Positions 1 through 64,000 of a DNA stretch of 64,000 nucleotides are shown here, one piece after another. The translations under genes and the position numbers were made by a program. The notes beneath the pieces were generated by a model, which saw only the letters and a program-made list of their open reading frames with translations, searched no databases and was not told the origin of the DNA. Each line of letters starts with the position of its first letter. Position 1 is the stretch's first letter. The DNA comes from Lachnospiraceae bacterium. GTDB lineage: Bacteria > Bacillota > Clostridia > Lachnospirales > Lachnospiraceae. The stretch is taken from positions 124,001-188,000 of the forward strand of contig CABJAW010000008.1 in the NCBI GenBank assembly GCA_902363665.1. The letters are read 5' to 3'.

Positions 1-453
1 AATCTGCAGAATGTATTCCTGGTTCATCAGCATTTTATTCTGGATCTGCAGTGTGGCATTTAAGTAATTATTTTCTTCTTTCAGCGAAACGACCCGTGTA
101 TTTTCCAGTGACTCACTGCCGTCCAGTGTCAGGACCTCGTAAGATACGTTTTCCACGCTCATATTAAACGGCTGGATCTGAATGTCCAGCTGATGATCGT
201 CATTTAATACAGTCAGCGTATCACGGATATAATTGACATCCATCTTTGCCGCATAACCGTGCAGGCAGTTGTAATTTGTGCCATTGTCGTGAATATAGAC
301 AAGAGGAAATGTTGAGCTTGCCATCTCTTCGGCCTCCAGCGGCAAAGATTCATTGATCCAGCGCTCAAACAGCACGACCGCCGCCAGAAAAATCACCGCC
401 AGCAGGACGACATGCACTACTGCATTTTTGACTGTTCTCAGTTTTCCGCGCAT
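1..453 (-). CDS. Partial hypothetical membrane-anchored protein
   Basis: Not recognised. The reading frame runs off the left window edge, so only the first ~151 residues are visible. The protein starts MRGKLRTVKNAVVHV and has one hydrophobic segment at about residues 12-28, then a mostly polar part, so it is probably a signal-anchor protein with an outside domain. The ATG at 453 follows an AGGAGG ribosome binding site. It overlaps the last 16 bases of the upstream methyltransferase gene, which suggests translational coupling. No catalytic motif is visible. Confidence 0.7.
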   Translation of the reverse strand, partial: MRGKLRTVKNAVVHVVLLAVIFLAAVVLFERWINESLPLEAEEMASSTFPLVYIHDNGTNYNCLHGYAAKMDVNYIRDTLTVLNDDHQLDIQIQPFNMSVENVSYEVLTLDGSESLENTRVVSLKEENNYLNATLQIQNKMLMNQEYILQI

Positions 454-1748
454 TTCTTATCCTCCTGTATTCCTTCTGCCGCCTGAGCTCCTTTTTCTGA
501 TACCTGGGTCATATTCTTTGTACCTTCTGCAAGCTCTGCCGGTTTGCCTTCTGAATTTTTTTTCACCTGAAAATCATCGGTGACTCTCTTCTGGTCTTCA
601 AGTAAGGTCTGCAGCGTCGGATGTACCTGCAGGAAATCCATACACGCCTGCAGGCCGTCCGTCTGTTTTCCGCCTGCACGCCGGATTTTTTCAGGTTCCT
701 TCACCGCACGGATCAGGATATTTTTCGGCGTATGCTCCATATCGATAAACTCAAGCACCTGCACCTGATAGCCGGCCCGCTCCAGCATCGACGCACGCAG
801 GCCATCAGTGAGAAGCGCTGCCATCCGTTCTTTGAGAAGCCCATATTTCAGCACCGGCCCCAGTACCTCATTTCTGATCTGACGGTTCAGCTCGTGCTGA
901 CAGCACGGAACAGAGAGGATCGCCTTTGCATTCCATGCGACTGCCTTGGCCAGCGCATAATCCGTTGCTGTATCGCATGCATGCAGCGTCACCACAAGAT
1001 CTACCTGATCGGTTCCCTCATAGTCTGCGATATCGCCGTGCAGGAATTTCAGCTTCTCATACCCAAATTCCTCTGCCAGCGCGTTGCAGTGAGCGATCAC
1101 ATCCTCCTTCAGGTCAAGCCCCGTGATCCGCAGGTCAAATCCCTTCTTTTCATGCAGATAGTAATACATTGCAAAGGTCAGATACGACTTTCCGCATCCA
1201 AAATCGATCATCGAGATCTCCCGGTTCCGGCTCAGCACCGGGCAGATATCCTCGATAAATTCCAAAAAACGGTTGATCTGGCGGAATTTATCATACTTTG
1301 CCTTTACGACCTTCCCTTCCATCGTCATCACGCCAAGCTTTACAAGAAACGGCACCGGCTCACCTTCCGGAAGCAGATACTGTTTCGTGCGGTTGTGACC
1401 CATGTCTGCCTTCGCCACCGGTATGCTCCTGTGCTTCGTCTTCACAGTCACTTTTCCTTTTTTGCTGACCAGCACGGAGGCGGTCTGGCTCACAGTCTCT
1501 GCCTGCAGCTGGCGATAATCTGTCTCCATCCAGGCCAGCACCTTCTGTATCATTTCTTCTTTTGTATTGTTTGTATGAAATTCTTTCTTTCCATCCCAGC
1601 ATGCCGCCTGAAAAGCGAGCGCTCCGCGGTGCTCCACTGGGCGGATCCGCACACGCAGATAAGACTCTTTCTTTCTCGGTGCGCTTAAGACCATCATCTG
1701 CAGTTCATCGCTCAGGATGATTTCCAGCAGTTTTTTTAATTCTTCCAT
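438..1748 (-). CDS. SAM-dependent methyltransferase (Methyltransf_32-like)
   Basis: A 436-residue class I SAM methyltransferase. The SAM-binding motif I is MIDFGCGKSYLTF, near residue 185. It is followed by GLDLKEDV (acidic end of strand 2), a VVTLHACD block and SVPCCQHEL, the block typical of the TRM13/METTL25-like Methyltransf_32 group. The N-terminal ~150 residues are a separate, probably substrate-binding part. The C-terminal ~70 residues are charged, Glu/Lys-rich and look disordered. The substrate cannot be told; an RNA or small-molecule target is possible. The start at 1748 is the first Met. The stop overlaps the next gene downstream. Confidence 0.8.
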   Translation of the reverse strand: MEELKKLLEIILSDELQMMVLSAPRKKESYLRVRIRPVEHRGALAFQAACWDGKKEFHTNNTKEEMIQKVLAWMETDYRQLQAETVSQTASVLVSKKGKVTVKTKHRSIPVAKADMGHNRTKQYLLPEGEPVPFLVKLGVMTMEGKVVKAKYDKFRQINRFLEFIEDICPVLSRNREISMIDFGCGKSYLTFAMYYYLHEKKGFDLRITGLDLKEDVIAHCNALAEEFGYEKLKFLHGDIADYEGTDQVDLVVTLHACDTATDYALAKAVAWNAKAILSVPCCQHELNRQIRNEVLGPVLKYGLLKERMAALLTDGLRASMLERAGYQVQVLEFIDMEHTPKNILIRAVKEPEKIRRAGGKQTDGLQACMDFLQVHPTLQTLLEDQKRVTDDFQVKKNSEGKPAELAEGTKNMTQVSEKGAQAAEGIQEDKKCAEN

Positions 1749-1789
1749 GTAAATGAAATTCTCCTTATTTCAATTGTGCATTTGTATTT

Positions 1790-1877
1790 AACCGAGTCAA
1801 GCAAGTAGCGAAGCGGATTGCGAATATCTGCTTTGACCCGGGCAGCAAAGCTGATTGGGAATATCCGCTTCGCTCTC
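1790..1877. repeat. Interspersed palindromic repeat A, tandem degenerate copies
   Basis: Contains AGCGAAGCGGATTGCGAAT followed by ATCTGCTTT, then a second diverged copy ending ATATCCGCTTCGCT. The same core (AAGCGGATTGCGAATRTCCGCTTT, a small hairpin) recurs near 3.5, 6.6, 35.4, 35.7, 38.6 and 62.2 kb. It lies between the methyltransferase gene and the next minus-strand gene. Confidence 0.8.
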
Positions 1878-1931
1878 CAGTATACTATCTGGAATAGATT
1901 TGAACAAGTTTTTTATCATATTCGAAAATCC

Positions 1932-2558
1932 TTACCACCGCCTGCAGCTCCGGCAGCGTCTCCGATGCATCTCCTCAAGCAGCATCATCTGCGCAAAGTC
2001 GCCAGGCCAGTTGCCCCGGCGCCTGCGCGGCGGTCCCGGCCGATACTGCATCGTCAGCATTTCATCCCGTTCTGGCGGCTCCATCGGTTCAAACTCATCC
2101 TTTGCTTTTTCCAGCACCTTATCCCGGATACGCAGCACCGTTTCATAATCCGGGCGTTCATCATACATCATGCTGCCCTCATATTCAAGCTCGTCACACG
2201 CCTCCTCCACATACGGCAGCAGGATGCGCGCGGTTTCCGGATACATCGCCTGCATACGGCGCAGATCACGCTCCACTGCCTTCTGGTTTTCGATGTGCCA
2301 TATCATTTCTGCATCCAGCTGTTCTGCATATCCCTGTCCGTCCGACTCCTCCATTGGCATTCCTGTACTTCCGTCCGGCTTTCCTTCCCGTTTTCTTTCC
2401 TTTTCCTCCGTCCGTATTTCCTGTGCGTTTCCGGCATTGTGCTCCAGCTCTTCCTCTTCTCCCACATACTGATTCCAGCCGCTCATCTCCCGCTCCCGCT
2501 CAATGTCCTCCAAATTCATATTTGTACTTCTGCACAGCATTTCATTATTATATCCCAT
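1932..2558 (-). CDS. Conserved hypothetical, acidic with Arg-rich C-terminus
   Basis: Not recognised as a named family. The 208-residue protein has a Glu-rich N-terminal half. A more conserved-looking block follows at about residues 100-165, containing MYPETARILLPYVEEACD and MMYDERPDYET. The tail is basic and Pro/Arg-rich, ending in RRRCRSCRRW. There is no signal peptide and no membrane segment. The ATG at 2558 has only a weak GGGATAG site upstream. I recall similar short Lachnospiraceae proteins of unknown role, but this is from memory. Confidence 0.6.
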   Translation of the reverse strand: MGYNNEMLCRSTNMNLEDIEREREMSGWNQYVGEEEELEHNAGNAQEIRTEEKERKREGKPDGSTGMPMEESDGQGYAEQLDAEMIWHIENQKAVERDLRRMQAMYPETARILLPYVEEACDELEYEGSMMYDERPDYETVLRIRDKVLEKAKDEFEPMEPPERDEMLTMQYRPGPPRRRRGNWPGDFAQMMLLEEMHRRRCRSCRRW

Positions 2559-2585
2559 AATTTCTATCCCTTTCTTAATAATTTC

Positions 2586-2834
2586 TTACTGTTTTCGGTA
2601 CGGAACCTGAAACGCTCCGCCAGAGGAATAAACTACAAATATCTGTTTTGAACAGCTACTATTTAATATATGATGACCGGCTTCACAAAGTTCTGTCTCC
2701 GGGCGCCCTTTCCGGCAAATCTGTTCCGGCTTTCCATTTGCCTGTGCCACGTACTTTTCCTGAAATTCCTTCCATTTTAGCTGACACAGCCCGCATCTGC
2801 GCCTACACAATTTTTCCAATTCTTCTCTGTACAA
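2586..2834 (-). CDS. Possible small Cys-rich protein (weak)
   Basis: An 82-codon frame starting with TTG at 2834 behind GGGAGAAAG. It begins MYREELEKLCRRRCGLCQLKW, giving a C-x4-C-x2-C cluster, and has two further cysteines. No family is recognised, and the end of the frame looks non-coding. It sits just upstream of the 208-residue hypothetical on the same strand. This could be a real small protein or chance. Confidence 0.25.
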   Translation of the reverse strand: MYREELEKLCRRRCGLCQLKWKEFQEKYVAQANGKPEQICRKGRPETELCEAGHHILNSSCSKQIFVVYSSGGAFQVPYRKQ

Positions 2835-2953
2835 ATCTTTCTCCCGGTTGTATACTGTGTTACTGAAATCAAAGCGGTACTACATCATCCGCTTCGAACC
2901 CTGCCCGATCCGGCAAAAGCCGGTATACGCGGCATCATACGGAGGTCTTTACC

Positions 2954-3439
2954 ATGGCAAAAAATAAAGAATTAAAAACAAATGCAATGCGGATTCTGGA
3001 CCGCATGAAAATTTCCTATAACACCTATTCCTACGAGTGCGACGAATTCACCGACGCACAGCACACGGCAGATCAGCTCGGATTTGCACACGAAATCATG
3101 TTTAAAACGCTCGTCACAGTAAGCCCGTCGGGTGAGTATTACGTCTTCGTGCTTCCGATCGACGACGAACTGGACCTGAAAAAAGCCGCCCACGAAGCAG
3201 GGGTCAAATCGCTGGCGATGATCCACGTCAAAGATATCACTGCAATCACCGGCTATGTGCGCGGCGGCTGTACCGCCATCGGTATGAAAAAGCAGTATCC
3301 TGTTTTCGTGCATGAATCCGCACAGGCTCTGCCAAAAATGATCGTAAGCGCCGGAAAAATCGGGCATCAGATGGAGCTTGCCCCGGAAGATTTCATCGCG
3401 GCAAGCAAGGGCCGGTTCTGTGCGATTGTAAGAGACTGA
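2954..3439 (+). CDS. ybaK: Cys-tRNA(Pro)/Cys-tRNA(Cys) deacylase YbaK/EbsC family
   Basis: A 161-residue cytoplasmic editing protein of the YbaK/ProX superfamily, which hydrolyses cysteine mis-charged on tRNA(Pro). The family hallmarks are visible: an early AMRILDRMKISYNTYSYE segment, the conserved lysine region IMFKTLVTV near residue 50, and the glycine-rich GYVRGGCTAIGMKK loop near residue 100. Length is typical. The start at ATG 2954 follows GGAGGT by 7 bases. It is monocistronic and flanked by repeat A on its 3' side. Function is from family knowledge; the subtype (YbaK, not YeaK/ProX) is inferred. Confidence 0.9.
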   Translation: MAKNKELKTNAMRILDRMKISYNTYSYECDEFTDAQHTADQLGFAHEIMFKTLVTVSPSGEYYVFVLPIDDELDLKKAAHEAGVKSLAMIHVKDITAITGYVRGGCTAIGMKKQYPVFVHESAQALPKMIVSAGKIGHQMELAPEDFIAASKGRFCAIVRD

Positions 3440-3524
3440 CACTGGCTATGACAGTGCGCATCTGAGCCAGGCGGATATTCCACAATCGAATTTGCGGACA
3501 AGTGAGTGGTATATTATTTTGAAC

Positions 3525-3630
3525 GCAGATAAGCGAAGCTACTGCGTTCATGAGCAAGTAGCGAAGCGGATTGCGAATGTCCGCTTTACCGCAGATAAGC
3601 GAAGCGGATTGCGAATGTCCGTTTTACAAT
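3525..3630. repeat. Repeat A, two tandem copies plus partial
   Basis: GCAAGTAGCGAAGCGGAT at about 3553 and a second AGCGAAGCGGATTGCGAATG near 3598, preceded by AGCGAAGCTACTGCGTTCAT. It fills the gap between ybaK and the convergent terminator. Confidence 0.8.
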
Positions 3631-3644
3631 GATGCACCAGTGTC

Positions 3645-3685
3645 AAAAGGGAGAGTAAGGACTCAAGATCCTTACTCTCCCTTTT
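3645..3685. terminator. Strong bidirectional hairpin terminator
   Basis: A perfect 17-bp stem with arms AAAAGGGAGAGTAAGGA and TCCTTACTCTCCCTTTT and a 7-base loop. It lies between convergent genes (ybaK on plus, the DUF308 gene on minus) and can serve both. Confidence 0.9.
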
Positions 3686-3717
3686 ATCATGATGACGCCT
3701 CTCCCCAATACCCTGAG

Positions 3718-4245
3718 TCAGTTCCTCACTGCCAGCACAATGCTGTCAACACCAAGCAAAATCAGGTAAAAACAGATCAGCCAGTCTGCCGACATCACTG
3801 TGATCCACGGCCTTACGATCATCAGGCAGCCAAATATGATTCCGATGATATTGATCACCAGCGAAATGTAATACCATGTTTTCCAGCCCATCATCCGGAC
3901 ATAGCGCAGACGGCAGAGCCTGGAAATACAGTGTGCAAGAAACCAGATCGGAATCAGCAGTGTGAGGATCCACATGCCTGCCTGCGGATAAACAAGCAGC
4001 ATCACGCCTGCCATTACGCTTAAAACCCCGGAAACCAGGGACACCGTCGGACCAAAGCCCGTATGCTCCTCTACCTTTACATAAAACACAATATCTGCGA
4101 TTCCTGTGACAATTGCAACCAGCCCGTAAAACAGTACCACACCGGTCAGAGCACTGCCCGGATGCGAAATACTGTAAAATCCAAGCAGGATCAGTAAAAT
4201 TCCCTCAATCAGTTCTACCCAGTCAAATCTGGAACGCTCTCTCAT
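3718..4245 (-). CDS. DUF308/HdeD-like membrane protein
   Basis: A 175-residue integral membrane protein with about six hydrophobic segments in paired hairpins, like DUF308 proteins related to HdeD (acid-resistance membrane protein of E. coli). Start: the ATG at 4245 overlaps the ftsH stop as ATGA and lies ~8 bases after GGAGG inside the ftsH 3' end. A longer frame reaching 4314 lies within ftsH and is unlikely. It is therefore translationally coupled to the protease gene. Exact role unknown. Confidence 0.8.
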   Translation of the reverse strand: MRERSRFDWVELIEGILLILLGFYSISHPGSALTGVVLFYGLVAIVTGIADIVFYVKVEEHTGFGPTVSLVSGVLSVMAGVMLLVYPQAGMWILTLLIPIWFLAHCISRLCRLRYVRMMGWKTWYYISLVINIIGIIFGCLMIVRPWITVMSADWLICFYLILLGVDSIVLAVRN

Positions 4246-6071
4246 TTCTGCATTCCTCCTTCTTTGTTCAGGATCTCCATGAATTCCTCGCCAGTGATCG
4301 TCTCCTTCTCGCACAGATACATGGCAAGCTTATCCAGGACTTCGCGGTTTTCTTCCAGCAGCTTCTTTGCTTTTTCGTGCTGTTCTTTTACAATCGCCAC
4401 TACCTTCTCGTCAATCTCCTTCTGCGTCTCTGCTGAGCATGCAAGAGAGGTATCTCCACCCAGATACTGATTTGTGACGGTCTCCATCGCCACCATATCA
4501 AATTCCTCGCTCATGCCATATCTGGTGATCATTGAACGGGCCAGCTTCGTCGCCTGCTCGATATCATTTGACGCGCCTGTCGTGATCTCATGAAAAACGA
4601 TTTCCTCTGCTGCACGGCCACCTGTAAATGTTGCGATTTTATTCTCCAGTTCCTGCTTCGTCAGCAGATACTTATCCCCCTGCTCTACCTGCATCGTATA
4701 GCCGAGTGCCCCTGATGTACGCGGGATAATGGTGATCTTCTGAACCGGCGCAGAGTGAGTTTGCAACGCCGCAACCAGCGCATGTCCGATCTCATGATAA
4801 GAAACCACCTTGCGTTCCTGATCAGAAAGCACTGCATTTTTCTTCTGGTAACCGGCAATGACTGTTTCGATGCTTTCTTCGAGATCTGCTTCGTTGACTA
4901 CTGTCCGATTGTCACGTACCGCCCGAAGTGCCGCCTCGTTGACGATATTTGCAAGCTCTGCGCCCGACGCACCGGATGCCATTCTTGCGATTGTGTGAAA
5001 ATTCACATCATCTGCCACTTTGATCTTCTTTGCATGTACTTTCAGGATTGCCTCACGGCCCTGCAAATCCGGAAGCTCGACCGGTACTCTCCGGTCAAAA
5101 CGGCCCGGTCTTGTCAGCGCCGGATCCAGAGATTCCGGCCGGTTTGTCGCCGCCAGAATCATGACGCCGTTATTTCCTTCAAAACCGTCCATCTCGGTCA
5201 GCAGCTGATTCAGCGTCTGCTCACGCTCATCATTCCCGCCCATCTGACCGTCACGTTTCTTGCCGATTGCATCAATCTCATCAATAAATACGATACACGG
5301 TGCTTTTTCCTTTGCCTGTTTAAACAGATCACGCACCTTTGATGCGCCCATGCCGACAAACATTTCCACGAATTCAGATCCGGAAATTGAAAAGAACGGC
5401 ACCTGTGCCTCACCTGCAACAGCCTTGGCCAGCATCGTTTTTCCGGTTCCTGGAGGGCCTACAAGCAGAATGCCCTTCGGCATTGATGCACCGACCTGCG
5501 TGTATTTGTCCGGGTTGTGCAGATAATCCACGATTTCCTTAAGGCTTTCCTTCGCCTCATCTTCTCCGGCTACATCGCTGAAATGAATACCCTGCGTGGA
5601 CTGTACATAAATTTTCGCGTTGCTCTTACCCATTCCAAAGCTCATCGCGTTTTTTCCGCCTGCCTGCTCGATCAGCTTTTTACTCATATACTGACCAAGG
5701 ACAAAAAAGATCAGCAACGGCACGACAAAGCTCAGAATTCCGCTGAGCAGCGGCGACATCGTCTGGTCAACATCCTTTGAAAACTTTGCACCACAGTCAT
5801 ACAGACGCTGTGTCAATGTCGGATCGTTCATTGCACCCGTCTTGTAGATTGTTTCGTTCTCCTTATCGGTAAACAAAATCTCAGAGTCATCGACTTCGAC
5901 CTTTCCGATATTTTTTTTGTCGATCATTTCCATAAAAGTACCGTAATCCACTTCTTTGACCTGACGGTTCATCAGAACCGGCGTTACGATCAGATTAAAT
6001 AAGAAAATGACCAGAACCGCGATCCCGTAGTAGTAGATCAGTGGTTTTCTGGGGTTTTTTACTTCTTTCAT
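4242..6071 (-). CDS. ftsH: ATP-dependent zinc metalloprotease FtsH
   Basis: A 609-residue membrane-anchored AAA+ protease that degrades misfolded and regulatory membrane proteins. Domain order: membrane segment at ~11-33, short outside domain, second membrane segment at ~107-128, Walker A GPPGTGKT at 205-212, Walker B IVFIDEID at ~260-267, second region of homology [12 protein letters not shown]...RPGRFDR near 308-327, and zinc site HEIGH at 426-430. The start is ATG 6071, which overlaps the stop of the upstream coiled-coil gene as ATGA and follows AGGAGG; the frame's earlier Met is inside that gene. The C-terminus lacks long extensions. Confidence 0.96.
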
Positions 6072-6556
6072 CGTACAGTCCTCCTTTTTGGGGTGATGCA
6101 TTGCTCTTCCTTCTTCGCCTGCTCCGCTTCTGTGGCTTCCATCGAAATCAACAGTGCCCGGTCCGCGGCCTGCATTGCAAAATCAATCGCATATTCCGCA
6201 AAGAGAAGTTTTTCTTCGACCGGATCATTTTCCATCAGAGCCGACGTTTCCTTTTGTCCGCCGCTTTGTGCTGCCTTATTTTCTCTGCTTTCCTCTTCCA
6301 TCTGTTCTCGAAGCCGTTCCAACACCTTTTCAACCTCTGTATAAGCCTGACAGAGTGCGGCTACAGACGGCGCTCTCGAAAAACGCAGATTATTTTTGAG
6401 CATCCGCTCATTTTCCTGATATTCTCTGCGCAGTGCTTCGATTTCCTGCTGCAGCACTTCCTGCGGCGCATGCTCCAGATTCAGGATCCTGCCATGCATT
6501 CTTCCTACGCGCCGATCTAGTTCGCAGAGCTTTACGGCAAGTATCTCGTTGCTCAT
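6068..6556 (-). CDS. Coiled-coil protein of unknown function, ftsH operon
   Basis: Not recognised. 162 residues, highly charged. Heptad-like Leu/Glu patterns run over roughly residues 5-90, and a second helical part is rich in Ala/Met. No membrane segment. The start at 6556 has GGAGG 8-12 bases upstream; an upstream Met in frame comes from repeat A and is rejected. Its stop overlaps the ftsH start by ATGA, so it is the first gene of the operon with ftsH and the DUF308 gene. Confidence 0.7.
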   Translation of the reverse strand: MSNEILAVKLCELDRRVGRMHGRILNLEHAPQEVLQQEIEALRREYQENERMLKNNLRFSRAPSVAALCQAYTEVEKVLERLREQMEEESRENKAAQSGGQKETSALMENDPVEEKLLFAEYAIDFAMQAADRALLISMEATEAEQAKKEEQCITPKRRTVR

Positions 6557-6572
6557 CCGATCCCCTCCTCCT

Positions 6573-6625
6573 TGTAAAGCGGACATTCGCAATCCGCTTC
6601 ACGACTTGCGTTCACGCTCATCCTT
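6573..6625. repeat. Repeat A copy
   Basis: GTAAAGCGGACATTCGCAAT then CCGCTTCACGACTTGCGTTC, in reverse orientation relative to the 3.5 kb copies. It lies directly upstream of the ribosome binding site of the coiled-coil gene. Confidence 0.8.
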
Positions 6626-6678
6626 TTGTTTCATCACCACACAGGTGCTTTTCTTTTTCTGAATGGTTGTCTTCATTT

Positions 6679-6820
6679 GTAACTGTTCAGAGCCAAGCAA
6701 AATTTCATAAAAAAGGCGGAAAATGCTTGCATTTTTAAGCCTGTTTTTGAAATTTTATTTGGCGGATACGCCACACCGACGAAATGCGTAGCATTTTGGA
6801 GGTTGGCTCTGAACAGTTAC
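6679..6820. mobile_element. IS66-like MITE, copy 1 (142 bp)
   Basis: Non-coding element with terminal inverted repeats GTAACTGTTCAGAGCCA and TGGCTCTGAACAGTTAC. It is flanked by a perfect 8-bp duplication CTTCATTT (6671-6678 and 6821-6828). GTAA ends plus 8-bp duplications are the known signature of the IS66 family, so it is probably a non-autonomous derivative. Nearly identical copies lie at 12369 and 41543. Confidence 0.9.
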
Positions 6821-6879
6821 CTTCATTTTATATTTTTCTGCGCTGTTTTCAACTGACACCTTTCTCATCGTGTATAGAC

Positions 6880-6922
6880 AAAAATGCCAAAGTGTAAAAA
6901 ATCCTTACACTTCGGCATTTTT
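6880..6922. terminator. Hairpin terminator downstream of tetR-type gene
   Basis: Arms AAAAATGCCAAAGTGTAA and TTACACTTCGGCATTTTT with one mismatch and a 6-base loop, ending ~10 bases from the stop of the minus-strand TetR gene. The A/T runs on both sides make it bidirectional. Confidence 0.85.
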
Positions 6923-6932
6923 GTAAAATCAT

Positions 6933-7469
6933 TTATTGTTTTATTTTTATTCCTTCTGCGATCATCTTATAAATCTGATGCACAACCTCATCCTGATGCT
7001 TCGTATCCTCTTCACTCCAGCTTGCAAGAATCCCAAGGATCGCCATGCTGTGATACCGTATAATCAGATCAAACTCTGCCTGACTGCATCTATGCGCAAG
7101 TTCCTTTCCCTCAGCGCTCTCTTCGATCATCCTCCTGAAATGCGCCAGAAGGATCCGTCCGATCTCATCACGATAATTTGTGAGCATGCTCTGCCTGATA
7201 TATGGCATTGCATTTAAGGAAACTGCAAAGAAAAATTTCAGCCGCTTCTCCGGGTCTTCCTGTGCCTCTGCCTTGCTGCGCAGTCTTTCCGTTTCCCGCT
7301 CGATCACCCAGCTGATCAGTTCCGGAATGTCCTGAAAATGATAGTAAAAGGTCTGCCTCGTGATCTGGCACTCCTCCACGATATCCTTTACGGTCAGCTT
7401 TTTCACATTGTTCTCCATCAGGAGCCTGCGGGCTGCCTCCGCGATGTTGTCTTTCATATCAAGTGGCAT
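6933..7469 (-). CDS. TetR/AcrR family transcriptional regulator
   Basis: A 178-residue TetR-type repressor. The N-terminal helix-turn-helix is at about residues 10-55: DNIAEAARRLLMENNVKKLT, then KDIVEECQITRQTFYYHFQD, where TFYYHF is the classic recognition helix. The rest is a helical ligand/dimer domain with no recognisable pocket. Start ATG 7469 follows GAGGATCCAT; a second Met four codons on is possible. The open frame continues upstream through a repeat-rich stretch but that is not thought coding. The target genes are unknown; mntP lies ~340 bases upstream on the same strand. Confidence 0.88.
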   Translation of the reverse strand: MPLDMKDNIAEAARRLLMENNVKKLTVKDIVEECQITRQTFYYHFQDIPELISWVIERETERLRSKAEAQEDPEKRLKFFFAVSLNAMPYIRQSMLTNYRDEIGRILLAHFRRMIEESAEGKELAHRCSQAEFDLIIRYHSMAILGILASWSEEDTKHQDEVVHQIYKMIAEGIKIKQ

Positions 7470-7494
7470 ATGGATCCTCGTTTCTCGGATGTGT

Positions 7495-7760
7495 TCTCTG
7501 CATTTTGCCCTGCGTTCCGGGCTCAAAAATGCACTTCCAGCCCTCTCGCAGGCAAGCCTGCGTCCGATGCTCTCTGCATTTTGCTGCTGCTTTTCCCTAC
7601 GTTCCGGGCTCAGGCCGCAGACCCGTCGGCTTCGCCGACTTTCCGCAACTTTGTTGCTGCTGTCCGCGGCTGATGGACGTCCCGTCCATCCCAAAATGCA
7701 CTTCCAGCCCTCTCGCAGGCAAGCCTGCATCGGGCTTTCAGTGCATTTTGCTGCTGCCCG
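7495..7760. repeat. Direct repeats upstream of tetR-type gene
   Basis: A 36-bp sequence occurs identically at 7526-7561 and 7693-7728 (begins AAAATGCACTTCCAGCCCTC, ends GGCAAGCCTGC). GCATTTTGCTGCTGC occurs at 7576 and 7743, and GTTCCGGGCTCA at 7514 and 7601. The stretch is GC-richer than its surroundings and contains short palindromes. No gene is supported in it. Confidence 0.75.
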
Positions 7761-7812
7761 GAACTGTTGATGACATTTTATAACACTCATGGGCAAATTA
7801 CAATGTTGTTTT

Positions 7813-8391
7813 TCAGAACAGGGATGCGAGGATTCCGAGGTGCTCCAGCAATATTTTGGTGCCAAGCAGGATCAGGATGACGCCGCCTGTGATCTCTGCT
7901 TTCTTTTTGTAACGCTCTCCGAACACGTTTCCGATCTTTACGCCAAGTGTGGAGAGAAGGAATGTGATTGCTCCGATAAAAAACACTGCCACCGGTACGT
8001 TCGTATCCGGCAGGAATGCGAATGTGATGCCGACTGCAAGCGCATCGATACTCGTTGCCACCGCGAGAAGAAACATGGTCTTTATATCCAGGGATTCGTC
8101 CAGCTGCTCCTCTTCTTTCTTTGAACAGGCTTCCATGACCATGCTCACTCCGATAAAGCCCAGCAAAGTGAATGTGATCCAGTGATCGACCGCTGTGATG
8201 TACTGCTCAAATCTTGAACCGAGCAGATAGCCGATCGCCGGCATCAATGCCTGAAAGCCTCCAAACCAGATACCGCAGGTCATTGCTTTTTTGATCGTAC
8301 ATTTTTTCATTGCAAGGCCTTTACAGACGGAAACCGCAAACGCGTCCATCGAAAGTCCGACTGCCAGCAAAAACAGTTCTATGATTCCCAT
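7813..8391 (-). CDS. mntP: Manganese efflux pump MntP
   Basis: A 192-residue integral membrane protein with six membrane segments arranged as two repeats. It carries the paired aspartate motifs of the MntP family: [14 protein letters not shown] near residue 13 and [15 protein letters not shown] near residue 115. The cytoplasmic loop is acidic ([12 protein letters not shown]). MntP exports Mn2+. Start ATG 8391 has GGAGAAG upstream. The ~340-base leader holds a yybP-ykoY-type riboswitch and terminator, exactly what is expected for a Mn2+-inducible exporter. Confidence 0.93.
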
Positions 8392-8583
8392 AATGCTTCT
8401 CCATTTCTTTTTGAGTTTTCCACCGTGCGAGTGCACACATATCTGTTCTGTGACATTTTCGTCTCATCTGCGGGCAGAACGTGGAAGCGTGAATATCAGC
8501 CTGTCGTAATCGCTGCCTGTCTCGCGGCTTACTGCCCCTTACAGCTAAGCAGACAGCTTATCCGAATCGCTTCTGACGGACAT

Positions 8584-8632
8584 AAAAAAGACTCATGCAC
8601 AGTACGTAAACTACGTATGCTGTACATGAGTC
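8584..8632 (-). terminator. Riboswitch expression-platform terminator for mntP
   Basis: On the minus strand the stem starts GACTCATGTACAGC and closes with ACTGTGCATGAGTC followed by six T. Its left arm re-uses GACTCATG, which is also the 3' strand of riboswitch helix P1, so the two structures exclude each other. Confidence 0.85.
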
Positions 8633-8714
8633 TCGTTATTTAAGATAAGCCAGATCGATGTCCGATCAGTATGTTGACTCATCACATATCCGATATGCTA
8701 ACTACTCCCTCACA
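8625..8714 (-). promoter_or_regulatory. yybP-ykoY manganese riboswitch
   Basis: The minus-strand RNA starts GUGAGGGAGUAG and ends AACGAGACUCAUG, 90 nucleotides apart. These match the two conserved blocks of the yybP-ykoY class (GGGAGUAG near the start, ACGAGAC at the end), and UGAG/CUCA close helix P1. It starts ~20 bases after a promoter and precedes mntP. Expected logic from the family: Mn2+ stabilises P1, frees the terminator arm and turns mntP on. Confidence 0.85.
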
Positions 8715-8739
8715 GGTGTCTTTTTTCAATTATTGATAG

Positions 8740-8769
8740 ATAATATCATTTTCCCCCTGTGCTTGTCAA
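8740..8769 (-). promoter_or_regulatory. Sigma-A promoter of mntP
   Basis: On the minus strand -35 TTGACA (8769-8764), 18-bp spacer, -10 TATTAT (8745-8740). Transcription would begin just before the riboswitch. Confidence 0.75.
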
Positions 8770-8805
8770 ACGCTTTTTTCGGATTTTGGGCATTCTCATC
8801 TGTTT

Positions 8806-9960
8806 TTACCTGGCCGCCAGCTTCTTATTCACATCCGCCCGTACCCATTTATACACAGTCGCCGTGAGTGGAACGCCGATCAGCATACCCAGAATGCCAA
8901 ACAAGCCACCGCCAATCGTCACTGCCGCCAGCACCCAGATGCCAGGCAGCCCAATCGAGCCGCCGACCACGCGTGGATAGATCAGATTTCCCTCCACCTG
9001 CTGCAGAATCGCGATGTAGATCAAAAACTCCAGCGCTTTTAACGGATTTATCGTAAGTATCATCACCGTACCGACAAATGCTCCGATATATGCACCCATA
9101 ACCGGAATCAGTGCTGTGGAACCGACGATCACACCTGTCATCAGTGCGTACGGCAGCCGCAGGATAAACATACCGGCGCCGCACAGCGTGCCAAGAATAA
9201 TCGCCTCCGTAATCTGCCCGATGATATAGCTTGTAAATGTCTCATTTGCAAGAGTCAGAAAACGCTGTACCGGTCCTGTAATCCCCTCCGCCACATAGAC
9301 CGTTGCAAGCTTTCTCAGCTGGTACTGCAGCCGTTCTTTTCCAAAGAGCATATAAATAGAAAAAATAACCGAAATCAGTCCGGTAAACAAAAAGCTTACA
9401 ATAATATTGGCAACTGAAAATGCAGAATTAAACAGATCCCCAATTCCCTTTGAAAGAAAATCTCCGATCTTGCGGAACGTAGAATTCCAGTCGATATCAA
9501 GGCTGTCAACGTACTGCTGCAACTCCGGTGAATTCTCCAGAATCCCGGACAGCCACTTCTGAAACCGTATAAATGCACTTGGGATATCCTTTGTTATTAC
9601 ATGGACGGCATCCAGTAAGGACGGCACAACCAGACCGATCAGCATAACAGCCAGCACCAGCACGAGAATAATACTGGCAAACACACACACCGGACGGCGC
9701 GTTTTTGTAACCCACGCGTCTGTTTTCTTCGGAAAATAGATTTTTTCCAGTTTTTTCATGAAAATATTCAGCACATATGCAATCGCAAGTCCGTAAAACA
9801 GCGGCCGCATTGTATAAACGATCAGCCGAATCGTTTCAATCACATGGTCGGAATATTTAATGCAAAGACAGGCAAGCACTGCGAGCACAGCAATCTTCAC
9901 CCAGTTGATATTTACCGCTTTTTCCAGCTTTTTGATTCCAGGCCGGTCTTCCAGCTTCAT
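8806..9960 (-). CDS. AI-2E family transporter (PerM/YdiK-like)
   Basis: A 384-residue membrane protein of the AI-2E/PerM (DUF20) family, with about eight hydrophobic segments. The order is two pairs of N-terminal helices, a polar central loop (~130-190) and a C-terminal hydrophobic block. The typical late family motif is present (VVGGSIGLPGIWVL, then IGVPLTATVYKW). Members export quorum-sensing molecules or act as ion-coupled permeases; the substrate here is unknown. Start ATG 9960 follows AAGGAGG and lies 2 bases after the rarA stop, so the two are co-transcribed. Confidence 0.88.
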   Translation of the reverse strand: MKLEDRPGIKKLEKAVNINWVKIAVLAVLACLCIKYSDHVIETIRLIVYTMRPLFYGLAIAYVLNIFMKKLEKIYFPKKTDAWVTKTRRPVCVFASIILVLVLAVMLIGLVVPSLLDAVHVITKDIPSAFIRFQKWLSGILENSPELQQYVDSLDIDWNSTFRKIGDFLSKGIGDLFNSAFSVANIIVSFLFTGLISVIFSIYMLFGKERLQYQLRKLATVYVAEGITGPVQRFLTLANETFTSYIIGQITEAIILGTLCGAGMFILRLPYALMTGVIVGSTALIPVMGAYIGAFVGTVMILTINPLKALEFLIYIAILQQVEGNLIYPRVVGGSIGLPGIWVLAAVTIGGGLFGILGMLIGVPLTATVYKWVRADVNKKLAAR

Positions 9961-9962
9961 CC

Positions 9963-11285
9963 TTACTCCTCCTTATCGTGAATCCAGTCAAGATACCGCC
10001 GGATCGTTTTCTCGTAACCGTTTTCCGATGGCACATAAAATCTCCGGTCCGTCAGTCCATCCGGCAGATACTGCTGATGCGAAAAATGCTTCGGAAAATC
10101 ATGTGCGTATTCATAACCGATTCCGTGGCCAAGCTTTGCTGCACCGCCGTAATGGCTGTCCTGCAAATGCGGCGGAATAGCGGCCGGCTGCTGCTTCACA
10201 GCTTCCATTGCATCAAAAATCGCATTTGTCGCGGAGTTGCTTTTCGGCGCCGTCGCCACATAAAGCGCTGCCTGCGAAAGGATCAGCTGTGATTCCGGCA
10301 TTCCGATGCGTTCCACAGCCTGTGCCGCTGCTACTGCCACCTGCAATGCCTGGGGATCGGCATTTCCCACATCCTCCGATGCACAGATCATAATGCGGCG
10401 CGCAATGAATTTGACATCCTCACCGGCGTACAGCATCCGCGCCAGATAATAGACCGCCGCATCCGGATCCGATCCGCGCATACTCTTGATAAATGCGGAA
10501 ATGGTATCATAATGGCTGTCTCCGCTTTTATCATACCGTACCACACGCTTCTGAATACACTCCGACGCCACTTCTACTGTGATATGAATTTTCCCGTCCG
10601 CAGACGGCGTGGTTGTCAGAATACCAAGTTCAACCGCATTTAAGGCTGAACGCGCATCACCTCCTGCGATATCCGCCAGAAATTCTGCTGCATCCTCTTC
10701 CAGCACCGCATTGTATGCTCCCATGCCACGCTCTTTGTCACTAACCGCGCGGTAGAGAAGCGTCAGGATGTCCTCCTTTTGAAGCGGTTTCAGTTCAAAA
10801 ATCACGGAACGGGAAAGCAGAGCGCCGTTGACCTCAAAGTACGGATTTTCAGTCGTCGCTCCAATCAAAATTAACGTACCATCCTCCACAAACGGCAGAA
10901 GATAATCCTGCTGGCCTTTATTAAAGCGATGAATCTCGTCCACAAAAAGAATCGTCTTTTTGCCGTACATGCCAAGGTTTTCCTTCGCCGCCTTTACGAC
11001 CTCTTCCATGTCCTTTTTTCCGGCTACCGTCGCATTGATCTGCGTAAACTCCGCACTTGTCGTGTTTGCAATGACCTTTGCCAGCGTCGTCTTGCCTGTA
11101 CCAGGCGGTCCGTAAAAAATCAGCGAGCTTAATTTATCTGCAGAGATCGCGCGGTACAGCAGTTTATCCTTTCCAATGATATGCTGCTGTCCGACCACCT
11201 CATCCAGCGTCCGTGGCCGGATGCGCGATGCAAGCGGCGCTTCTGTTTTCATTGTTTTTGTTCTTGCGTATTCAAATAAATCCAT
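9963..11285 (-). CDS. rarA: Replication-associated recombination protein A (RarA/MgsA)
   Basis: A 440-residue AAA+ ATPase related to clamp loaders, acting at stalled replication forks. Visible: Walker A GPPGTGKT at 59-66, Walker B TILFVDEIHRFNK near 112-122, sensor 1 IGATTENP, arginine-finger region ALLSRS, and the C-terminal tetramerisation part with YEYAHDFPKH and QQYLPDGL. Length fits the family. The ribosome binding site AAAGGATAA lies ~12 bases upstream of ATG 11285. It is first in a two-gene operon with the AI-2E family permease. Confidence 0.95.
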   Translation of the reverse strand: MDLFEYARTKTMKTEAPLASRIRPRTLDEVVGQQHIIGKDKLLYRAISADKLSSLIFYGPPGTGKTTLAKVIANTTSAEFTQINATVAGKKDMEEVVKAAKENLGMYGKKTILFVDEIHRFNKGQQDYLLPFVEDGTLILIGATTENPYFEVNGALLSRSVIFELKPLQKEDILTLLYRAVSDKERGMGAYNAVLEEDAAEFLADIAGGDARSALNAVELGILTTTPSADGKIHITVEVASECIQKRVVRYDKSGDSHYDTISAFIKSMRGSDPDAAVYYLARMLYAGEDVKFIARRIMICASEDVGNADPQALQVAVAAAQAVERIGMPESQLILSQAALYVATAPKSNSATNAIFDAMEAVKQQPAAIPPHLQDSHYGGAAKLGHGIGYEYAHDFPKHFSHQQYLPDGLTDRRFYVPSENGYEKTIRRYLDWIHDKEE

Positions 11286-11429
11286 GGTTTGTATGTTATC
11301 CTTTCGGTACTTTTCTGATCTGCCACAATATATTTCTTTTTTCCAAATTAATAAGCGATTCTTTCACAAAACCTGCTACGTGGCATCTAATTTCCTGTCA
11401 ACAAAAAATCTCTGTGTTCATTCTATCTT

Positions 11430-12296
11430 TTACTCAAGAATCAATTCATCCACCGTCACAAATTTGTATCCGCGTTCCGTAAGCGCATCCACGATCCCCA
11501 GCGCCGCATCAACCGATGACTGATAATAGTCGTGCAGTAAAATAATGTCCCCCGGCTTCGTGTCCTTCAGCACGCGTTCTACGACCAGTGCCGTATTTTT
11601 TGTCGTCCAGTCGAGCGGATCCACGTCCCAAAGCACTGGGATCATCTCAAAGCTGCACTCCATTGCCTTCTTCCACTCTCCAAACGGCGGACGGATAAAC
11701 TCCGGCTCTTTTCCGGTCACCTCACAAATCAGCGCATTCGTTTTCTCCACCTCTGCACATGCTCTGGCAATATCAAGCTCAGAAAGCTTCACATGACTGT
11801 ACGTATGGTTTCCGATCAGATGACCTTCCGTTTCCATTCGCTTCAGAAGTGCCTCATTGCCTAGGATGTTTTTACCTACCACAAAAAAGGTGGCATGGAC
11901 ACCGCGCTCATTCAGTCCGTCAAGAAGCTGTGGCGTATAAACGGGGTGCGGACCATCGTCGAAGGTGAGGGCAACTTTTGCGGTGATCGTTTTCTCAGCT
12001 CTTATGGAACTGTTTTCCGAAACCTGCACCGCTGCAGATTGCCCCATTCCTGTATTTTCCATTGTCTGAACAGAATCCTGAAATTCTGCATCTGTATTTC
12101 TATCTGGTCTCTGATTGCTTAATATTCGCTCCGGGTTCGCACTGTTCTGAACGGCCTTCTCAATCCGATTTACACCAAAAGAAATGAAAAACAGCGCCAG
12201 TCCCAGACTCCACCAGAAGCAAAGACAGCCGATAAGCCGCCACAAAATACTCCGCACCATTCCCGCAATTCCTCCGGGATGAAATCTCTCTATCAC
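11430..12296 (-). CDS. Polysaccharide deacetylase (NodB domain), membrane-anchored
   Basis: 288 residues. N-terminal signal anchor at about residues 13-36, then a Gln/Asn/Ser-rich linker, then a NodB homology domain from ~105. Catalytic motifs: LTFDDGPHP (base Asp and metal Asp), HLIGNHTYSH (metal histidines), RPPFGEW, DVDPLDW and IILLHDY. Such enzymes remove acetyl groups from cell-wall GlcNAc or MurNAc outside the membrane (PgdA/PdaA type). No lipoprotein cysteine. Single gene, transcribed after an IS66-like MITE located in its upstream region. Confidence 0.9.
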   Translation of the reverse strand: MIERFHPGGIAGMVRSILWRLIGCLCFWWSLGLALFFISFGVNRIEKAVQNSANPERILSNQRPDRNTDAEFQDSVQTMENTGMGQSAAVQVSENSSIRAEKTITAKVALTFDDGPHPVYTPQLLDGLNERGVHATFFVVGKNILGNEALLKRMETEGHLIGNHTYSHVKLSELDIARACAEVEKTNALICEVTGKEPEFIRPPFGEWKKAMECSFEMIPVLWDVDPLDWTTKNTALVVERVLKDTKPGDIILLHDYYQSSVDAALGIVDALTERGYKFVTVDELILE

Positions 12297-12368
12297 TATA
12301 TGCGAATGAACCGCTTTCTATCAATCTCTTTACAGCACAATTTCATTCTCTCGTTTCTTCATTATTAT

Positions 12369-12512
12369 GTAACTGTTCAGAGCCAAGCAGATTTTCATGC
12401 AAAAGTGTGAATCATGCTTGCATGAATGAACACTTTTACATGGAAATCTATTTGGCGGATACGCCACACCGACGAAATGCGCAGCATTTTGGAGGTGGTT
12501 CTGAACAGTTAC
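12369..12512. mobile_element. IS66-like MITE, copy 2 (144 bp)
   Basis: Same ends as copy 1 (GTAACTGTTCAGAGCCAAGC on the left, CTGAACAGTTAC on the right) and a perfect 8-bp duplication ATTATTAT (12361-12368 and 12513-12520). The interior differs by a few bases, and the right inner end reads GGTGGTTCTG, so it is slightly diverged. Confidence 0.9.
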
Positions 12513-12621
12513 ATTATTATAATGAATTGCTTTTGAGGCAGTCATCTTTCTGACCATCTGTGAATATTCTCTTTGACCAAACTGCTGCCACAGTTATCTT
12601 AACACATTCTGCCGGACAAAC

Positions 12622-12682
12622 AAAGAGGCTGTTGCAAAATCAGATGATTTCTCATCCGTTTTGCAATAGCCCCTCGGTTTCT
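12622..12682 (-). terminator. tyrS terminator
   Basis: Minus-strand hairpin with arms GAGGGGCTATTGCAAAAC and GTTTTGCAACAGCCTC-like (one or two mismatches), then TTTGTTTG. It lies just after the tyrS stop. Confidence 0.8.
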
Positions 12683-12698
12683 TTATTTCTTTATTTCT

Positions 12699-13922
12699 CT
12701 ATTTCAGAACCACTTTCCGGAAGTTCTTCTTTCCTTTCTTTACGATGATTCCGTCACCCTCAAACTTTTCTTTTGCAAGTGTTGCCTTCGGGTCGGTGAT
12801 CTTCTCGCCGTCTGCGGTTACACCGCCCTGCTCTACGGCACGGCGTCCCTCGGAACGGGTATTTGCCAGACCGGATTTGTGAAGCAGGGATACGATGTCG
12901 ATCGCATCCTCGGTGAAGTCCTCGTCAAAAAGCTCTGCGGTCGGCATATGCTCTGCATTTCCCATGGAGAACAGGGCGCGTGCGCCTTCCTGCGCCTTCT
13001 TTGCTTCCTCCTCGCCGTGTACCAGTGCGGTCAGCTCGTAAGCAAGGATCTCCTTTGCCTGATTGAGCTGGCTTCCTTCCCACTTGTCCATCTCATCGAT
13101 CTGCTCAAGCGGCAGGAAAGTCAGCATACGCAGGCATTTGAGTACGTCTGCATCTGCCACGTTTCTCCAGTACTGGTAGAAATCGAACGGAGAAGTCTTG
13201 TTCGGATCAAGCCATACGGCGCCGCTCTGAGTCTTACCCATCTTCTTGCCCTCGGAGTTGAGCAGCAGAGTGATCGTCATTGCGTATGCATCTTTGCCGA
13301 GCTTGCGGCGGATCAGCTCGGTACCGCCGAGCATGTTGCTCCACTGGTCATCGCCTCCAAACTGCATGTTGCAGCCGTATTTCTGGTACAGTGCGTAGAA
13401 ATCGTAGCTCTGCATGATCATGTAGTTGAATTCCAGGAAGCTCAGGCCGCGTTCCATACGCTGTTTGTAGCACTCTGCAGTCAGCATGCGGTTTACGCTG
13501 AAGTGTGCGCCTACCTCGCGCAGTACATCGACGTAATTCAGGTCGAGCAGCCAGTCTGCATTGTTTACCATCAGCGCCTTATCATCTGAAAAATCGATGA
13601 AACGGCTCATCTGCTTCTTGAAGCAGTCGCAGTTGTGCTGGATTGTCTCTCTTGTCATCATCTGACGCATGTCGGTACGTCCGCTTGGGTCTCCGATCAT
13701 GGCGGTACCGCCGCCGATCAGCGCGATCGGCTTGTTGCCTGCCTGCTGCAGACGCTTCATCAGACAAAGTGCCATGAAATGTCCGACATGAAGGCTGTCT
13801 GCGGTCGGGTCAAAACCGATGTAGAAGGTTGCTTTTCCGTTGTTTACGAGATCGCGGATCTCTTTTTCGTCTGTGACCTGCGCGATCAGTCCTCTTGCTA
13901 CGAGTTCGTCATAAATCTGCAT
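12699..13922 (-). CDS. tyrS: Tyrosyl-tRNA synthetase
   Basis: A 407-residue class I aminoacyl-tRNA synthetase that charges tRNA(Tyr). Signature motifs: HVGH at 45-48 within [13 protein letters not shown], the tyrosine-pocket [19 protein letters not shown], and the KMSKS-type loop GKKMGKT around residue 230. The C-terminal S4-like RNA-binding domain covers roughly residues 345-407 ([20 protein letters not shown]). Start ATG 13922 has GGAGACACCCCA upstream. Expression is controlled by the T-box leader upstream. Confidence 0.97.
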
Positions 13923-13984
13923 TGGGGTGTCTCCTTTTCTTTTCGTGATGTGTTTCGGGTGTATTTATCGGACGGGACTTTATT

Positions 13985-14252
13985 ATAAAAATAGAAAGCT
14001 CCCGTCCTTATTTTTAAGGACGAGAGCGAAATCCCGTGTTACCACCTTATTTCACAGACAACTCACATTGCCTGCCTCATCGGGTACTGCATACCCTGAC
14101 CTCATAACGGGCGTCACCCGCCGCAGCCTACTGGACTTCGTTCGGTGCGGAGCTCCGGGATGTATTCGGAAAAGAGTTCTGCGCGCGCCTCTCATCTGCC
14201 GGCTGCTTTCTGTGCGTTCCGTCTGTTCTTACTTGTTCCCTTCACGGCTTTG
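13985..14252 (-). promoter_or_regulatory. T-box leader (Tyr) of tyrS
   Basis: The minus-strand leader contains AAGGTGGTAACACGGG (T-box sequence, at about 14050-14033). It ends in a terminator GTCCTTAAAAATAAGGAC with a T-rich tail (14028-13985). A plausible specifier TAC (Tyr) lies at 14164-14162 inside GAATACATCCC. Uncharged tRNA(Tyr) would promote readthrough into tyrS. Confidence 0.9.
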
Positions 14253-14258
14253 CCATTC

Positions 14259-14287
14259 AGTATAGTTGGTTCGCGTTTTTTTGTCAA
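14259..14287 (-). promoter_or_regulatory. Promoter of tyrS leader
   Basis: Minus strand -35 TTGACA (14287-14282), 17-bp spacer, -10 TATACT (14264-14259). Confidence 0.85.
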
Positions 14288-14330
14288 GGCAAAAACGGCC
14301 TTTCCTGTCGTGTTTTTCTGCATCCTGTAA

Positions 14331-14359
14331 TTGACATTTTCCGTTATCCCCTTTACAAT
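14331..14359 (+). promoter_or_regulatory. Promoter of MATE gene at 14478
   Basis: -35 TTGACA (14331-14336), 17-bp spacer, -10 TACAAT (14354-14359), divergent from the tyrS promoter. Confidence 0.85.
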
Positions 14360-14385
14360 AGAAGAAACTGCATTTTACACAGACT

Positions 14386-14414
14386 GCCGCATTTCTGAAT
14401 GCGGCTGCTTTTTT
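14386..14414 (+). terminator. Leader terminator hairpin of MATE gene
   Basis: GCCGCAT-TTCTGA-ATGCGGC followed by TGCTTTTTTG. It sits ~25 bases after the predicted transcription start and 64 bases before the start codon, so it is an attenuator candidate, not an end-of-gene terminator. Confidence 0.7.
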
Positions 14415-14477
14415 GTTCCTGTCCAAAGCTACTCAGCCAGCTTACGACAGGGATCTGCTTTCAGAAGGGAGAACTGT

Positions 14478-15860
14478 ATGGAAAAAACCAAAGTAGCCGG
14501 AAATTCCGGCAAACCAAAAAAAGAAAACAAGATGGGCGTCATGCCGATCCCGAAACTGCTCATCTCCATGTCACTGCCAATGATCATTTCCATGATCGTG
14601 CAGGCGCTCTACAATGTCGTGGACAGCATCTTCGTCTCTCAGATCAGTGAAAACGCACTGACTGCCGTATCCCTGGCCTTTCCGATCCAGAACCTGATGA
14701 TCGCCGTTGCCTCCGGTACCGGCGTCGGTGTCAACGCACTGCTCTCCAGAAGCCTCGGTGAAAAGAATTATGACCAGGCAAATAAAGCGGCCAACAACAG
14801 TATTCTGCTTGCACTCATCGGTTTTGCCGCATTCTGCCTGTTCGGAATCTTCGGATCACGGCCGTTTTTCGCCATGCAGACCGACAATACGGAGATCATT
14901 GAGTACGGCGTGCAGTATATGACGATTGTCTGTGGCCTTTCGGTCGGTCTGTTTCTTCAGATCACGCTGGAGCGTCTGCTGCAGTCTACCGGCCGTACCT
15001 TCTATACGATGATTACGCAGGGAACGGGCGCAATCCTGAATATTATCTTTGACCCAATCCTGATCTTCGGTTACTTCGGTTTTCCGAAAATGGGCGCAGC
15101 CGGTGCCGCACTCGCTACCGTCTTCGGTCAGATCGTCGCAATGTTCCTTGCGATCTGGTTCAATGTAAAACGAAACCACGAAATTGAGGTACATCCGACA
15201 CACATGCGGCTGGAAGGAAGAACCGTCAGGGCAATCTATTCTGTCGGTGTTCCGTCAATCCTCATGATGTCAATCGGTTCCGTCATGACGTTTGGAATGA
15301 ACAAGATCCTGCTTGTCTTTTCTTCGACCGCAGCTGCGGTATTCGGCGTTTACTTTAAACTCCAGAGCTTTTTCTTTATGCCAGTTTTCGGACTGAACAA
15401 CGGCATGGTACCGATCATCGCATTCAACTACGGTGCACACAAAAAGGAGCGTATCACTCACACGATCCGCTTAAGCTGTACGTTTGCATTCGCCATGATG
15501 ATGCTCGGCCTGCTTGTCTTCCAGCTGATTCCAGACAAGCTGCTTCTGCTCTTTAACGCTTCTGAGGATATGATCTCGATCGGCTCAAATGCCCTGCGCA
15601 TCATCAGCTGGAGTTACCTCTTTGCCGGATTCTGTATTATCTTAAGCTCCGTATTTCAGGCACTCGGAAACGGAGTCTACAGCCTGATCGTATCTGTTGC
15701 AAGACAGCTGCTCGTATTGCTCCCGTCTGCCTGGATCCTCGCAGAAGCATTCGGGCTTCATGCAGTATGGTGGTCCTTCCCGATTGCGGAGATCGCTTCG
15801 ATCCTGCTTTCGGTTGTGCTGTTTTTGAAAATTTACCGTCAGAAGATCCAGACGCTGTAA
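14478..15860 (+). CDS. MATE family efflux transporter
   Basis: A 460-residue pump of the multidrug and toxin extrusion superfamily, NorM/MepA-like. It has twelve hydrophobic segments in two six-helix halves with typical blocks: LPMIISMIVQALYNVVDSIFV, GTGVGVNALLSRSLG and LNNGMVPIIAFNYGA. It exports cationic compounds by Na+ or H+ antiport; the substrate is unknown. The chosen start ATG 14478 has AAGGGAGAA upstream; the longer frame would begin inside the promoter. It is preceded by a leader terminator hairpin. Confidence 0.93.
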   Translation: MEKTKVAGNSGKPKKENKMGVMPIPKLLISMSLPMIISMIVQALYNVVDSIFVSQISENALTAVSLAFPIQNLMIAVASGTGVGVNALLSRSLGEKNYDQANKAANNSILLALIGFAAFCLFGIFGSRPFFAMQTDNTEIIEYGVQYMTIVCGLSVGLFLQITLERLLQSTGRTFYTMITQGTGAILNIIFDPILIFGYFGFPKMGAAGAALATVFGQIVAMFLAIWFNVKRNHEIEVHPTHMRLEGRTVRAIYSVGVPSILMMSIGSVMTFGMNKILLVFSSTAAAVFGVYFKLQSFFFMPVFGLNNGMVPIIAFNYGAHKKERITHTIRLSCTFAFAMMMLGLLVFQLIPDKLLLLFNASEDMISIGSNALRIISWSYLFAGFCIILSSVFQALGNGVYSLIVSVARQLLVLLPSAWILAEAFGLHAVWWSFPIAEIASILLSVVLFLKIYRQKIQTL

Positions 15861-15923
15861 TCAGCCTGTCTAACGGAATCAGGCAAATCTGTTGCCTCAG
15901 ACTAATTTCGCAGCCGTACCATG

Positions 15924-15968
15924 AAAAACAGCTTCCGGCTTTTCTGTTCCGGAAGCTGCTTTTTTTCC
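15924..15968 (+). terminator. Terminator of MATE gene
   Basis: AACAGCTTCCGG, 10-base loop, CCGGAAGCTGCTTTTTTT: strong stem and T-run about 65 bases after the stop. Confidence 0.9.
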
Positions 15969-16000
15969 CTGAACTATTTGTAAATACGCTTGTAAAATAT

Positions 16001-16180
16001 TCACACGAATGAATTTGTCTCCGGGTCGTATTCATAATCTACGTCCCGGAGTTTTTTTACGATCTCCTCACAGTCTGCGCCCTCTGAGGCACAAAACTCC
16101 TCCAGCGATGCATAATGGTCGCGCAACTGTGTGTTTACATAACTTAAAAGGATCATCGGATCCTGCGGTAACTGACTCAT
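16001..16180 (-). CDS. DUF4250 domain-containing protein
   Basis: A 59-residue protein matching DUF4250 of Firmicutes: LPQDPMILLSYVNTQLRDHY, then SLEEFCASEGADCEEIVKKL and a C-terminal YEYDPETNSF. Function unknown. The start is the internal ATG at 16180, preceded by AAAGGAAAA; the frame extends upstream but without a ribosome binding site. It stands alone between two unrelated genes. Confidence 0.85.
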   Translation of the reverse strand: MSQLPQDPMILLSYVNTQLRDHYASLEEFCASEGADCEEIVKKLRDVDYEYDPETNSFV

Positions 16181-16359
16181 TTTGTTTTTCCTTTCTTTTC
16201 TTTCATCCAATCCTTGTCAACTCTGTTCTTCTTTCTCCAATCCCCGATTTTTCTGTCAGAACAGAAGTGCTCCGCACGCTTCGTTTCCTGCTATCTGCAA
16301 AAAATCCGGAAAATTTCCGGTTCTCCTGCCATGTTTGCTGAGGGAAAGTTGCTTTCCTC

Positions 16360-17799
16360 TTATTTCTCCACACCACTCCCGCCTGTAATCAATTCAAACT
16401 CAGAAAACGACATCCTTCCGCTTCCCTCAAACGTAAAATACAGCGCCTGTATCCCGTCCGGAATCTGAATCGGTGCTCGGTACGTTTTCCATTCGTTGTT
16501 TCGACCAAGCGGAATCACGCCAAGCGGCGCACCGTCCCACGCAGTCCGCACCACGAAGCAGCCGTTCGCATCGCCTCTTGTGCGCACTGCAATCTCCGTG
16601 ACATTTTTACAGTCAAAAAATTTGAATCCTGCCGTCGCGCCGGAGCACATATTTGCAATATATCCCATGCCCTCCACTCCGTCCGGCTGATCCTGTGTAA
16701 TCTTCGGAAATCTGCAGTCCATCCACTCGCCCGGGCCGCCGACCATTGTCGCCTCATCGAGGCAGTATAGCGAGCAGGCAATATACGCCGGATAAATGCC
16801 ACTGCCCTTCAGCGGTCCTCCGTTTGCTCCGCATGAGGTCATCATTACCTGCGGAATTTTTCCATTTTCATCAAATCGAATTTTCTCGATACATCCCTGA
16901 CGGCTGAAATTCTGGCCGTTCGTGTGGCGGTGATAAAAAATATACCAGTCTTTTCTGATCTGCACAATGCTTCCGTGATTATTTCCGCCATAGTACATCG
17001 GGCGCTCCGCCGGTTTATAGCTGTCGATAAACAGATCACAGTTGCTCACGATCGTGCCGCCGTAAGTAAATGGTCCATACGGAGATTCTCCCGTCGCATA
17101 GCAAAGCTCATGGCTGAGCACCGACGAATAAATAAAATAGTACGTTTCACCCACACGGCGAATCGAGGATGCCTCGAAAAAGGCATGTCCCTCATACCCG
17201 GTATTTTTTTCATACGGCTTTGACGGCACCACAAACCGCGGCTCTTCTTTGATTGTAAGCATGTCTTTTCCAAGGACGGTCAGCATCGCGCCGTGCCTGC
17301 TCTCATCGTCCGGCATGCAAAATCCCGTATAAAGATACGTGATCTCCCCCTCCGTGAGCACGCCCGGATCAAACTGCGGTTCATCGCTCTCCCGCTCGCC
17401 AAGTCTCATGCCATCCTCATAATGTACATATCCGTAAAACTCATACGTTCCGGCCGGTGTATCGCAGACAGCCACCGAAACTACGCACGCCTGATCCAGC
17501 ACGTAATATAAGTAATATCTTCCGTCTGCTCCAACCGTCACGTCCGGCGCAAACAGGTACATGTCACCGTCCTGATTCATCGGATCTGCATTTCGCCGGT
17601 AAATCACGCCCTCGTATCTCCAGTCACCCAGATCATCCACCGGCGCCGACCAGCAGACGTAATCATTCTGGCAGTAGCCGTATCCACCGAACCGGTCATG
17701 CGATCCATATACATAAACGCGGTCACCAAACACATACGGCTCCCCGTCCGGAATATATTCCCAGCTTGGAAGATATGGGTTGTAAGCCTGCTTCTTCAT
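16360..17799 (-). CDS. Glycoside hydrolase family 43 protein with C-terminal CBM6-like domain
   Basis: 479 residues. The N-terminal ~330 residues look like a five-bladed GH43 propeller: NPYLPSWEYIPDGEPYVFGD (general-base Asp region), LFAPDVT (second conserved Asp) and GHAFFEASSIRR (probable acid Glu). The C-terminal ~140 residues, with GGPGEWMDCRFP and FEGSGRMSFSEFEL, resemble a CBM6/DUF5000-type jelly roll. Members act on arabinan, xylan or related plant-wall oligosaccharides. There is no signal peptide, so it is probably cytoplasmic and acts on imported oligosaccharides. Start ATG 17799 follows AGGAGGGG. Exact specificity cannot be told. Confidence 0.85.
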   Translation of the reverse strand: MKKQAYNPYLPSWEYIPDGEPYVFGDRVYVYGSHDRFGGYGYCQNDYVCWSAPVDDLGDWRYEGVIYRRNADPMNQDGDMYLFAPDVTVGADGRYYLYYVLDQACVVSVAVCDTPAGTYEFYGYVHYEDGMRLGERESDEPQFDPGVLTEGEITYLYTGFCMPDDESRHGAMLTVLGKDMLTIKEEPRFVVPSKPYEKNTGYEGHAFFEASSIRRVGETYYFIYSSVLSHELCYATGESPYGPFTYGGTIVSNCDLFIDSYKPAERPMYYGGNNHGSIVQIRKDWYIFYHRHTNGQNFSRQGCIEKIRFDENGKIPQVMMTSCGANGGPLKGSGIYPAYIACSLYCLDEATMVGGPGEWMDCRFPKITQDQPDGVEGMGYIANMCSGATAGFKFFDCKNVTEIAVRTRGDANGCFVVRTAWDGAPLGVIPLGRNNEWKTYRAPIQIPDGIQALYFTFEGSGRMSFSEFELITGGSGVEK

Positions 17800-17823
17800 G
17801 GTAAACCCCTCCTTTTTCCAGAA

Positions 17824-17975
17824 ATATACGCTCGGAGTCTTTCCTGCACTTGCTTTTACAGCCGATTTTCTGCCAGTCGCACCCGAATTCCTGAGGTGTA
17901 CACACCATGTACGCCTCAGAAATTTGGAAAAATCTTCTCACAAAATCAAGCACAAAAAGATTCCCAGAGTACATA
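17824..17975. repeat. Inverted-repeat element C, copy 1
   Basis: Ends ATATACGCTCGGAGTC and GATTCCCAGAGTACAT are imperfect inverted repeats. The interior contains an inner palindrome CTGAGGTGTACAC/ATGTACGCCTCAG and TCACAAAATCAAGCACAAAA. It is the reverse of the copy at 18429, so the two face each other. Confidence 0.75.
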
Positions 17976-18044
17976 GAATAGTCCGATCATTGTCAGTATA
18001 GCAAACTTACTGCCATGGTACAATCGCGAATCCTGGTTTCTGAA

Positions 18045-18130
18045 AAATGTACACCTGGAATTTTTTTATGCTTGATTTCTTGAGAAAATTCTTTTTCAGT
18101 TCTGCTTAAATTTCTGAGGTATACACGATG
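18045..18130. repeat. Element C, degraded copy
   Basis: Reads GTACACCTGGAATTTTTTTATG then CTTGATTTCTTGAGAAAATT and TCTGAGGTATACACGATG, a diverged partial copy in the same orientation as the 18429 copy. The rest of 17976-18428 shows no gene. Confidence 0.6.
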
Positions 18131-18428
18131 TATATGTTATGTCAAAACGAATATTCAGACTTAATTTTAGATGAATTATTATCGTTCTTCCCTCAAAACT
18201 TTCTCCCATTGATTTTAATCTTATATCCATTAATGGATATTTTCTTTTCCATTTTATCCGTTTTTGGATGTTTTTAACTTGATTTTTGCAATTTCATCTG
18301 CTATTATCATCATAAAGAAATTGAATCTGGCCAAAGCAGATATGCACAATTGAAACAATTTGAACCGAATCAGGTAAGTTTCCTGCTTCAATTGCTGGAA
18401 GCAATAAACAGCAGGGTACTTGATTCGG

Positions 18429-18591
18429 ATGTACTCCCGGAATCTTTTTGTGCTTGATTTTGTGAGAAGATTTTTTGTCAGCTGTGCCCAAATTTCTGAG
18501 GCGTATACGGTGTGTACGTTGATGAAATTTTGGTGCAACTGATAGAAAATCGACCGCAAAAGCAAGTGCAGGAAAGATTCCGAGAGTACAT
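18429..18591. repeat. Inverted-repeat element C, copy 2 (about 163 bp)
   Basis: Ends ATGTACTCCCGGAATC and GATTCCGAGAGTACAT match as inverted repeats (one difference). The interior matches copy 1 in reverse. TCGG flanks both ends, a possible 4-bp duplication. It ends 23 bases before the start of the HTH-Uma2 gene, so it may supply its promoter region. Confidence 0.75.
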
Positions 18592-18614
18592 TCGGTAAAA
18601 AAGGAGGGAATCAT

Positions 18615-19592
18615 ATGACTATCGAAGAAATGAAACAACGCAAAAAAGAACTCGGCTACACCTGCGCCAGACTCTCCGAGCTGTCCGGTGTCCCCTTAAG
18701 CACCGTCCAGAAAATTTTCAGCGGTGCCACACCGTCTCCCCGCTATGGCACCCTGCTCTCGCTCGAAAGCCTGCTCGCTCCGGACAGCGCCCAGGATACA
18801 GCTGCGCATTCTGGTCGGGCAATCCCGCAGGTTTCCACTGATGCAGCATACCGGACAATGCCTCCCCGGACTGCTTCCGGCAAAACATCCACATCCTCAG
18901 CTTCACAGACCGCCCCCGGTCACGATTTCGCTTCACAGAATTACTCATTCTCCACCGAAGAGCTGACCAGTGCCGGTATGATCGGAGAATCCACCTCGTC
19001 CTATCAGACAAAACAGCAGGGCGATTATACCCTGACCGACTATTACCAGATCCCGGAGGAGCGCCGGGTGGAACTGATCGACGGAGTGATTTATGACATG
19101 ACCACACCTGCCTGCGATCACCAGCTGATTGCCGGTCTGATTTACGCAAAGCTTCTCGCATACGTCAGCGCACACAAGGGCACCTGCCTCCCCATGGTCT
19201 CCCCGGTCGATGTCCAGCTCGACTGTGATCAGAAGACGATGGTGGAGCCGGATGTTCTGGTCATCTGTGACCGCAGCAGAGTCATCCGCCGCTGTGTCTA
19301 CGGTGCCCCGGATTTTGTTGTCGAAATCCTCTCTCCCTTCACGCGCAAAAAGGACGTCACAATCAAGCTGAACAAATATATGAATGCCGGTGTCCGCGAA
19401 TACTGGGTGATCGATCCCATACAGCGTAAGGTACTCGTCTATGATTTCTTTGCCGAAATATATCCCGTGATCTATGGCTTTGACGCAAAAATCCCCGTCG
19501 CCATATGGGACGGGGATTGTGTGATTGATTTTCAGGAGATATCTGATTACATTCACTTTGTCTATGAGAATGATCCGGACGGGACGCGGTAA
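18615..19592 (+). CDS. HTH (XRE-like) – Uma2 family nuclease fusion
   Basis: 325 residues. Residues 1-50 form a lambda-repressor-like helix-turn-helix (MTIEEMKQRKKELGYTCARL, then SELSGVPLSTVQKIFSGATP). A ~80-residue Ser/Thr/Gln-rich linker follows. Residues ~140-320 are a Uma2 (DUF820) domain of the PD-(D/E)XK fold: VELIDGVIYDM, VEPDVLVICD, APDFVVEILSP and YMNAGVREYWVIDP. The catalytic-type acidic residues are kept. Uma2 proteins are putative nucleases of unclear biology. AGGAGG precedes ATG 18615. The stop is 8 bases from convergent clpB. Confidence 0.85.
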   Translation: MTIEEMKQRKKELGYTCARLSELSGVPLSTVQKIFSGATPSPRYGTLLSLESLLAPDSAQDTAAHSGRAIPQVSTDAAYRTMPPRTASGKTSTSSASQTAPGHDFASQNYSFSTEELTSAGMIGESTSSYQTKQQGDYTLTDYYQIPEERRVELIDGVIYDMTTPACDHQLIAGLIYAKLLAYVSAHKGTCLPMVSPVDVQLDCDQKTMVEPDVLVICDRSRVIRRCVYGAPDFVVEILSPFTRKKDVTIKLNKYMNAGVREYWVIDPIQRKVLVYDFFAEIYPVIYGFDAKIPVAIWDGDCVIDFQEISDYIHFVYENDPDGTR

Positions 19593-19599
19593 TTTGTGA

Positions 19600-22206
19600 T
19601 TATCCCGTAATCTTCTCCGGCTCTGCCTTGACTTCTGCTGTCAGCTCTCCATCCTTTACGGTAAAGAGGATCACATCCTCCATGCCTACCTTACCGGACA
19701 GGATCAGCTTTGCAGCCAGTGTCTCCACATTCTTCTGCAGGAAACGCTTCAGCGGACGTGCACCGTACACCGGATCGTAACCGCCATCGATGATGTATTC
19801 CTTCGCAGATGCATCAAGCTCCAGTCTGATATCCTGGTCGGCCAGACGCTTATTCAGGTCTTTCATCATCAGATCGACAATATTGCCGATGTTATCCTTC
19901 GTCAGCGGCTTGAACATGATGATCTCATCCAGACGGTTCAGGAACTCCGGACGGAACGAGCCTCTGAGCTGTTCCATGACCTTATCCTGTGCCTCCTGAC
20001 GGATGCTGCCATCCGGCTCAATGCCATCCAGCAGATACTGTGAACCGATGTTTGAAGTCATGATCAATATCGTGTTCTTGAAGTCTACGGTACGCCCCTG
20101 TGAATCAGTAATCCGGCCATCATCCAGCACCTGAAGCAGGACGTTGAATACATCCGGATGTGCTTTCTCCACCTCATCGAACAGTACGACAGAGTATGGT
20201 TTTCTGCGGACTGCCTCCGTCAGCTGGCCGCCTTCCTCATATCCGACATATCCTGGAGGTGCTCCGATCAGACGGGACACAGAATGCTTCTCCATGTACT
20301 CACTCATGTCGATACGCACCATGTTCTGTTCATCGTCAAACAGGTTCTCCGCCAGTGCCTTGGCAAGCTCCGTCTTGCCGACGCCGGTTGGTCCAAGGAA
20401 CAGGAACGATCCGATCGGCTTGGACGGATCCTTGATTCCTGCTTTGGAACGAAGAATTGCTTCCGTGACTTTCGTCACGCCGTCATCCTGACCGACGACT
20501 CGCTTGTGCAGTTCGTCACCCAGTGCCAGGATTTTAGCACGCTCTCCCTGTGTCAGCTTTGCTACCGGAATACCGGTCCAGCGGGAAATAATCCGCTCGA
20601 TCTCTTCCTCAGTCACACTCTCATGTACCAGGCGCATATCCTCTTTGTGCACGCGCTCTTCCTCGATCTCCAGCTGCTTCTGCAGCTTCGGCAGCTCGCC
20701 ATACTGCAGTTCAGCTGCTTTATTCAGATCATAATTACGCTGTGCCAGCTCGATCTCTTTATTCATTGCTTCGATCTGCTCACGCAGCGTCTGCAGCTTT
20801 TCAACGGATTTCTTCTCGTTGTCCCACTGTGCCTTCTGGCTGTTGAACTGATCACGCAGCTCGGCAAGTTCCTTCTGAAGTGCTTCCAGACGCTCACGGC
20901 TCGGCTTATCTGTTTCCTTTTTCAGAGCTGCCTCCTCAATCTCCATCTGCATGATCTTACGACGCAGCTCATCCAGCTCAGTCGGAAGGGAATCCAGCTC
21001 TGTCTTGATCAGTGCACACGCCTCATCGACCAGGTCGATTGCTTTATCCGGCAGGAATCGGTCACTGATATACCGATGTGACAGTGTTGCCGCTGCCACC
21101 AGTGCACTGTCGGTGATCTTAACACCGTGGAATACTTCATAACGATCCTTCAGGCCACGCAGAATCGAGATCGTATCTTCAACGCTCGGCTCATCGACCA
21201 TAACCGGCTGGAAACGACGCTCCAGCGCCGGGTCTTTTTCGATATACTTACGGTACTCATCCAGAGTGGTGGCACCGATACAATGCAGCTCACCTCTTGC
21301 CAGCATCGGCTTCAACATGTTTCCGGCATCCATTGCGCCGTCTGTCTTGCCCGCGCCGACGATCAGATGCAGCTCATCGATAAACAGGATGATCTCGCCC
21401 TCACTCTTCCGTACCTCTTCCAGTACCGCTTTCAGACGTTCCTCAAACTCACCACGATATTTTGCACCTGCAACCAGTGCACCCATATCCAGCGCGAAGA
21501 TCTTTTTATTCTTCAGTCCTTCCGGTACATCGCCGCGCACAATACGCTGCGCCAGACCTTCTACCGCCGCCGTCTTGCCGACACCTGGTTCACCGATCAG
21601 CACCGGATTGTTTTTTGTCTTTCTTGACAGAATACGGATCACATTCCGGATCTCCGCATCACGTCCAATGACCGGATCAAGCTTCTGGCTTCTTGCCTTT
21701 TCCACCAGATCCTGACCGTATTTATTTAAGGTATCATACGTCGCCTCCGGATTGTCCGTGGTCACACGCTGATTTCCACGCACCGTAGAAAGTGCCTGCA
21801 GAAAACGCTCCTTCGTGATACCGAATTCTTTCAAAAACTGCTTCATCGACGGACTTGGATTGTTCAGAATGGAAAGAAACAGATGCTCAACGGATACGTA
21901 TTCATCTCCCATCTGCTTTGCCACATCCTCCGCACTGACCAGTGCCTTATTCAGATACTGTCCGATGTACGGACTGCCGCCGCTTACCTTTGTCCTGCCA
22001 TTTAATGCCTGCTCCAGCCGGTCTGCGAAATATTCCTTCTGGATCTCCATCTTCTCGATCAGCTTTGCGATCAGACTGTCTTCCTGATGGTACAGTCCAT
22101 ACAGCAGGTGCTCTTCTTCTATCTCCTGGTGACCGAACTGATATGCGACCTTCTCCAGGGTATTTACTGCCTCAATTGATTTCTGTGTAAATTTACTGAT
22201 GTTCAT
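19600..22206 (-). CDS. clpB: Chaperone ClpB (Hsp100 disaggregase)
   Basis: An 868-residue AAA+ disaggregase that works with DnaK to rescue aggregated proteins. Order: Clp N-domain repeats (1-145), NBD1 with Walker A GEPGVGKT (near 205) and IILFIDELH, the long coiled-coil middle domain (~405-525), NBD2 with GPTGVGKT and [11 protein letters not shown], and the small C-terminal domain. The start is ATG 22206, preceded by GGGAGGTG; the frame runs further upstream through the promoter, which is not coding. The mobile element is integrated in its promoter/operator region. Confidence 0.97.
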
Positions 22207-22416
22207 AAAGCACACCTCCCAGCTTTCGTGTATAACATAGATACATGAACTGCAGCCGCTCATCACGCCACTTGGGTTATCACCTGTCCCTCCGGATCGC
22301 TGCTTTATGATCGATCCGGTAAGGCAATTACGCTTTAAGCTGCTGCCTGTATATGTGAACTCCGGATGAAAACGGATTTCTATTTCCATCCGCAGGAACT
22401 TTTTTGTTATATTCAG

Positions 22417-22459
22417 ACTATAACATATGTTGTTAGCCACGTCAATAGGTGAGTGCTAA
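22417..22459 (-). promoter_or_regulatory. clpB promoter with CIRCE-like HrcA operator
   Basis: Minus strand -35 TTGACG (22445-22440), 17-bp spacer, -10 TATAGT (22422-22417). Overlapping it is TTAGCACTC-N9-CGTGGCTAA (22459-22433): the first arm is a perfect CIRCE arm, the second keeps only GCTAA of GAGTGCTAA with the right spacing. HrcA control of clpB is therefore likely but one arm is degenerate. Confidence 0.7.
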
Positions 22460-22482
22460 TTATTTTGTGAAGATTTTGTGAA
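22442..22482. other. Left attachment site (clpB side)
   Basis: TCAATAGGTGAGTGCTAATT then ATTTTGTGAAGATTTTGTGAA. It overlaps the clpB -35 box and the perfect CIRCE arm GAGTGCTAA. Confidence 0.85.
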
Positions 22483-22625
22483 GCCTTGATTTTACGGGCT
22501 TCACAGGGATTTTTCACTTACTTTCGCACTCGATTTTCTTGATTTGACCACATTTTTACCACAAATTCTTGGAAAAATATATTCGTCTGATTTTCTTACC
22601 ACATTTTACGACAACGGCTTCTGGT

Positions 22626-23902
22626 TTATACCACAGCAGGTACGGTTTCCGGCAGGTTCATTTTAGACATCTCGTTCTCCACATGAGACTTCTCTGCAAT
22701 ATGATTATAGACATTCATTGTAATCTGTGCATCTGAATGGTCTTCGCTCCGCTACGGTCGGTGCTTAACGGATGTCCACCGGACATCCAGCACCCCATCA
22801 CATACTGCATAACTTTAGGATTGACATTGTTCTCACCCAATCTGGTACATCCCGTATGACGAAGGGTATGCGATGAAATGGGAGGCATCAGCTCCGGCTC
22901 TCGTTTCTCTTCTTCTGCCAGTTTGCTTTCTTTCTTATTATAGGCATTGACAATATTTTTCAGAAAGCTGTTCACTCCCGCTGGCATAATCGGACGTCCA
23001 TGCTTTGTATTGAAGATGAATCCACTGCGTCCACCAATCTCTACATTACTCTACAAACCAAGCATCAGGTTCAGCTCTCTCTGTTTACGGAACGCATCAT
23101 ATACCATCTGTGTCATAGGAATGTCTCTGATTCCTGCATCCGTTTTGGTTTCTGAATCATGGAAACAATATCCTTCATCACCTTCATAATATACAAGCTG
23201 TCCACCTACATGGATCTCCCGATTCTTCATATCCACATCCGACCAGGTTAAGCCGATGGTTTCACTCACTCTCAGGCAAGCCCCAAACATAACCTGCATC
23301 ATTGGAAGATGAGGCTTATACACATTACTCTGTTCAACAAACTTCAGAAGTTTTTCCTGCTGTTCCAGTGTCAGTGCTTCTTTCTCCTTTGCTGGAGCCC
23401 CATAATCTCCAAGTGTTCCTGTTACCGGATTCTTGCGGATAATCCCATCATCCACTGCCAGTTCAAAACTGGGATTCAATAAGCCATAAAGACCTTTGAT
23501 CGTACTGTGTGCCAGTCCTTCATCTGACAATGCGGAAAAGAACATCCTTACGTGAGATGTCTTAAAATCTACAACACGAATGTTTCCCAAAGTATTTCGT
23601 ATCCGGTAGTCCCACATACGGATATAATTCTTTTTCGTTCTTTCCTTGATATTCTTTGTTGCCATGTATCGCTCAAACAACGTATTTACAGTCAGCTTCT
23701 TGACTGAGGCGTCTGTAATAAGCAGATCATCCATATCCTTATTGATCTTCTTTTCCATTTCTCGCAGACTCGCCAGATCAGCTGCATAAACCGAATTACG
23801 CTTTCCGGTAATTTCATCCTTGTAGCGATACTCATAACGTCCATCCGGGCGCTGGTATTCACCTGTTTTTAAATTTCTGCCTTTATTATCTTTTCTTGCC
23901 AT
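22626..23902 (-). pseudogene. int: Tn916-type tyrosine integrase, broken twice
   Basis: The N-terminal domain (KTGEYQRPDGRYEYRYKDEI), core-binding domain and first half of the catalytic domain (ACLRVSETIGLTWSDVD, with the catalytic Arg) read from ATG 23902. An in-frame TAG at 23053-23051 follows LMLGL, and the frame then continues SNVEIGGRSGFIFN. Further on HTLRHTGCTRL (catalytic His/Arg) is followed by a 53-bp insertion (22740-22792) that shifts the frame. The remaining HSDAQITMNVYNHIAEK part with the catalytic Tyr is in another frame, ending at the TAA at 22626. Function is therefore lost. The intact ancestor would be ~405 residues, the Tn916 integrase size. Confidence 0.88.
22740..22792. 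repeat. 53-bp palindromic insertion inside int
   Basis: Removing these 53 bases restores VMGHSDAQITMN in frame. The insert contains the inverted repeat GGATGTCCACCGGACATCC flanked by GTGCT/AGCAC. A homologous piece lies at about 28757-28810. Confidence 0.8.
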
Positions 23903-24132
23903 ATCAATCATTCCTTTCACTTCATTTTTCGTTATTCGGAATGATTTTTGTCCTGTCGGTATCAGTCATTTACTGTCTGATATCTGCTCACAGATTAACA
24001 TAATATTTTATGATTTCCAAGGGTAAATTCCTGCAAAATGCTAATTTTTATCTGCCTTGTTTACAGGAATTTTTCCCTTTTTTACTTTTCATTCCGAAGG
24101 AAAGTTGTTGTATTTTATCCTCTCATCTTTCA

Positions 24133-24327
24133 TTACACTGCCATTGCATCAATATATTTTTTTATCTTATCCACGTTATAAAGAACACGTCTTCCAATAA
24201 TCACTCTTGCTTCTGCATAATCTGCAATTTTCTTTGCAGTTACTTCTCCGCAGGATAACATTGCCATTAATCCTTCAATATCTACCGTCAGACGGTCCTC
24301 AGCCTTATACTCTGTTGTTTTTCTCAT
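24133..24327 (-). CDS. Excisionase-like small DNA-binding protein
   Basis: 64 residues: LTVDIEGLMAMLSCGEVTAK, then KIADYAEARVIIGRRVLYNV and a DKIKKYIDAM tail. This has the layout of a winged-helix excisionase or MerR-like recognition domain as found beside Tn916-type integrases (DUF6462-like). It lies ~230 bases upstream of int on the same strand. GGAGG is 12 bases before ATG 24327. Likely a recombination directionality factor for the element; it appears intact although int is not. Confidence 0.7.
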   Translation of the reverse strand: MRKTTEYKAEDRLTVDIEGLMAMLSCGEVTAKKIADYAEARVIIGRRVLYNVDKIKKYIDAMAV

Positions 24328-24892
24328 GATGCACCTACCTCCTTTCCTCCGTATTCTTCTGCATCACCTCCCAGACAGCGGTTATGTCCGTTGTCAGTAC
24401 ATCTACTTTTTATTTGGATTTCTTACGATGATTTTCCATTCCGTTCAGCGTGTTGGCTTCCATTTGTATATGGCGGTGTCAACGTTACAATTGACCTCTA
24501 TCAGAAATCTTTCTGAATACTGGCAGCTTCTTCGGGGGCATACCAGCCGTTGCCGGAGTATCTTCGGTTTCCACATACTACTCTCTGATACAGCGGTGGA
24601 ATCCTGTGTTACCTTTAAGCCCCGAAAGGCACCCATACAGCTCATTCAATTTTCAAGGTTCAATAATCAAAAGTTTTATAGGTATACATTTTTGTACCTA
24701 TTTCGATTTAATGCCATTATATCCCCCGTTACTGCTAATGTCAATAGCACTTCATGCGTTTTAGGTTCTTTTTTGTACTCTTTTTTATTGATTTTCTGCT
24801 ATCTTGTGTTATAATATGGACAAATAGTTATTCATTTCTTGATTTTACTATCTTCTATGGATGTTTATCAGGACTAATGCAGAGGTGACTTT
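24328..24892. other. Intergenic region between xis-like and XRE genes
   Basis: 565 bases without a supported gene. A 66-codon minus-strand frame (24645-24445) lacks a ribosome binding site. The stretch presumably holds the divergent promoters of the recombination genes and of the XRE regulator; a run ending TGTTATAATATGG near 24818 on plus resembles a -10 box. Confidence 0.4.
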
Positions 24893-25444
24893 ATGAATTT
24901 TAATCTGAAACTAAAAAAAATCCGGACATTCCGGAAAATGACACAAAAAGAACTGTCAGAGAAGATCGGACTGATCGATCAGCATAGAATTGTACAATAT
25001 GAAAAAGGTGTTCGTGTTCCAAAAAAAGATCTGGTTGATAAAATGGCTAAGGCTCTTGATGTTAATCCTTATACCCTCTATGATACCGCTGGACGTGACG
25101 CTTCCGAAATGATGGAACTGCTTTTCTGGCTGGATGAATTTAATCCATCTGCCCTGCATCTGTTTCTTCCTCGGAAATTTCCTGGTGAAAAATGCAATGA
25201 AGTAGCAGACACTTCCGTTTACTATCACGACAATGATAGCTGGCCGGCTCATGCTCCTGTCTGTATGTGGTTTGATTATGGAGTTCTGAATGATTTTCTA
25301 AAAGAATGGGTGGTTCGAATGGATGAACTGAAATCCGGTGTGATTACCAGAGATGAATATTTTGAATGGAAAATCAACTGGCCGTATACCTGTGATGATT
25401 GTGGAAAATATGAACCTAAGAAACAATGGCGAAAAAACTTTTAA
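24893..25444 (+). CDS. XRE-family transcriptional regulator of the element
   Basis: 183 residues. N-terminal helix-turn-helix at ~3-60: LKLKKIRTFRKMTQKELSEK, then DQHRIVQYEKGVRVPKKDLV and MAKALDVNPYTLYD. The C-terminal ~115 residues are of no recognised family and end with a CDDCGKYEP pair of cysteines. AGAGGTGA precedes ATG 24893. The position beside int/xis suggests it represses excision or mobilization genes, as in other Firmicute elements; this is inference. Confidence 0.85.
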   Translation: MNFNLKLKKIRTFRKMTQKELSEKIGLIDQHRIVQYEKGVRVPKKDLVDKMAKALDVNPYTLYDTAGRDASEMMELLFWLDEFNPSALHLFLPRKFPGEKCNEVADTSVYYHDNDSWPAHAPVCMWFDYGVLNDFLKEWVVRMDELKSGVITRDEYFEWKINWPYTCDDCGKYEPKKQWRKNF

Positions 25445-25530
25445 AACTACAAACCGAAAATTTAAAATGGATTTCCGTATATTTAACCTATAAAGTAGAT
25501 ACAAAATCCCAGATGTACAGGTGAACAGAC

Positions 25531-26433
25531 ATGAAAAATATCCATAGCATTGAATTTTATACCGGAAGCAAGGAAGAATTGCTTCCAGATTTTGAAAAAG
25601 ATTTTCCCTATATCGCTTCGAGGGCAGAACTTGACAAGTATATAGGAGGTTATGTACCGTGGCACTGGCACAGGACAGTGGAACTTTTTTATATGGAAAG
25701 CGGCAGCATTGAATATGATACGCCAGGAGGAAAAATATTGTTTCCGGCTGGAAGCGGCGGCATGATAAATCCCAATGTACTCCATATGACAAAAGCAATA
25801 TCGCAGAGAGAAAAGAATATACAGCTACTTCATATTTTCGATGTTTCCTTACTTGCCGGAGAACAGGGAAGCAGGATTGAACAAAAATATATTGCGCCTG
25901 TCATAACAGCCCCGCAGATTGAGGTAATCCCGCTTTTTCCGGGCAATGCAGAAGAAGAAAGAATTTTGAAATTGCTTGCTGCCTCATTTCGTTTATCCAG
26001 TGATGAATTTGGATATGAAATAAAACTGCGGGAAGCCCTAACTGAAATATGGCTCATGCTTTTTGAACTATCTTGCTCTATGCGTGAAAAGAAAGGGGAA
26101 CATAACAAAAGCAACGATAAAATAAAGTTGATGATGATATACATTCATGAACATTACAGAGAAAAAATATCTATTCCGGAACTTGCTGCGGCAGCATATC
26201 TAAGCGAAAGGGAGTGTTATAGAGTGTTCCATGACTGTCTACACATGACACCCGTAGAGTATATAACAACTTATCGTCTACAAATTGCCTGTCAGATGTT
26301 GGCAAAGGGGCAGGAACCTATTACCGTTATCAGCCATGAGTGCGGTTTAGGGAGCAGCAGTTATTTTGGAAAAGTTTTTCGGGAATATGCATATTGTTCA
26401 CCTACAGAATATAGAAAAAAAATGGCAGAATAG
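25531..26433 (+). CDS. AraC-family transcriptional regulator
   Basis: 300 residues. The N-terminal cupin-like sensor covers ~35-130, with VPWHWHRTVELFYMESGSIE (metal- or sugar-pocket style histidines) and LFPAGSGGMINPNVLH. The C-terminal double helix-turn-helix is at ~200-298, with KISIPELAAAAYLSERECYR and GLGSSSYFGKVFREYAYCSP. It starts the cargo block and probably activates the four following genes, which share its strand. The inducer is unknown. Confidence 0.9.
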   Translation: MKNIHSIEFYTGSKEELLPDFEKDFPYIASRAELDKYIGGYVPWHWHRTVELFYMESGSIEYDTPGGKILFPAGSGGMINPNVLHMTKAISQREKNIQLLHIFDVSLLAGEQGSRIEQKYIAPVITAPQIEVIPLFPGNAEEERILKLLAASFRLSSDEFGYEIKLREALTEIWLMLFELSCSMREKKGEHNKSNDKIKLMMIYIHEHYREKISIPELAAAAYLSERECYRVFHDCLHMTPVEYITTYRLQIACQMLAKGQEPITVISHECGLGSSSYFGKVFREYAYCSPTEYRKKMAE

Positions 26434-26531
26434 TGATATGTAATGGCGGAAAAGAAATATTTTTCCTATGTCTTTTGCATTATAATGATACCTGTAAAGT
26501 AAATCAGCAATTTACAGGAGGTGAACGCAAA

Positions 26532-26771
26532 GTGATAAAACTAAACATTCTGAACATGAAAAATTTTTTAGATACTGTCAATGCCTGCATTGGCAAAGTA
26601 TATATGCTCTGCCCGAACGGTAAAAAACAAAACATTAATGGGGAAGAAAAGATACAGGACAGTTTGTGGCGACAATACTTCCAAAACAAAAACTGTCTGT
26701 GTCTTATTTTAGAAATTCCGAATCCAACGGACTATATGAACATTGTTTCGTACTATGCAGGGGATTGCTGA
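26532..26771 (+). CDS. Small conserved protein of the cargo block
   Basis: Not recognised with certainty. 79 residues from a GTG at 26532 preceded by an excellent AGGAGGTGAA site: IKLNILNMKNFLDTVNACIG, then KVYMLCPNGKKQNINGEEKI, ending PTDYMNIVSYYAGDC. The Asn-rich helix followed by strands suggests a compact HPr-like or regulatory fold, but this is a guess. It lies between the AraC and HD genes and is probably co-transcribed with them. Confidence 0.6.
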   Translation: MIKLNILNMKNFLDTVNACIGKVYMLCPNGKKQNINGEEKIQDSLWRQYFQNKNCLCLILEIPNPTDYMNIVSYYAGDC

Positions 26772-26846
26772 TTTGTCTGCAAATATTTCATTATAAAGGG
26801 CCGGGCGTTTTATTTTTCGGCCCCGCCCTTTTGAAAGGAGTTAAAA

Positions 26847-27446
26847 ATGGAGTTGAACCTTCAAACCGCAGAATTGGCATTAAGGGAAGCGTCAGAATCC
26901 AATCCGGGAGCATGGGCAGATCATTCCCGGTTTGTAGCCGAAGCCTGTAAAAACATTGCATCACATTGTAAAGATTTATCTTCTGAACAGGCATATATTT
27001 TCGGGTTATTGCATGATATTGGCCGCTATGCCGGAGTGAGTTCGGAAAGGCATCTGATAGACGGCTATCGGTACTGTATGGAGCGCGGATGGGAAAAAGC
27101 TGCACAAATATGTATATCACACGCATTTATGATTCAGGATATTGCCACATCTATCGGTGTGTTTGATGTTAGTGATGAGGATTACCTGTTTATGAAAGAA
27201 TTTGTTGCAAATGCGGTATATGATGATTATGACCATCTTGTACAATTATGTGACGCATTGGCTATGCCGACGGGATTCTGTCTTTTGGAAAAGAGATTTG
27301 TAGATGTGACAATACGGTACGGTGTTCACACGGCGACAATAGACAGGTGGAAAAGGATTTTAGAGATTAAAGAACAGTTCGAAAATCAGATCGGCTGTTC
27401 TATCTATTCTCTGCTTCCGGGTATTGTGGAAAACAGTTTTCGTTAA
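26847..27446 (+). CDS. HD-domain phosphohydrolase
   Basis: A 199-residue HD protein: WADHSRFVAEACKNIA (first metal His), YIFGLLHDIGRY (the HD pair) and CISHAFMIQD (later His), then LVQLCDALAMPTGF with the last Asp. HD proteins hydrolyse phosphate esters of nucleotides, often ppGpp-like or dNTP. The substrate is not predictable. A GAAAGGAG site lies 6 bases before ATG 26847. It is followed 11 bases later by the acetyltransferase gene. Confidence 0.85.
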   Translation: MELNLQTAELALREASESNPGAWADHSRFVAEACKNIASHCKDLSSEQAYIFGLLHDIGRYAGVSSERHLIDGYRYCMERGWEKAAQICISHAFMIQDIATSIGVFDVSDEDYLFMKEFVANAVYDDYDHLVQLCDALAMPTGFCLLEKRFVDVTIRYGVHTATIDRWKRILEIKEQFENQIGCSIYSLLPGIVENSFR

Positions 27447-27457
27447 GGAGGAATATT

Positions 27458-28060
27458 GTGTATTACGAATCCAGTGATTTTTTGGAAACTGCAGACAGCG
27501 ATACGTTAAAGCAGATTGCCCGCACAAGGGAATTAACAAGGGAATATTATTTTTCTAATTATGGAGATATAGAAAAACGCACTTCTATTCTTCGGGAGCT
27601 GTTGGGTGGAATAGGAGAAAACGTGTTAATCGACACGCCTTTTCATTGTGACTATGGAAAAAATATATTTTTGGGAAATGATGTGATAATCAATATGAAT
27701 TGTACCTTTGTGGATAACAAAACTATCCGAATTGGTGACAGGGTATTGATTGCGTCAAATGTGCAGATATATACATCTTCACATCCTGTCTTGCCACAGG
27801 AAAGGCTTGTGCCGGATTGGATGGAACGTCAGACAACATTTTTCAGAACCTATGCACGTCCGATAGAGATAGAAAACAACGTCTGGATTGGCGGCGGCTG
27901 TATTCTTCTTCCCGGAGTCACTATAGGAGAAAACAGCGTGATAGGGGCTGGAAGCGTAGTTACCCGCCCTGTCCCTCCTAATTGTGTTGCAGTAGGGAAT
28001 CCATGCAGGGTAATACGTTATTTTGATACAGGCAGGGAAAGGTGGCAGCATGAAGTATAA
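27458..28060 (+). CDS. Maltose/galactoside-type O-acetyltransferase
   Basis: A 200-residue left-handed beta-helix acetyltransferase. The N-terminal Mac-type helices are followed by hexapeptide repeats (IFLGNDVIINMNCTFVDNKT) and the catalytic His region YTSSHPVLP. The donor loop is IENNVWIGGGCILLPGVTIG, then ENSVIGAGSVVTRPVPPN. It acetylates a sugar or similar hydroxyl using acetyl-CoA. The start is GTG 27458 after AAGGAGG. The stop overlaps the HAD gene by 11 bases. Confidence 0.9.
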   Translation: MYYESSDFLETADSDTLKQIARTRELTREYYFSNYGDIEKRTSILRELLGGIGENVLIDTPFHCDYGKNIFLGNDVIINMNCTFVDNKTIRIGDRVLIASNVQIYTSSHPVLPQERLVPDWMERQTTFFRTYARPIEIENNVWIGGGCILLPGVTIGENSVIGAGSVVTRPVPPNCVAVGNPCRVIRYFDTGRERWQHEV

Positions 28061-28691
28061 GCATATTGTTTTTGACATTGACGGTACTCTGATTGATACG
28101 GAATATGCTGTATTACATTCTTTACAGGAAACTATAAAGGAATTGTCCGGGAGAAAGATACCATGTTCTGAACTAAGATTTGCGTTAGGTATTACAGGAA
28201 CAGACGCTTTGAAAAAACTTGAGATAAAAGACACTTCCTATGCGATAGAATTATGGGATAAAAATATGCGTAACTATACAAATACCATTAAAGTATTTGA
28301 CGGAATCATTGAATTATTGAAAAATCTTCTAAGCCTGGATTATAAAATGGGGATTGTCACATCAAAGACAAGGGAAGAATTTACACATGATTTTTGTCCG
28401 TTTGGTATCAGTCATTATTTTAAAACAATCATATGTGCAGACGATACACAGGAACATAAACCCAATGCCGCACCGATTTTGAAATATGTGGAATTATCAA
28501 AAACAGACCATAGTAAAGTGCTTTATATTGGAGACAGCAAATATGACAGTAAATGTGCGGAAGATGCAGGAATTGATTTTGCTTTGGCAGTATGGGGCAG
28601 TCATAATAAGCACATAAAAGCAGATTATTTTTTAGAAAGACCTGCTGACCTGTTATCTGCTATCACTTCAGAGAAATTGTATTGGCAATGA
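28050..28691 (+). CDS. HAD-superfamily phosphatase (PGP-like)
   Basis: A 213-residue HAD hydrolase with motif I VFDIDGTLIDTE (nucleophile Asp), cap domain ~15-80, motif II GIVTSKTREEF, motif III lysine HKPNAAPI and motif IV YIGDSKYDSKCAEDAG. It is of the phosphoglycolate phosphatase/pyrophosphatase type (PpaX/Gph). The start ATG 28050 overlaps the acetyltransferase end and follows AAAGGTGG; an in-frame upstream Met is inside that gene. Last gene of the cargo block. Confidence 0.88.
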   Translation: MKYKHIVFDIDGTLIDTEYAVLHSLQETIKELSGRKIPCSELRFALGITGTDALKKLEIKDTSYAIELWDKNMRNYTNTIKVFDGIIELLKNLLSLDYKMGIVTSKTREEFTHDFCPFGISHYFKTIICADDTQEHKPNAAPILKYVELSKTDHSKVLYIGDSKYDSKCAEDAGIDFALAVWGSHNKHIKADYFLERPADLLSAITSEKLYWQ

Positions 28692-28756
28692 ACTCTCTGC
28701 ATCTATCCACATCTGCAAATTTGGCTGTCAGCAACTTGATGGAGCTTTCATCTTCT

Positions 28757-28810
28757 ACGTTCCACTTCAGTCAGTGCTAAATGGATGTTCACTGAACATC
28801 CGTTTAGCAC
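28757..28810. repeat. Palindromic repeat related to the int insertion
   Basis: Hairpin GTGCTAAATGGATGTTCA / TGAACATCCGTTTAGCAC (28774-28810), preceded by TCTTCTACGTTCCACTTCAG, which matches the flank inside the 53-bp int insert. It is followed by CCCATC, as in int. It sits between the HAD gene and the convergent membrane-protein gene. Confidence 0.7.
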
Positions 28811-28843
28811 CCCATCCCCTCGACTGGTCATTAAAATGACAAC

Positions 28844-29938
28844 TTACATATAATCAAGTTTCTTTCGGAGATACATTCTGAGTAGCATGATTCCCATATT
28901 GACAAACACAAATAACAGGATCAAATTCACAGGTAGATACCCTCTGATTACATCTCTAAGCACTGCTATCCCTGAAAGGCTTCCAATCAAAAACATCTGT
29001 GAAATTTCGTTCCACATTTTTTTGTATTGTTTTATTGTTTCCACAATCATTACCATCACAATCACCAATATAAAAAGCACAGCTACGATTGCCAGAAACC
29101 GAATAACCCACGCTTCTCCACCAGTATATGCTATTTTCTGGTTAAATCCATTATCATAGGTCGGATATATCAGCCATTCACAAAATCGAACATACCACGT
29201 AAAGGGAATACTGAAAAAATCTATGAAATCATTCTGAAAAGCACCATTTTGTATGATTGCAAACAGGATTACCGTAATATATCCCATTCCCCAGAAATAT
29301 TCTATAGACTTCATACTTTCCATTCTGTCCTTTACTTCTTTTTTCGCTTTACGGATTTCCAGCTCAGCACGTTTCTTTTCGTCACGGGCTTTGGATTCTA
29401 CCTGCTCCATCTTTTTCTCTGCTTCTTTCTGTTTCTTCTGTGCTTCATCTACCGCTTCAACAGATGATTTATTCACCTGTATCTGTAATTTAGAGTTCTG
29501 GTCCCGAACGTCTCTTATTTCTTCTTCGAGCTGCTCTTGCTCGCTCCTGCTCATTAATCCATTTCTGTTTCTCAGATCGTCGTTGCTCTGCTGAAGCGAT
29601 TGATTCAGTTTCTGCGTTTCGGACAGTTCGGTTGTCAGACGCTGAATTTCTACGGTTGATTTCCGAACTTCTTCTCGCAATCTCTGCCTGTCGGATAAGA
29701 TCATCTGTTTCTCTTCTTCCAGTGTCTGTATCTGCTTTTTCTGTGTTCGCATGAACTCTTTCGCTTTCTCGAAACTCTGTACGAGAATATCCCTCTCCAC
29801 TTTGAGCTTGATCGGTGATTCCTCTGGCATCTGCGATGGTTGCGTCAAGCTCTCTGTAATAGTTTCTGAGTTCTTCGGTTGCTCTGCTGTCTCTGTTTTC
29901 TGTATCTCTGGATTTTTGCCTATTTCCATTAAATTCAT
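28844..29938 (-). CDS. Coiled-coil membrane protein overlapping the relaxase gene (DUF6040-like)
   Basis: 364 residues. Residues ~45-205 form a long coiled coil (RLREEVRKSTVEIQRLTTEL, then heptads with KKQKEAEKKMEQVE). The C-terminal part has about four membrane segments (YFWGMGYITVILFAIIQ, VIRFLAIVAVLFILVIVMVM and two more). The start ATG 29938 follows AAGGAGGG by 8 bases, deep inside the relaxase gene: 449 bases are read in two frames. I think it belongs to a mobilization-associated family (DUF6040), possibly linking relaxosome and membrane; the role is inferred. Confidence 0.82.
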   Translation of the reverse strand: MNLMEIGKNPEIQKTETAEQPKNSETITESLTQPSQMPEESPIKLKVERDILVQSFEKAKEFMRTQKKQIQTLEEEKQMILSDRQRLREEVRKSTVEIQRLTTELSETQKLNQSLQQSNDDLRNRNGLMSRSEQEQLEEEIRDVRDQNSKLQIQVNKSSVEAVDEAQKKQKEAEKKMEQVESKARDEKKRAELEIRKAKKEVKDRMESMKSIEYFWGMGYITVILFAIIQNGAFQNDFIDFFSIPFTWYVRFCEWLIYPTYDNGFNQKIAYTGGEAWVIRFLAIVAVLFILVIVMVMIVETIKQYKKMWNEISQMFLIGSLSGIAVLRDVIRGYLPVNLILLFVFVNMGIMLLRMYLRKKLDYM

Positions 29939-30731
29939 TCTCTAAACCCTCCTTGCTGATGTCCAAATGGAAAGTTTTTGACAGATTGCTGTCTCGCACT
30001 TTCTTCCCATCCTGGTTCTGAAAGGTGATGTGTTTCCGTTTCTCTGTCCAGTTTACATTCCATCCAAACTGTTTCATTTTTTCTATAAACTTTTCTTTAC
30101 TGATACAATTTTCCAGTGCTTTTAACACTGCCATTGCACAATCCGCTACAAAGCTGTCTTTCACCTGCTGTCGGAACAGATTATATTTATCTTTGCTCCA
30201 TGCAATGACTTCCCCTTTTTCAATTTGACTTCCATCAAAGTGCTTTCCTTTTTTGGCTACTGTCAGTCCACGTTCTCGGCACATCTGATTGGTAAGCTGT
30301 TTCATACGTTCCAGATCCTTTTTGGTGTTATGCAGTTTTCTTCCATCTTCATAACTCACAGAATTTGTAACCAGATGACAGTGAATATGCTCTTTATCCT
30401 TATGCACAGCCACTAAGGTCTGGAATCCACTGAACCATTTTTCTGCAAACTCTTTTCCAAATTCTAATGCCTGCTCCGAAGTAATCTGCTCGTCCTTATG
30501 CCAGGAAATAATATTGTGGACATACATTCTCCCAGTATCTTTGTTCCACATCTTCTTTTCTTCCAGAAAGGTTCTGTACACCAAATCATAGTTAATCTCA
30601 TCATGGCAGTACGGGCCTGTTATATAGGTAAGCAGTTTGCCGGTCTTGTCTTGTCGTAAAACATATTCGATACAATTTCTCATTGCTCCATGTGTATTTG
30701 TCCGCTTATTAATCGTCTTATTAACAGCCAT
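29490..30731 (-). CDS. mobA: Relaxase (MobA/VirD2 family, MOBP-like)
   Basis: A 413-residue DNA nickase that starts conjugative transfer at oriT. The N-terminal relaxase domain (PF03432-like) has the three-histidine metal site HIHCH at 115-119 and the substrate segment YVLRQDKTGKLLTYITGP near 23-40. The catalytic Tyr is probably among the early Tyr residues. The C-terminal ~150 residues are Arg/Glu-rich and shared out of frame with the next gene. It starts 52 bases inside mobC. No VirB/VirD4-type genes follow, so transfer would need a helper element. Confidence 0.9.
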   Translation of the reverse strand: MAVNKTINKRTNTHGAMRNCIEYVLRQDKTGKLLTYITGPYCHDEINYDLVYRTFLEEKKMWNKDTGRMYVHNIISWHKDEQITSEQALEFGKEFAEKWFSGFQTLVAVHKDKEHIHCHLVTNSVSYEDGRKLHNTKKDLERMKQLTNQMCRERGLTVAKKGKHFDGSQIEKGEVIAWSKDKYNLFRQQVKDSFVADCAMAVLKALENCISKEKFIEKMKQFGWNVNWTEKRKHITFQNQDGKKVRDSNLSKTFHLDISKEGLENEFNGNRQKSRDTENRDSRATEELRNYYRELDATIADARGITDQAQSGEGYSRTEFRESERVHANTEKADTDTGRRETDDLIRQAEIARRSSEINRRNSASDNRTVRNAETESIASAEQRRSEKQKWINEQERARAARRRNKRRSGPEL

Positions 30732-31060
30732 ACCCTTTCACTCTCCTTCCGGTACTTGAGGATATTTTTATTGAGGAAATACAGCATACTGTCATTTGGA
30801 ATTTCTCCATCTGTATGCAGTTTTCTTGCAATCTGATTGATATTTGTAGTCGCTCCCCGGAGCTGACAAAGGATATCTGCAAACATCTGGTTCAGTCTTT
30901 TCAGTTCTTCCACTTCCTCTACTGATGCTATCTTCAAGTCTGCGATTGCTTTTATCACAACTTCCTGCTGTGTTTTTCCGGATTCTTTGACTTTGCTTTG
31001 AAGCAGATCGTATTCTGCTTTATTCATCCGTATGGTTACTGTATGATTTCGTTTTCTCAT
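30680..31060 (-). CDS. mobC: MobC-like relaxosome accessory protein
   Basis: 126 residues. N-terminal ribbon-helix-helix (HTVTIRMNKAEYDLLQSKVK), then a MobC signature QLRGATTNINQIARKLH near residues 66-82. MobC binds near oriT and helps melt DNA for the relaxase. The stop lies inside the relaxase gene (52-base overlap), implying coupled translation. Upstream is the probable oriT. GGAGACAAAAGCCT precedes ATG 31060. Confidence 0.9.
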   Translation of the reverse strand: MRKRNHTVTIRMNKAEYDLLQSKVKESGKTQQEVVIKAIADLKIASVEEVEELKRLNQMFADILCQLRGATTNINQIARKLHTDGEIPNDSMLYFLNKNILKYRKESERVWLLIRRLISGQIHMEQ

Positions 31061-31119
31061 AGGCTTTTGTCTCCTTTCCTTGCTTGATTTTCATTCTTTA
31101 TTAACAAACACAGCGTTTC

Positions 31120-31400
31120 GGCTAAAATTTACAGGAATTCCATAAGGGGCAACGCCCCTTTGGTGGGTGCAGGGTAAAACCCTAGTCAATCAGTAAGTGT
31201 TCCGCAGGAATGTCCGGTGGACATTTCGCAGGGATACTTACGCTATTGACGTGCCGGGGTTCCAAGGGGCGGAGCCCTCTGGCAAGTTTAGGAACAGCCC
31301 AAAGGCTGGCTCCGGTGCAGAGTGGCTTGCCACTTTGCGAAACTTGCCTGTCATCTCCCCACCACTGAACTAGCACCAGTCAAGTAACATTTCTCCTCTG
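31120..31400. other. Probable oriT region upstream of mobC
   Basis: Dense in inverted repeats: AAGGGGCAACGCCCCTT (31144-31160); a 49-base imperfect hairpin at 31193-31241 with centre ATGTCCGGTGGACAT; and AAGGGGCGGAGCCCTC and CCAAAGGCTGGC further on. Position directly upstream of mobC/relaxase is where MOBP oriT sites lie. The nick site was not identified. From 31400 to 31826 no gene is supported. Confidence 0.55.
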
Positions 31401-31826
31401 CGTTATCCAACCTAAATAGAGATGACGGTGGTTTTGTGGTGCAGGAACTGACTGTGGAAGAAAGAGAAAAGCTCCCCTTTCGATAGATTTTCTCTTTCTG
31501 AAACAGGCTGTTCGTGCATCACTCCGATGCGAAGTATCGGACAATCATGTGCCGTATCCGGCACTCTATTCTTTTCTTCGCCTTGCTTGTTCAATCCACC
31601 CATCTGCCAACGCTTTTCTGTTATATTTTCCTGCTATTTCTGTCTTTCTTTTTCTGGATCTCTTTCCATTTCTGCTAAAAAACATAAAAATAGCAGTCAT
31701 AAACATTTCTCCAATTCATAATGTCTGAAATGTCACCACTGCCATTGTCTTTTTCTGCTATTCTGTTTTTGTAAAGCTATTCCTTACTGTCAGTCTGTTT
31801 TCCTGTTACTGCTATTTCATAACCAT

Positions 31827-32279
31827 CTAAAAACTGTCTGCAAAATCCAGTGCTGCATCCATATCAGCTTCTTTCTCCCAGTCCAGATTATCTTCTGCGA
31901 TCTCTCCATCCGTTTTCTCCATTGTTAGTATTCTGTCCGGCAGATTAATTTCTCCTACCGATTCTTTTACAAACGGTACAAGCATTTCCATCAGATTCTT
32001 CGCTATAGCCATCGGGGCAGATTCTTTCACTCCATCCCGGACAGCTGTTTCCACTCTTTCCAGAAAAGCATCTTCCTTTTCTCTGGTTTCCAGATACGGA
32101 TCTGCTTCATTCCTGTACTCTCTGGAAAAATAATCGTTTAAAGCAACTACAACTGCTCTGGTGTACGATTTATATTTTTCCCTGTCCATCGTCTGCAAAT
32201 ATTCCCATGCCTGCCTGTCCTGTTCATCACAAAGATTCAAACGGATATTTGTATTGATGATTTTCCGTTCTTTTCTCAT
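31827..32279 (-). CDS. ParR/StbB-like partner of the actin-like protein
   Basis: 150 residues. The N-terminus (KERKIINTNIRLNLCDEQDR, then QAWEYLQTMDREKYKSYTRA) has the look of a ribbon-helix-helix DNA-binding adaptor; an acidic C-terminal tail follows. It overlaps the parM-like stop by ATGA. In type II plasmid partition operons such a protein binds the centromere and the filament. The assignment rests on position and fold pattern, not on a clear sequence match. Confidence 0.6.
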   Translation of the reverse strand: MRKERKIINTNIRLNLCDEQDRQAWEYLQTMDREKYKSYTRAVVVALNDYFSREYRNEADPYLETREKEDAFLERVETAVRDGVKESAPMAIAKNLMEMLVPFVKESVGEINLPDRILTMEKTDGEIAEDNLDWEKEADMDAALDFADSF

Positions 32280-33220
32280 ACAAGCATCCCTCCGTTTCTC
32301 TGGATTTTCCTTACGCTCATTGCTTCATAACCTTTCGCTGTGGCACAGATGTCCCGTACAATCGTTACACGGCTCTTGTCATATTCTCCAAAATTCTGGA
32401 TCATACAACCGCCACCGCCGACCACATACAGACGCATCAGTTCTGGATTATATTCCCGTTCTCTCAGCTTATGGAAGATTTCTTTCGTATAATCTCCGGC
32501 AGCTTTACGAATGACTGTCAGATATTTCTCACCAATATCTGCTGTCCCGGTACGGATCACCTGCTCAATCACCAGATCGTCCACCACTGTTCCCAGTTCT
32601 TTCAGCAGGGATTCCCTTACAGCAAGCACACACTGATGCGTTCCATATTTCTCTGTAAAGCATTTCTTCTCTAATGGACGGGAATTGTTGATATACATGA
32701 TGTTCATAGTTCCGTTTCCAATATCCACAAGCATGTTGATTCCTTTGAAATCCTGTAATCGGTAAAAGGCTGCTGCAAACCCCTGTGGGTAAATATCAGC
32801 TCCTGCAAACTCTACATGGTAGTCTTTGTTACGGAATGTAAAATCCACACTTTCATTCTGGAGAAGATATTTCTGAAAGTCTTCTTTCTGTGTAGCTACC
32901 CAGGTAAGGGGAAGTCCGGCTGCGATATGTACCGTTGCCCGGTTCATTCCTTTCCCGTCCAGTTCCTTTGCAATAGCTGCCAGTGTCAGCACATAATAGT
33001 CCTCGTCCTGCGTTTTCTCTGCACAGAACTCCTTGTGTTCCTCTCCGATCTGGTAATACATGCCATTGTAAACAAGAAGATTATTCTGGAAGATTGGCTC
33101 CTTGTCATATCTGGCTACACCGGATGGAAAGCATCTGGTGGCTGTTTTCATGTTTCCATACCCATGATCAATCCCGATCACCATAATTGTTTCATTTCTG
33201 TTATTTTTCATCATTCTCAT
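32276..33220 (-). CDS. ParM/StbA-like actin-type ATPase
   Basis: A 314-residue actin-like protein. Phosphate-1 motif is VIGIDHGYGNMKTAT, phosphate-2 MLVDIGNGTMNIMYI near residue 160, and the adenosine motif LYVVGGGGCMI near residue 265. Plasmid ParM filaments push sister plasmids apart. The start ATG 33220 is 6 bases after GAGGT. With the overlapping downstream adaptor gene it forms a plasmid-type segregation cassette inside an integrated element. The 240 bases upstream contain palindromes that could be the centromere. Confidence 0.85.
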   Translation of the reverse strand: MRMMKNNRNETIMVIGIDHGYGNMKTATRCFPSGVARYDKEPIFQNNLLVYNGMYYQIGEEHKEFCAEKTQDEDYYVLTLAAIAKELDGKGMNRATVHIAAGLPLTWVATQKEDFQKYLLQNESVDFTFRNKDYHVEFAGADIYPQGFAAAFYRLQDFKGINMLVDIGNGTMNIMYINNSRPLEKKCFTEKYGTHQCVLAVRESLLKELGTVVDDLVIEQVIRTGTADIGEKYLTVIRKAAGDYTKEIFHKLREREYNPELMRLYVVGGGGCMIQNFGEYDKSRVTIVRDICATAKGYEAMSVRKIQRNGGMLV

Positions 33221-33224
33221 AATC

Positions 33225-33471
33225 ATACCTCATTCTTTCTTTTCTTATCCAATCCTATTAATACTTACGTGAATTGATAAGATAGATATTTTATTTACTG
33301 GTTCTTTAATAATTCATATTTAATAACATGGATTATTAATAGCAACGGTTTGTCCAGTATGGGATTTACCATATCTGGTTTTCCTATTTTCTGATGTCTG
33401 GAGATAGAAATTTCCTATGACCTGATTGTCCAAAATTGGACTATCCACCCTTAGGCACTTCTCTGCTCCAC
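33225..33471. promoter_or_regulatory. Possible partition/replication control region
   Basis: A+T-rich gap with two inverted repeats, CAGTATGG-N7-CCATATCTG (33357-33379) and the palindrome GTCCAAAATTGGAC (33428-33441), between the ParM-like and RepA-like genes. Candidate parC or operator; no gene seen. Confidence 0.35.
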
Positions 33472-33786
33472 TTAATCATTTTCTTCTCCTAATGGAACTT
33501 CCCGGATAATATATTCGGTATCGCCATAAAAGCCATACTCATTACGCAATCTATGACGTTCCACATATCCATGATGCTCTAATTCCTTAATTGCAGAACG
33601 AACAGAATCAATCCCATCTCTGCTCAATGTTGCCAGTCCTTGCATATTGTAATTCCAGTCATCTGGCAAACTTAACATCAGCGATAATAGACCTTTCGCT
33701 TTCAATGTCAGATTCTTATTCTTGAAATGGTGATTACTCATTACCGTAAAATTCTTAGTTCTCTCTACACGAAAAATCTGTGCCAT
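33472..33786 (-). CDS. RepA-like N-terminal helix-turn-helix protein, short
   Basis: 104 residues: FTVMSNHHFKNKNLTLKAKG, then LLSLMLSLPDDWNYNMQGLA and RDGIDSVRSAIKELEHHGYV. This is the winged-helix N-terminal domain seen in replication initiator A proteins of Firmicute plasmids, which are normally about 250-300 residues. Here the protein ends right after the wing, so it is probably a truncated initiator or a stand-alone regulator. The start ATG 33786 follows GGGGAG; an in-frame upstream Met is less well placed. Confidence 0.7.
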   Translation of the reverse strand: MAQIFRVERTKNFTVMSNHHFKNKNLTLKAKGLLSLMLSLPDDWNYNMQGLATLSRDGIDSVRSAIKELEHHGYVERHRLRNEYGFYGDTEYIIREVPLGEEND

Positions 33787-33865
33787 GCTCCCCGCTTCCT
33801 TTCCAGACAGAAAAAGACGCAAGCCATATTCTTATGACTCACGCCTTTCTGCATAACTTACTTTT

Positions 33866-34822
33866 CTATTCTTCTGTTTCCAATTCCAATCTCTGTAAAA
33901 TATCTCTTACAATACCTGCATCTTCAATCAGATTAATTCCAAAACATTTTTTACCTGCATCCTTCAAAGACGCACCCACATGATATGCTTTCGTTTTATC
34001 AAGAATTAAAAAACGATCATGAAATGCTCTTGTGTACTTCACATCCAGTTTAGGATACTGTGCATTAAAGTTATCTACATCTGTTTGAGATAATTTTGTC
34101 CGTTGCTGTGTATAAACTGTCACCGCCACATTTTCTTTCTTCTTTGACAAAATATTTAATGTTCCTACATCCACATATCCATCTACCAGAACAATTTCCA
34201 TTTCTGCTTTCTGAATCAGTCCTATCAATAAGCTGAATGCATCATATATCTGACCATCAAAAAATATCTTTTGATTAGACTCCTCATGATCTGATATGTA
34301 CTCAAAAATCTGCTCCAGTTTTTCATCTGTCTTTTTCTGATATTCCAGTTGTTTTAGCTCAACGTTACTAATCCTTTCAAACAAAAGTGCATTGTTGGCT
34401 ATAAACCGTCGCATTTCTACAAATGCACGCATAATACCTATACTTACATTAATTGCCACCTCGCTATGCAATACACTTGCAAGCATGGATATTCCCTGCT
34501 CTGTAAATACATACGGTAATGTACGTCTGCCACCATAACCATTTTCTGTTCCACTGCCATTTGAGGTGCCAAATTGGCATTTCAAGTTTTCATATTCATC
34601 TTTTGTAAGCTGAAATCGAAAATCTTCTGGAAATCTGGCAATATTTCTTTTAACGGCTCTGTTTAACGCTCCCGTTTCTACCTGATAAAGCATTGCCAGA
34701 TCACTATCCACCATGACTTGTTTGTTTCTTACTACATAAATCAGATTTTCAACGTCCGGTGGCATAATTTCAACTATTTGTGTTTCCACTGGTTCCATTT
34801 CTCTTACTTTCTGATCCGCCAT
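33866..34822 (-). CDS. ORF6N-domain protein with phospholipase-D-like C-terminus
   Basis: 318 residues. The N-terminal ORF6N DNA-binding domain (~15-140) shows VDSDLAMLYQVETGALNRAV, RFPEDFRFQLTKDEYE and the hallmark GGRRTLPYVFTEQGISML. A helical linker follows. The C-terminal ~130 residues (VLVDGYVDVGTLNILSKKK, then HDRFLILDKTKAYHVGASL) resemble a single HKD-less phospholipase D-like fold. Such proteins are phage or mobile-element regulators. The start ATG 34822 follows GAGGAG by 5 bases. A perfect 14-bp inverted repeat lies 15 bases upstream. Confidence 0.85.
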   Translation of the reverse strand: MADQKVREMEPVETQIVEIMPPDVENLIYVVRNKQVMVDSDLAMLYQVETGALNRAVKRNIARFPEDFRFQLTKDEYENLKCQFGTSNGSGTENGYGGRRTLPYVFTEQGISMLASVLHSEVAINVSIGIMRAFVEMRRFIANNALLFERISNVELKQLEYQKKTDEKLEQIFEYISDHEESNQKIFFDGQIYDAFSLLIGLIQKAEMEIVLVDGYVDVGTLNILSKKKENVAVTVYTQQRTKLSQTDVDNFNAQYPKLDVKYTRAFHDRFLILDKTKAYHVGASLKDAGKKCFGINLIEDAGIVRDILQRLELETEE

Positions 34823-34836
34823 TCCATCTCCTCTAT

Positions 34837-34867
34837 AACTTGAAATGCCAAACTGGCATTTCAAGTT
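34837..34867. promoter_or_regulatory. Palindromic operator-like site before ORF6N gene
   Basis: AACTTGAAATGCCA-AAC-TGGCATTTCAAGTT, perfect 14-bp arms. The half TTGGCATTTCAAGTT recurs inside the gene near 34575, where it codes for LKCQFG. Likely autoregulatory site. Confidence 0.6.
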
Positions 34868-34964
34868 ACTTTACCTCACAATCATTTCTTATGAGTTCCC
34901 AAAATCCATGTTCCCATTTTACCCTATTTTTCTCATTCTGCCTACTGCTATTTTTCATACAATA

Positions 34965-34989
34965 ATGAGGTCGCAATCCACGACCTCAT
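34965..34989. terminator. Hairpin downstream of tnpV
   Basis: ATGAGGTCG-CAATCCA-CGACCTCAT, ten bases after the tnpV stop. T-run weak. Confidence 0.5.
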
Positions 34990-34998
34990 CACCTTCAT

Positions 34999-35277
34999 TT
35001 AAACATAAATCAATTCCTTGAGAATAATCTCTTCCGCAATCGCTCTGTGTTGATTAGCAGCTCTTACCCATGCCATTTGATCTGCTTTTTTATCCGGCAG
35101 TGGTTCTTTTTCTTCCAGCTGCTTCAGGATCACTTCTTCCCGTTCTCTTGCTGCCTTATCTACTTCCAGAAGGTGTTCTCCAATTATATCCTGTAAAAGC
35201 ATCACCTGATAGGTTGAATTTTGATGATTCTTCAGATAATCTCTGCGAAGAAAACCATACTTGCCAAGTTGCTCCAT
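34999..35277 (-). CDS. tnpV: Transposon-encoded protein TnpV, 5' end altered
   Basis: 92 residues from the first Met, matching the TnpV family of Tn4451-type elements: YLKNHQNSTYQVMLLQ, EVDKAAREREEVILKQLEEK and the C-terminal MAWVRAANQHRAIAEEII. Typical TnpV is ~115 residues. The family-like sequence continues in frame upstream to about 35340 (ITYTNVNGYLIPNLTYKSGE) but has no start codon there, because repeat A begins at about 35347. The natural N-terminus therefore seems replaced. Role in transposition unclear. Confidence 0.75.
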   Translation of the reverse strand: MEQLGKYGFLRRDYLKNHQNSTYQVMLLQDIIGEHLLEVDKAAREREEVILKQLEEKEPLPDKKADQMAWVRAANQHRAIAEEIILKELIYV

Positions 35278-35346
35278 CTGTTCTCCGGATTTATAGGTAA
35301 GATTCGGAATCAGATATCCATTTACATTTGTATACGTTATATAAAT

Positions 35347-35412
35347 AGGACATTCGCAATTCGCTTTCGCTACTTGCTCATGAACGCAGTTGCTTCGCTA
35401 CCTGCGTTCATT
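35347..35412. repeat. Repeat A copy next to tnpV
   Basis: GGACATTCGCAATTCGCTTT, CGCTACTTGCTCATGAACGC and TTCGCTACCTGCGTTCAT. It replaces the start region of tnpV. Confidence 0.75.
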
Positions 35413-35579
35413 TTATTAGCACTCTCCATTTCTCATCGTTTTTTGACCACAAATTTACGACATTTACGACAAATCTGACACTGCTTTACAATACCAGACA
35501 AAATGACTGATGCCCCGGAAAGCCTGTAAAACAGGCACTTCTAGGATACACAAGACAGGACAAAAATCGACTTCCATTA

Positions 35580-35620
35580 TCAAGAGGTGAGTGCTAATTA
35601 TTTTGTGAAGATTGTGTGAA
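35580..35620. other. Right attachment site
   Basis: TCAAGAGGTGAGTGCTAATT then ATTTTGTGAAGATTGTGTGAA, 39 of 41 identical to the left site. It also carries the CIRCE arm GAGTGCTAA. Confidence 0.85.
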
Positions 35621-35645
35621 CGCTGCGAGCCATGCAAAATAGTAA

Positions 35646-35760
35646 AAAACTCCCAACCCTGTCCTATTCTCAGTTTTTAACCGAGTCAAGCAAATAGCGA
35701 AGCGGATTGCGAATATCCGCTTTGACTCAACTGAAAATTACAGAGTTGGGAATTTTCTTT
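35646..35760 (-). terminator. GH31 terminator with repeat A in its loop
   Basis: Outer arms AAAACTCCCAAC (35646-35657) and GTTGGGAATTTT (35745-35756), continued inwards by CTGT/ACAG and ATTCTCAGTT/AACTGAAAAT. The loop holds a complete repeat A (35679-35728, with GAGTCAA/TTGACTC ends). Direct end of the GH31 gene. Confidence 0.75.
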
Positions 35761-35762
35761 TC

Positions 35763-38213
35763 TTATGCTGTCAATATCTCAAGAATTGCACCCAGAAGAG
35801 CCGGGCTCAGATTCATCGCTGCAAGAGTAATGACTCCTTCTTTGCCCATGGATTCAACGACTGTCTGGATATCAGATTTCAGGTTGTATGGAATTTGTGC
35901 TTTCTCCAGGAAATTATAGCAACGTCCTGCCACATCATTCTCAGCAATTACAAGTCCTTCTGCAAATGTAATAGCAATCTCTTTGGATACTGCTGTCTCT
36001 GGTACTTCCACTGTCAGCGCTGCAGTTGCTTTGTTGTAAGAAACTTTTGCCGGGATCTCTTCGTCATCAGCAATTACTTTGCAACATGCTTTTTCTACAC
36101 CCATAAATACAACTTTCCAGCTTCTGCTTTCCGGAATAACAGATACATTACCCAGTGCTCTTCCGATCACAAATGTATCTTCTTCTCCACCGGTAAATGT
36201 CAGCTGAGTAGCTACCCAGTTTTCTTCTTTATCCACCGGTGTATCTCCCTGGTCTTCCCACAGAGTGAAGCTTCCGTCCTCTGCCGGGAATACACGTACC
36301 TCCATCGCCTTCGGGTTGTCTGTGCTGCTGTCATAGTCAGCCATATCTTTCATCGGAACGATGGCTCCGGCTTTCATCAGAACCGGCAGATCTTCTACGC
36401 CTCTCCACAAATCCAGCATACGTCCGCCCTGATATACCATACCGGTAAAGAAGTCAGCCCACATACCTTCCGGCAGCCATGTATGAGCTTTGGCCGCACG
36501 TGTTTCCGGATCCTGCTTTTCTGTAATCGGAGATACCAGAAGTTCAGAACCGAAATAATATTCGTTTGGTACCTGATAAGCCTCGTCACGCTCCGGCTCC
36601 AGATAATACATCGGCTGGATCAACGGAAGATCCTCATAATTTGCTCTCCGGTTCATAGTATACAGATATGGAACCATGCCATGACGCAGACGCAGGTATT
36701 CTTCCATCACGCCCTGTGTGATCTTATCAAATTTCCATGGTTCCTTTCCATTAAACGGATTATCCGTGCTATGCAAACGGTTAATCGGAGAGAATACTCC
36801 ATACTGTACCCATCTTGCCATTAGTTCGTCATCCCGGATACCCATCATATGGCCACCGATATCATGACTCCACCATCCATATCCCACATTGCTTGCGGTA
36901 TTGGTAAAATATGGCTGGAATGCCAGGCTTTCCCAACTGATCACAGTATCTCCTGAGAAACCAACCGGATATCTGTGACTTCCCACACCTGCATATCTGG
37001 AGAATGTCAGCGGACGATTTCCTTTCCAGCTGCTATCCAGATAATGATAATGATTCAGCATCCACAAAGGATCCAGTCCCGGTACTTTCGTAACCGTTCC
37101 CTGCTGCCAGTCAAGCCACCAGAAATCTACTCCTTCTTCCTCCAGCGGATGATGCAGATCCTTCAGATACACTTCCATAAAATGAGGATCTGCCGGATCA
37201 AACTGTACCGCAATCTCGCTTGCAGGATCAATGCCCATCTTTTCAGCGATGGAAGGATATAATTCTTCATAAGCACGGATACCATCTGCCGGATGTACGT
37301 TCAATGTAATTTTCATATTATGTTCATGCAGCCAGCTCATGAAGCCTTTGGGATCCGGGAAGAAGTTTTTGTTCCAGGTATATCCCGTCCATCCGCTTCC
37401 GTATTTTGGATCCACGTCATCAACCAGATGCCAGTCCATATCCACCACTGCTACGGAGAATGGCAGCTTTTCATCTTCAAAACGCTCTACCAGTTCTTTA
37501 TATTCTTCTTCTGTATATCGATGATAACGGCTCCACCAGTTACCGAACGCATATCTTGGAAGCAGCGGCTGTTTTCCGCACAGATAATAAAAATCTTTCA
37601 GACAATCCAGATAACGATGAGCATATCCGAAGAAATACAGATCTTCACCAACACCCTGTCTCGGTGCTACCCAGCCATCTTCTGTCAGTGCCATTGAATG
37701 GCTGTCGTCTACTACGGAAAAACCATTTCTTGAGAGAATGCCATGCTCCATAGGAACTTTTCCAGCGTATTTCTCATTCATTGGAGCGTTTCCCTTCCCG
37801 TATGCGTCATCACTCAGTTTCATGATTCCGTCGCATCCGTCCAGAGTACGTGCAGTTCCCATCAGATCCATCGGTTCCTGTCCATAATTCCAGTTTCTTC
37901 CCCAGCCGCCTCCGCCTCCTACAACTTTAATAGACAGACCATTGGCTGCAAAAGGTTTTCTGTTGTAGTGGATTTCCAGAGAATCTGTAAAGATTGCCAG
38001 TTCATTTTCATCTTCCACAACTTTAAACTCCGGTACCGGGAAGTCACGATTTAAAATAGACTGTGTGGCACGGTCTTCGAACACACCTCCCTCGTTATAT
38101 TCCAGACGTACCAGCGCTGATGTCAACATAGTGATTCGGTAGCAATCACCCTGAATGATTGCTTCTTTTCTGCTCATCGGATGCGCTTCCAGTTTGTATC
38201 CTTCCATTCCCAT
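35763..38213 (-). CDS. Glycoside hydrolase family 31 (alpha-glucosidase/xylosidase type)
   Basis: An 816-residue exo-alpha-glycosidase. The N-terminal beta-sandwich is followed by a (beta/alpha)8 barrel with AVVDMDWH and the nucleophile segment VDFWWLDWQQG (Asp where most GH31 read WxDMNE), then TFSRYAGVGSHRYPVGFSGD and the acid region. C-terminal beta domains follow. No signal peptide, so cytoplasmic, acting on imported oligosaccharides. The WLDWQQ variant suggests a substrate other than maltose, perhaps branched or modified glycans; this is inferred. The start ATG 38213 follows GGAGGT; a longer frame enters the upstream Uma2 remnant. Confidence 0.9.
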   Translation of the reverse strand: MGMEGYKLEAHPMSRKEAIIQGDCYRITMLTSALVRLEYNEGGVFEDRATQSILNRDFPVPEFKVVEDENELAIFTDSLEIHYNRKPFAANGLSIKVVGGGGGWGRNWNYGQEPMDLMGTARTLDGCDGIMKLSDDAYGKGNAPMNEKYAGKVPMEHGILSRNGFSVVDDSHSMALTEDGWVAPRQGVGEDLYFFGYAHRYLDCLKDFYYLCGKQPLLPRYAFGNWWSRYHRYTEEEYKELVERFEDEKLPFSVAVVDMDWHLVDDVDPKYGSGWTGYTWNKNFFPDPKGFMSWLHEHNMKITLNVHPADGIRAYEELYPSIAEKMGIDPASEIAVQFDPADPHFMEVYLKDLHHPLEEEGVDFWWLDWQQGTVTKVPGLDPLWMLNHYHYLDSSWKGNRPLTFSRYAGVGSHRYPVGFSGDTVISWESLAFQPYFTNTASNVGYGWWSHDIGGHMMGIRDDELMARWVQYGVFSPINRLHSTDNPFNGKEPWKFDKITQGVMEEYLRLRHGMVPYLYTMNRRANYEDLPLIQPMYYLEPERDEAYQVPNEYYFGSELLVSPITEKQDPETRAAKAHTWLPEGMWADFFTGMVYQGGRMLDLWRGVEDLPVLMKAGAIVPMKDMADYDSSTDNPKAMEVRVFPAEDGSFTLWEDQGDTPVDKEENWVATQLTFTGGEEDTFVIGRALGNVSVIPESRSWKVVFMGVEKACCKVIADDEEIPAKVSYNKATAALTVEVPETAVSKEIAITFAEGLVIAENDVAGRCYNFLEKAQIPYNLKSDIQTVVESMGKEGVITLAAMNLSPALLGAILEILTA

Positions 38214-38386
38214 TTTGTATAAACCTCCATAAATGCTAAACACACTGTTCCCTGTAAACCAGTTGATATGATTCGATAAATATTACCATCCACAATCCCA
38301 TGCTGATAATTTGGTGATGGTGACATATCATAGACTACACCATTAATCTTCTCTTCTTTTGTGTAGTCATCTTTCAGTAATGACAT
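38174..38386 (-). pseudogene. Truncated Uma2-family remnant fused to GH31 leader
   Basis: 70 codons: EEKINGVVYDMSPSPNYQHG, then IVDGNIYRIISTGLQGTVCL. This is the start of a Uma2 (DUF820) nuclease domain, comparable to residues 140-190 of the HTH-Uma2 protein at 18.6 kb. The family match ends near FMEVYTKW, about where the GH31 ribosome binding site begins. The remaining two thirds of the domain are gone, so a deletion joined the Uma2 5' end to the GH31 gene. Confidence 0.7.
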
Positions 38387-38547
38387 GTTATCACCTCTCA
38401 GCGAGTCTTGCTATACCCTCATTATAATACAAGTAATATTTGTTCAGCAACTTATTTTTGATTCTGATAAGCAGATATGAAATATCACCCTTACGTACAT
38501 TATATCCTCGTTAAATATCTTTTTCCACCAACTGTCACTTGTTATTA

Positions 38548-38592
38548 TAAAGCGGACATTCGCAATCCGCTTCGCTACCTGCTCATGAATAA
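38548..38592. repeat. Repeat A copy
   Basis: AAAGCGGACATTCGCAATCC then GCTTCGCTACCTGCTCATGAA. It is followed by the hairpin AATCCTGGATTG / CAATCCAGGATT (about 38593-38628). The interval 38387-38704 has no gene. Confidence 0.8.
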
Positions 38593-38704
38593 ATCCTGGA
38601 TTGTTCATGAGAGAATCACATCCAATCCAGGATTATCTATCCTTTCTTTTTTTATAAAGATACTCCTGCTTCTGCAGATCTATAAAAAAGAACTATAATG
38701 CAGG

Positions 38705-39292
38705 TTATTTACTACATTCCATAATGATCTTCTCGCATCTGTCGTATCCAAGCTCCGAGCTGTTCAGGCACAGCGTATAATTGCTGGCTTTTCCCCATTT
38801 CTGCTCCGTATAAAAGTTATAATTTGTCATCCTTCTTTTATCCGTGTCTGCCATCATTTTGACTGCTTCCTTCTCATCTACATTGTGTAAATGACTGATT
38901 CTCTGTATCTTTTCCGGCATATCCCCATGAATAAATACATTCAGCACATCATCCCGGTCTTTCAGGATATAATCTGCATTTCTTCCAATGATCACACAAG
39001 GCTCTTTCTCTGCCAATCCCAGTATAACCTTTCTCTGTGCCTCATATACCATATCTTCCACTGACCTTCCTGTGATATCACGTCCGGCAAGCGCATATGC
39101 AAACAACCCCTTTTTCGGAGCTAATTCTGCACTTTCCTGAATATACTCCTGCGATAAGCCGGATTTTTCTGCAATCTGCCCGATGATGTTTTTATCATAA
39201 TAAGCAATTCCAAGCTTCTTTGCGACCTCTTCTCCGATAAAACGTCCCCCGCTTCCAAATTCTCTGCTGATCGTAATAATTCTTTTTGCCAT
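38705..39292 (-). CDS. Cytidylate kinase-like family protein
   Basis: A 195-residue P-loop protein of the cytidylate-kinase-like group (PF13189). The N-terminal ITISREFGSGGRFIGEEVAKKL has the modified P-loop GSGG-R; IAYYDKNII, then PCVIIGRNADYIL and a lid region DKRRMTNYNFYTEQKWG follow. These proteins probably phosphorylate a small molecule; the substrate is not known. The start ATG 39292 follows AGGAGG. It lies 13 bases downstream of the MATE stop, so both share a transcript. Confidence 0.85.
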   Translation of the reverse strand: MAKRIITISREFGSGGRFIGEEVAKKLGIAYYDKNIIGQIAEKSGLSQEYIQESAELAPKKGLFAYALAGRDITGRSVEDMVYEAQRKVILGLAEKEPCVIIGRNADYILKDRDDVLNVFIHGDMPEKIQRISHLHNVDEKEAVKMMADTDKRRMTNYNFYTEQKWGKASNYTLCLNSSELGYDRCEKIIMECSK

Positions 39293-39305
39293 CACTGCTT
39301 CCTCC

Positions 39306-40673
39306 TTAATTCAAAGCATCCACTTTATTTTTTCTGATTCTCTTTAAAAATACGTACCCCACCAGACACGAGATCACTTCCGTAATCGGAAATGCCCACC
39401 AGATCAGTGAAACTCCCATCTGACCGCTTCTGACAAATATTGAAAAGATTCCCGCCAGCGGCAGAATAATAATAAGCTGTCTCAAAAGCGAAATAACCAG
39501 CGATTCCACACCACCGTCCAGTGCCTGATAAATACCCTGATAAGCAACATTTATTCCGGCAAATAAAAAGCTGATTGAAATTACTCTCATTGCACCGATA
39601 AAGTACGCTCTTGACTGCCCCGCATTAAACAGCGTTGCAAATGCCCCTGGGAATATTTCGGTGATTGCAATTCCAACAATCATTAATGCGATGGTATAGA
39701 TCAGACCATATTTGATTCCTTCCTGAATTCTCTTTTTGCTTCTCATTCCATAAGCAAATGCAATAATCGGAGTAATCGCATCGCGTAGACCAAAAGCAAG
39801 GAAGAGAACAAACTGCTGTACTTTATAGAACAAACCATAGGCCGTCTGTGCCGACGGATTGAATTTCAGGATCAGATTCATCACATAAACCATAATAGAC
39901 ATCAAAGCCTGGGCAATAATCGCCGGAAGGCCGATCGCATAGATTTCTTTTATCACACCGGCATTTGGCTTCATATATTGCACCCCATGCTCAAATTCCT
40001 TATTTAATTTCATATGAAAGACAAGCAGCAATACTGCGGATGCCACCTGACCGATTACCGTTGCGTAGGCCGCACCCTTTACACCCATTTCCGGACAAGG
40101 CCCAATACCATAGATCATGATTGGGTCGAGAATAATATTCACAACGGCTCCAACCACCTGTCCAATTGTAGAATAAAGAGACCGGCCTGTTGCCTGAAGT
40201 AATTTCTCAAATAAGGAAAAGAAGATAATACCAAAAGAGATCACGCAGCATATCCTCAGATAGCTGACTCCCATCTCAAGTACTTCAGCATCTACTGTCT
40301 GAGATGAAATGTATGCTCTCACACCAAAAATGCCAAACAGCAGGCAAACCACATAAATGATCACACCAAGAAACAGACTGTTTCCCGCTACTTTTGCCGC
40401 TTTTTTACAGTTTCCCTGTCCGAGCGTCCTTGCAAGAAGTGCATTAGTGCCGACACCGGTTCCGATTCCAACCGCAACCATAAGCATCTGCACCGGGAAT
40501 ACCAGCGTCAGGGCATTTAAGGCGGCTTCACTGCCCACCTTCATATTTCCTACAAATGCACTGTCTACAATATTATAGACTGCCTGCAATGCCATGGATA
40601 AAATCATCGGAATTCCCATCTGGATCATCAGACGATTCACCGGCATATCCTTCATCTTATTACTTTCTGCCAT
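39306..40673 (-). CDS. MATE family efflux transporter
   Basis: A 455-residue twelve-helix MATE pump with [20 protein letters not shown], then [20 protein letters not shown] and [20 protein letters not shown] blocks. It is a paralogue of the pump at 14.5 kb. AAAGGAGGAG precedes ATG 40673. Transcription probably starts ~220 bases upstream and must pass two terminator-like hairpins, so expression is probably conditional. Co-transcribed with the cytidylate kinase-like gene. Confidence 0.93.
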
Positions 40674-40706
40674 TTTGCTTTTACTCCTCCTTTTTTTGCC
40701 ATAATC

Positions 40707-40762
40707 TACTCTCGGAATCTTTTTGTGCTTGATTTTGTGAGAAGACTTCGAGAGTACATATA
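40707..40762. repeat. Element C, internally deleted copy
   Basis: TACTCTCGGAATCTTTTTGT then GCTTGATTTTGTGAGAAGA, joined directly to the other end CTTCGAGAGTACAT. About 55 bp instead of ~160. Confidence 0.7.
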
Positions 40763-40764
40763 AA

Positions 40765-40823
40765 AAAGTGTGCTCCTGGCATATAAGCTGGACTTACGCT
40801 GACAGGCTACACACTTTTTTATG
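40765..40823 (-). terminator. Second leader hairpin of MATE gene
   Basis: Minus-strand stem AAAAAAGTGTG / CACACTTTTTT with CCTG/CAGG inner pairing and loop sequence GTCAGCGTAAGTCCAG. It is located between promoter and start codon. Confidence 0.7.
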
Positions 40824-40845
40824 GCAATACTATATTTTAACAAAC

Positions 40846-40896
40846 AAAAACGAGCAGCGGGAAAACTGGTCTTACGCTTACCCGCTGCTCGTTTCT
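40846..40896 (-). terminator. First leader hairpin of MATE gene
   Basis: Minus-strand stem ACGAGCAGCGGG / CCCGCTGCTCGT followed by TTTTTG. The loop contains GTAAGCGTAAGACCAG, closely matching the loop of the second hairpin. It starts within ~10 bases of the predicted transcription start. Confidence 0.75.
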
Positions 40897-40900
40897 CGTA

Positions 40901-40929
40901 ATTATATTGCCTGTTTTCTAAAAAGTCAA
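40901..40929 (-). promoter_or_regulatory. Promoter of MATE/kinase operon
   Basis: Minus strand -35 TTGACT (40929-40924), 17-bp spacer, -10 TATAAT (40906-40901). Confidence 0.85.
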
Positions 40930-41012
40930 ACAAAATTTTTCTTGCATTTTCTCTTCTTCTTCGCTTATAATAAATCCGAAGAAAAAATAATCATAACAAA
41001 AGCCGGCTTGTA

Positions 41013-41068
41013 AAAGCGTGAAATCATGAGGATTTGCTTGTCCTTACAGATTTCGCGCTTATTTTTTT
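41013..41068 (+). terminator. Leader terminator before dead MATE gene
   Basis: AAGCGTGAAATC, 23-base loop, GATTTCGCGCTT, then ATTTTTTT; one G-U pair. It lies 22 bases upstream of a good ribosome binding site and start codon. Confidence 0.7.
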
Positions 41069-41089
41069 GCAATGCCGTAAGGAGGTCTT

Positions 41090-41305
41090 ATGAATTCCAG
41101 AAACAAACTGGCTGAAATGCCAATCCGTCCTTTGCTGTACACAATGGCAGTTCCCCTGATGCTGTCTTTGCTTGTACAGTCACTCTATAACATCGTTGAG
41201 CAATATCTTTCCAGCAATCGCAACTGTTATCGGACAGATAGCCGGTGCCATCGCTGAACCACTATACAAAATTCTCTCCTTGCCGATTGGCATTCTTATT
41301 CCGTA
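41090..41305 (+). pseudogene. MATE transporter remnant
   Basis: Starts with GGAGG and ATG 41090: MNSRNKLAEMPIRPLLYTMA, then VPLMLSLLVQSLYNIVEQYL, a MATE first helix. The sequence then jumps frame to pieces resembling IATVIGQIAGAIAEPLYKIL and LSLPIGIL from the pump interior. At least one large internal deletion; non-functional. The leader attenuator and ribosome binding site are intact. Confidence 0.8.
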
Positions 41306-41517
41306 AAAGTATAACGCACAAAAGAACCCTGATTATCTCCTGTCACTATTACAACATCTCCACTCTCATTGCATGTGGATTCAAGAATCGGAAATCTTCC
41401 ATTCTCTTTTACATATGCTTCCGGACTGTCTGCTTCTGCCTCGATTAACGTTTTTTTACTGTATTTGTCTCCACCACACGGATTTATTTCCTCAATAAAA
41501 ATTTCATATTCATTCAT
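41296..41517 (-). CDS. Small hypothetical acidic protein
   Basis: Not recognised. 73 residues, net acidic, starting MNEYEIFIEEINPCGGDKYS and ending GDNQGSFVRYTFTE; alternating pattern suggests a small beta-rich fold. ATG 41517 is preceded by AGGAGGAACCGTAT, a strong site. It converges on and overlaps the MATE remnant by ~10 bases. An IS66-like MITE is inserted 26 bases upstream of its start, likely between it and its original promoter. Confidence 0.7.
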   Translation of the reverse strand: MNEYEIFIEEINPCGGDKYSKKTLIEAEADSPEAYVKENGRFPILESTCNESGDVVIVTGDNQGSFVRYTFTE

Positions 41518-41542
41518 ATACGGTTCCTCCTAAGATTCATTT

Positions 41543-41684
41543 GTAACTGTTCAGAGCCAAGCAAAATTTCATAAAAAAGGCGGAAAATGCTTGCATTTTT
41601 AAGCCTGTTTTTGAAATTTTATTTGGCGGATACGCTACACCGACGAAATGCGTAGCATTTTGGAGGTTGGCTCTGAACAGTTAG
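41543..41684. mobile_element. IS66-like MITE, copy 3 (142 bp)
   Basis: Left end GTAACTGTTCAGAGCCAAGC, right end GGCTCTGAACAGTTA with terminal base G instead of C. It has an 8-bp duplication ATTCATTT (41535-41542 and 41685-41692). Nearly identical to copy 1, hence recent. Confidence 0.9.
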
Positions 41685-41825
41685 ATTCATTTTATAAAAG
41701 CGAGCAGCATATATGTTACTTTTGGCACCATTACACTACTCGCTGTTATTTCTATTATAAAACTGTTTCATTTTAATTTCAAAAGTAGTTTTTACCAAAA
41801 ATACCTGTGTAATTTTGGATGACTG

Positions 41826-42539
41826 TCAGAAATTATCCTTCTCAATTCTGAGCATACGATATCCGATACCGATATGAGTCTGAATATATTGCACTCCGGT
41901 TTTTTCAGGTTCCAGTTTTTTCCGCAATGTTGCCATAAAAACCCTGAGAGACGCAACATCGTTTTCTGAACATCGCCCCCAGATTTGCTGAGTAATATAC
42001 GTATGCGTCAATACCTTCCCCACATTATGGGATAAAAGACAGAGCAGCTTATACTCAATAGGTGTCAAATGTAATTCTTCTCCCTTCAGATATGTGCAGC
42101 CTGCCGTATAATCTATCTTTAATCCACCATTTTCAAAAACAGAGGTTTCCAGATGTTCCCCTGTCTGTATTATGGCCAGCCGCCTTTGCGTGACACGGAT
42201 ACGTGCAAGCAATTCATCTACCGAAAATGGTTTTGTAATATAATCATCTGCCCCTGCATCCAAAGCTTCTATTTTATCTGTATCCTCACTTCTGGCACTA
42301 ATCACAATAATCGGCATATTCGACCAGGTACGAATTTTCTTGATTACCTCTACGCCTTCCATATCAGGAAGCCCAAGATCCAGAAGAACAATATCCGGAT
42401 TATGAGATAAAGTCTCCATAATAGCTGCAGCTCCGTTTTCTGCTGCAAGATATTTATAATCATGTGTTTTTAATGTAGTAACAATCAGGTTACGTATGGG
42501 CCGGTCATCCTCTACCACCAGAATTACTGTCTTATTCAT
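41826..42539 (-). CDS. kdpE: KdpE-like response regulator
   Basis: A 237-residue OmpR/PhoB-type regulator. Receiver domain: acidic pocket VVEDD, phosphorylation site Asp in IVLLDLGLPDMEG (near residue 54), Thr/Ser and Lys ITKPFSVDELLARIR. A C-terminal winged helix follows (LTPIEYKLLCLLSHNVGKVL, then IWGRCSENDVASLRVFMATL). It overlaps the sensor kinase gene by 8 bases. It probably controls the potassium operon it belongs to. Confidence 0.9.
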   Translation of the reverse strand: MNKTVILVVEDDRPIRNLIVTTLKTHDYKYLAAENGAAAIMETLSHNPDIVLLDLGLPDMEGVEVIKKIRTWSNMPIIVISARSEDTDKIEALDAGADDYITKPFSVDELLARIRVTQRRLAIIQTGEHLETSVFENGGLKIDYTAGCTYLKGEELHLTPIEYKLLCLLSHNVGKVLTHTYITQQIWGRCSENDVASLRVFMATLRKKLEPEKTGVQYIQTHIGIGYRMLRIEKDNF

Positions 42540-44499
42540 TTAATGTCACCTCACTTAATGGTAAAGTAAAAGTAAAATTGCAGCCATGCGGTTCGTGCTC
42601 CGTAAGGGTCAGGGTTCCATTATGCGCTTCTATAATAGAATGGCAAAGCGCCAGTCCAAGTCCCAGACTTCGATGACTATCCGCAACTGTTGTTTTCCCT
42701 GTATAAAACATTTCAAAAATATGCTGTTTCATTTCTTCCGGGATTCCAGGTCCGTTATCTTCCACACTGATCTGTGCTTTTCCATCTGTTTTGGTTCCCC
42801 GAATACAGATTACAGAACCTGCCGGCGTATATTTTATCGCGTTATCAATTAAATTTACCAAAACCTGTATAATAAGACGTACATCCATACGTGCAAGAAC
42901 AAGCTCTTCACAGTCTGTCATAATTTTATAATCATCATGTTTCCGGCTGATATGCCTCAGGGATTCTGCAATCACTTCATCTAAAAGCTGATCTGTAAAT
43001 TTGAATTTCAATCTTCCATCATTCAGTCTGGTAATAGAGAGCAGATTCTCCACAACTCCGATCAGCCATTCAGAATCGTCATAAATGTCTGTATAAATCT
43101 GATGTTTTGTAGCTTCATCCAGACGATTGCTGTTGCTAAGCAGCATATCTGCATTACCGGAAATGGAGCAAAGCGGAGTCCGAAGATCGTGAGAGATTGC
43201 CCGAAGAAGGTCTGCCCGAAGCTGCTCATTTTTTGCCAAAACTGCATTTTTCTCTTTTTCCATGGCATTTTGTGCGTTTTCCATTGCAAGTGCGCATTCA
43301 TTTATTACAGACAGCAGGATGCTGTATTCAAAAGAGTCCAGTGTTTCTTTTTGCAGCGGTATCCCAATTACACCGTAAACATTATTGCCGCTTCTGATTG
43401 CCAGATACAGACATTTGGCCTTAGGAAAATGGTGTGTGGATGCACCGGCACGTTGTCTGTTTTCATATGCCCATCTGGCTGTCTGCTGTTCCTCCGGTGT
43501 CAAAAAATCTTCCGTGCACTCTTTTTCCCCGGAGAAAAGCTTTCCCGCTGATAAAGCTCCATTTTCCACAACATATGCTGTAATATTGCGGTTTAATAGG
43601 CGAAGAAGCTGTGTACAGGTAACATCAAGGATCTCCGTTTCTCCTTTTGCCTTTTGCATCAAACGGTCTGTATCGAACAAAATCTGCGTACGAAACGCAA
43701 GCTGCGCAGACAGTTTTGCATGTGTTTTCAGCTTCGCTGCAAGCGCTCCCGTAAGTACAGATGAAATAAGCATGATGAGAAAGGTCACCGGATAGCCCAC
43801 CGCATACGTCTGAAAAGACATCTTTGGTTCTGTCAGGAAAAAACAAAATAAGAATACACTTAAAACAGAGCCGGCTACACTGCAAAGATAACCATCTGTC
43901 ACAATTGAAGTAACCAAAACTCCCAGAATGTATATCGTTACAATATTCGTATCCGTGAAATTCAGCTTCTGAAACAACAGACCGATTAACGTGCATGCTG
44001 CAAATATGAAAGCTGTCAGGAAATAATCTTTTGCAGACGGTTTTTCCAAATACCATGCAAGCGGCCGTTTCCGGTAGGGTCTGGTTTGTACCGCATCCGG
44101 AATAATATGAATATCAATATCCGGTACAATTTCAATCAGCTTTTCCGTCAGAGTTACTTTTCCAAAAAAGTGGTTTCGTCTGGCGTTGCTTTGTCCGATT
44201 ACTATTTTAGTAACGTTGGATAACCTGGCATACTCTGCAATCTGCACCGGGATATTTTCCCCGTGAGTCATCACGATTTCCGCTCCCAGCATTTCTGCAT
44301 ACCGAATATGTTCTTCCAGCTTTTCTTTATCTGAGTCTTCTGACTTTGTACCGGTCCGTACATACAGAGCAGTAAAACGTGCCTGCAGCACATTTGCCAT
44401 TTTCGCTGCTGTATCTATTATTTTTTGATTTGAGGGCGCCGCAGACAGACAAACAAGGATATGTTCATCTGTGTTTTTATTGTTCATTTTTAAACTCAT
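42532..44499 (-). CDS. KdpD-like sensor histidine kinase lacking the KdpD N-domain
   Basis: 655 residues. An N-terminal universal-stress-protein domain (~12-135) is followed by four closely spaced membrane helices of the DUF4118 type (~155-245). A GAF-like region (~265-390) comes next, then HisKA with ISHDLRTPLCSISGNADML and HATPase with LIDNAIKYTPAG, VEDNGPGIPEEM and GLGLALCHSI. Classical KdpD (~900 residues) has an extra ~210-residue N-terminal ATP-binding KdpD domain, absent here. It senses K+ or turgor, or c-di-AMP through Usp, by analogy. Its partner is the overlapping KdpE-like gene. Confidence 0.9.
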   Translation of the reverse strand: MSLKMNNKNTDEHILVCLSAAPSNQKIIDTAAKMANVLQARFTALYVRTGTKSEDSDKEKLEEHIRYAEMLGAEIVMTHGENIPVQIAEYARLSNVTKIVIGQSNARRNHFFGKVTLTEKLIEIVPDIDIHIIPDAVQTRPYRKRPLAWYLEKPSAKDYFLTAFIFAACTLIGLLFQKLNFTDTNIVTIYILGVLVTSIVTDGYLCSVAGSVLSVFLFCFFLTEPKMSFQTYAVGYPVTFLIMLISSVLTGALAAKLKTHAKLSAQLAFRTQILFDTDRLMQKAKGETEILDVTCTQLLRLLNRNITAYVVENGALSAGKLFSGEKECTEDFLTPEEQQTARWAYENRQRAGASTHHFPKAKCLYLAIRSGNNVYGVIGIPLQKETLDSFEYSILLSVINECALAMENAQNAMEKEKNAVLAKNEQLRADLLRAISHDLRTPLCSISGNADMLLSNSNRLDEATKHQIYTDIYDDSEWLIGVVENLLSITRLNDGRLKFKFTDQLLDEVIAESLRHISRKHDDYKIMTDCEELVLARMDVRLIIQVLVNLIDNAIKYTPAGSVICIRGTKTDGKAQISVEDNGPGIPEEMKQHIFEMFYTGKTTVADSHRSLGLGLALCHSIIEAHNGTLTLTEHEPHGCNFTFTLPLSEVTLNE

Positions 44500-44537
44500 C
44501 CTGCCCGCCTCCCTTTCCTGCCGTTTTGGAAATTATA

Positions 44538-44825
44538 TCATGCGACTGTATTATGGTCAAAAATCTTTTTTACATCCAAGAACCGCCCGTCAATAATTAT
44601 GATTTCGGCTTCTTTATATTCTTTTTTGCACTCATGAACCTTTCTTAACAATTCTTCGTCCGAAAGAGTATCCAGAAACAGCATCTTGGGTGAATGCTGT
44701 TTCTCTTCTGATTCGTCTTTCATAGATTCCTTCATCAGGTTCAAAAGCTGATCTGCTTTATTGGCAACATAAAATCCAAATCCAAACATACAAAATACTG
44801 CAGCTACCAGTACTGCCTGTCCCAT
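44538..44825 (-). CDS. Small single-span membrane protein of the K+ operon
   Basis: Not recognised. 95 residues: the N-terminal membrane helix GQAVLVAAVFCMFGFGFYVA is followed by a charged cytoplasmic part (LLNLMKESMKDESEEK, then KVHECKKEYKEAEIIIIDGR). The start ATG 44825 follows AGAGGTGA. It lies between the TrkA-like and KdpD-like genes with ~40-base gaps, so it is part of the operon and may modulate transporter or sensor. Confidence 0.7.
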   Translation of the reverse strand: MGQAVLVAAVFCMFGFGFYVANKADQLLNLMKESMKDESEEKQHSPKMLFLDTLSDEELLRKVHECKKEYKEAEIIIIDGRFLDVKKIFDHNTVA

Positions 44826-44864
44826 TCCAATCACCTCTTTACTGCGCTCTTCATGACAATCAGG

Positions 44865-45512
44865 CTATATGCGGAAGCACTTCTGAAGAGCCCTGTATTC
44901 CCCTAACACCAGTAATTTACTATTTTCTTCAAAATGCGTATCCGGCGAAATTGCAATACTGAACTCTCTTTCATTTTTTACTGCCAGAATATTAATTTTG
45001 TAGCGTTTTCTGATATCCAGTTCTCCTACTGTTTTTCCAACCCATTCTTTCGGCATTTCAACCTCAAAAATTGCATGGGAAGCATCCACCTCCATATAGT
45101 CGAGGATATGGTCGTCTGTGTAACGGATCGAAGCCCATTTTGCAACCTGCTTTTCCGGGTAAACTACTTTATCGGCACCATTGCGCAGAAGGAATTTTTC
45201 CTGAACATCGCGTTCAGCCCTGGATATCACCAGTTTTGCTCCCAGTTCTTTTAGAAGGGAGGTTGTTTCAAGAGAATTTTGAAAGCTTCCCCCAATCGTC
45301 ACGAAACAGATATCGTAGTTTCCAATCCCAAGAGACTGTAAGAATTCAGCATTGGTGCTGTCCCCGATCTGGGCACTGGTCACAAACGGCAATACCTTGT
45401 CCACCCTTTCTTCATTCCAGTCAACCGCCATAATTTCATGCCCCAGCTGGCTTAGCTGCGTAGCAATATGTCTTCCGAATCTTCCAAGTCCAATCAGCAA
45501 TATACTTTTCAT
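44865..45512 (-). CDS. ktrA: TrkA/KtrA-type potassium channel gating subunit
   Basis: 215 residues. RCK-N Rossmann domain (SILLIGLGRFGRHIATQLSQ, glycine-rich nucleotide loop; IGDSTNAEFLQSLGI) and RCK-C domain (~140-215, with VGKTVGELDIRKRYKINILA). It binds nucleotide and possibly c-di-AMP and gates the membrane partner encoded just upstream. The start ATG 45512 follows AAGGAG; an in-frame TTG nine codons earlier overlaps the transporter stop. Confidence 0.92.
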   Translation of the reverse strand: MKSILLIGLGRFGRHIATQLSQLGHEIMAVDWNEERVDKVLPFVTSAQIGDSTNAEFLQSLGIGNYDICFVTIGGSFQNSLETTSLLKELGAKLVISRAERDVQEKFLLRNGADKVVYPEKQVAKWASIRYTDDHILDYMEVDASHAIFEVEMPKEWVGKTVGELDIRKRYKINILAVKNEREFSIAISPDTHFEENSKLLVLGEYRALQKCFRI

Positions 45513-45531
45513 AATATTATTTTTCTCCTTC

Positions 45532-46869
45532 TCATCCAACTGTAATTTTTTCTACGGGAAGCTTTGCGTTTTCTCCTTTTTTCCCGGAAAATACCGCATA
45601 AATCAAAGTCAGGCCTCCCACACGCCCCAGGTACATCAGTATAATCAACACAATTTTTGAAAACGTATGAAGTCCCGGTGTAATTCCCAGAGTCAGACCT
45701 ACCGTACCAACAGCTGAAGCAGCTTCATACAGACAGTCTAAAAGAGGAAGGTCTTCGTATACACTTATTGCAAGTCCGCCACAAAAAAACAACGTAAAAT
45801 AAAGCATAGCTATCGTTGCTGCATTTTTTATCACATGACACTCCAGTCTTCGTCCAAACGCTCCTGCATTCTCCTGGCTTCGAAATATAGCAATTGCATT
45901 TAAAATAAGTACAGTAAAAGTTGTTGTTTTCATACCTCCTGCTGTAGAACCAGGCGAACCACCGATCAGCATCAACAATATCATAATCGCTTTCGATGCT
46001 TCGCTCATCTCTGAAATATTTACCGTATTAAATCCGGCAGTCCTCGTAGTTACGGATTGAAACAAAGCAGCTAACAGACGTTTCCATGCAGGCAGGCTTT
46101 TCAGATCACAGATGAAGAAAAAAACTGCCGGAAACAAAATCAGACATCCTGTCGCCATGAGAATAATCTTGCTTTGCATACGGTAACGTTTAAAATTCAG
46201 TTTATTTGTATAAATATCATCCCAGGTAAGAAAGCCGATTCCCCCTATGATGATCAACAGCATAATTACCACGTTTACAAGGATGTTTCCGGAATACCGT
46301 GTCAGAGATGGAAAGGTATTGGCTGCTGTCCCCAGGATATCAAATCCGGCATTACAAAAAGCAGAGATTGAATGAAAAACCGCCATCCAGATTCCCTTTA
46401 AACCATAATCCGGTAAAAAAACCGGTAGTAATAATAAGGCCCCGGCAGCTTCAAGTAAAAAGGTTCCCTTTAAAATAAACTTTGTCAGCCTGACAATTCC
46501 GCCTACTTTGGGGGCCGAAATCGCATTCTGCATAGTACTTCTTTGCATAAGGGATATTTTTTTCCCTGAAAGAAGTGGTGCGGATGCCGCCACAGTTACC
46601 ACTCCCAGCCCGCCTATTTGTATAAGTACAAGAATAACTGCCTGTCCGGTCGGAGACCAGTAGCTTCCTGTATCCCTTACCACCAGCCCTGTAACGCATA
46701 CCGCTGAAGTGGCTGTAAAAAGTGCCTCATGAAATGGTGTCGGCATTTTATCCAGAGATGAGAATGGCAGCATCAGCAAAAAGGTTCCAAAAAGAATCAC
46801 ACCTGCAAATCCAAGAATAATTAACTGAAAAGAGGTCATATGTTTTTTCTTACATAATTTTTCCGGCAT
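45532..46869 (-). CDS. ktrB: TrkH/KtrB-type potassium transporter
   Basis: A 445-residue cation channel-like transporter with four M1-P-M2 repeats. Pore-loop filters are visible: TSAVCVTGL (first), ISAFCNAGF (second), TRTAGFNTV (third) and SAVGTVGLT (fourth). It takes up K+ together with the KtrA-like protein encoded next. First gene of the operon ktrB-ktrA-small protein-kdpD-like-kdpE. Confidence 0.93.
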   Translation of the reverse strand: MPEKLCKKKHMTSFQLIILGFAGVILFGTFLLMLPFSSLDKMPTPFHEALFTATSAVCVTGLVVRDTGSYWSPTGQAVILVLIQIGGLGVVTVAASAPLLSGKKISLMQRSTMQNAISAPKVGGIVRLTKFILKGTFLLEAAGALLLLPVFLPDYGLKGIWMAVFHSISAFCNAGFDILGTAANTFPSLTRYSGNILVNVVIMLLIIIGGIGFLTWDDIYTNKLNFKRYRMQSKIILMATGCLILFPAVFFFICDLKSLPAWKRLLAALFQSVTTRTAGFNTVNISEMSEASKAIMILLMLIGGSPGSTAGGMKTTTFTVLILNAIAIFRSQENAGAFGRRLECHVIKNAATIAMLYFTLFFCGGLAISVYEDLPLLDCLYEAASAVGTVGLTLGITPGLHTFSKIVLIILMYLGRVGGLTLIYAVFSGKKGENAKLPVEKITVG

Positions 46870-47130
46870 AAATAATCATAACTCCTTACTAATGATCTCA
46901 CAGCAAAACCTTCGTGATGCATTGTATTATATAGAATTGCTTTCAAAGATAGTATTAAGAGTCTTTGATTCCGCATTAATATTATATAAAGATGAAAAAT
47001 CTGCTCCAAGAAAAACGCAGAACGATTTTTTCTTTTATGATATGATGTAACCGTTCAGCGACAGACAAAATTTGGGGAACTGGCCGAAATGGTTACGATA
47101 GAATTCTTTTTACAGGTGGTTAGTGATAGT
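46870..47130. other. Upstream region of K+ operon
   Basis: About 260 A+T-rich bases without a gene. A TATAAT occurs on minus near 46930 without a clear -35, so activation by the KdpE-like regulator is possible. GTAACCGTTCAGCGACAGAC at 47047 resembles one end of the IS66-like MITE but no matching right end with target duplication was found. Confidence 0.4.
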
Positions 47131-47235
47131 ATGAGGTACAAAATCGCAGTCTGCGATGACCCGGATGCAGACAGAAGCTATATTTTGAATATGGTGCACG
47201 CCTGGTCTGCGTGTGCAGGTCATACGGTTCTTTAC
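47131..47235 (+). pseudogene. LytTR-type response regulator N-terminal remnant
   Basis: ATG 47131 starts MRYKIAVCDDPDADRSYILN, then MVHAWSACAGHTVLYCS: the beginning of an AlgR/AgrA-type receiver domain with its acidic pair. Similarity stops after ~34 residues; no phosphorylation site, no LytTR domain follows. 47236-47470 shows no gene. Confidence 0.65.
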
Positions 47236-47474
47236 TGTTCAAAAACTGTCCCATTTCCTGTGGCCTCCTTTGTTTTTTTCTGAATATAAGTATATCTTTT
47301 TTTCTGTATCGCTACAAGCCACAGGAGATAAAAAACAGCTCTTATTACTATTTTTTTATGAACAGCGTTTTCTCCGATTATCACACAAGTCTCCTTCTGT
47401 CTATTCCATTTTCGACTATCTATCTGCAAAAAAGCTGCCTTCCTTACGCTCTGAAATTTTCCTGAAAAAAATAA

Positions 47475-47512
47475 AAAAAGAACAGCCAACCAGCTGCTCT
47501 TTTTTTATTTGA
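47475..47512. terminator. Bidirectional terminator hairpin
   Basis: AAAAAAAGAACAGC-CAACCA-GCTGCTCTTTTTTT. Downstream end of the nitrogenase-like operon (LysR gene) on minus; ~190 bases of leader-like sequence lie between them. Confidence 0.75.
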
Positions 47513-47702
47513 TTAGAGTTAATGACATTATTTCCTGTATGTATTTGCGGAGGTAACATACGGGAACGCTTTAAGTTAACTGCTGTTAATATAAACCATC
47601 CCGGCCTCCGCCACAAGCCTCCCGGGGGGATATTTTTCCTGCGTTTTATATGAATAAATGGAATATCCTATTCCAATCAATCTACCTGTTCTGCTCTTTT
47701 TC

Positions 47703-48587
47703 TTACTCTTCCATATATTTTTTTATAAATGTCAAAAACTTCTTTGCTGTTTTTTCCATTTTCTGATCATTCCGGAAGAGGCAGACAAACTGAACCGCCT
47801 GTTCCTCGTTTTCCAGCTGTATAGTATCATGTGTAATCGATTTCTCACTGTGACTGAGACAATTCGGACTGATATTGCACAGATTTGTTTTCTGCAGCAT
47901 AGCCTGCATGATATAGTCACTGTTGGTCGTGACCTTCACCTGCAGCTTCCTTTTTTCTTCATCCTTTTTCTTCTGCTCTTTCCACAAAGAAATCCCTGAA
48001 TAATAATCCTCCACACCCTGAACCAGGAAAATTTCATTTCGCTTTTCATGGTCCGTCTTATTTCTGCAGTACAATACTGTCTTTGCCTTTTTTAAAGTAT
48101 AGTAGCCGATATGATTTTCCTGAAACATTTTTTTCAATTTTCCAAGCTGCGTTTCTTCGAAATAAGCAAAGCCAAGCTGATCCTGACTGGCAATAATTCT
48201 CCGCACGATCTCTCCGGCCGGCGCACTGATCACATTATATTTCTCCTCTGCGCCCTCCTGTATATAGTACTCGCAGAATGCGTTAGCGAACCAGGAGCCC
48301 GGCTGAAAGGATACTCTGAGCTCCTCCGTTGCATCCTCCTCTGCACATTCCAGAATTTTTGCGCTGCATTCTACCATACTCAATGCATACTTGTAGATTT
48401 GCTTTCCCTTATCTGTCAGCTCGATGCCATGCTGCTTTCTTTCGAATACTTTTTTCCCCAGCTCCTTTTCCAGCGACGCAATCATCTTACTTACATTCGA
48501 CTGAGAAGTAAACAGTATCGATGCTGCCTTACTGAAGGACTTTGTCTGTGCACACGCAACCATGCACTGTAATTGTCTTAATTCCAT
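47703..48587 (-). CDS. LysR-family transcriptional regulator
   Basis: 294 residues. Winged helix at 1-60: MELRQLQCMVACAQTKSFSK, AASILFTSQSNVSKMIASLE. A degenerate periplasmic-binding-protein-like effector domain follows (~90-290), with weak similarity to known members. The start ATG 48587 follows AAGAGGATC and is 28 bases after the NifB-like stop, so it is the last gene of the cobalamin-riboswitch operon or uses its own promoter. Its target may be this operon. Confidence 0.88.
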   Translation of the reverse strand: MELRQLQCMVACAQTKSFSKAASILFTSQSNVSKMIASLEKELGKKVFERKQHGIELTDKGKQIYKYALSMVECSAKILECAEEDATEELRVSFQPGSWFANAFCEYYIQEGAEEKYNVISAPAGEIVRRIIASQDQLGFAYFEETQLGKLKKMFQENHIGYYTLKKAKTVLYCRNKTDHEKRNEIFLVQGVEDYYSGISLWKEQKKKDEEKRKLQVKVTTNSDYIMQAMLQKTNLCNISPNCLSHSEKSITHDTIQLENEEQAVQFVCLFRNDQKMEKTAKKFLTFIKKYMEE

Positions 48588-48614
48588 TGATCCTCTTTTC
48601 CTGTATTACATTAT

Positions 48615-49421
48615 TCATATCACTCCACAGGCATCTGCCCGGCATTGTCTGCAGAATGTAAACTGACGCATCCAGCTCGCGGCCTGCATGCGCGCAGCGC
48701 CAAGCTCTTCCTGTGTCGGCGCTCTGTGACTGCTCATTTTTCCGCACGGAATCATCGGCATAATATTCATTACGGCAGCACCTGCGCTTTGTGCCATCCG
48801 GGCAATTGCATCGATTTCCTTTTCGTTGACGCCCGGGATCAGAACGGTATTTACTTTTACCGTCAGCCCTTTTTCGCAGCTTTTAAAGAGGCCTGCCTGC
48901 TGACGCTCCAGAAATTCCTCCAGCAGCTCCTTTGGGTCTGAGTTCTCCTCTCTGCCCGGAATAGCGACCCGCAGATAAATTTTTTCTGCTGTCCCCACAG
49001 AAGCGGCATTGACTGTCACCGTCAGTGTATCAAGCCCTGCTTCCTTAAGCTCATCCACGCTTTCTTCCAGCATAAGCCCGTTCGTGCTGGTACACAGGAT
49101 CAGGTCCGGATACGCCTTACGCAAAAGAAATAAGGTCTCAAACGTTTCTCTGTTTACGAGCGGATCTCCCGGTCCTGCGATCCCTGCCACGCGGATCCGC
49201 GGTTCCTTCTGCAGTGCCTGCGCAGTTCGCTCCAGCGCTTCTTTTGGCGTAATGATTTTTGAGGCGACACCAGGCCTGGACTCGTTCACACAGTCATACT
49301 TCCGGTCACAGAATGCACACTGAATGGTGCATTTCGGTGCCACCGGAAGATGAATCCGCCCAAACTGCCCGTGACACTTTTCCTGAAAGCACGGATGCTC
49401 CAGTATTACTGAAGACCGCAC
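48615..49421 (-). CDS. NifB-like radical SAM protein
   Basis: 268 residues, clearly of the NifB type. Visible: N-terminal HPC (C11), radical SAM CTIQCAFC (C31, C35, C38), KYDCVNESRPGV, GIAGPGDPLVN, and C-terminal CRQCRADACGVI (C257, C260). NifB fuses two 4Fe-4S clusters and inserts a carbide to make the 8Fe-9S-C core of nitrogenase cofactors; all three sets of cluster ligands are kept. The NifX-like C-terminal domain of some NifB is absent. A GTG start at 49421 follows GGAGGTGG and overlaps the NifH-like end by 16 bases. Confidence 0.9.
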   Translation of the reverse strand: MRSSVILEHPCFQEKCHGQFGRIHLPVAPKCTIQCAFCDRKYDCVNESRPGVASKIITPKEALERTAQALQKEPRIRVAGIAGPGDPLVNRETFETLFLLRKAYPDLILCTSTNGLMLEESVDELKEAGLDTLTVTVNAASVGTAEKIYLRVAIPGREENSDPKELLEEFLERQQAGLFKSCEKGLTVKVNTVLIPGVNEKEIDAIARMAQSAGAAVMNIMPMIPCGKMSSHRAPTQEELGAARMQAASWMRQFTFCRQCRADACGVI

Positions 49422-50197
49422 AGCTGCTCCACCTCCTCATCCAGAAGCGGACGCGGAATACAGCGCGGATTTCCTGTGATCATTTTGTCAGCAATCGCCC
49501 GAAATGCCAAAGCCGCCTCGCAGTCCGGCTCCATCTCGACCACTGTTTTTCTCGCGATCTCTGCCAAACCGATCTGTCCGCTCATCGGTACACAGCCAAT
49601 CACCTGCGTCCCGATCGCCTCCGCAAAACGCTCCACCCGCTTTGGATCGCTGCAGCCGCTTCTTCCATTATAGATGATCCCGGCAAGACGAACTTCATTT
49701 TCCTGCGCATACTTCGCAATTCCGCGGCAGATATTGTTTGCTGCATAAATTGCCATAAAATCAGATGTTGTCACAAGATACACATCGTCCGCAACACCTT
49801 CCCGCAATGGCATGCTAAAGCCACCGCACACCACATCGCCAAGCACATCATACAACACAACGTCCCGGTCTGCAAGAAGATCTCTCTCTTTGATCTCACG
49901 CAGTGCAGATGCGATTCCACGGCCGGCGCACCCTGTCCCCGGCTCCGGTCCGCCGGACTCAATACACAAAATCCCTTTATATCCCGTGACTGCAATCTCG
50001 TTGTTTTCTGTGCTGCTTCCAAGCTGCTGCAGCACCGTCGGGATCCTGCGTCCAACCAGACACCGCGTCGTGTCTGCTTTAGGATCACATCCTACTACAG
50101 CTGTTTTCAATCCGCTTTCGGCCATTGCCGCTGCCACATTTGCGGCCGTTGTTGATTTTCCGATGCCGCCCTTTCCATAAATACAGATTTTTCTCAT
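49406..50197 (-). CDS. NifH-like ATP-dependent reductase
   Basis: 263 residues of the nitrogenase iron-protein family. Walker A GKGGIGKST at 8-16, switch region CDPKADTT, and both cluster cysteines: C90 in GPEPGTGCAGRG and C124 in DVLGDVVCGGFSMP. It would form a dimer with one 4Fe-4S cluster and deliver electrons to the component-1-like proteins. The start ATG 50197 overlaps the previous stop as ATGA and follows AAGGGAG. A longer in-frame start is inside the upstream gene. It could equally be a NifH, CfbC, BchL or MarH relative. Confidence 0.93.
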   Translation of the reverse strand: MRKICIYGKGGIGKSTTAANVAAAMAESGLKTAVVGCDPKADTTRCLVGRRIPTVLQQLGSSTENNEIAVTGYKGILCIESGGPEPGTGCAGRGIASALREIKERDLLADRDVVLYDVLGDVVCGGFSMPLREGVADDVYLVTTSDFMAIYAANNICRGIAKYAQENEVRLAGIIYNGRSGCSDPKRVERFAEAIGTQVIGCVPMSGQIGLAEIARKTVVEMEPDCEAALAFRAIADKMITGNPRCIPRPLLDEEVEQLCGLQ

Positions 50198-51468
50198 TGA
50201 TATATCGCTCCCTTTAACGTACGTGCTGCAAATGCCTCGCAAAAAAGATCCTCCAGCAGACAAAGCGTCCCCTCTGCTCCGATATACGGACGCTTCGTCA
50301 GACAGATCCTGTCAAACACCGGAAAATCAAACCGCAGAAGCGGAATTTCCAGCTCATCCGCAAGCTCCTGCTCAAAGGATGAACCAAACAAAAATGCCGT
50401 CTCTGACCTTCGCACTTCATCATACGTTTCTTCTATATCCTGCAGTGCTTCTCTTTTTGCACAAACCTCGATCTCCATTCCAAGCTCCGCACTTAAAAAC
50501 CGTGCAAGTCCGGCTGCCCTGGCTCCGCTTCCGATCACAGCTGCCGGAAGACCATAAAGCGCCTGCAGATACGAATAGATTCCTTTTGCTCCCTCTGCCG
50601 TCCGCGCCTGAAATGCTGCTTCTTCTGCGTCAAAATTCAGGCCAAATCTGGTCTCCAGTACCTTCCAGAGCTGACGCGCTCCGGTCAGGCCGTACGGATA
50701 ATCAAGACAGACATACGGTATGCCAAACCGCTTTTCCATGTCCTTTGCAAGCTCGACCCCGTATCCAAATACCAGATTCAGATCTGCCCCGGGTGCGCGG
50801 CGCACGCCTGCGAGATCTGTCTGTGAAAAGGCCGTGCAAATTCTGGCCTTTCCGCCAAATAGTTCCTCAAGTGCTTCAAGATCGAAAACGTGGTGTGGAT
50901 CGTCTGCGCCGATTCCAAGGATATTCACTTGCGGAACTTTGCATTTTTCTGCATCTTCGTTTCCTTTTTCCGGAACTTTTTTCTTTGTTTCCTGCCCTTT
51001 CTCCGGCATTGGGGACATTTCTTTCTCAGTCTGTGGCCCTTCCATCAGCATCCCGAGTGCTTTCATTCCCGCTTCATATCCGACCCGAAAATTTCCCCTG
51101 TATCCGGCCGCCTCCATGGCAATGACTTTTCTTCCATGGGTCCGTTCAAAAGCCGCCGCGATCCGTTTCACATCGTCCTGAATAATATCACTGACACAGC
51201 CCGTCACAATAAAAATAACAGACGGATGATACAGTTCCCCCGCAGATGACAACGCTTTTTCAAGTGCATGTTCCCCTCCGAATACCACCTCATTATCGCT
51301 GATCACCGTACACGTCTGCCGTACCTCTGTCATATCACACGATGCAAAATGGAATGCCATGGAACCAAAATTACAGCCTACCACGGAATGAAACAGGATC
51401 ACCCCGTCGCTGATTCCGCCAAGTGCCTGCTGTGCTCCGAGAAGCTTACATCCAAATGGTGCTTTCAT
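50194..51468 (-). CDS. Nitrogenase component 1-like protein with P-cluster-type cysteines
   Basis: A 424-residue oxidoreductase/nitrogenase component 1 family member. Three cysteines are spaced like P-cluster ligands: C7 (PFGCKLLGAQQAL), C32 (HSVVGCNFG) and C91 (FIVTGCVSDIIQDD). VVFGGEHALEKAL is a family block. A Lys/Glu-rich insert at ~145-170 is unusual. At LNLVFGYGVELAKDMEKRFG no Cys matches the FeMo-cofactor ligand of NifD. The start ATG 51468 is 1 base after the previous stop. It probably pairs with the protein encoded just upstream. Substrate unknown. Confidence 0.88.
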   Translation of the reverse strand: MKAPFGCKLLGAQQALGGISDGVILFHSVVGCNFGSMAFHFASCDMTEVRQTCTVISDNEVVFGGEHALEKALSSAGELYHPSVIFIVTGCVSDIIQDDVKRIAAAFERTHGRKVIAMEAAGYRGNFRVGYEAGMKALGMLMEGPQTEKEMSPMPEKGQETKKKVPEKGNEDAEKCKVPQVNILGIGADDPHHVFDLEALEELFGGKARICTAFSQTDLAGVRRAPGADLNLVFGYGVELAKDMEKRFGIPYVCLDYPYGLTGARQLWKVLETRFGLNFDAEEAAFQARTAEGAKGIYSYLQALYGLPAAVIGSGARAAGLARFLSAELGMEIEVCAKREALQDIEETYDEVRRSETAFLFGSSFEQELADELEIPLLRFDFPVFDRICLTKRPYIGAEGTLCLLEDLFCEAFAARTLKGAIYQ

Positions 51469-51469
51469 T

Positions 51470-52969
51470 TTATTCTCCCTTCTTCTCCAGCCACATCCTC
51501 TGCCACATTTCTCTGGCTGCCCGAGCGCTTACGCTGTCATAATCTGCATACCGCTGCTCCTGAAACGGCATACGGTTCAAAAGAAGCGCATCCTTCCTTC
51601 CGGCATTGCGAATGCGGCGTTCCAGGCGCTTTATATTCCGATGCCACGACTCAAAGCTCAGGGAGGTCATTTCTGTTCCGATCGGGATCAGCGGCGCCCC
51701 ACAGCCTTCCAGCGTGAAGTCTCCGGTACCAAGAACTGCATCCGCCTGAGCAAAGCAGTTTTGCAGCTGCTCCCGATCCGGATTAAACAAAATCCGCACC
51801 TGCGGCGCATACAGCTTCGCTGCTTCCCGGATGCGTTCCACCAGCTGTTCTTCGATGTCCTTCGTAATGTTCAGGCTTCTTCTTTGTTCTTCTGTCAGAA
51901 TCACACAGAGCGCACCGATTCCCACACCAAATTCCTTTGCAAACAGCTTCAGGGTAAATGGCGCATCGGAGATTCCACGGCATACCAGTACGCAGTGCTT
52001 TGATCCGAGATAAGCAAGGCTCTCTTTTGCAAGCATCCTGGTCTCTTCCGTTTTTTTCTCTATCTTTTCTTCCATTTCCGGCAAGATACAAAGCTTCTCC
52101 GCGATATCCCGGTAAAAGAGTGCAATTCCATCCAGTCCCGTATACCGTCCGTTTCCGTTTAGCTGCATATAATCAGTTCCAAACCGCTCCTTCATCCTTC
52201 TTGCCCAGCGAATCCGCTTCACCAGATTCAGCTGAGCCGCAGGCGCATGCTCCAGCGCAGCGACTCCGGCGCTCGGAATCCAGGTGTTCACTGTAACTCC
52301 GCAAGTATTCAGAAAGGCTTCCATCTCCCGCAGCACAAGCCGTCCTTCGCTTCCCCAGCCCACCGTTTCGATATTGACGCTGCGCGAAATGATCTCCTGC
52401 GGTTTCATCACCTGTTCTACGATCGCATACAGCGCCTCTGTGAAGCCACAGCCCTTCAGCTCGATCTCCAGACGGGTATCCCCTGTAATCTTCTGCTTCG
52501 CGATCTCCTTCAACCGGTTTCTTGAGTAATTTTTATCTCTGTGTGAGAAAAGCTCTGACTGAATTGCCGTCACTTTAATCCCCTCTCGGCGCAGCTTCGC
52601 GGCTGCTGACCGGATATCTTCGTTCAAAATATCGCTGACCGGACTCGGAATGATAAACACCATCTCCGGTTCATACCGTTTCCAGGCCTCCCTGACTGTC
52701 TTCAGAAGCTTTTCTTCTCCGCCGAAAATAATTTCCTGCTCTGTCAGATTCGTACTAAGAAGCGGATAAAACGGCTGATGCCTTCTGCGTGCCGAATAAC
52801 GGTAATGGTAGCCGCAGCCGACCGGTGCATGAAGCACTGCCACCACATTTCCTCCAATTTCTCCGATTGCACCGACACTTCCGGAAATTTTCCCGTTCAC
52901 TCCGTATGCATGCAGAATTGAGGACGGATACAGCCGTGATGCAAGGTCGTCATAAAAAATTGAGTACAT
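51470..52969 (-). CDS. Nitrogenase component 1-like protein, cysteine-poor partner
   Basis: 499 residues. Family blocks include VVAVLHAPVGCGYHYRYSAR (C52), LSTNLTEQEIIFGGEEKLLK and PEMVFIIPSPVSDILNEDIR. Of the three P-cluster cysteine positions only C52 is kept; the first and third sites read without Cys (SPVSD). The LNLVKRIRWARRMKERFG block has no cofactor cysteine. It could share an asymmetric cluster with the 424-residue partner, as in BchN/B, CfbD or MarDK. Strong GGGAGG before ATG 52969. Confidence 0.87.
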   Translation of the reverse strand: MYSIFYDDLASRLYPSSILHAYGVNGKISGSVGAIGEIGGNVVAVLHAPVGCGYHYRYSARRRHQPFYPLLSTNLTEQEIIFGGEEKLLKTVREAWKRYEPEMVFIIPSPVSDILNEDIRSAAAKLRREGIKVTAIQSELFSHRDKNYSRNRLKEIAKQKITGDTRLEIELKGCGFTEALYAIVEQVMKPQEIISRSVNIETVGWGSEGRLVLREMEAFLNTCGVTVNTWIPSAGVAALEHAPAAQLNLVKRIRWARRMKERFGTDYMQLNGNGRYTGLDGIALFYRDIAEKLCILPEMEEKIEKKTEETRMLAKESLAYLGSKHCVLVCRGISDAPFTLKLFAKEFGVGIGALCVILTEEQRRSLNITKDIEEQLVERIREAAKLYAPQVRILFNPDREQLQNCFAQADAVLGTGDFTLEGCGAPLIPIGTEMTSLSFESWHRNIKRLERRIRNAGRKDALLLNRMPFQEQRYADYDSVSARAAREMWQRMWLEKKGE

Positions 52970-52984
52970 ATTATTCCTCCCAGC

Positions 52985-53036
52985 TGATACATAAAAGGCG
53001 TATCTGCACTTCTTTTTCTGCGCAGATACGCCCAGC
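52985..53036 (-). promoter_or_regulatory. Intercistronic hairpin between ABC and nitrogenase-like genes
   Basis: Minus strand GGCGTATCTGCGC, loop rich in A, then GTGCAGATACGCC followed by TTTTATG. It may attenuate or stabilise, separating importer genes from the reductase genes. Confidence 0.6.
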
Positions 53037-53052
53037 TCTTACATTCTGTTGT

Positions 53053-54153
53053 TCACTGCAGAAGCCCCATTTGCTCTGCTTCTTTTTTCAGTTCTTCACA
53101 TCTTCGGTTTATTGTCCCGAACCGACTGACTGAGCAGATCACATGGCTGCAGCGCCGCATCACTGCAAGCGCCTCCTGTACCTTTTCTTCTGATATTTCC
53201 TCAAAGGCCTGCTCAGAAATGACATGTTCGGACAGTGCGCGTGCCACCTGATAATCCACATCATTTTCCGGCAGGACACCGACCGCAAAAGGGATCCCCT
53301 TGCGCTGCAGCTGACGGAAAACAGGGATACCGCTTCCACCGCCGGCAATCACAAAGACTTCCGGTTCACCCTTTGGTGCATCTAGCTCCAGACAGCCAAA
53401 TGCCGCGTTGTAGCTTCCGGTCGTCACACCATAGAGATGATGGATATATTCGTCTGTGAAGATCTCCTCCGGCACGCCCATGCGCTCGATCCGATCACCA
53501 TGCACGCAGATCACAAGATCGGACACCTTCTGTGCAAGATCCAGTTCATGCAGTGACATAAGTACCGCGACATGCTTTTCATGCACCATCTGCTTCAAAA
53601 TAGCCAGCAGCTCCAGCTTGTGCCGGATATCAAGGAAAGAGGTCGGCTCATCGAGTACGATTACTTCCGGCTCTTGGCAGATGGCTCTTGCCAGCAGAAT
53701 ACGCTGTCTCTGTCCGTCGCTGATCGCTGAAAAATCGCGGTCGCGCAGCTCCCAGGCATGCACCAGCTGCATGGCACTCTTCACCTTTTCATGATCTTCG
53801 GCTCCAAGAATACCAAGTGTCCCCGTATACGGATATCTTCCCGTTGCAACAACATCCTCACAGGTCATCAGCTCCGGATGAATCCGCTCGGTCATAACGA
53901 CTGCCATTTTCCGCGAAATCTCTTTATCAGTCATGCGCTCCATCGAGGTATTGTCGAGCCAGACTGCGCCGCCCACCAGCTTCAGCTGCCGGATCAGGCT
54001 TTTTAAGATCGTCGATTTTCCGGCGCCGTTCGGACCGATCAGCGTAAGGATCTGCCCTTTTTCAAGGGAAAGACGAATATCACGGATCAGTGGTTTTCCG
54101 TCGTAGCCAACGGTCAGATTTTCTGTGTATACAAAACTTTTCTGCTTTTCCAT
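53053..54153 (-). CDS. FecE/BtuD-type ABC ATPase with extra C-terminal domain
   Basis: 366 residues. The ABC domain covers ~1-255: Walker A GPNGAGKST, Q-loop region, signature ISDGQRQR, Walker B VIVLDEPTSFLD and H-loop MSLHELD. The extra C-terminal ~105 residues start at EVFVIAGGGSGIPVFRQLQR and include GIPFAVGVLPENDVDYQVAR, a Rossmann-like glycine-rich segment not found in ordinary FecE or BtuD. It energises uptake by the FecCD-like permease next door. ATG 54153 directly follows the permease stop. Confidence 0.9.
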   Translation of the reverse strand: MEKQKSFVYTENLTVGYDGKPLIRDIRLSLEKGQILTLIGPNGAGKSTILKSLIRQLKLVGGAVWLDNTSMERMTDKEISRKMAVVMTERIHPELMTCEDVVATGRYPYTGTLGILGAEDHEKVKSAMQLVHAWELRDRDFSAISDGQRQRILLARAICQEPEVIVLDEPTSFLDIRHKLELLAILKQMVHEKHVAVLMSLHELDLAQKVSDLVICVHGDRIERMGVPEEIFTDEYIHHLYGVTTGSYNAAFGCLELDAPKGEPEVFVIAGGGSGIPVFRQLQRKGIPFAVGVLPENDVDYQVARALSEHVISEQAFEEISEEKVQEALAVMRRCSHVICSVSRFGTINRRCEELKKEAEQMGLLQ

Positions 54154-55170
54154 TTATCGTTTCCCTTTTCTGTTTATCATAACATAGATCACTACCGGCG
54201 CTCCGAAAATCGCTGTCACAGAGCTGATGCTAAGCTCTGTCGGTGCAAACACGGTACGGGCAATCAGATCGCAGAACAGACAGAATGCCGCACCGCCCAG
54301 AAAGCAGGCCGGGATGACCAGAATCGGCTTTGCCGTTTTTAACAGGCTTTTCATCAGCTGCGGCACCGCAATTCCGACAAATGAGATCGGCCCGGCAAAC
54401 GCTGTCACACAGGCACTCAGAATACTCGAAAGCAGGATCAGCTCCACGCGGAACCGCTTGATATTCACGCCCATGTTGCGCGCATAGCCCTCGCCCAATT
54501 GATACGCCCCCATCGGCTTGGAGAGCAGAAATGCCAGCAGCACAGAAACTGCCACAACGCCCGCCATCATCGCTACATTGCTCCAGTCTGTGCCGGAAAA
54601 GCTTCCCTGCGACCAGTTGTGCAGGTTTACGATGTTAGAATCCTCTGCAAACGTCACCACAAAATCCGTGACCGCCGAACAGATATAACCAATCATAACT
54701 CCGCTGATGACCAGCATGGACATATTTTTTACCTTACGCGAGACAAGCAGCACAAATCCCATTGAGATCAGGGAACCCGCAAATGCAGATACAATCATCA
54801 GACCGGAACCGGCTGTCATTCCTTTCCCAAGAAGGAAGATCATCGTCAGAGCTACGGTCAGTTTTGCACCGGAAGAAATACCAAGCACAAACGGACCCGC
54901 GATCGGGTTATTAAAGAATGTCTGCAGCAGAAAACCAGACACCGAAAGTGCACCGCCCAGAATCAGTGCCGCAAGAATACGCGGCAGGCGGATCGACCAC
55001 ACAATATTTCTGGCCGTCTCGTCGCCGCCTTTTTGAAACAGGATCTGAAACACCTCGCGCACTGTCATCGATACACTTCCGGAATTGATATTCCAGAAAA
55101 TGAGCACAAGAAGAAATGCCGTAAGCATCAGAAATGATGCGATGTAACGTATTTTTGCTTTGTTTTTCAT
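54154..55170 (-). CDS. FecCD-family ABC permease
   Basis: A 338-residue permease of the iron-chelate/heme/cobalamin uptake family (BtuC/FecCD) with about ten hydrophobic segments. Conserved blocks: RLPRILAALILGGALSVSGF, PFVLGISSGAKL, and late GPISFVGIAVPQLMKSLL and IFGAPVVIYVM. The start ATG 55170 follows GGTAGGA; the longer frame reads back through an intercistronic inverted repeat (about 55215-55297) and is unlikely. It acts with the binding protein and ATPase on either side. Confidence 0.92.
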   Translation of the reverse strand: MKNKAKIRYIASFLMLTAFLLVLIFWNINSGSVSMTVREVFQILFQKGGDETARNIVWSIRLPRILAALILGGALSVSGFLLQTFFNNPIAGPFVLGISSGAKLTVALTMIFLLGKGMTAGSGLMIVSAFAGSLISMGFVLLVSRKVKNMSMLVISGVMIGYICSAVTDFVVTFAEDSNIVNLHNWSQGSFSGTDWSNVAMMAGVVAVSVLLAFLLSKPMGAYQLGEGYARNMGVNIKRFRVELILLSSILSACVTAFAGPISFVGIAVPQLMKSLLKTAKPILVIPACFLGGAAFCLFCDLIARTVFAPTELSISSVTAIFGAPVVIYVMINRKGKR

Positions 55171-55299
55171 ATTTTTCCTACCGTTCCAATCCACAATTGG
55201 TATTTTCGCAGTTCGATCCAAACGCAGAATAAGCATCCATCTTACCCACCACTTAGTGCTCCGCGCACTTGAAGCGGCGGAATGCTTATCTGCGTCCAT

Positions 55300-56487
55300 T
55301 TACTCAAGCCGGTACAGATACGTCAGTCCCTGCGGATCCTCCTCTGTCAGCATCTGATGCATATCCATGATCACATCGCCCAGACACGTTGTCTCCTGAA
55401 ACATGCTCTTTGTCAGGCACCAGACATTTCCTTCCTTTACCGCCTTGAAATCCTTTAAAAGTGCACTTTTTTTCAAAAGCTCGTCAAGTGACTTTAGCTC
55501 TCCGTCGATCGTGCTGTTATAAATGATGTAATCCGCATCTTTGGCTCCGGCATAGAAGTCTTCCATGCCCATGTTCATCGTGGACTGGCCTTCCTCGTCC
55601 GCTCCAAGATCTTTAAAAATGTACTGACCGCCGGCCAGATCGATCATTTTGGACACATAGTCTCCTGCCTTGCGCACATTCGCCGCACCCATGGAATTGA
55701 TATAGAAGAAAGCCACGGTTTTTCCGGTATTCTCCGTATTTTCCAGAGATTTCAGCTGTGATGCCTGTTCCTCAAAAAGTGCCTCTGCCTCATCCTCTTT
55801 TCCGAGCAGCGCACCGTAAAGCTTCACCCATTCGGTGCGGCCAAGCGGATGGCTTTCATAGCTGGAATGCTCCACCAGCACTGGAATTCCAAGCTCCTCC
55901 AGCTTTTCCTTCACCTCCGGCTTATGATAGATCATCGTGGACTCAATCGCAAGATCGCAGCCTGCAGCCAGAATCTGCTCATAATCCGGTGCGCTGTACT
56001 TTCCTGCAAACGCAATACTTCCGTCTTCAAGCGCCGTCTTCGCCTTATCGATATACCAGCCATCTGCATTCGTTCCGGACAAACTGATATGATCCAGCGC
56101 ATCCAGTCCGCAGAAAAAGTCCATCGCAGAGGTTGCCACCAGATAAATGCTCTTCGGCGTGTGCGAAAGCACTGTGATGTCGTCCGGCAGATCCTCCGGC
56201 GCCTCTTCCCCATCCGGTACCAGCAGGAACTCCCCATCACCCTCGATTGTAAAAAGCTTATAGCCGCCTTCGTAGTAATTCACGGAAAACTGATCCGCAT
56301 AGGAAAGCTCCAGCGCATGATCCCAGGTAAGCCCCGGAAGCGCCGGTGCTTCGGAAGCCGATGTCTGAGCATGCTCATTATTTTCTGTCTCCTGCGCCCG
56401 TGCTGCCTGCGGCACCGCCGCAGGGACAGCGCATACCATTGTCGTGCTCAGCACTGCACACAGGAACCTCACTGTATGTCGTTTCAT
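55300..56487 (-). CDS. ABC substrate-binding protein (FecB/BtuF-like)
   Basis: 395 residues. Signal peptide at 1-~32 (RHTVRFLCAVLSTTMVCAVP, ending ARAQE) without a lipobox cysteine, then an acidic spacer. The helical-backbone binding domain (PF01497 type) covers ~110-390, with SGTNADGWYIDKAKTALEDG, YEQILAAGCDLAIESTMIYH and FYAGAKDADYIIYN. Such proteins bind siderophores, heme or cobalamin. Unusually soluble for a Gram-positive binding protein; the NEAT-like lipoprotein encoded next to it may hold it at the surface. The ATG at 56487 is preferred over a TTG at 56508. Confidence 0.88.
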   Translation of the reverse strand: MKRHTVRFLCAVLSTTMVCAVPAAVPQAARAQETENNEHAQTSASEAPALPGLTWDHALELSYADQFSVNYYEGGYKLFTIEGDGEFLLVPDGEEAPEDLPDDITVLSHTPKSIYLVATSAMDFFCGLDALDHISLSGTNADGWYIDKAKTALEDGSIAFAGKYSAPDYEQILAAGCDLAIESTMIYHKPEVKEKLEELGIPVLVEHSSYESHPLGRTEWVKLYGALLGKEDEAEALFEEQASQLKSLENTENTGKTVAFFYINSMGAANVRKAGDYVSKMIDLAGGQYIFKDLGADEEGQSTMNMGMEDFYAGAKDADYIIYNSTIDGELKSLDELLKKSALLKDFKAVKEGNVWCLTKSMFQETTCLGDVIMDMHQMLTEEDPQGLTYLYRLE

Positions 56488-56508
56488 TTTTTTCGCCTTT
56501 TCTGTCAA

Positions 56509-57405
56509 CTACTTGTTCAAGTTAAAGGTCAGTGTATACTCGATCTCGTGCGGCTCGCTCATTGCAACTGTATCCGCAACAACCTCCATCGGATAATCAA
56601 AACCATCTACCGGAATTTCAAACGTAGAATTTCCTTCTGTATTGACCGGCTCGTATTTTTCACCGCCAACAAGCATATAGTCATAATTCGGGCTGCTCCA
56701 TACGATCGTTGCTGTCACTTCGCCGTCCTTTACCACCAGGTTCGCCGGTGAATCCACAGTCGCTCTTCCGCTTCCGCCTTCAAGTGTCACATCAGCCGTA
56801 TATTCGCCGTCCTCCAGACCAAGCTCCTCTGCCGTTACCTTTTCACCCTCACCTGCCTGCGCACCCTCATCTTTTACCGGATTTTTGACGCTGACCTTGT
56901 GGTCATACCATTTGCCCTTTTTGCCGATGGCTGCCACGGTAAACTCTTCACCGATCGCCGGTACCGGGATATCAAAGCCATAAACCTCCTCCGACATTCC
57001 ATCTTTATACGTTACGGTATCTGTGGTCGGCTCAAGAAGCTCTGCTCCGTCCTTTTTTGCATCCTCGGAGGTTCCGGCGAAAAGGTTCAGGAAGCCTTTT
57101 CCGCTGAGGCTTACATGAATCGTCATCTTGCCATCTTTTACCGTCAGCACACCCTTGCCGTCGTTTGCCTCATTGACATGGAACATTGAGCTGTCTGTAT
57201 CAAACTCAGCGGTATAAACACCATCCTCAAGAACCTCTCCTGTTGTGGCCTCCGTGCTGTCCTCCGATGCCTCCACGGCAGCCTCGGTGCCTGCCTCAGA
57301 AGTAACCTCCGTCGTGCTTTCTTCCGCAAATACTGCCGGGCAGCCACTCATTAAAAGAGATGCCGATGTAACCAGTGATAAAAAAAATGCTGTAGAGCGT
57401 TTCAT
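56509..57405 (-). CDS. Lipoprotein with two NEAT-like (iron-transport-associated) domains
   Basis: 298 residues. Lipobox LLMSGC at ~15-20 (Cys acylation), Glu/Thr-rich spacer, then two beta-rich repeats. The first (~62-175) contains GVYTAEFDTDSSMFHVNEAN, GKMTIHVSLSGKGFLNLFAG and GKWYDHKVSV. The second (~195-298) contains DGEYTADVTLEGGSGRATVD and GEVTATIVWSSPNYDYMLVG. The layout (DGxY, VKDGxM, YDH) fits NEAT/iron-transport-associated domains that bind heme or related tetrapyrroles. The family call is by pattern only. The start ATG 57405 follows AGGAGG. Confidence 0.72.
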   Translation of the reverse strand: MKRSTAFFLSLVTSASLLMSGCPAVFAEESTTEVTSEAGTEAAVEASEDSTEATTGEVLEDGVYTAEFDTDSSMFHVNEANDGKGVLTVKDGKMTIHVSLSGKGFLNLFAGTSEDAKKDGAELLEPTTDTVTYKDGMSEEVYGFDIPVPAIGEEFTVAAIGKKGKWYDHKVSVKNPVKDEGAQAGEGEKVTAEELGLEDGEYTADVTLEGGSGRATVDSPANLVVKDGEVTATIVWSSPNYDYMLVGGEKYEPVNTEGNSTFEIPVDGFDYPMEVVADTVAMSEPHEIEYTLTFNLNK

Positions 57406-57486
57406 AATAATTCCTCCTGTATTTTGTTTTCTGTATTTTGTTTTCCGCATTTTTCCAAAATTCTCTGCAGATATTTTGCTGCTACC

Positions 57487-57528
57487 AAAAGCAGCCCGGA
57501 TGTCTTTCAACATTCCGGGCGGCCTTTT
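57487..57528. terminator. Intra-operon terminator after cobaltochelatase gene
   Basis: Minus strand GCCGCCCGGAATGT, loop, ACATCCGGGCTGC, then TTTTGG. GC-rich stem ~35 bases after the chelatase stop; probably partial, giving more chelatase than importer mRNA. Confidence 0.65.
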
Positions 57529-57560
57529 TATGAAAGCTTCAGGACAAAAGCTGACTTATC

Positions 57561-58778
57561 TTATTTTGCGATGGAGTCGATTGCGTCCTTTGTATGTGCA
57601 ACATACAGCTGCTCAACTGCTTCGATTCTTCCAAGTCCTTCAATCTGAACATCTACGCTGTCAAATGCGCCTGATCCTACAAACTGAGTTTTCCAGGAAT
57701 CCTCGTCATCGCCTGCCATATCGTTGTTTGCATGATCACCTGCTACTACCATCAGCGGACGAAGAATTACTTTCTTGAATCCTGCATCCTTAACCTTCTC
57801 GATTACTGCCTCGCATGCAGTATCTTCCGGCTCACCTTCAACGGTTCCGATGAATGCGTTTGTGAATCCGAGATTCTCCATCTGTGTCTGCATCTGATCG
57901 TAGGTTACATTTGCGGTATGAGAGGTACCATGACCCATGAATACGAATGCTACGCCATCTGCAGCAGCTGCTGCCATGTCATCGTATCCTGCCTCTTTTA
58001 CAGCTGCATCTGTAATTGCCTGTGCAACGGCCTTCTTGTCATCGTTGATTACGGTAGCGTCGTCGCCAACCTCGCCAAGCATCGGCTCAGCGATCGCTAC
58101 GGACTCAAATTTATCCTTGTAGCTGTCAATTGCCTCTACCATCTCATCGTACTCAGCTCCATGCATCAGATGGGTCGGCTGTACAACAAGGTTCTTTACG
58201 CCATTATCAACTGCACGCTGAAGTGCCTGATCCATATTGTCGATCTTCTCATCGTCTCTTGCCTGTACATGGTTGATGATGATCTGTGCAGTAAATGCTC
58301 TTCTTACTGCCCAGTCCGGATAAGCTGTCTGCAGTGCATCCTCGATGCCCTTGATATCCTCGGCACGGCTGTCATTGAAGGAAGTACCAAAGCTTACAAC
58401 CAGGATCTCATTGTCACCAATCTCATCTGCATTCCGCGGATCATCCTTGGAAGCATCACCTGTATCGCGTCCGAAGTACTCCGGGCTTGCCTCTTCGCCC
58501 TCTACCAGCTCCTTCTGTGCATCGGTCAGTGCATCCCATGCTTCCTTTGCAGCGGTGCAGTCTGCATCCGTTGTATCGGTTCTTTCCTGTACGTAAATTT
58601 TATCGATCAAAGCTGCAACATTGTCAGCAGCTGCCTGATCTGCATCTTCTGTGCCGGCCTCAGATGCTGCCTCTGTAACAGCCTCTGTCTCCTCTGCATA
58701 GATGCCAACCGGGCTTACCATCGTAAGTGTGGATGCTGCCATCATCATTACAAGTGCTTTTACTACTCTGTTTTTCAT
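57561..58778 (-). CDS. cbiK: Exported sirohydrochlorin cobaltochelatase, CbiK family
   Basis: 405 residues. Signal peptide at 1-~28 (VKALVMMMAASTLTMVSPVG), then an acidic helical region (30-110). The CbiK-type chelatase occupies ~120-400: ILVVSFGTSFNDSRAEDIKG, VVQPTHLMHGAEYDEM, FMGHGTSHTANVTY, VEGEPEDT and LMVVAGDHANNDMAGDDEDS. These include the metal-ligand histidines. CbiK inserts Co2+ into sirohydrochlorin, normally in the cytoplasm; exported forms (CbiKP of Desulfovibrio) are known and bind heme. First gene after the cobalamin riboswitch; AAGGAGG precedes ATG 58778. Confidence 0.9.
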   Translation of the reverse strand: MKNRVVKALVMMMAASTLTMVSPVGIYAEETEAVTEAASEAGTEDADQAAADNVAALIDKIYVQERTDTTDADCTAAKEAWDALTDAQKELVEGEEASPEYFGRDTGDASKDDPRNADEIGDNEILVVSFGTSFNDSRAEDIKGIEDALQTAYPDWAVRRAFTAQIIINHVQARDDEKIDNMDQALQRAVDNGVKNLVVQPTHLMHGAEYDEMVEAIDSYKDKFESVAIAEPMLGEVGDDATVINDDKKAVAQAITDAAVKEAGYDDMAAAAADGVAFVFMGHGTSHTANVTYDQMQTQMENLGFTNAFIGTVEGEPEDTACEAVIEKVKDAGFKKVILRPLMVVAGDHANNDMAGDDEDSWKTQFVGSGAFDSVDVQIEGLGRIEAVEQLYVAHTKDAIDSIAK

Positions 58779-58889
58779 GTCTTTTTCCTCCTTAATCTTC
58801 GCTGCACATTTCGAATTTTCTATTATCCGATGCAGCGCCTGACAGACAAATTATGCATTTGTTCTCCGATTAATCAAACGCCCCACTGT

Positions 58890-58914
58890 AAAAAACGGGG
58901 AATCTGACCCTCGC
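58890..58914 (-). terminator. Probable expression-platform terminator of B12 riboswitch
   Basis: Minus strand CGAGGG-TCAGATT-CCCCG followed by six T. It lies between riboswitch and cbiK start; the long interval 58779-59095 has no gene. Confidence 0.6.
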
Positions 58915-59094
58915 GGCAGTCGCCAACACTTGATTCATGCGACGCATTGCTCGCGGGAATAAACGCTAAGGCCGATACTAAGACATGAAGACCACCCGGT
59001 AAAATGGCAAAAAAAGAACCTTCTACTCATGGTAAAAGGATCGCGCGAAAATGAAAAATGGTACAATCAATTACTCGTGATCCGGAACATGCCC

Positions 59095-59300
59095 AGTACC
59101 GACAACAGGCAGGTTTCCTGGCTTGCAGATCAACGCATCAGCCGCCTTCCCGGTTTCCCAGTGACATAATGGCCTTGCTCCCTGCTTACAGTGACGAGAT
59201 CGCGCAGGACTTTCACCTGCTTCTCTTTTACCCGTTTCTCTGCTTCGGTCTTTTGCAGAGAAAACGGCACCTGAAGTTTCCTTATTCAGTTTTATTTCGG
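59095..59300 (-). promoter_or_regulatory. Cobalamin riboswitch
   Basis: The minus-strand RNA contains CAGGUGAAAGUCCUGCGCGA, GUCACUG, GGGAAACCGGGAAGGCGG and the B12 box AAGCCAGGAAACCUGCC in the right order and spacing. It begins ~25 bases after a promoter and leads into cbiK and the nitrogenase-like operon. Expected effect: adenosyl- or other cobalamin represses the operon. Confidence 0.93.
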
Positions 59301-59329
59301 AACGCCTGCATTCCGGCGCTTCTGGCAGT

Positions 59330-59358
59330 ATAATAGCACACTCTGACGGAAAGTACAA
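59330..59358 (-). promoter_or_regulatory. Promoter of the riboswitch operon
   Basis: Minus strand -35 TTGTAC (59358-59353), 17-bp spacer, -10 TATTAT (59335-59330). Confidence 0.65.
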
Positions 59359-59395
59359 GAGGGGAGAAAAAATTCTCCCCTCTTTTGCATGAATT
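59355..59395 (-). terminator. Terminator of MFS gene
   Basis: AGAGGGGAGAA-TTTT-TTCTCCCCTCT stem directly after the MFS stop; it overlaps the -35 of the next promoter, insulating the two units. Confidence 0.75.
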
Positions 59396-59415
59396 ACACA
59401 AATCATGATACTGTT

Positions 59416-60603
59416 TTACTCTTCTTTTCCCTGTCTGCACAGCGCCACTCCGAGCAGCAACAACACCGGAAAAACACCCCCTGCAAGAATGCCCTTTTTC
59501 AGATCGCCGCCAAAAAACTCCGATACAAATCCGACCAGAGTCGGACCGCCGGAACAGCCAACATCACCGCCAAGCGCCAGAAGCGCAAACATCGCAGTAC
59601 CACCCTTTGGAAGCGCAGCCGCTGCCTTGCTGAACGTTCCCGGCCACATGATACCAACAGAAAGTCCGCACAACGCACAGCAGACCAGGCTTAACTGAGG
59701 CATCCCAAGCAGAGAAATACCCAGGTAGGAAGCAATACACAGCAGACTGCTCAGCACCATAAAACAGTCCAGCGAGATCCTGTCCCCGTATTTTCCATAA
59801 AATGCCCGCGACGCTCCCATCAAAACCGCAAACGCCATCGGGCCTGCAAGGTCGCCTGCCGTCTTTGTGATGCCAAGGCCTTTTTCTGCAAGTGTCGAAG
59901 CCCACTGGCTTACGCCCTGCTCACTTGCTCCGGCACAGATCATCATGACGAGCAGGATCCAGAATGTTTTCATTGTAAGCAGTTCTTTTAAGCTCAGCCC
60001 TGTTTCGCCCTCTTCCATTAGAGACCGGAGCGGTACTTTCGTAAATGCAGCGGCATTCACAAGCGGTACGATTGCCCACAGCACCGCAAGAATCTTCCAG
60101 TTTGTGATGCCAAAGGCTGAAAAGAAAACCGTAGAGATCAGTACGACTCCTACATGGCCCCAGCAGTAAAACGAGTGGAGCATGCTCATCGCCTTTTCCT
60201 TATTGTCCGACGGACACGACTCAACAACCGGGCTGACGAGCACCTCCAGAAGTCCGCCGCCGATCGCGTAAATCATGACTGCAATCAGGATGCCTGCAAA
60301 TGCGGATGGCAAAATTTCCGGCAATACCGTAAGAAAAATCAATCCGGCTGCGGACAGGATATGTGCGAGTACCATACAGAACCGGTATCCGAGCCGGTCC
60401 ACAAAACTAACTGACAGAAGATCCACGAGCAGCTGCACACCGAAATTGAACGTGATCAGCATCGTAATCTGGGAAAGCGGGATATCGTACGTCCGCTGAA
60501 AGGTCAGAAACAGAAGCGGTACGAAATTGTTGACGATCGCCTGCACAATATACGCGACAAAGCAGGAACGAATCGTCTTATTGTATTCATTTTTTGTGTT
60601 CAT
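59416..60603 (-). CDS. MFS transporter
   Basis: A 395-residue major facilitator with twelve hydrophobic segments. The signature loop 2-3 region reads VSFVDRLGYRFCMVL, loop 8-9 YGKYGDRISLD. Overall layout resembles sugar/fucose-type MFS proteins (IGGGLLEVLVSPVVESCPSD). Substrate unknown. The start ATG 60603 overlaps the stop of the LytTR-type gene as ATGA, so the pump is coupled to that regulator. Confidence 0.85.
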   Translation of the reverse strand: MNTKNEYNKTIRSCFVAYIVQAIVNNFVPLLFLTFQRTYDIPLSQITMLITFNFGVQLLVDLLSVSFVDRLGYRFCMVLAHILSAAGLIFLTVLPEILPSAFAGILIAVMIYAIGGGLLEVLVSPVVESCPSDNKEKAMSMLHSFYCWGHVGVVLISTVFFSAFGITNWKILAVLWAIVPLVNAAAFTKVPLRSLMEEGETGLSLKELLTMKTFWILLVMMICAGASEQGVSQWASTLAEKGLGITKTAGDLAGPMAFAVLMGASRAFYGKYGDRISLDCFMVLSSLLCIASYLGISLLGMPQLSLVCCALCGLSVGIMWPGTFSKAAAALPKGGTAMFALLALGGDVGCSGGPTLVGFVSEFFGGDLKKGILAGGVFPVLLLLGVALCRQGKEE

Positions 60604-61416
60604 TCTTCCAAATTTTCTCCTTCCCGCGCAAAAAGCGATACATTTTCTGTCTTCGCCTCGCTGCAGCGTTTTTGGAGTTCTGTCTTTACCGCCATATATT
60701 TCTTTTCCGGCACCGGAAGCTCGATCCCGTTCTGAAGCCGGATCCGAAAGCGGCGAATCTCACTTACATACTGCGGATTTACCAGATAGCTGGCGTGGCA
60801 GCGTACAAACAGATCCGGATAACGGTTCATCAGGGTCTGCAGACTTTCCACCGACTCATAATCTTCTTCTACTGTGTGAATCACGGTATGGCTTCTGGCC
60901 GTCTCCACATACAGAATCTGGCTGCTGTTCAGAAACAGGAGCGCCTTACTGATGCTTTTGATCTGCACCCGTTCTGAACGCTGTTCTCCTGCAAGCATAA
61001 ATTTTTTATAATTGGATTCATAATGGATCGGGTAAATGGTATCCCGTTCATCGTATACGATCGCATTTGAAATATGGCACACCCGAAGCCGGATTGTTCC
61101 TCTCCGCTCCGTGACCGTCAGCTGGATACGCTGTCTGACCCGGTTCACACTGCCATCCGGCCAGATCGTATCCACTGTAAATACCAGTATAATTTCACAT
61201 ACATGACTGTTTGTCGTGGGGATCGGAATCACTTTGAGGTCGTGAACCACATGCAAAAGCTGCTACCAACGCCTCTCTTGTCCGTATGATCTGATTCTCT
61301 GCCGGTCCGATCCACAATACATCCTCATCACATGCATCCAAAAACGGCTGTATGTCATTATTATAGTAGCGCATCACAATATCCACGGTCTGCTTTGCCA
61401 CTTCCTGAATATTCAT
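60600..61416 (-). pseudogene. SnoaL-like/LytTR regulator with a frameshift
   Basis: The first part from ATG 61416 (GGAGGAG upstream), MNIQEVAKQTVDIVMRYYNN then DIQPFLDACDEDVLWIGPAE, is a SnoaL/NTF2-like domain. At CTTTTGC near 61258 the frame must slip to continue HVVHDLKVIPIPTTNSHVCE, then the C-terminal LytTR DNA-binding domain (ILYVETARSHTVIHTVEEDY, FVRCHASYLVNPQYVSEIRR). Two overlapping open frames (61416-61195 and 61256-60600) result. It is either a genuine mutation, a sequencing error at the T-run, or programmed slippage. Confidence 0.75.
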
Positions 61417-61509
61417 CGGCTCTCCTCCTGCTGTTCATAACCTGTCCGTAAGGCAGTAGACGCAAAACAGAAGAGAATTCCATGCCAGAAGACAGGCTCC
61501 TCCTGCTTC

Positions 61510-61546
61510 AAAGAAAAAAGCATTGTCGGACTTTAACAATGCTCTT
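61510..61546 (-). terminator. Hairpin terminator
   Basis: Minus strand AGCATTGT-TAAAGTCCG-ACAATGCT followed by TTTTTTC, ~100 bases upstream of the LytTR-type gene. It insulates it from upstream transcription. Confidence 0.75.
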
Positions 61547-61709
61547 CTTCACACTGTGCAGCTGGCTGCCATTTTACAGGTCCTTTAGCTTTGCGTCACA
61601 ACCTTTCGGTTGTTTTGCCCTTTTACAAATTTTTGTAAAAGTTATTATACCATTTCCGATTAAAAAAACAAGCCCCGCAAAATGATTTCGCAAGCTCCCA
61701 CCAGAGACA

Positions 61710-62165
61710 AATGTAAATATCGCCGGTGTAACCGGCAAAAAGCCGTACACTTACGTAGACGATGACGGCAACTACACCGGTTATGATTTTGAGGTACTCA
61801 AGCTGATCGCCGAGAAGCTTGAGCAGTATGAAGTGAGCCTTAGCAGGATTGCGCGCCATGAATCGTTCTCACTGCCGCGCTTCGCATCCATGATACGCAT
61901 CATCGTGCCGCAGGCTGCCGTTTCCGCGGTTCCAAACCTGGCAAACTCCTCGGTCGACATCCTGAAAAACACATCACTTCTGTATACGATCTCCGTCATG
62001 GATATTATGGCAAAGGCAGCGGTCACTGCCTCTATCGGCTTCCGCTATCTTGAAGTCTACACCGATGCGCTGATCATTTACCTCATCCTGTGCATCTTCT
62101 ATATGGTCTTCTTCTGGATCATTGAAAAATTTGTGGTGGGAAGAACCGCAAAGCTGATGCCGTGA
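61710..62165 (+). pseudogene. Amino-acid ABC transporter deletion remnant
   Basis: The first part codes for GVTGKKPYTYVDDDGNYTGY, DFEVLKLIAEKL, the start of a polar amino-acid (cystine-type) binding domain. After about 40 codons it passes in frame into FASMIRIIVPQAAVSAVPNL, ANSSVDILKNTSLLYTISVM and FWIIEKFVVGRTAKLMP, the C-terminus of the matching His/Glu/Gln-type permease. A deletion thus fused the binding-protein 5' part to the permease 3' part. No signal peptide or start is left; ATG 61833 is internal. Confidence 0.82.
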
Positions 62166-62207
62166 GGAATGCACGTCCTGTAAGCGAACAATACTTTTTC
62201 TGTAGTA

Positions 62208-62245
62208 TAAAACGGACATTCGCAATCTGCTTCACTGCAGGATCA
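62208..62245. repeat. Repeat A copy
   Basis: AAACGGACATTCGCAATCTG then CTTCACTGCAGGATCAT, diverged. Confidence 0.7.
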
Positions 62246-62296
62246 TAAAAAATTCTCCCGCAGGCCGGCTCTCCTTGTGATCTTTCATGAACACTA

Positions 62297-62345
62297 AAAA
62301 ATGGGAAGACCACTGCACCAAAGCAGCGTTTCTTCCCATTTCTTT
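62297..62345 (-). terminator. Terminator of second FecCD ABC operon
   Basis: Minus strand AAATGGGAAG, 22-base inner part, CTTCCCATTTTTTAG. It lies ~125 bases after the ATPase stop. Confidence 0.75.
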
Positions 62346-62470
62346 CTGTGTAAAGCCAAGTGCAGATATTCACTTTAACTCAAACTCATTTACAAAAACT
62401 CTTTGCGCCGTGCAGCGTTGACATGATATCCACATGGCATACATTTTTATCTTCGAATTATCCACACATT

Positions 62471-63250
62471 TCACTTCGTCCATCCAAGATACGTGATATT
62501 CAGCACTCCGTTCTTCTTTTCGATCTCCGTGTTCACATGGAATACCGACCGGATCTGTTCCACAGTCAGCACCTCTTCCGGTGTCCCGTTCGCAATGATC
62601 TTTCCCTTTTGCAGCAAAATAACGCGGTCACAGTAGCGGGCAGCCAGATTCATATCATGTACGGAAGTAAAAATAGTCTTATCCTCAAACTGCCGCATGA
62701 TTTCCATAATATAGAGCTGATATCCGATATCGAGATGATTCGTCGGCTCATCCAGAATAATCAGGGAACTTTCCTGGGCAAATGCCATTGCAAGATAGAT
62801 CCTCTGCTTTTCTCCGCCGGAGAGGCTCAAAAAGCTGCGCTCCTCCGTGCCCTGCATTCCAACCATGGAAAGCGCTTTTTCGGTAATCTCCAGATCCCTC
62901 TCATCATCCTGCTCAAACATTTTCTTTCTGGAATACCGTCCCATCATAACCATCTCACGGACGGAAAAATCAAAATCCGGCTGATTTTCCTGTGCCACGA
63001 CAGCCATCTGCTGCGCAACCTCCTTCGACTTCATCCGGTAAATATCTTTTCCGTTCAGATAAACCGCCCCGGAGGACGGGGAATACTGACGGTAAATGTT
63101 TTTCAGAATCGTTGATTTGCCGCTCCCGTTCGGACCGATCAGACCGACAAATTCATTTTTGGAGACGGAAAGTGACACCTGAGAGAGGATCTTCGAGGTT
63201 TCGATTGTAAAATCCAGGTCTTCCACCCGGATCACTTCATTCTCTTTCAT
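62471..63250 (-). CDS. FepC/FecE-type ABC ATPase
   Basis: 259 residues: Walker A GPNGSGKST, signature LSGGEKQR, Walker B LIILDEPTNHLD and H-loop FTSVHDMN. A standard-length ATPase of the iron-siderophore/heme/cobalamin group, unlike the extended one at 53-54 kb. ATG 63250 follows GGAGGGGGA and is 11 bases after the permease stop. Which compound is transported cannot be told. Confidence 0.93.
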   Translation of the reverse strand: MKENEVIRVEDLDFTIETSKILSQVSLSVSKNEFVGLIGPNGSGKSTILKNIYRQYSPSSGAVYLNGKDIYRMKSKEVAQQMAVVAQENQPDFDFSVREMVMMGRYSRKKMFEQDDERDLEITEKALSMVGMQGTEERSFLSLSGGEKQRIYLAMAFAQESSLIILDEPTNHLDIGYQLYIMEIMRQFEDKTIFTSVHDMNLAARYCDRVILLQKGKIIANGTPEEVLTVEQIRSVFHVNTEIEKKNGVLNITYLGWTK

Positions 63251-63261
63251 ACATCCCCCTC

Positions 63262-64000
63262 CTACTTACTGAATGAATATCTGCTTTTCCGCAGCATCCA
63301 CAAAAATGCCGGCGTTCCGCAAAGGGAGGTAATGACACCAACCGGAAGCTCCTGCGGGGAAAACATAATACGCGCAAATAAATCTGCCCATACGACAAAA
63401 ATTGCTCCAAGCAGAACAGAAAACCAGATCAGACGCTTGTGTGCCGCACCGACAATACTGCGGCTGATATGCGGGATCACAAATCCGACAAATCCGATCG
63501 CTCCGCTCATGGAAACAAGGATCGCCGTCAGAAGCGTACTCGTCAGGATCAGAATCCATTTGACACGCACGGTATTGACTCCCGTATTCCTTGCAATATC
63601 CTCTCCGATCAAAAGTGCATCAAGCTCGCGCGTCAGCGGAAGTGTCAGAACAAGCCCCACCACAAGCACACCGACTGCAAGCGGCACATCGCCCCAGTCT
63701 GTTCCGGCAAAGGATCCGCTCAGCCAGAATGTCGCCGTCTGTACCCGCCTTGAATCCGGCGTCAGGAAAATGATGATATTCGTCAGCGCAGAAAAGAATG
63801 AGGACAGTGCCATTCCGACCAGAATCATTTTTGTCGTGTTGATCTTTCCGTTTTTCGATCCGAACACAAACACAATTACCGCCGTCAGAAGCGCTCCCGC
63901 AAAAGAGCTTTCCGCAAGCGGCACTCTTCCGATCACCGGCAGTGTCCCGATCAAAAGTGATACGACTGCTCCGGCTGATGCTCCGGAAGAAATACCAAGC
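63262..64000 (-). CDS. FecCD-family ABC permease, partial
   Basis: The gene runs off the right edge; ~245 C-terminal residues are visible. The frame is open to the edge, beginning LGISSGASAGAVVSLLIGTL, the GISSG loop typical of FecCD/BtuC. It continues with FWLSGSFAGTDWGDVPLAVG, then SGAIGFVGFVIPHISRSIVG and SLCGTPAFLWMLRK. It pairs with the ATPase downstream. The binding protein is presumably outside the window. Confidence 0.92.
   Translation of the reverse strand, partial: LGISSGASAGAVVSLLIGTLPVIGRVPLAESSFAGALLTAVIVFVFGSKNGKINTTKMILVGMALSSFFSALTNIIIFLTPDSRRVQTATFWLSGSFAGTDWGDVPLAVGVLVVGLVLTLPLTRELDALLIGEDIARNTGVNTVRVKWILILTSTLLTAILVSMSGAIGFVGFVIPHISRSIVGAAHKRLIWFSVLLGAIFVVWADLFARIMFSPQELPVGVITSLCGTPAFLWMLRKSRYSFSK

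Follow-up and report, generated by a model that had tools for sequence, protein, structure and literature searches.

A cobalamin-riboswitch operon joins a CbiK/FetB-type uptake set to a putatively distinct nitrogenase-like module in a Lachnospiraceae bacterium

The 64,000-nucleotide stretch of DNA analysed here (the window), from a gut bacterium of the Lachnospiraceae, contains a cobalamin riboswitch followed by a run of ten minus-strand ORFs, in which two presumably B12-repressed modules appear to be joined. Module 1 comprises an exported CbiK-fold protein, a NEAT-like protein, and a FecBCD-type importer. Module 2 comprises two nitrogenase-like component-1 subunits (A and B), a NifH-like protein, and a NifB-like protein, and by its sequence falls outside both Nif and Mar, in a nitrogenase-like clade that is rare, deep, and uncharacterised. 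The reading that we favour, tentatively and as possible rather than probable, is that B12 represses a system for importing a metal chelate or tetrapyrrole, which is then reduced with electrons driven by ATP to provide cobamides.

Results

Architecture of the ten-gene run

The ten ORFs, all on the minus strand, span positions 47703-58778, and the riboswitch (RF00174, 59091..59289, minus strand) scores 97 bits (E 6.1e-23), well above the family's gathering score of 31.5. The initial annotation had described a promoter, a cobalamin riboswitch, and ten minus-strand genes; the ORFs, the RF00174 match, and the Pfam/NCBIfam matches confirm the genes and the riboswitch, whereas the promoter was absent from a consensus scan. 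A stretch some 40 nt ahead of the riboswitch can be read as an extended -10-like string, TGcTATTAT. Most neighbouring ORFs overlap or nearly abut; gaps of 47 bp separate CbiK from NEAT and of 83 bp the ATPase from component-1 A, and with the likely internal starts of the NEAT-like and FecCD genes, two gaps are about 155 and 129 bp. A terminator scan listed no minus-strand site within these gaps, and we infer a single transcript across all ten genes. The leader between the riboswitch and CbiK shows no strong fold (z-score -0.47), and the region holds 15 terminator-like sites against 10.3 expected (sd 3.5); thus, neither measure supports a definite expression platform. The LysR-type regulator at the end of the run (47703..48587; PF00126) was not found by tblastn in the module-2 loci L001-L008 and is therefore placed outside the conserved set, as a gene that adjoins the run and is not a module member.

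Module 1 is a stand-alone uptake operon elsewhere

The first gene encodes a 405-aa CbiK-fold protein (57561..58778; PF06180, 247 bits) with a signal-peptide-like N terminus. In a PDB sequence search, its nearest solved chains are CbiK (1qgo) and FetB (9b86, presumably the Porphyromonas gingivalis protein), with 131.9 bits to 'heme-binding protein FetB' and 132.2 bits to Salmonella CbiK. Its GHG, GDH, and EY motifs, which we take to be catalytic in CbiK-type proteins, align with both. Judged on these matches, it is a member of the CbiK/FetB family with putative chelatase activity and putative export. The earlier label, exported cobaltochelatase, is too narrow, FetB being equally close.

The NEAT-like protein (56509..57513) has two domains that resemble each other and a lipobox-like N terminus; it is the weakest domain call of the run (PF05031, 26 bits, below the cut-off of 32.8), and its true start is probably internal (MKRSTAFF at 57405). 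Its end motif was found by pattern in 2 of 13 stand-alone loci besides the window, too few for interpretation. The importer consists of a FecB/BtuF-type substrate-binding protein (Peripla_BP_2; 55300..56508; PF01497, 129 bits), whose solved relatives are weak, a FecCD/BtuC-type permease (54154..55299; PF01032, 271 bits), whose true start is probably internal and whose nearest solved chains are FhuB, HmuU, and BtuC alike (153-170 bits), and an ABC ATPase (53053..54153; PF00005) with a C-terminal extension of about 120 residues. The corrinoid ATPase model PRK09536 matches the latter over 10-341 with 209 bits, far under its cut-off of 537. Overall, the metal/tetrapyrrole theme proposed for the importer is supported.

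In other Lachnospirales, the CbiK-NEAT-FecBCD set occurs as a stand-alone operon at 13 loci, 12 of them with the riboswitch. The NEAT-like gene lies beside CbiK in all 13 and is fused to it in frame in three, and none of the 13 surrounding stretches contains nitrogenase-like genes. The window FecCD is 56-77% identical to the permeases of these loci and 30-32% identical to those of the module-2 loci L002 and L008. Part of the published description of the P. gingivalis Iht/FetB heme system (IhtABCDE) likewise has a CbiK-like exported protein encoded with a binding protein, permease, and ATPase (PMC10913741). The window shares this pairing but differs in its NEAT-like protein, its B12 riboswitch, and the lack of a TonB receptor among the ten genes.

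Module 2 lies apart from Nif and Mar

Component-1 A (499 aa; 51470..52969) and component-1 B (424 aa; 50194..51468) match PF00148 (Oxidored_nitro) with 125 and 222 bits, respectively, and are followed by a NifH-like ATPase/reductase (49406..50197; PF00142, Fer4_NifH, 315 bits), whose ORF opens at 50263 and whose start is probably at 50197, in a 4-bp overlap with component-1 B. Component-1 A has one P-cluster-type cysteine, Cys52, and an invariant GCG motif at 173-175, while component-1 B has three such cysteines, Cys7, Cys32, and Cys91. With shorter proteins dropped and the window included, Cys52 is kept in 105 of 106 component-1 A rows, and Cys7, 32, and 91 in 120, 120, and 121 of 121 component-1 B rows. 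The Cys275-type FeMo-co ligand is missing from the alignments of both families. In the trees, which contain no Isr and no CfbD sequence, the component-1 A and B families lie apart from NifDE and NifKN on branches of their own (support 100/99 and 100/100) and outside the Mar clade, which was recognised from its matches to two Mar chains of R. rubrum, 9fmg_A (471 bits) and 9d9u_C (431 bits). The NifH-like protein falls in its own clade of 8 rows. The trees thus bear out the anticipated separate clade of component-1-like and NifH-like proteins.

The 268-aa NifB-like radical SAM protein (48615..49421) scores 275 bits against TIGR01290, below the cut-off of 343.65, and aligns with solved NifB (230 bits) and with 6y1x (262 bits). 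H9, C11, H24, C31, C35, C38, C110, C257, and C260 are kept in 14/14 rows, and we presume that these residues divide between radical SAM and K-cluster binding. With the radical SAM Cys triad and the K-cluster-type Cys/His both present, the core is complete, in line with the suggestion that the operon carries its own NifB.

Without the Cys275-type ligand and outside the Nif clades, module 2 does not belong to nitrogenase NifDK or the maturase NifEN. Methylthio-alkane reductase MarBHDK likewise combines H and a pair of component-1 subunits with a radical SAM partner that bears the NifB motif; its metal centres are a P-cluster and an Fe8S9C cluster bound through Cys270/His429 (PMC12552129, in part). 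Module 2 lacks the Cys270-type ligand and is separated from Mar in the trees, and Mar membership is rejected. The best fold match of component-1 B is protochlorophyllide reductase BchLNB, which also lacks FeMo-co ligands; however, the BchNB cluster is bound by 3 Cys + 1 Asp (PMC11423573, in part) and is not a carbide cluster, unlike the 3 Cys + 1 Cys found here, which sets module 2 outside BchNB. CfbCD (F430) is likewise set aside, since its D is a single-subunit homodimer and two different component-1 genes are found here.

Isethionate reductase IsrBHDK is described in the same portion of PMC11423573 as having one plus three P-cluster-type Cys, a D without Cys275/His442, a separate H, and a BciD-like radical SAM partner that resembles NifB in its radical SAM motif only. 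Module 2 shares the one cysteine in A, the three in B, the missing Cys275, and the separate H. By this description, the basis of our comparison, it differs in a radical SAM partner that is NifB-like over its whole length and not BciD-like, in its gene order (A-B-H-NifB), and in its FecBCD or Dpp importers behind B12 riboswitches. Anaerobic Firmicutes and archaea are also reported to carry nitrogenase-like genes next to those of ABC importers, their products lacking FeMo-co ligands (Dos Santos 2012, PMC3464626); in the portion of that paper concerned with them, the Cys patterns are 3+0, 2+1, and 3+3, and a riboswitch goes unmentioned.

Module 2 has its own link to B12 riboswitches

The riboswitch is present in 10 of the 11 module-2 family loci, window included; three of them, closely related to one another and including that of Flavonifractor plautii ATCC 29863, have it 125-127 nt ahead of component-1 A. 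The proposed B12 link of the nitrogenase-like genes therefore holds beyond the window. The riboswitch-linked contigs are labelled Lachnospiraceae, Oscillospiraceae, other Clostridia, and one Chloroflexi MAG; such placement suggests that the module-2 enzyme serves B12-short cells. The importers of these loci vary between the FecBCD type (L008, L101, L092) and the Dpp/Nik type. Both modules are present in the draft genomes G005 and G006, on different contigs.

Discussion

As a plausible mechanism, module 1 would capture a ligand of the metal-tetrapyrrole or corrinoid type extracellularly, might swap its metal, and would import either ligand or metal. The NifH-like protein would then pass ATP-driven low-potential electrons to the component-1 A/B complex, which may bind an FeS cluster between its subunits (1 + 3 cysteines) and reduce the imported metal chelate or tetrapyrrole, letting the cell provide itself with cobalt or cobamide under B12 shortage. 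A carbide-type iron-sulfur cluster, held non-classically and with the invariant Cys174 as first candidate site, could come from the NifB-like protein. A bolder version, in which the NifB-made carbide cluster reduces an imported cobalt- or other metal-tetrapyrrole under B12 repression and turns unusable rings into a cobamide precursor, as a bacterial counterpart of L-cluster-driven F430 activation, strikes us as a long shot. The initial annotation recognised the parts and their regulation but merged two modules too readily into one pathway of capture, import, and reduction. With module 1 free of nitrogenase-like genes in 13/13 stretches and the modules on separate contigs in G005/G006, that single-operon, single-pathway reading lacks support in the form given and is set aside as unproven. 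The two modules may act jointly in this species.

The main rival is an Isr/Mar-like organosulfur route, rather unlikely in our judgement, in which the component-1 complex of B12-poor cells cleaves a C-S bond for methionine or sulfur while B12-dependent methionine synthase is idle. Isr, as partly described in PMC11423573, shows a similar cysteine pattern, likewise lacks Cys275, and also has a radical SAM partner, and peptides or sulfur compounds could enter via Dpp-type importers. MetE (PF01717) was matched in none of the nine riboswitch-bearing family genomes, several of them MAGs, but this says little because MetE is nearly absent from these orders anyway (9/146 and 3/147 genomes), and we no longer count it in favour of methionine synthesis without B12; the matches to the MetH activation domain, in 3/10 genomes, are too weak for interpretation. 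Against this route, component-1 A and B lack the Cys270/275 ligand and fall outside the Mar clade, which weakens the Mar-like alternative proposed at the outset; none of the seven scanned Mar or Mar-sister loci has a B12 riboswitch, and the FecBCD-linked loci L008, L101, and L092 look unlike sulfur uptake.

FecBCD and Nik/Dpp-type importers both carry metal chelates, and swapping between them within one family fits a metal chelate better than one large ring. Together with CbiD (de novo corrin synthesis) in 6/10 family genomes, this speaks for cobalt or other metal handling without tetrapyrrole chemistry, where an imported chelate would release its metal once the reductase has reduced either the metal or the ligand. 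An ATP-costly nitrogenase-type reductase, however, seems more than the reduction of cobalt(III) or iron(III) would call for, and we regard such handling as quite unlikely. That module 2 is a passenger, with B12 control inherited from a neighbouring uptake operon and an unrelated role, we consider very unlikely: module 2 does move between contexts, and the window importer comes from another operon type by its FecCD identities, but the riboswitch lies directly upstream of module 2 in the three related loci, and its links span the range of lineages given above.

To our knowledge, many nitrogenase-like groups lack a known substrate. A riboswitch shows when the cell wants the enzyme, here at low B12, and a sequenced strain, F. 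plautii ATCC 29863, with module 2 directly behind the riboswitch makes the substrate question testable. If the favoured import-and-reduction reading is true, a B12-scarcity response would join the known functions of the nitrogenase family, with a bearing on cobamide competition in the gut. A literature search, with most subscription papers outside its reach, returned no paper with both 'nitrogenase-like' and 'cobalamin riboswitch', which is weak evidence of novelty. The first, single-sequence genome scan gave no match, and no DNA match to the locus was found in the plasmid collection; the plasmid protein matches listed either lack annotation or are labelled as 'nitrogenase component 1' or as nif genes.

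A rare nitrogenase-like module is linked to the cobalamin riboswitch

ORF, profile and riboswitch searches confirmed that ten minus-strand genes of the window (47703..58778) form one run behind a cobalamin riboswitch (RF00174, 59091..59289, minus strand), as the initial annotation had described. Gaps between the ten ORFs reach at most 83 bp (two become ~155 and ~129 bp if the NEAT and FecCD genes use internal starts, as is likely), the terminator scan listed no minus-strand terminator-like site in any of them, and the NifH-like gene probably starts at 50197, giving a 4-bp overlap.

A homologue search with the component-1 A protein of the window returned 129 proteins out of 7995 scored candidates; among the best 120 of these 129, which were used here, a 'Candidatus Limivivens' protein is 78% identical to it. 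An alignment of 29 component-1 A rows was then used to scan the species-genome collection by pattern, yielding eight loci (L001-L008), while L101 (genome G358) and the outgroup L092 (G432) came from whole-genome searches at E 1e-40; similarity to component-1 A was the sole criterion for choosing all family loci. The family is rare: these whole-genome searches found it in 2 of 392 genomes from the G005 order and in 2 of 394 from the G007 order, with the starting genome counted in both cases.

The proposed link of the nitrogenase-like genes to a cobalamin riboswitch recurs in 10 of the 11 family loci, window included: all eight of L001-L008 carry one (truncated in L001, where the contig ends), as does L101, and none was found in the scanned stretch of L092. 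The riboswitch ends 125-127 nt before component-1 A in L001, L002 and L007 (Flavonifractor plautii ATCC 29863), which weigh little more than one case because they are close kin in the tree; in L003-L006, L008 and L101 it lies ahead of importer genes and upstream of component-1 A by 2.5-7.3 kb. Comparison loci, only rough controls because their stretch lengths differ, carried it in 0/9 and 1/7 cases (L116 alone) for two sets of other nitrogenase-like groups and in 0/7 Mar (methylthio-alkane reductase) or Mar-sister loci. These counts exclude, among others, L083-L086, L088, L090, L094, L096, L098, L100, L106, L109, L114, L115 and L121. No paper in the literature collection searched joins 'nitrogenase-like' with 'cobalamin riboswitch'. 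The module (component-1 A and B, NifH-like, NifB-like) is a real, B12-linked, uncharacterised nitrogenase-like module.

L116 (10565-13027) belongs to a nitrogenase-like group other than the window family and has NifH, two component-1 genes, Peripla_BP_2, FecCD and ATPase, with two cobalamin riboswitches upstream, one adjoining its NifH-like gene. It is a second, independent B12 link of nitrogenase-like genes.

Phylogeny and ligand residues of the module

Trees of the component-1-like and NifH-like proteins, proposed in the initial annotation as a check, set A and B apart from Nif and Mar and the NifH-like protein in its own clade (8 rows, SH-aLRT 99, quick tree). The quick component-1 tree held 113 rows, 7 of the 120 matches being omitted for length and two NifH-fused component-1 proteins removed beforehand; the careful tree held 47 chosen rows with NifDEKN, Mar, Mar-sister, two more nitrogenase-like groups and BchN/B. 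A and B each occupy their own branch (support 100/99 and 100/100) in these trees, built without isethionate reductase and CfbD; their deeper branching order has weak support, and the two Bch rows are very long. Among the remaining seven NifB-like family rows, six group with the window, and L006 falls among Nif/Mar NifB.

Component-1 A keeps, as its sole classical P-cluster-type residue, the Cys88 type; the Cys62 place is Gly, the Cys154 place is Pro (Thr in the outgroup), and neither the A nor the B alignment has a Cys275 equivalent. Cys52 is present in 105/106 and Cys174 in 106/106 A rows of at least 440 aa, and three Cys occur in 120/121, 120/121 and 121/121 B rows of at least 350 aa. The NifB-like proteins keep nine core Cys/His in 14/14 rows, and the NifH-like protein of the window retains the four common Cys. 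In component-1 A of the window (51470-52969), a stretch of ~30 residues with no obvious counterpart among classical ligands precedes the invariant GCG motif holding Cys174. In another nitrogenase-like group (L105, L107, L110, L112), one component-1 subunit has three Cys and the other none, which resembles the pattern reported in 2012 for C. botulinum-type clusters; in L112, FecBCD genes were confirmed.

The window joins two modules

In the window both modules are joined in one gene run, but in the other loci compared the CbiK-NEAT-importer module stands separately. In G005 and G006, two draft genomes in which both modules were found, the CbiK-NEAT-SBP (substrate-binding protein) set lies behind its own riboswitch (L015 and L014), on a different contig from the nitrogenase-like genes. 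CbiK matches occur in 71/196 genomes of the order of G005 (E 1e-20), 12 of which have the longer domain (over 820 bp) seen in the exported type of G005; these 12, selected by that length, and the G006 locus give 13 loci (L152-L164). A riboswitch is present in 12/13, CbiK is accompanied by NEAT-like (13/13), SBP (11/13), FecCD (11/13) and ATPase (9/13) genes, and nitrogenase-like genes were found in 0/13 (in stretches 7.5-19 kb long, some of them truncated where the contig ends). In-frame fusion of the CbiK-fold and NEAT-like domains in L153, L157 and L159 argues that the two act together. The window FecCD shares 56-77% identity with the L152-L164 permeases but 30-32% with the L002 and L008 permeases; since the CbiK module also stands apart elsewhere, the window therefore joins two modules, and in its genome a distinct B12-regulated operon for tetrapyrrole/metal uptake precedes the nitrogenase-like module.

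The annotation as an exported cobaltochelatase agrees with the CbiK family by sequence but is too specific, because its closest matches among solved proteins are Salmonella CbiK (132.2 bits) and, equally near, the FetB 'heme-binding protein' (131.9 bits), and the GHG, GDH and EY motifs align with both. P. gingivalis FetB is termed a porphyrin chelatase with metal exchange in passages of a review (PMC13402209), and another source (PMC10913741) describes IhtB as a CbiK-like component of a system for heme/iron uptake. A safer name would be 'exported tetrapyrrole-binding protein or chelatase'.

A tentative reading and the variety of importers

The best reading, which we put somewhat below even chances, is that a metal chelate or tetrapyrrole is imported and then reduced. 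Passages on Mar state that it holds nitrogenase clusters and that MarB carries all conserved NifB motifs (PMC12552129); in methanogens, L-cluster-like clusters feed F430 (PMC12176620), which is a precedent for clusters of this kind acting for a tetrapyrrole and not only in nitrogenase. CbiD, our marker for anaerobic corrin synthesis, occurs in 6/10 family genomes (several are MAGs), and MetE in 0/9 riboswitch-bearing family genomes, with a background just as low.

Downstream of A and B, NifH- and NifB-like genes are present in the window, L003-L007, L101 and L001, where NifB is cut; L008 and L092 have neither within the stretch. In L002 (Flavonifractor sp. An306), component-1 B is largely gone and NifH lacks its first half at 3590-4167, between intact A and NifB: the B match ends at residue 49, the NifH match begins at residue 149, and no run of N marks the gap, which is a deletion or an assembly error.

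The importers vary. L101 reads riboswitch, Peripla_BP_2, FecCD, ATPase, A, B, NifH, NifB; L092 reads FecCD, ATPase, two Peripla_BP_2 genes, A, B; and L008 a short Peripla_BP_2 ORF, FecCD, ATPase, A, B. The L002 contig has two Peripla_BP_2 genes, FecCD and ATPase alongside the module, with five riboswitch matches in total. L004, L005 and L006 each carry five importer genes of oligopeptide/nickel type (SBP_bac_5, two permeases, two ATPases), of which type an SBP and one ATPase were confirmed in L003. In L007, five tandem SBP_bac_5 genes (1-8577, minus strand; 478-558 aa, the last cut by the stretch end) stand behind their own cobalamin riboswitch, divergent from the nitrogenase-like operon.

Elsewhere in the window, a c-di-GMP-I riboswitch (61554-61629, minus strand, 60.5 bits) is followed after ~300 bp by a LytTR-domain regulator gene (60600-61256), which abuts an MFS transporter gene (59416-60603).
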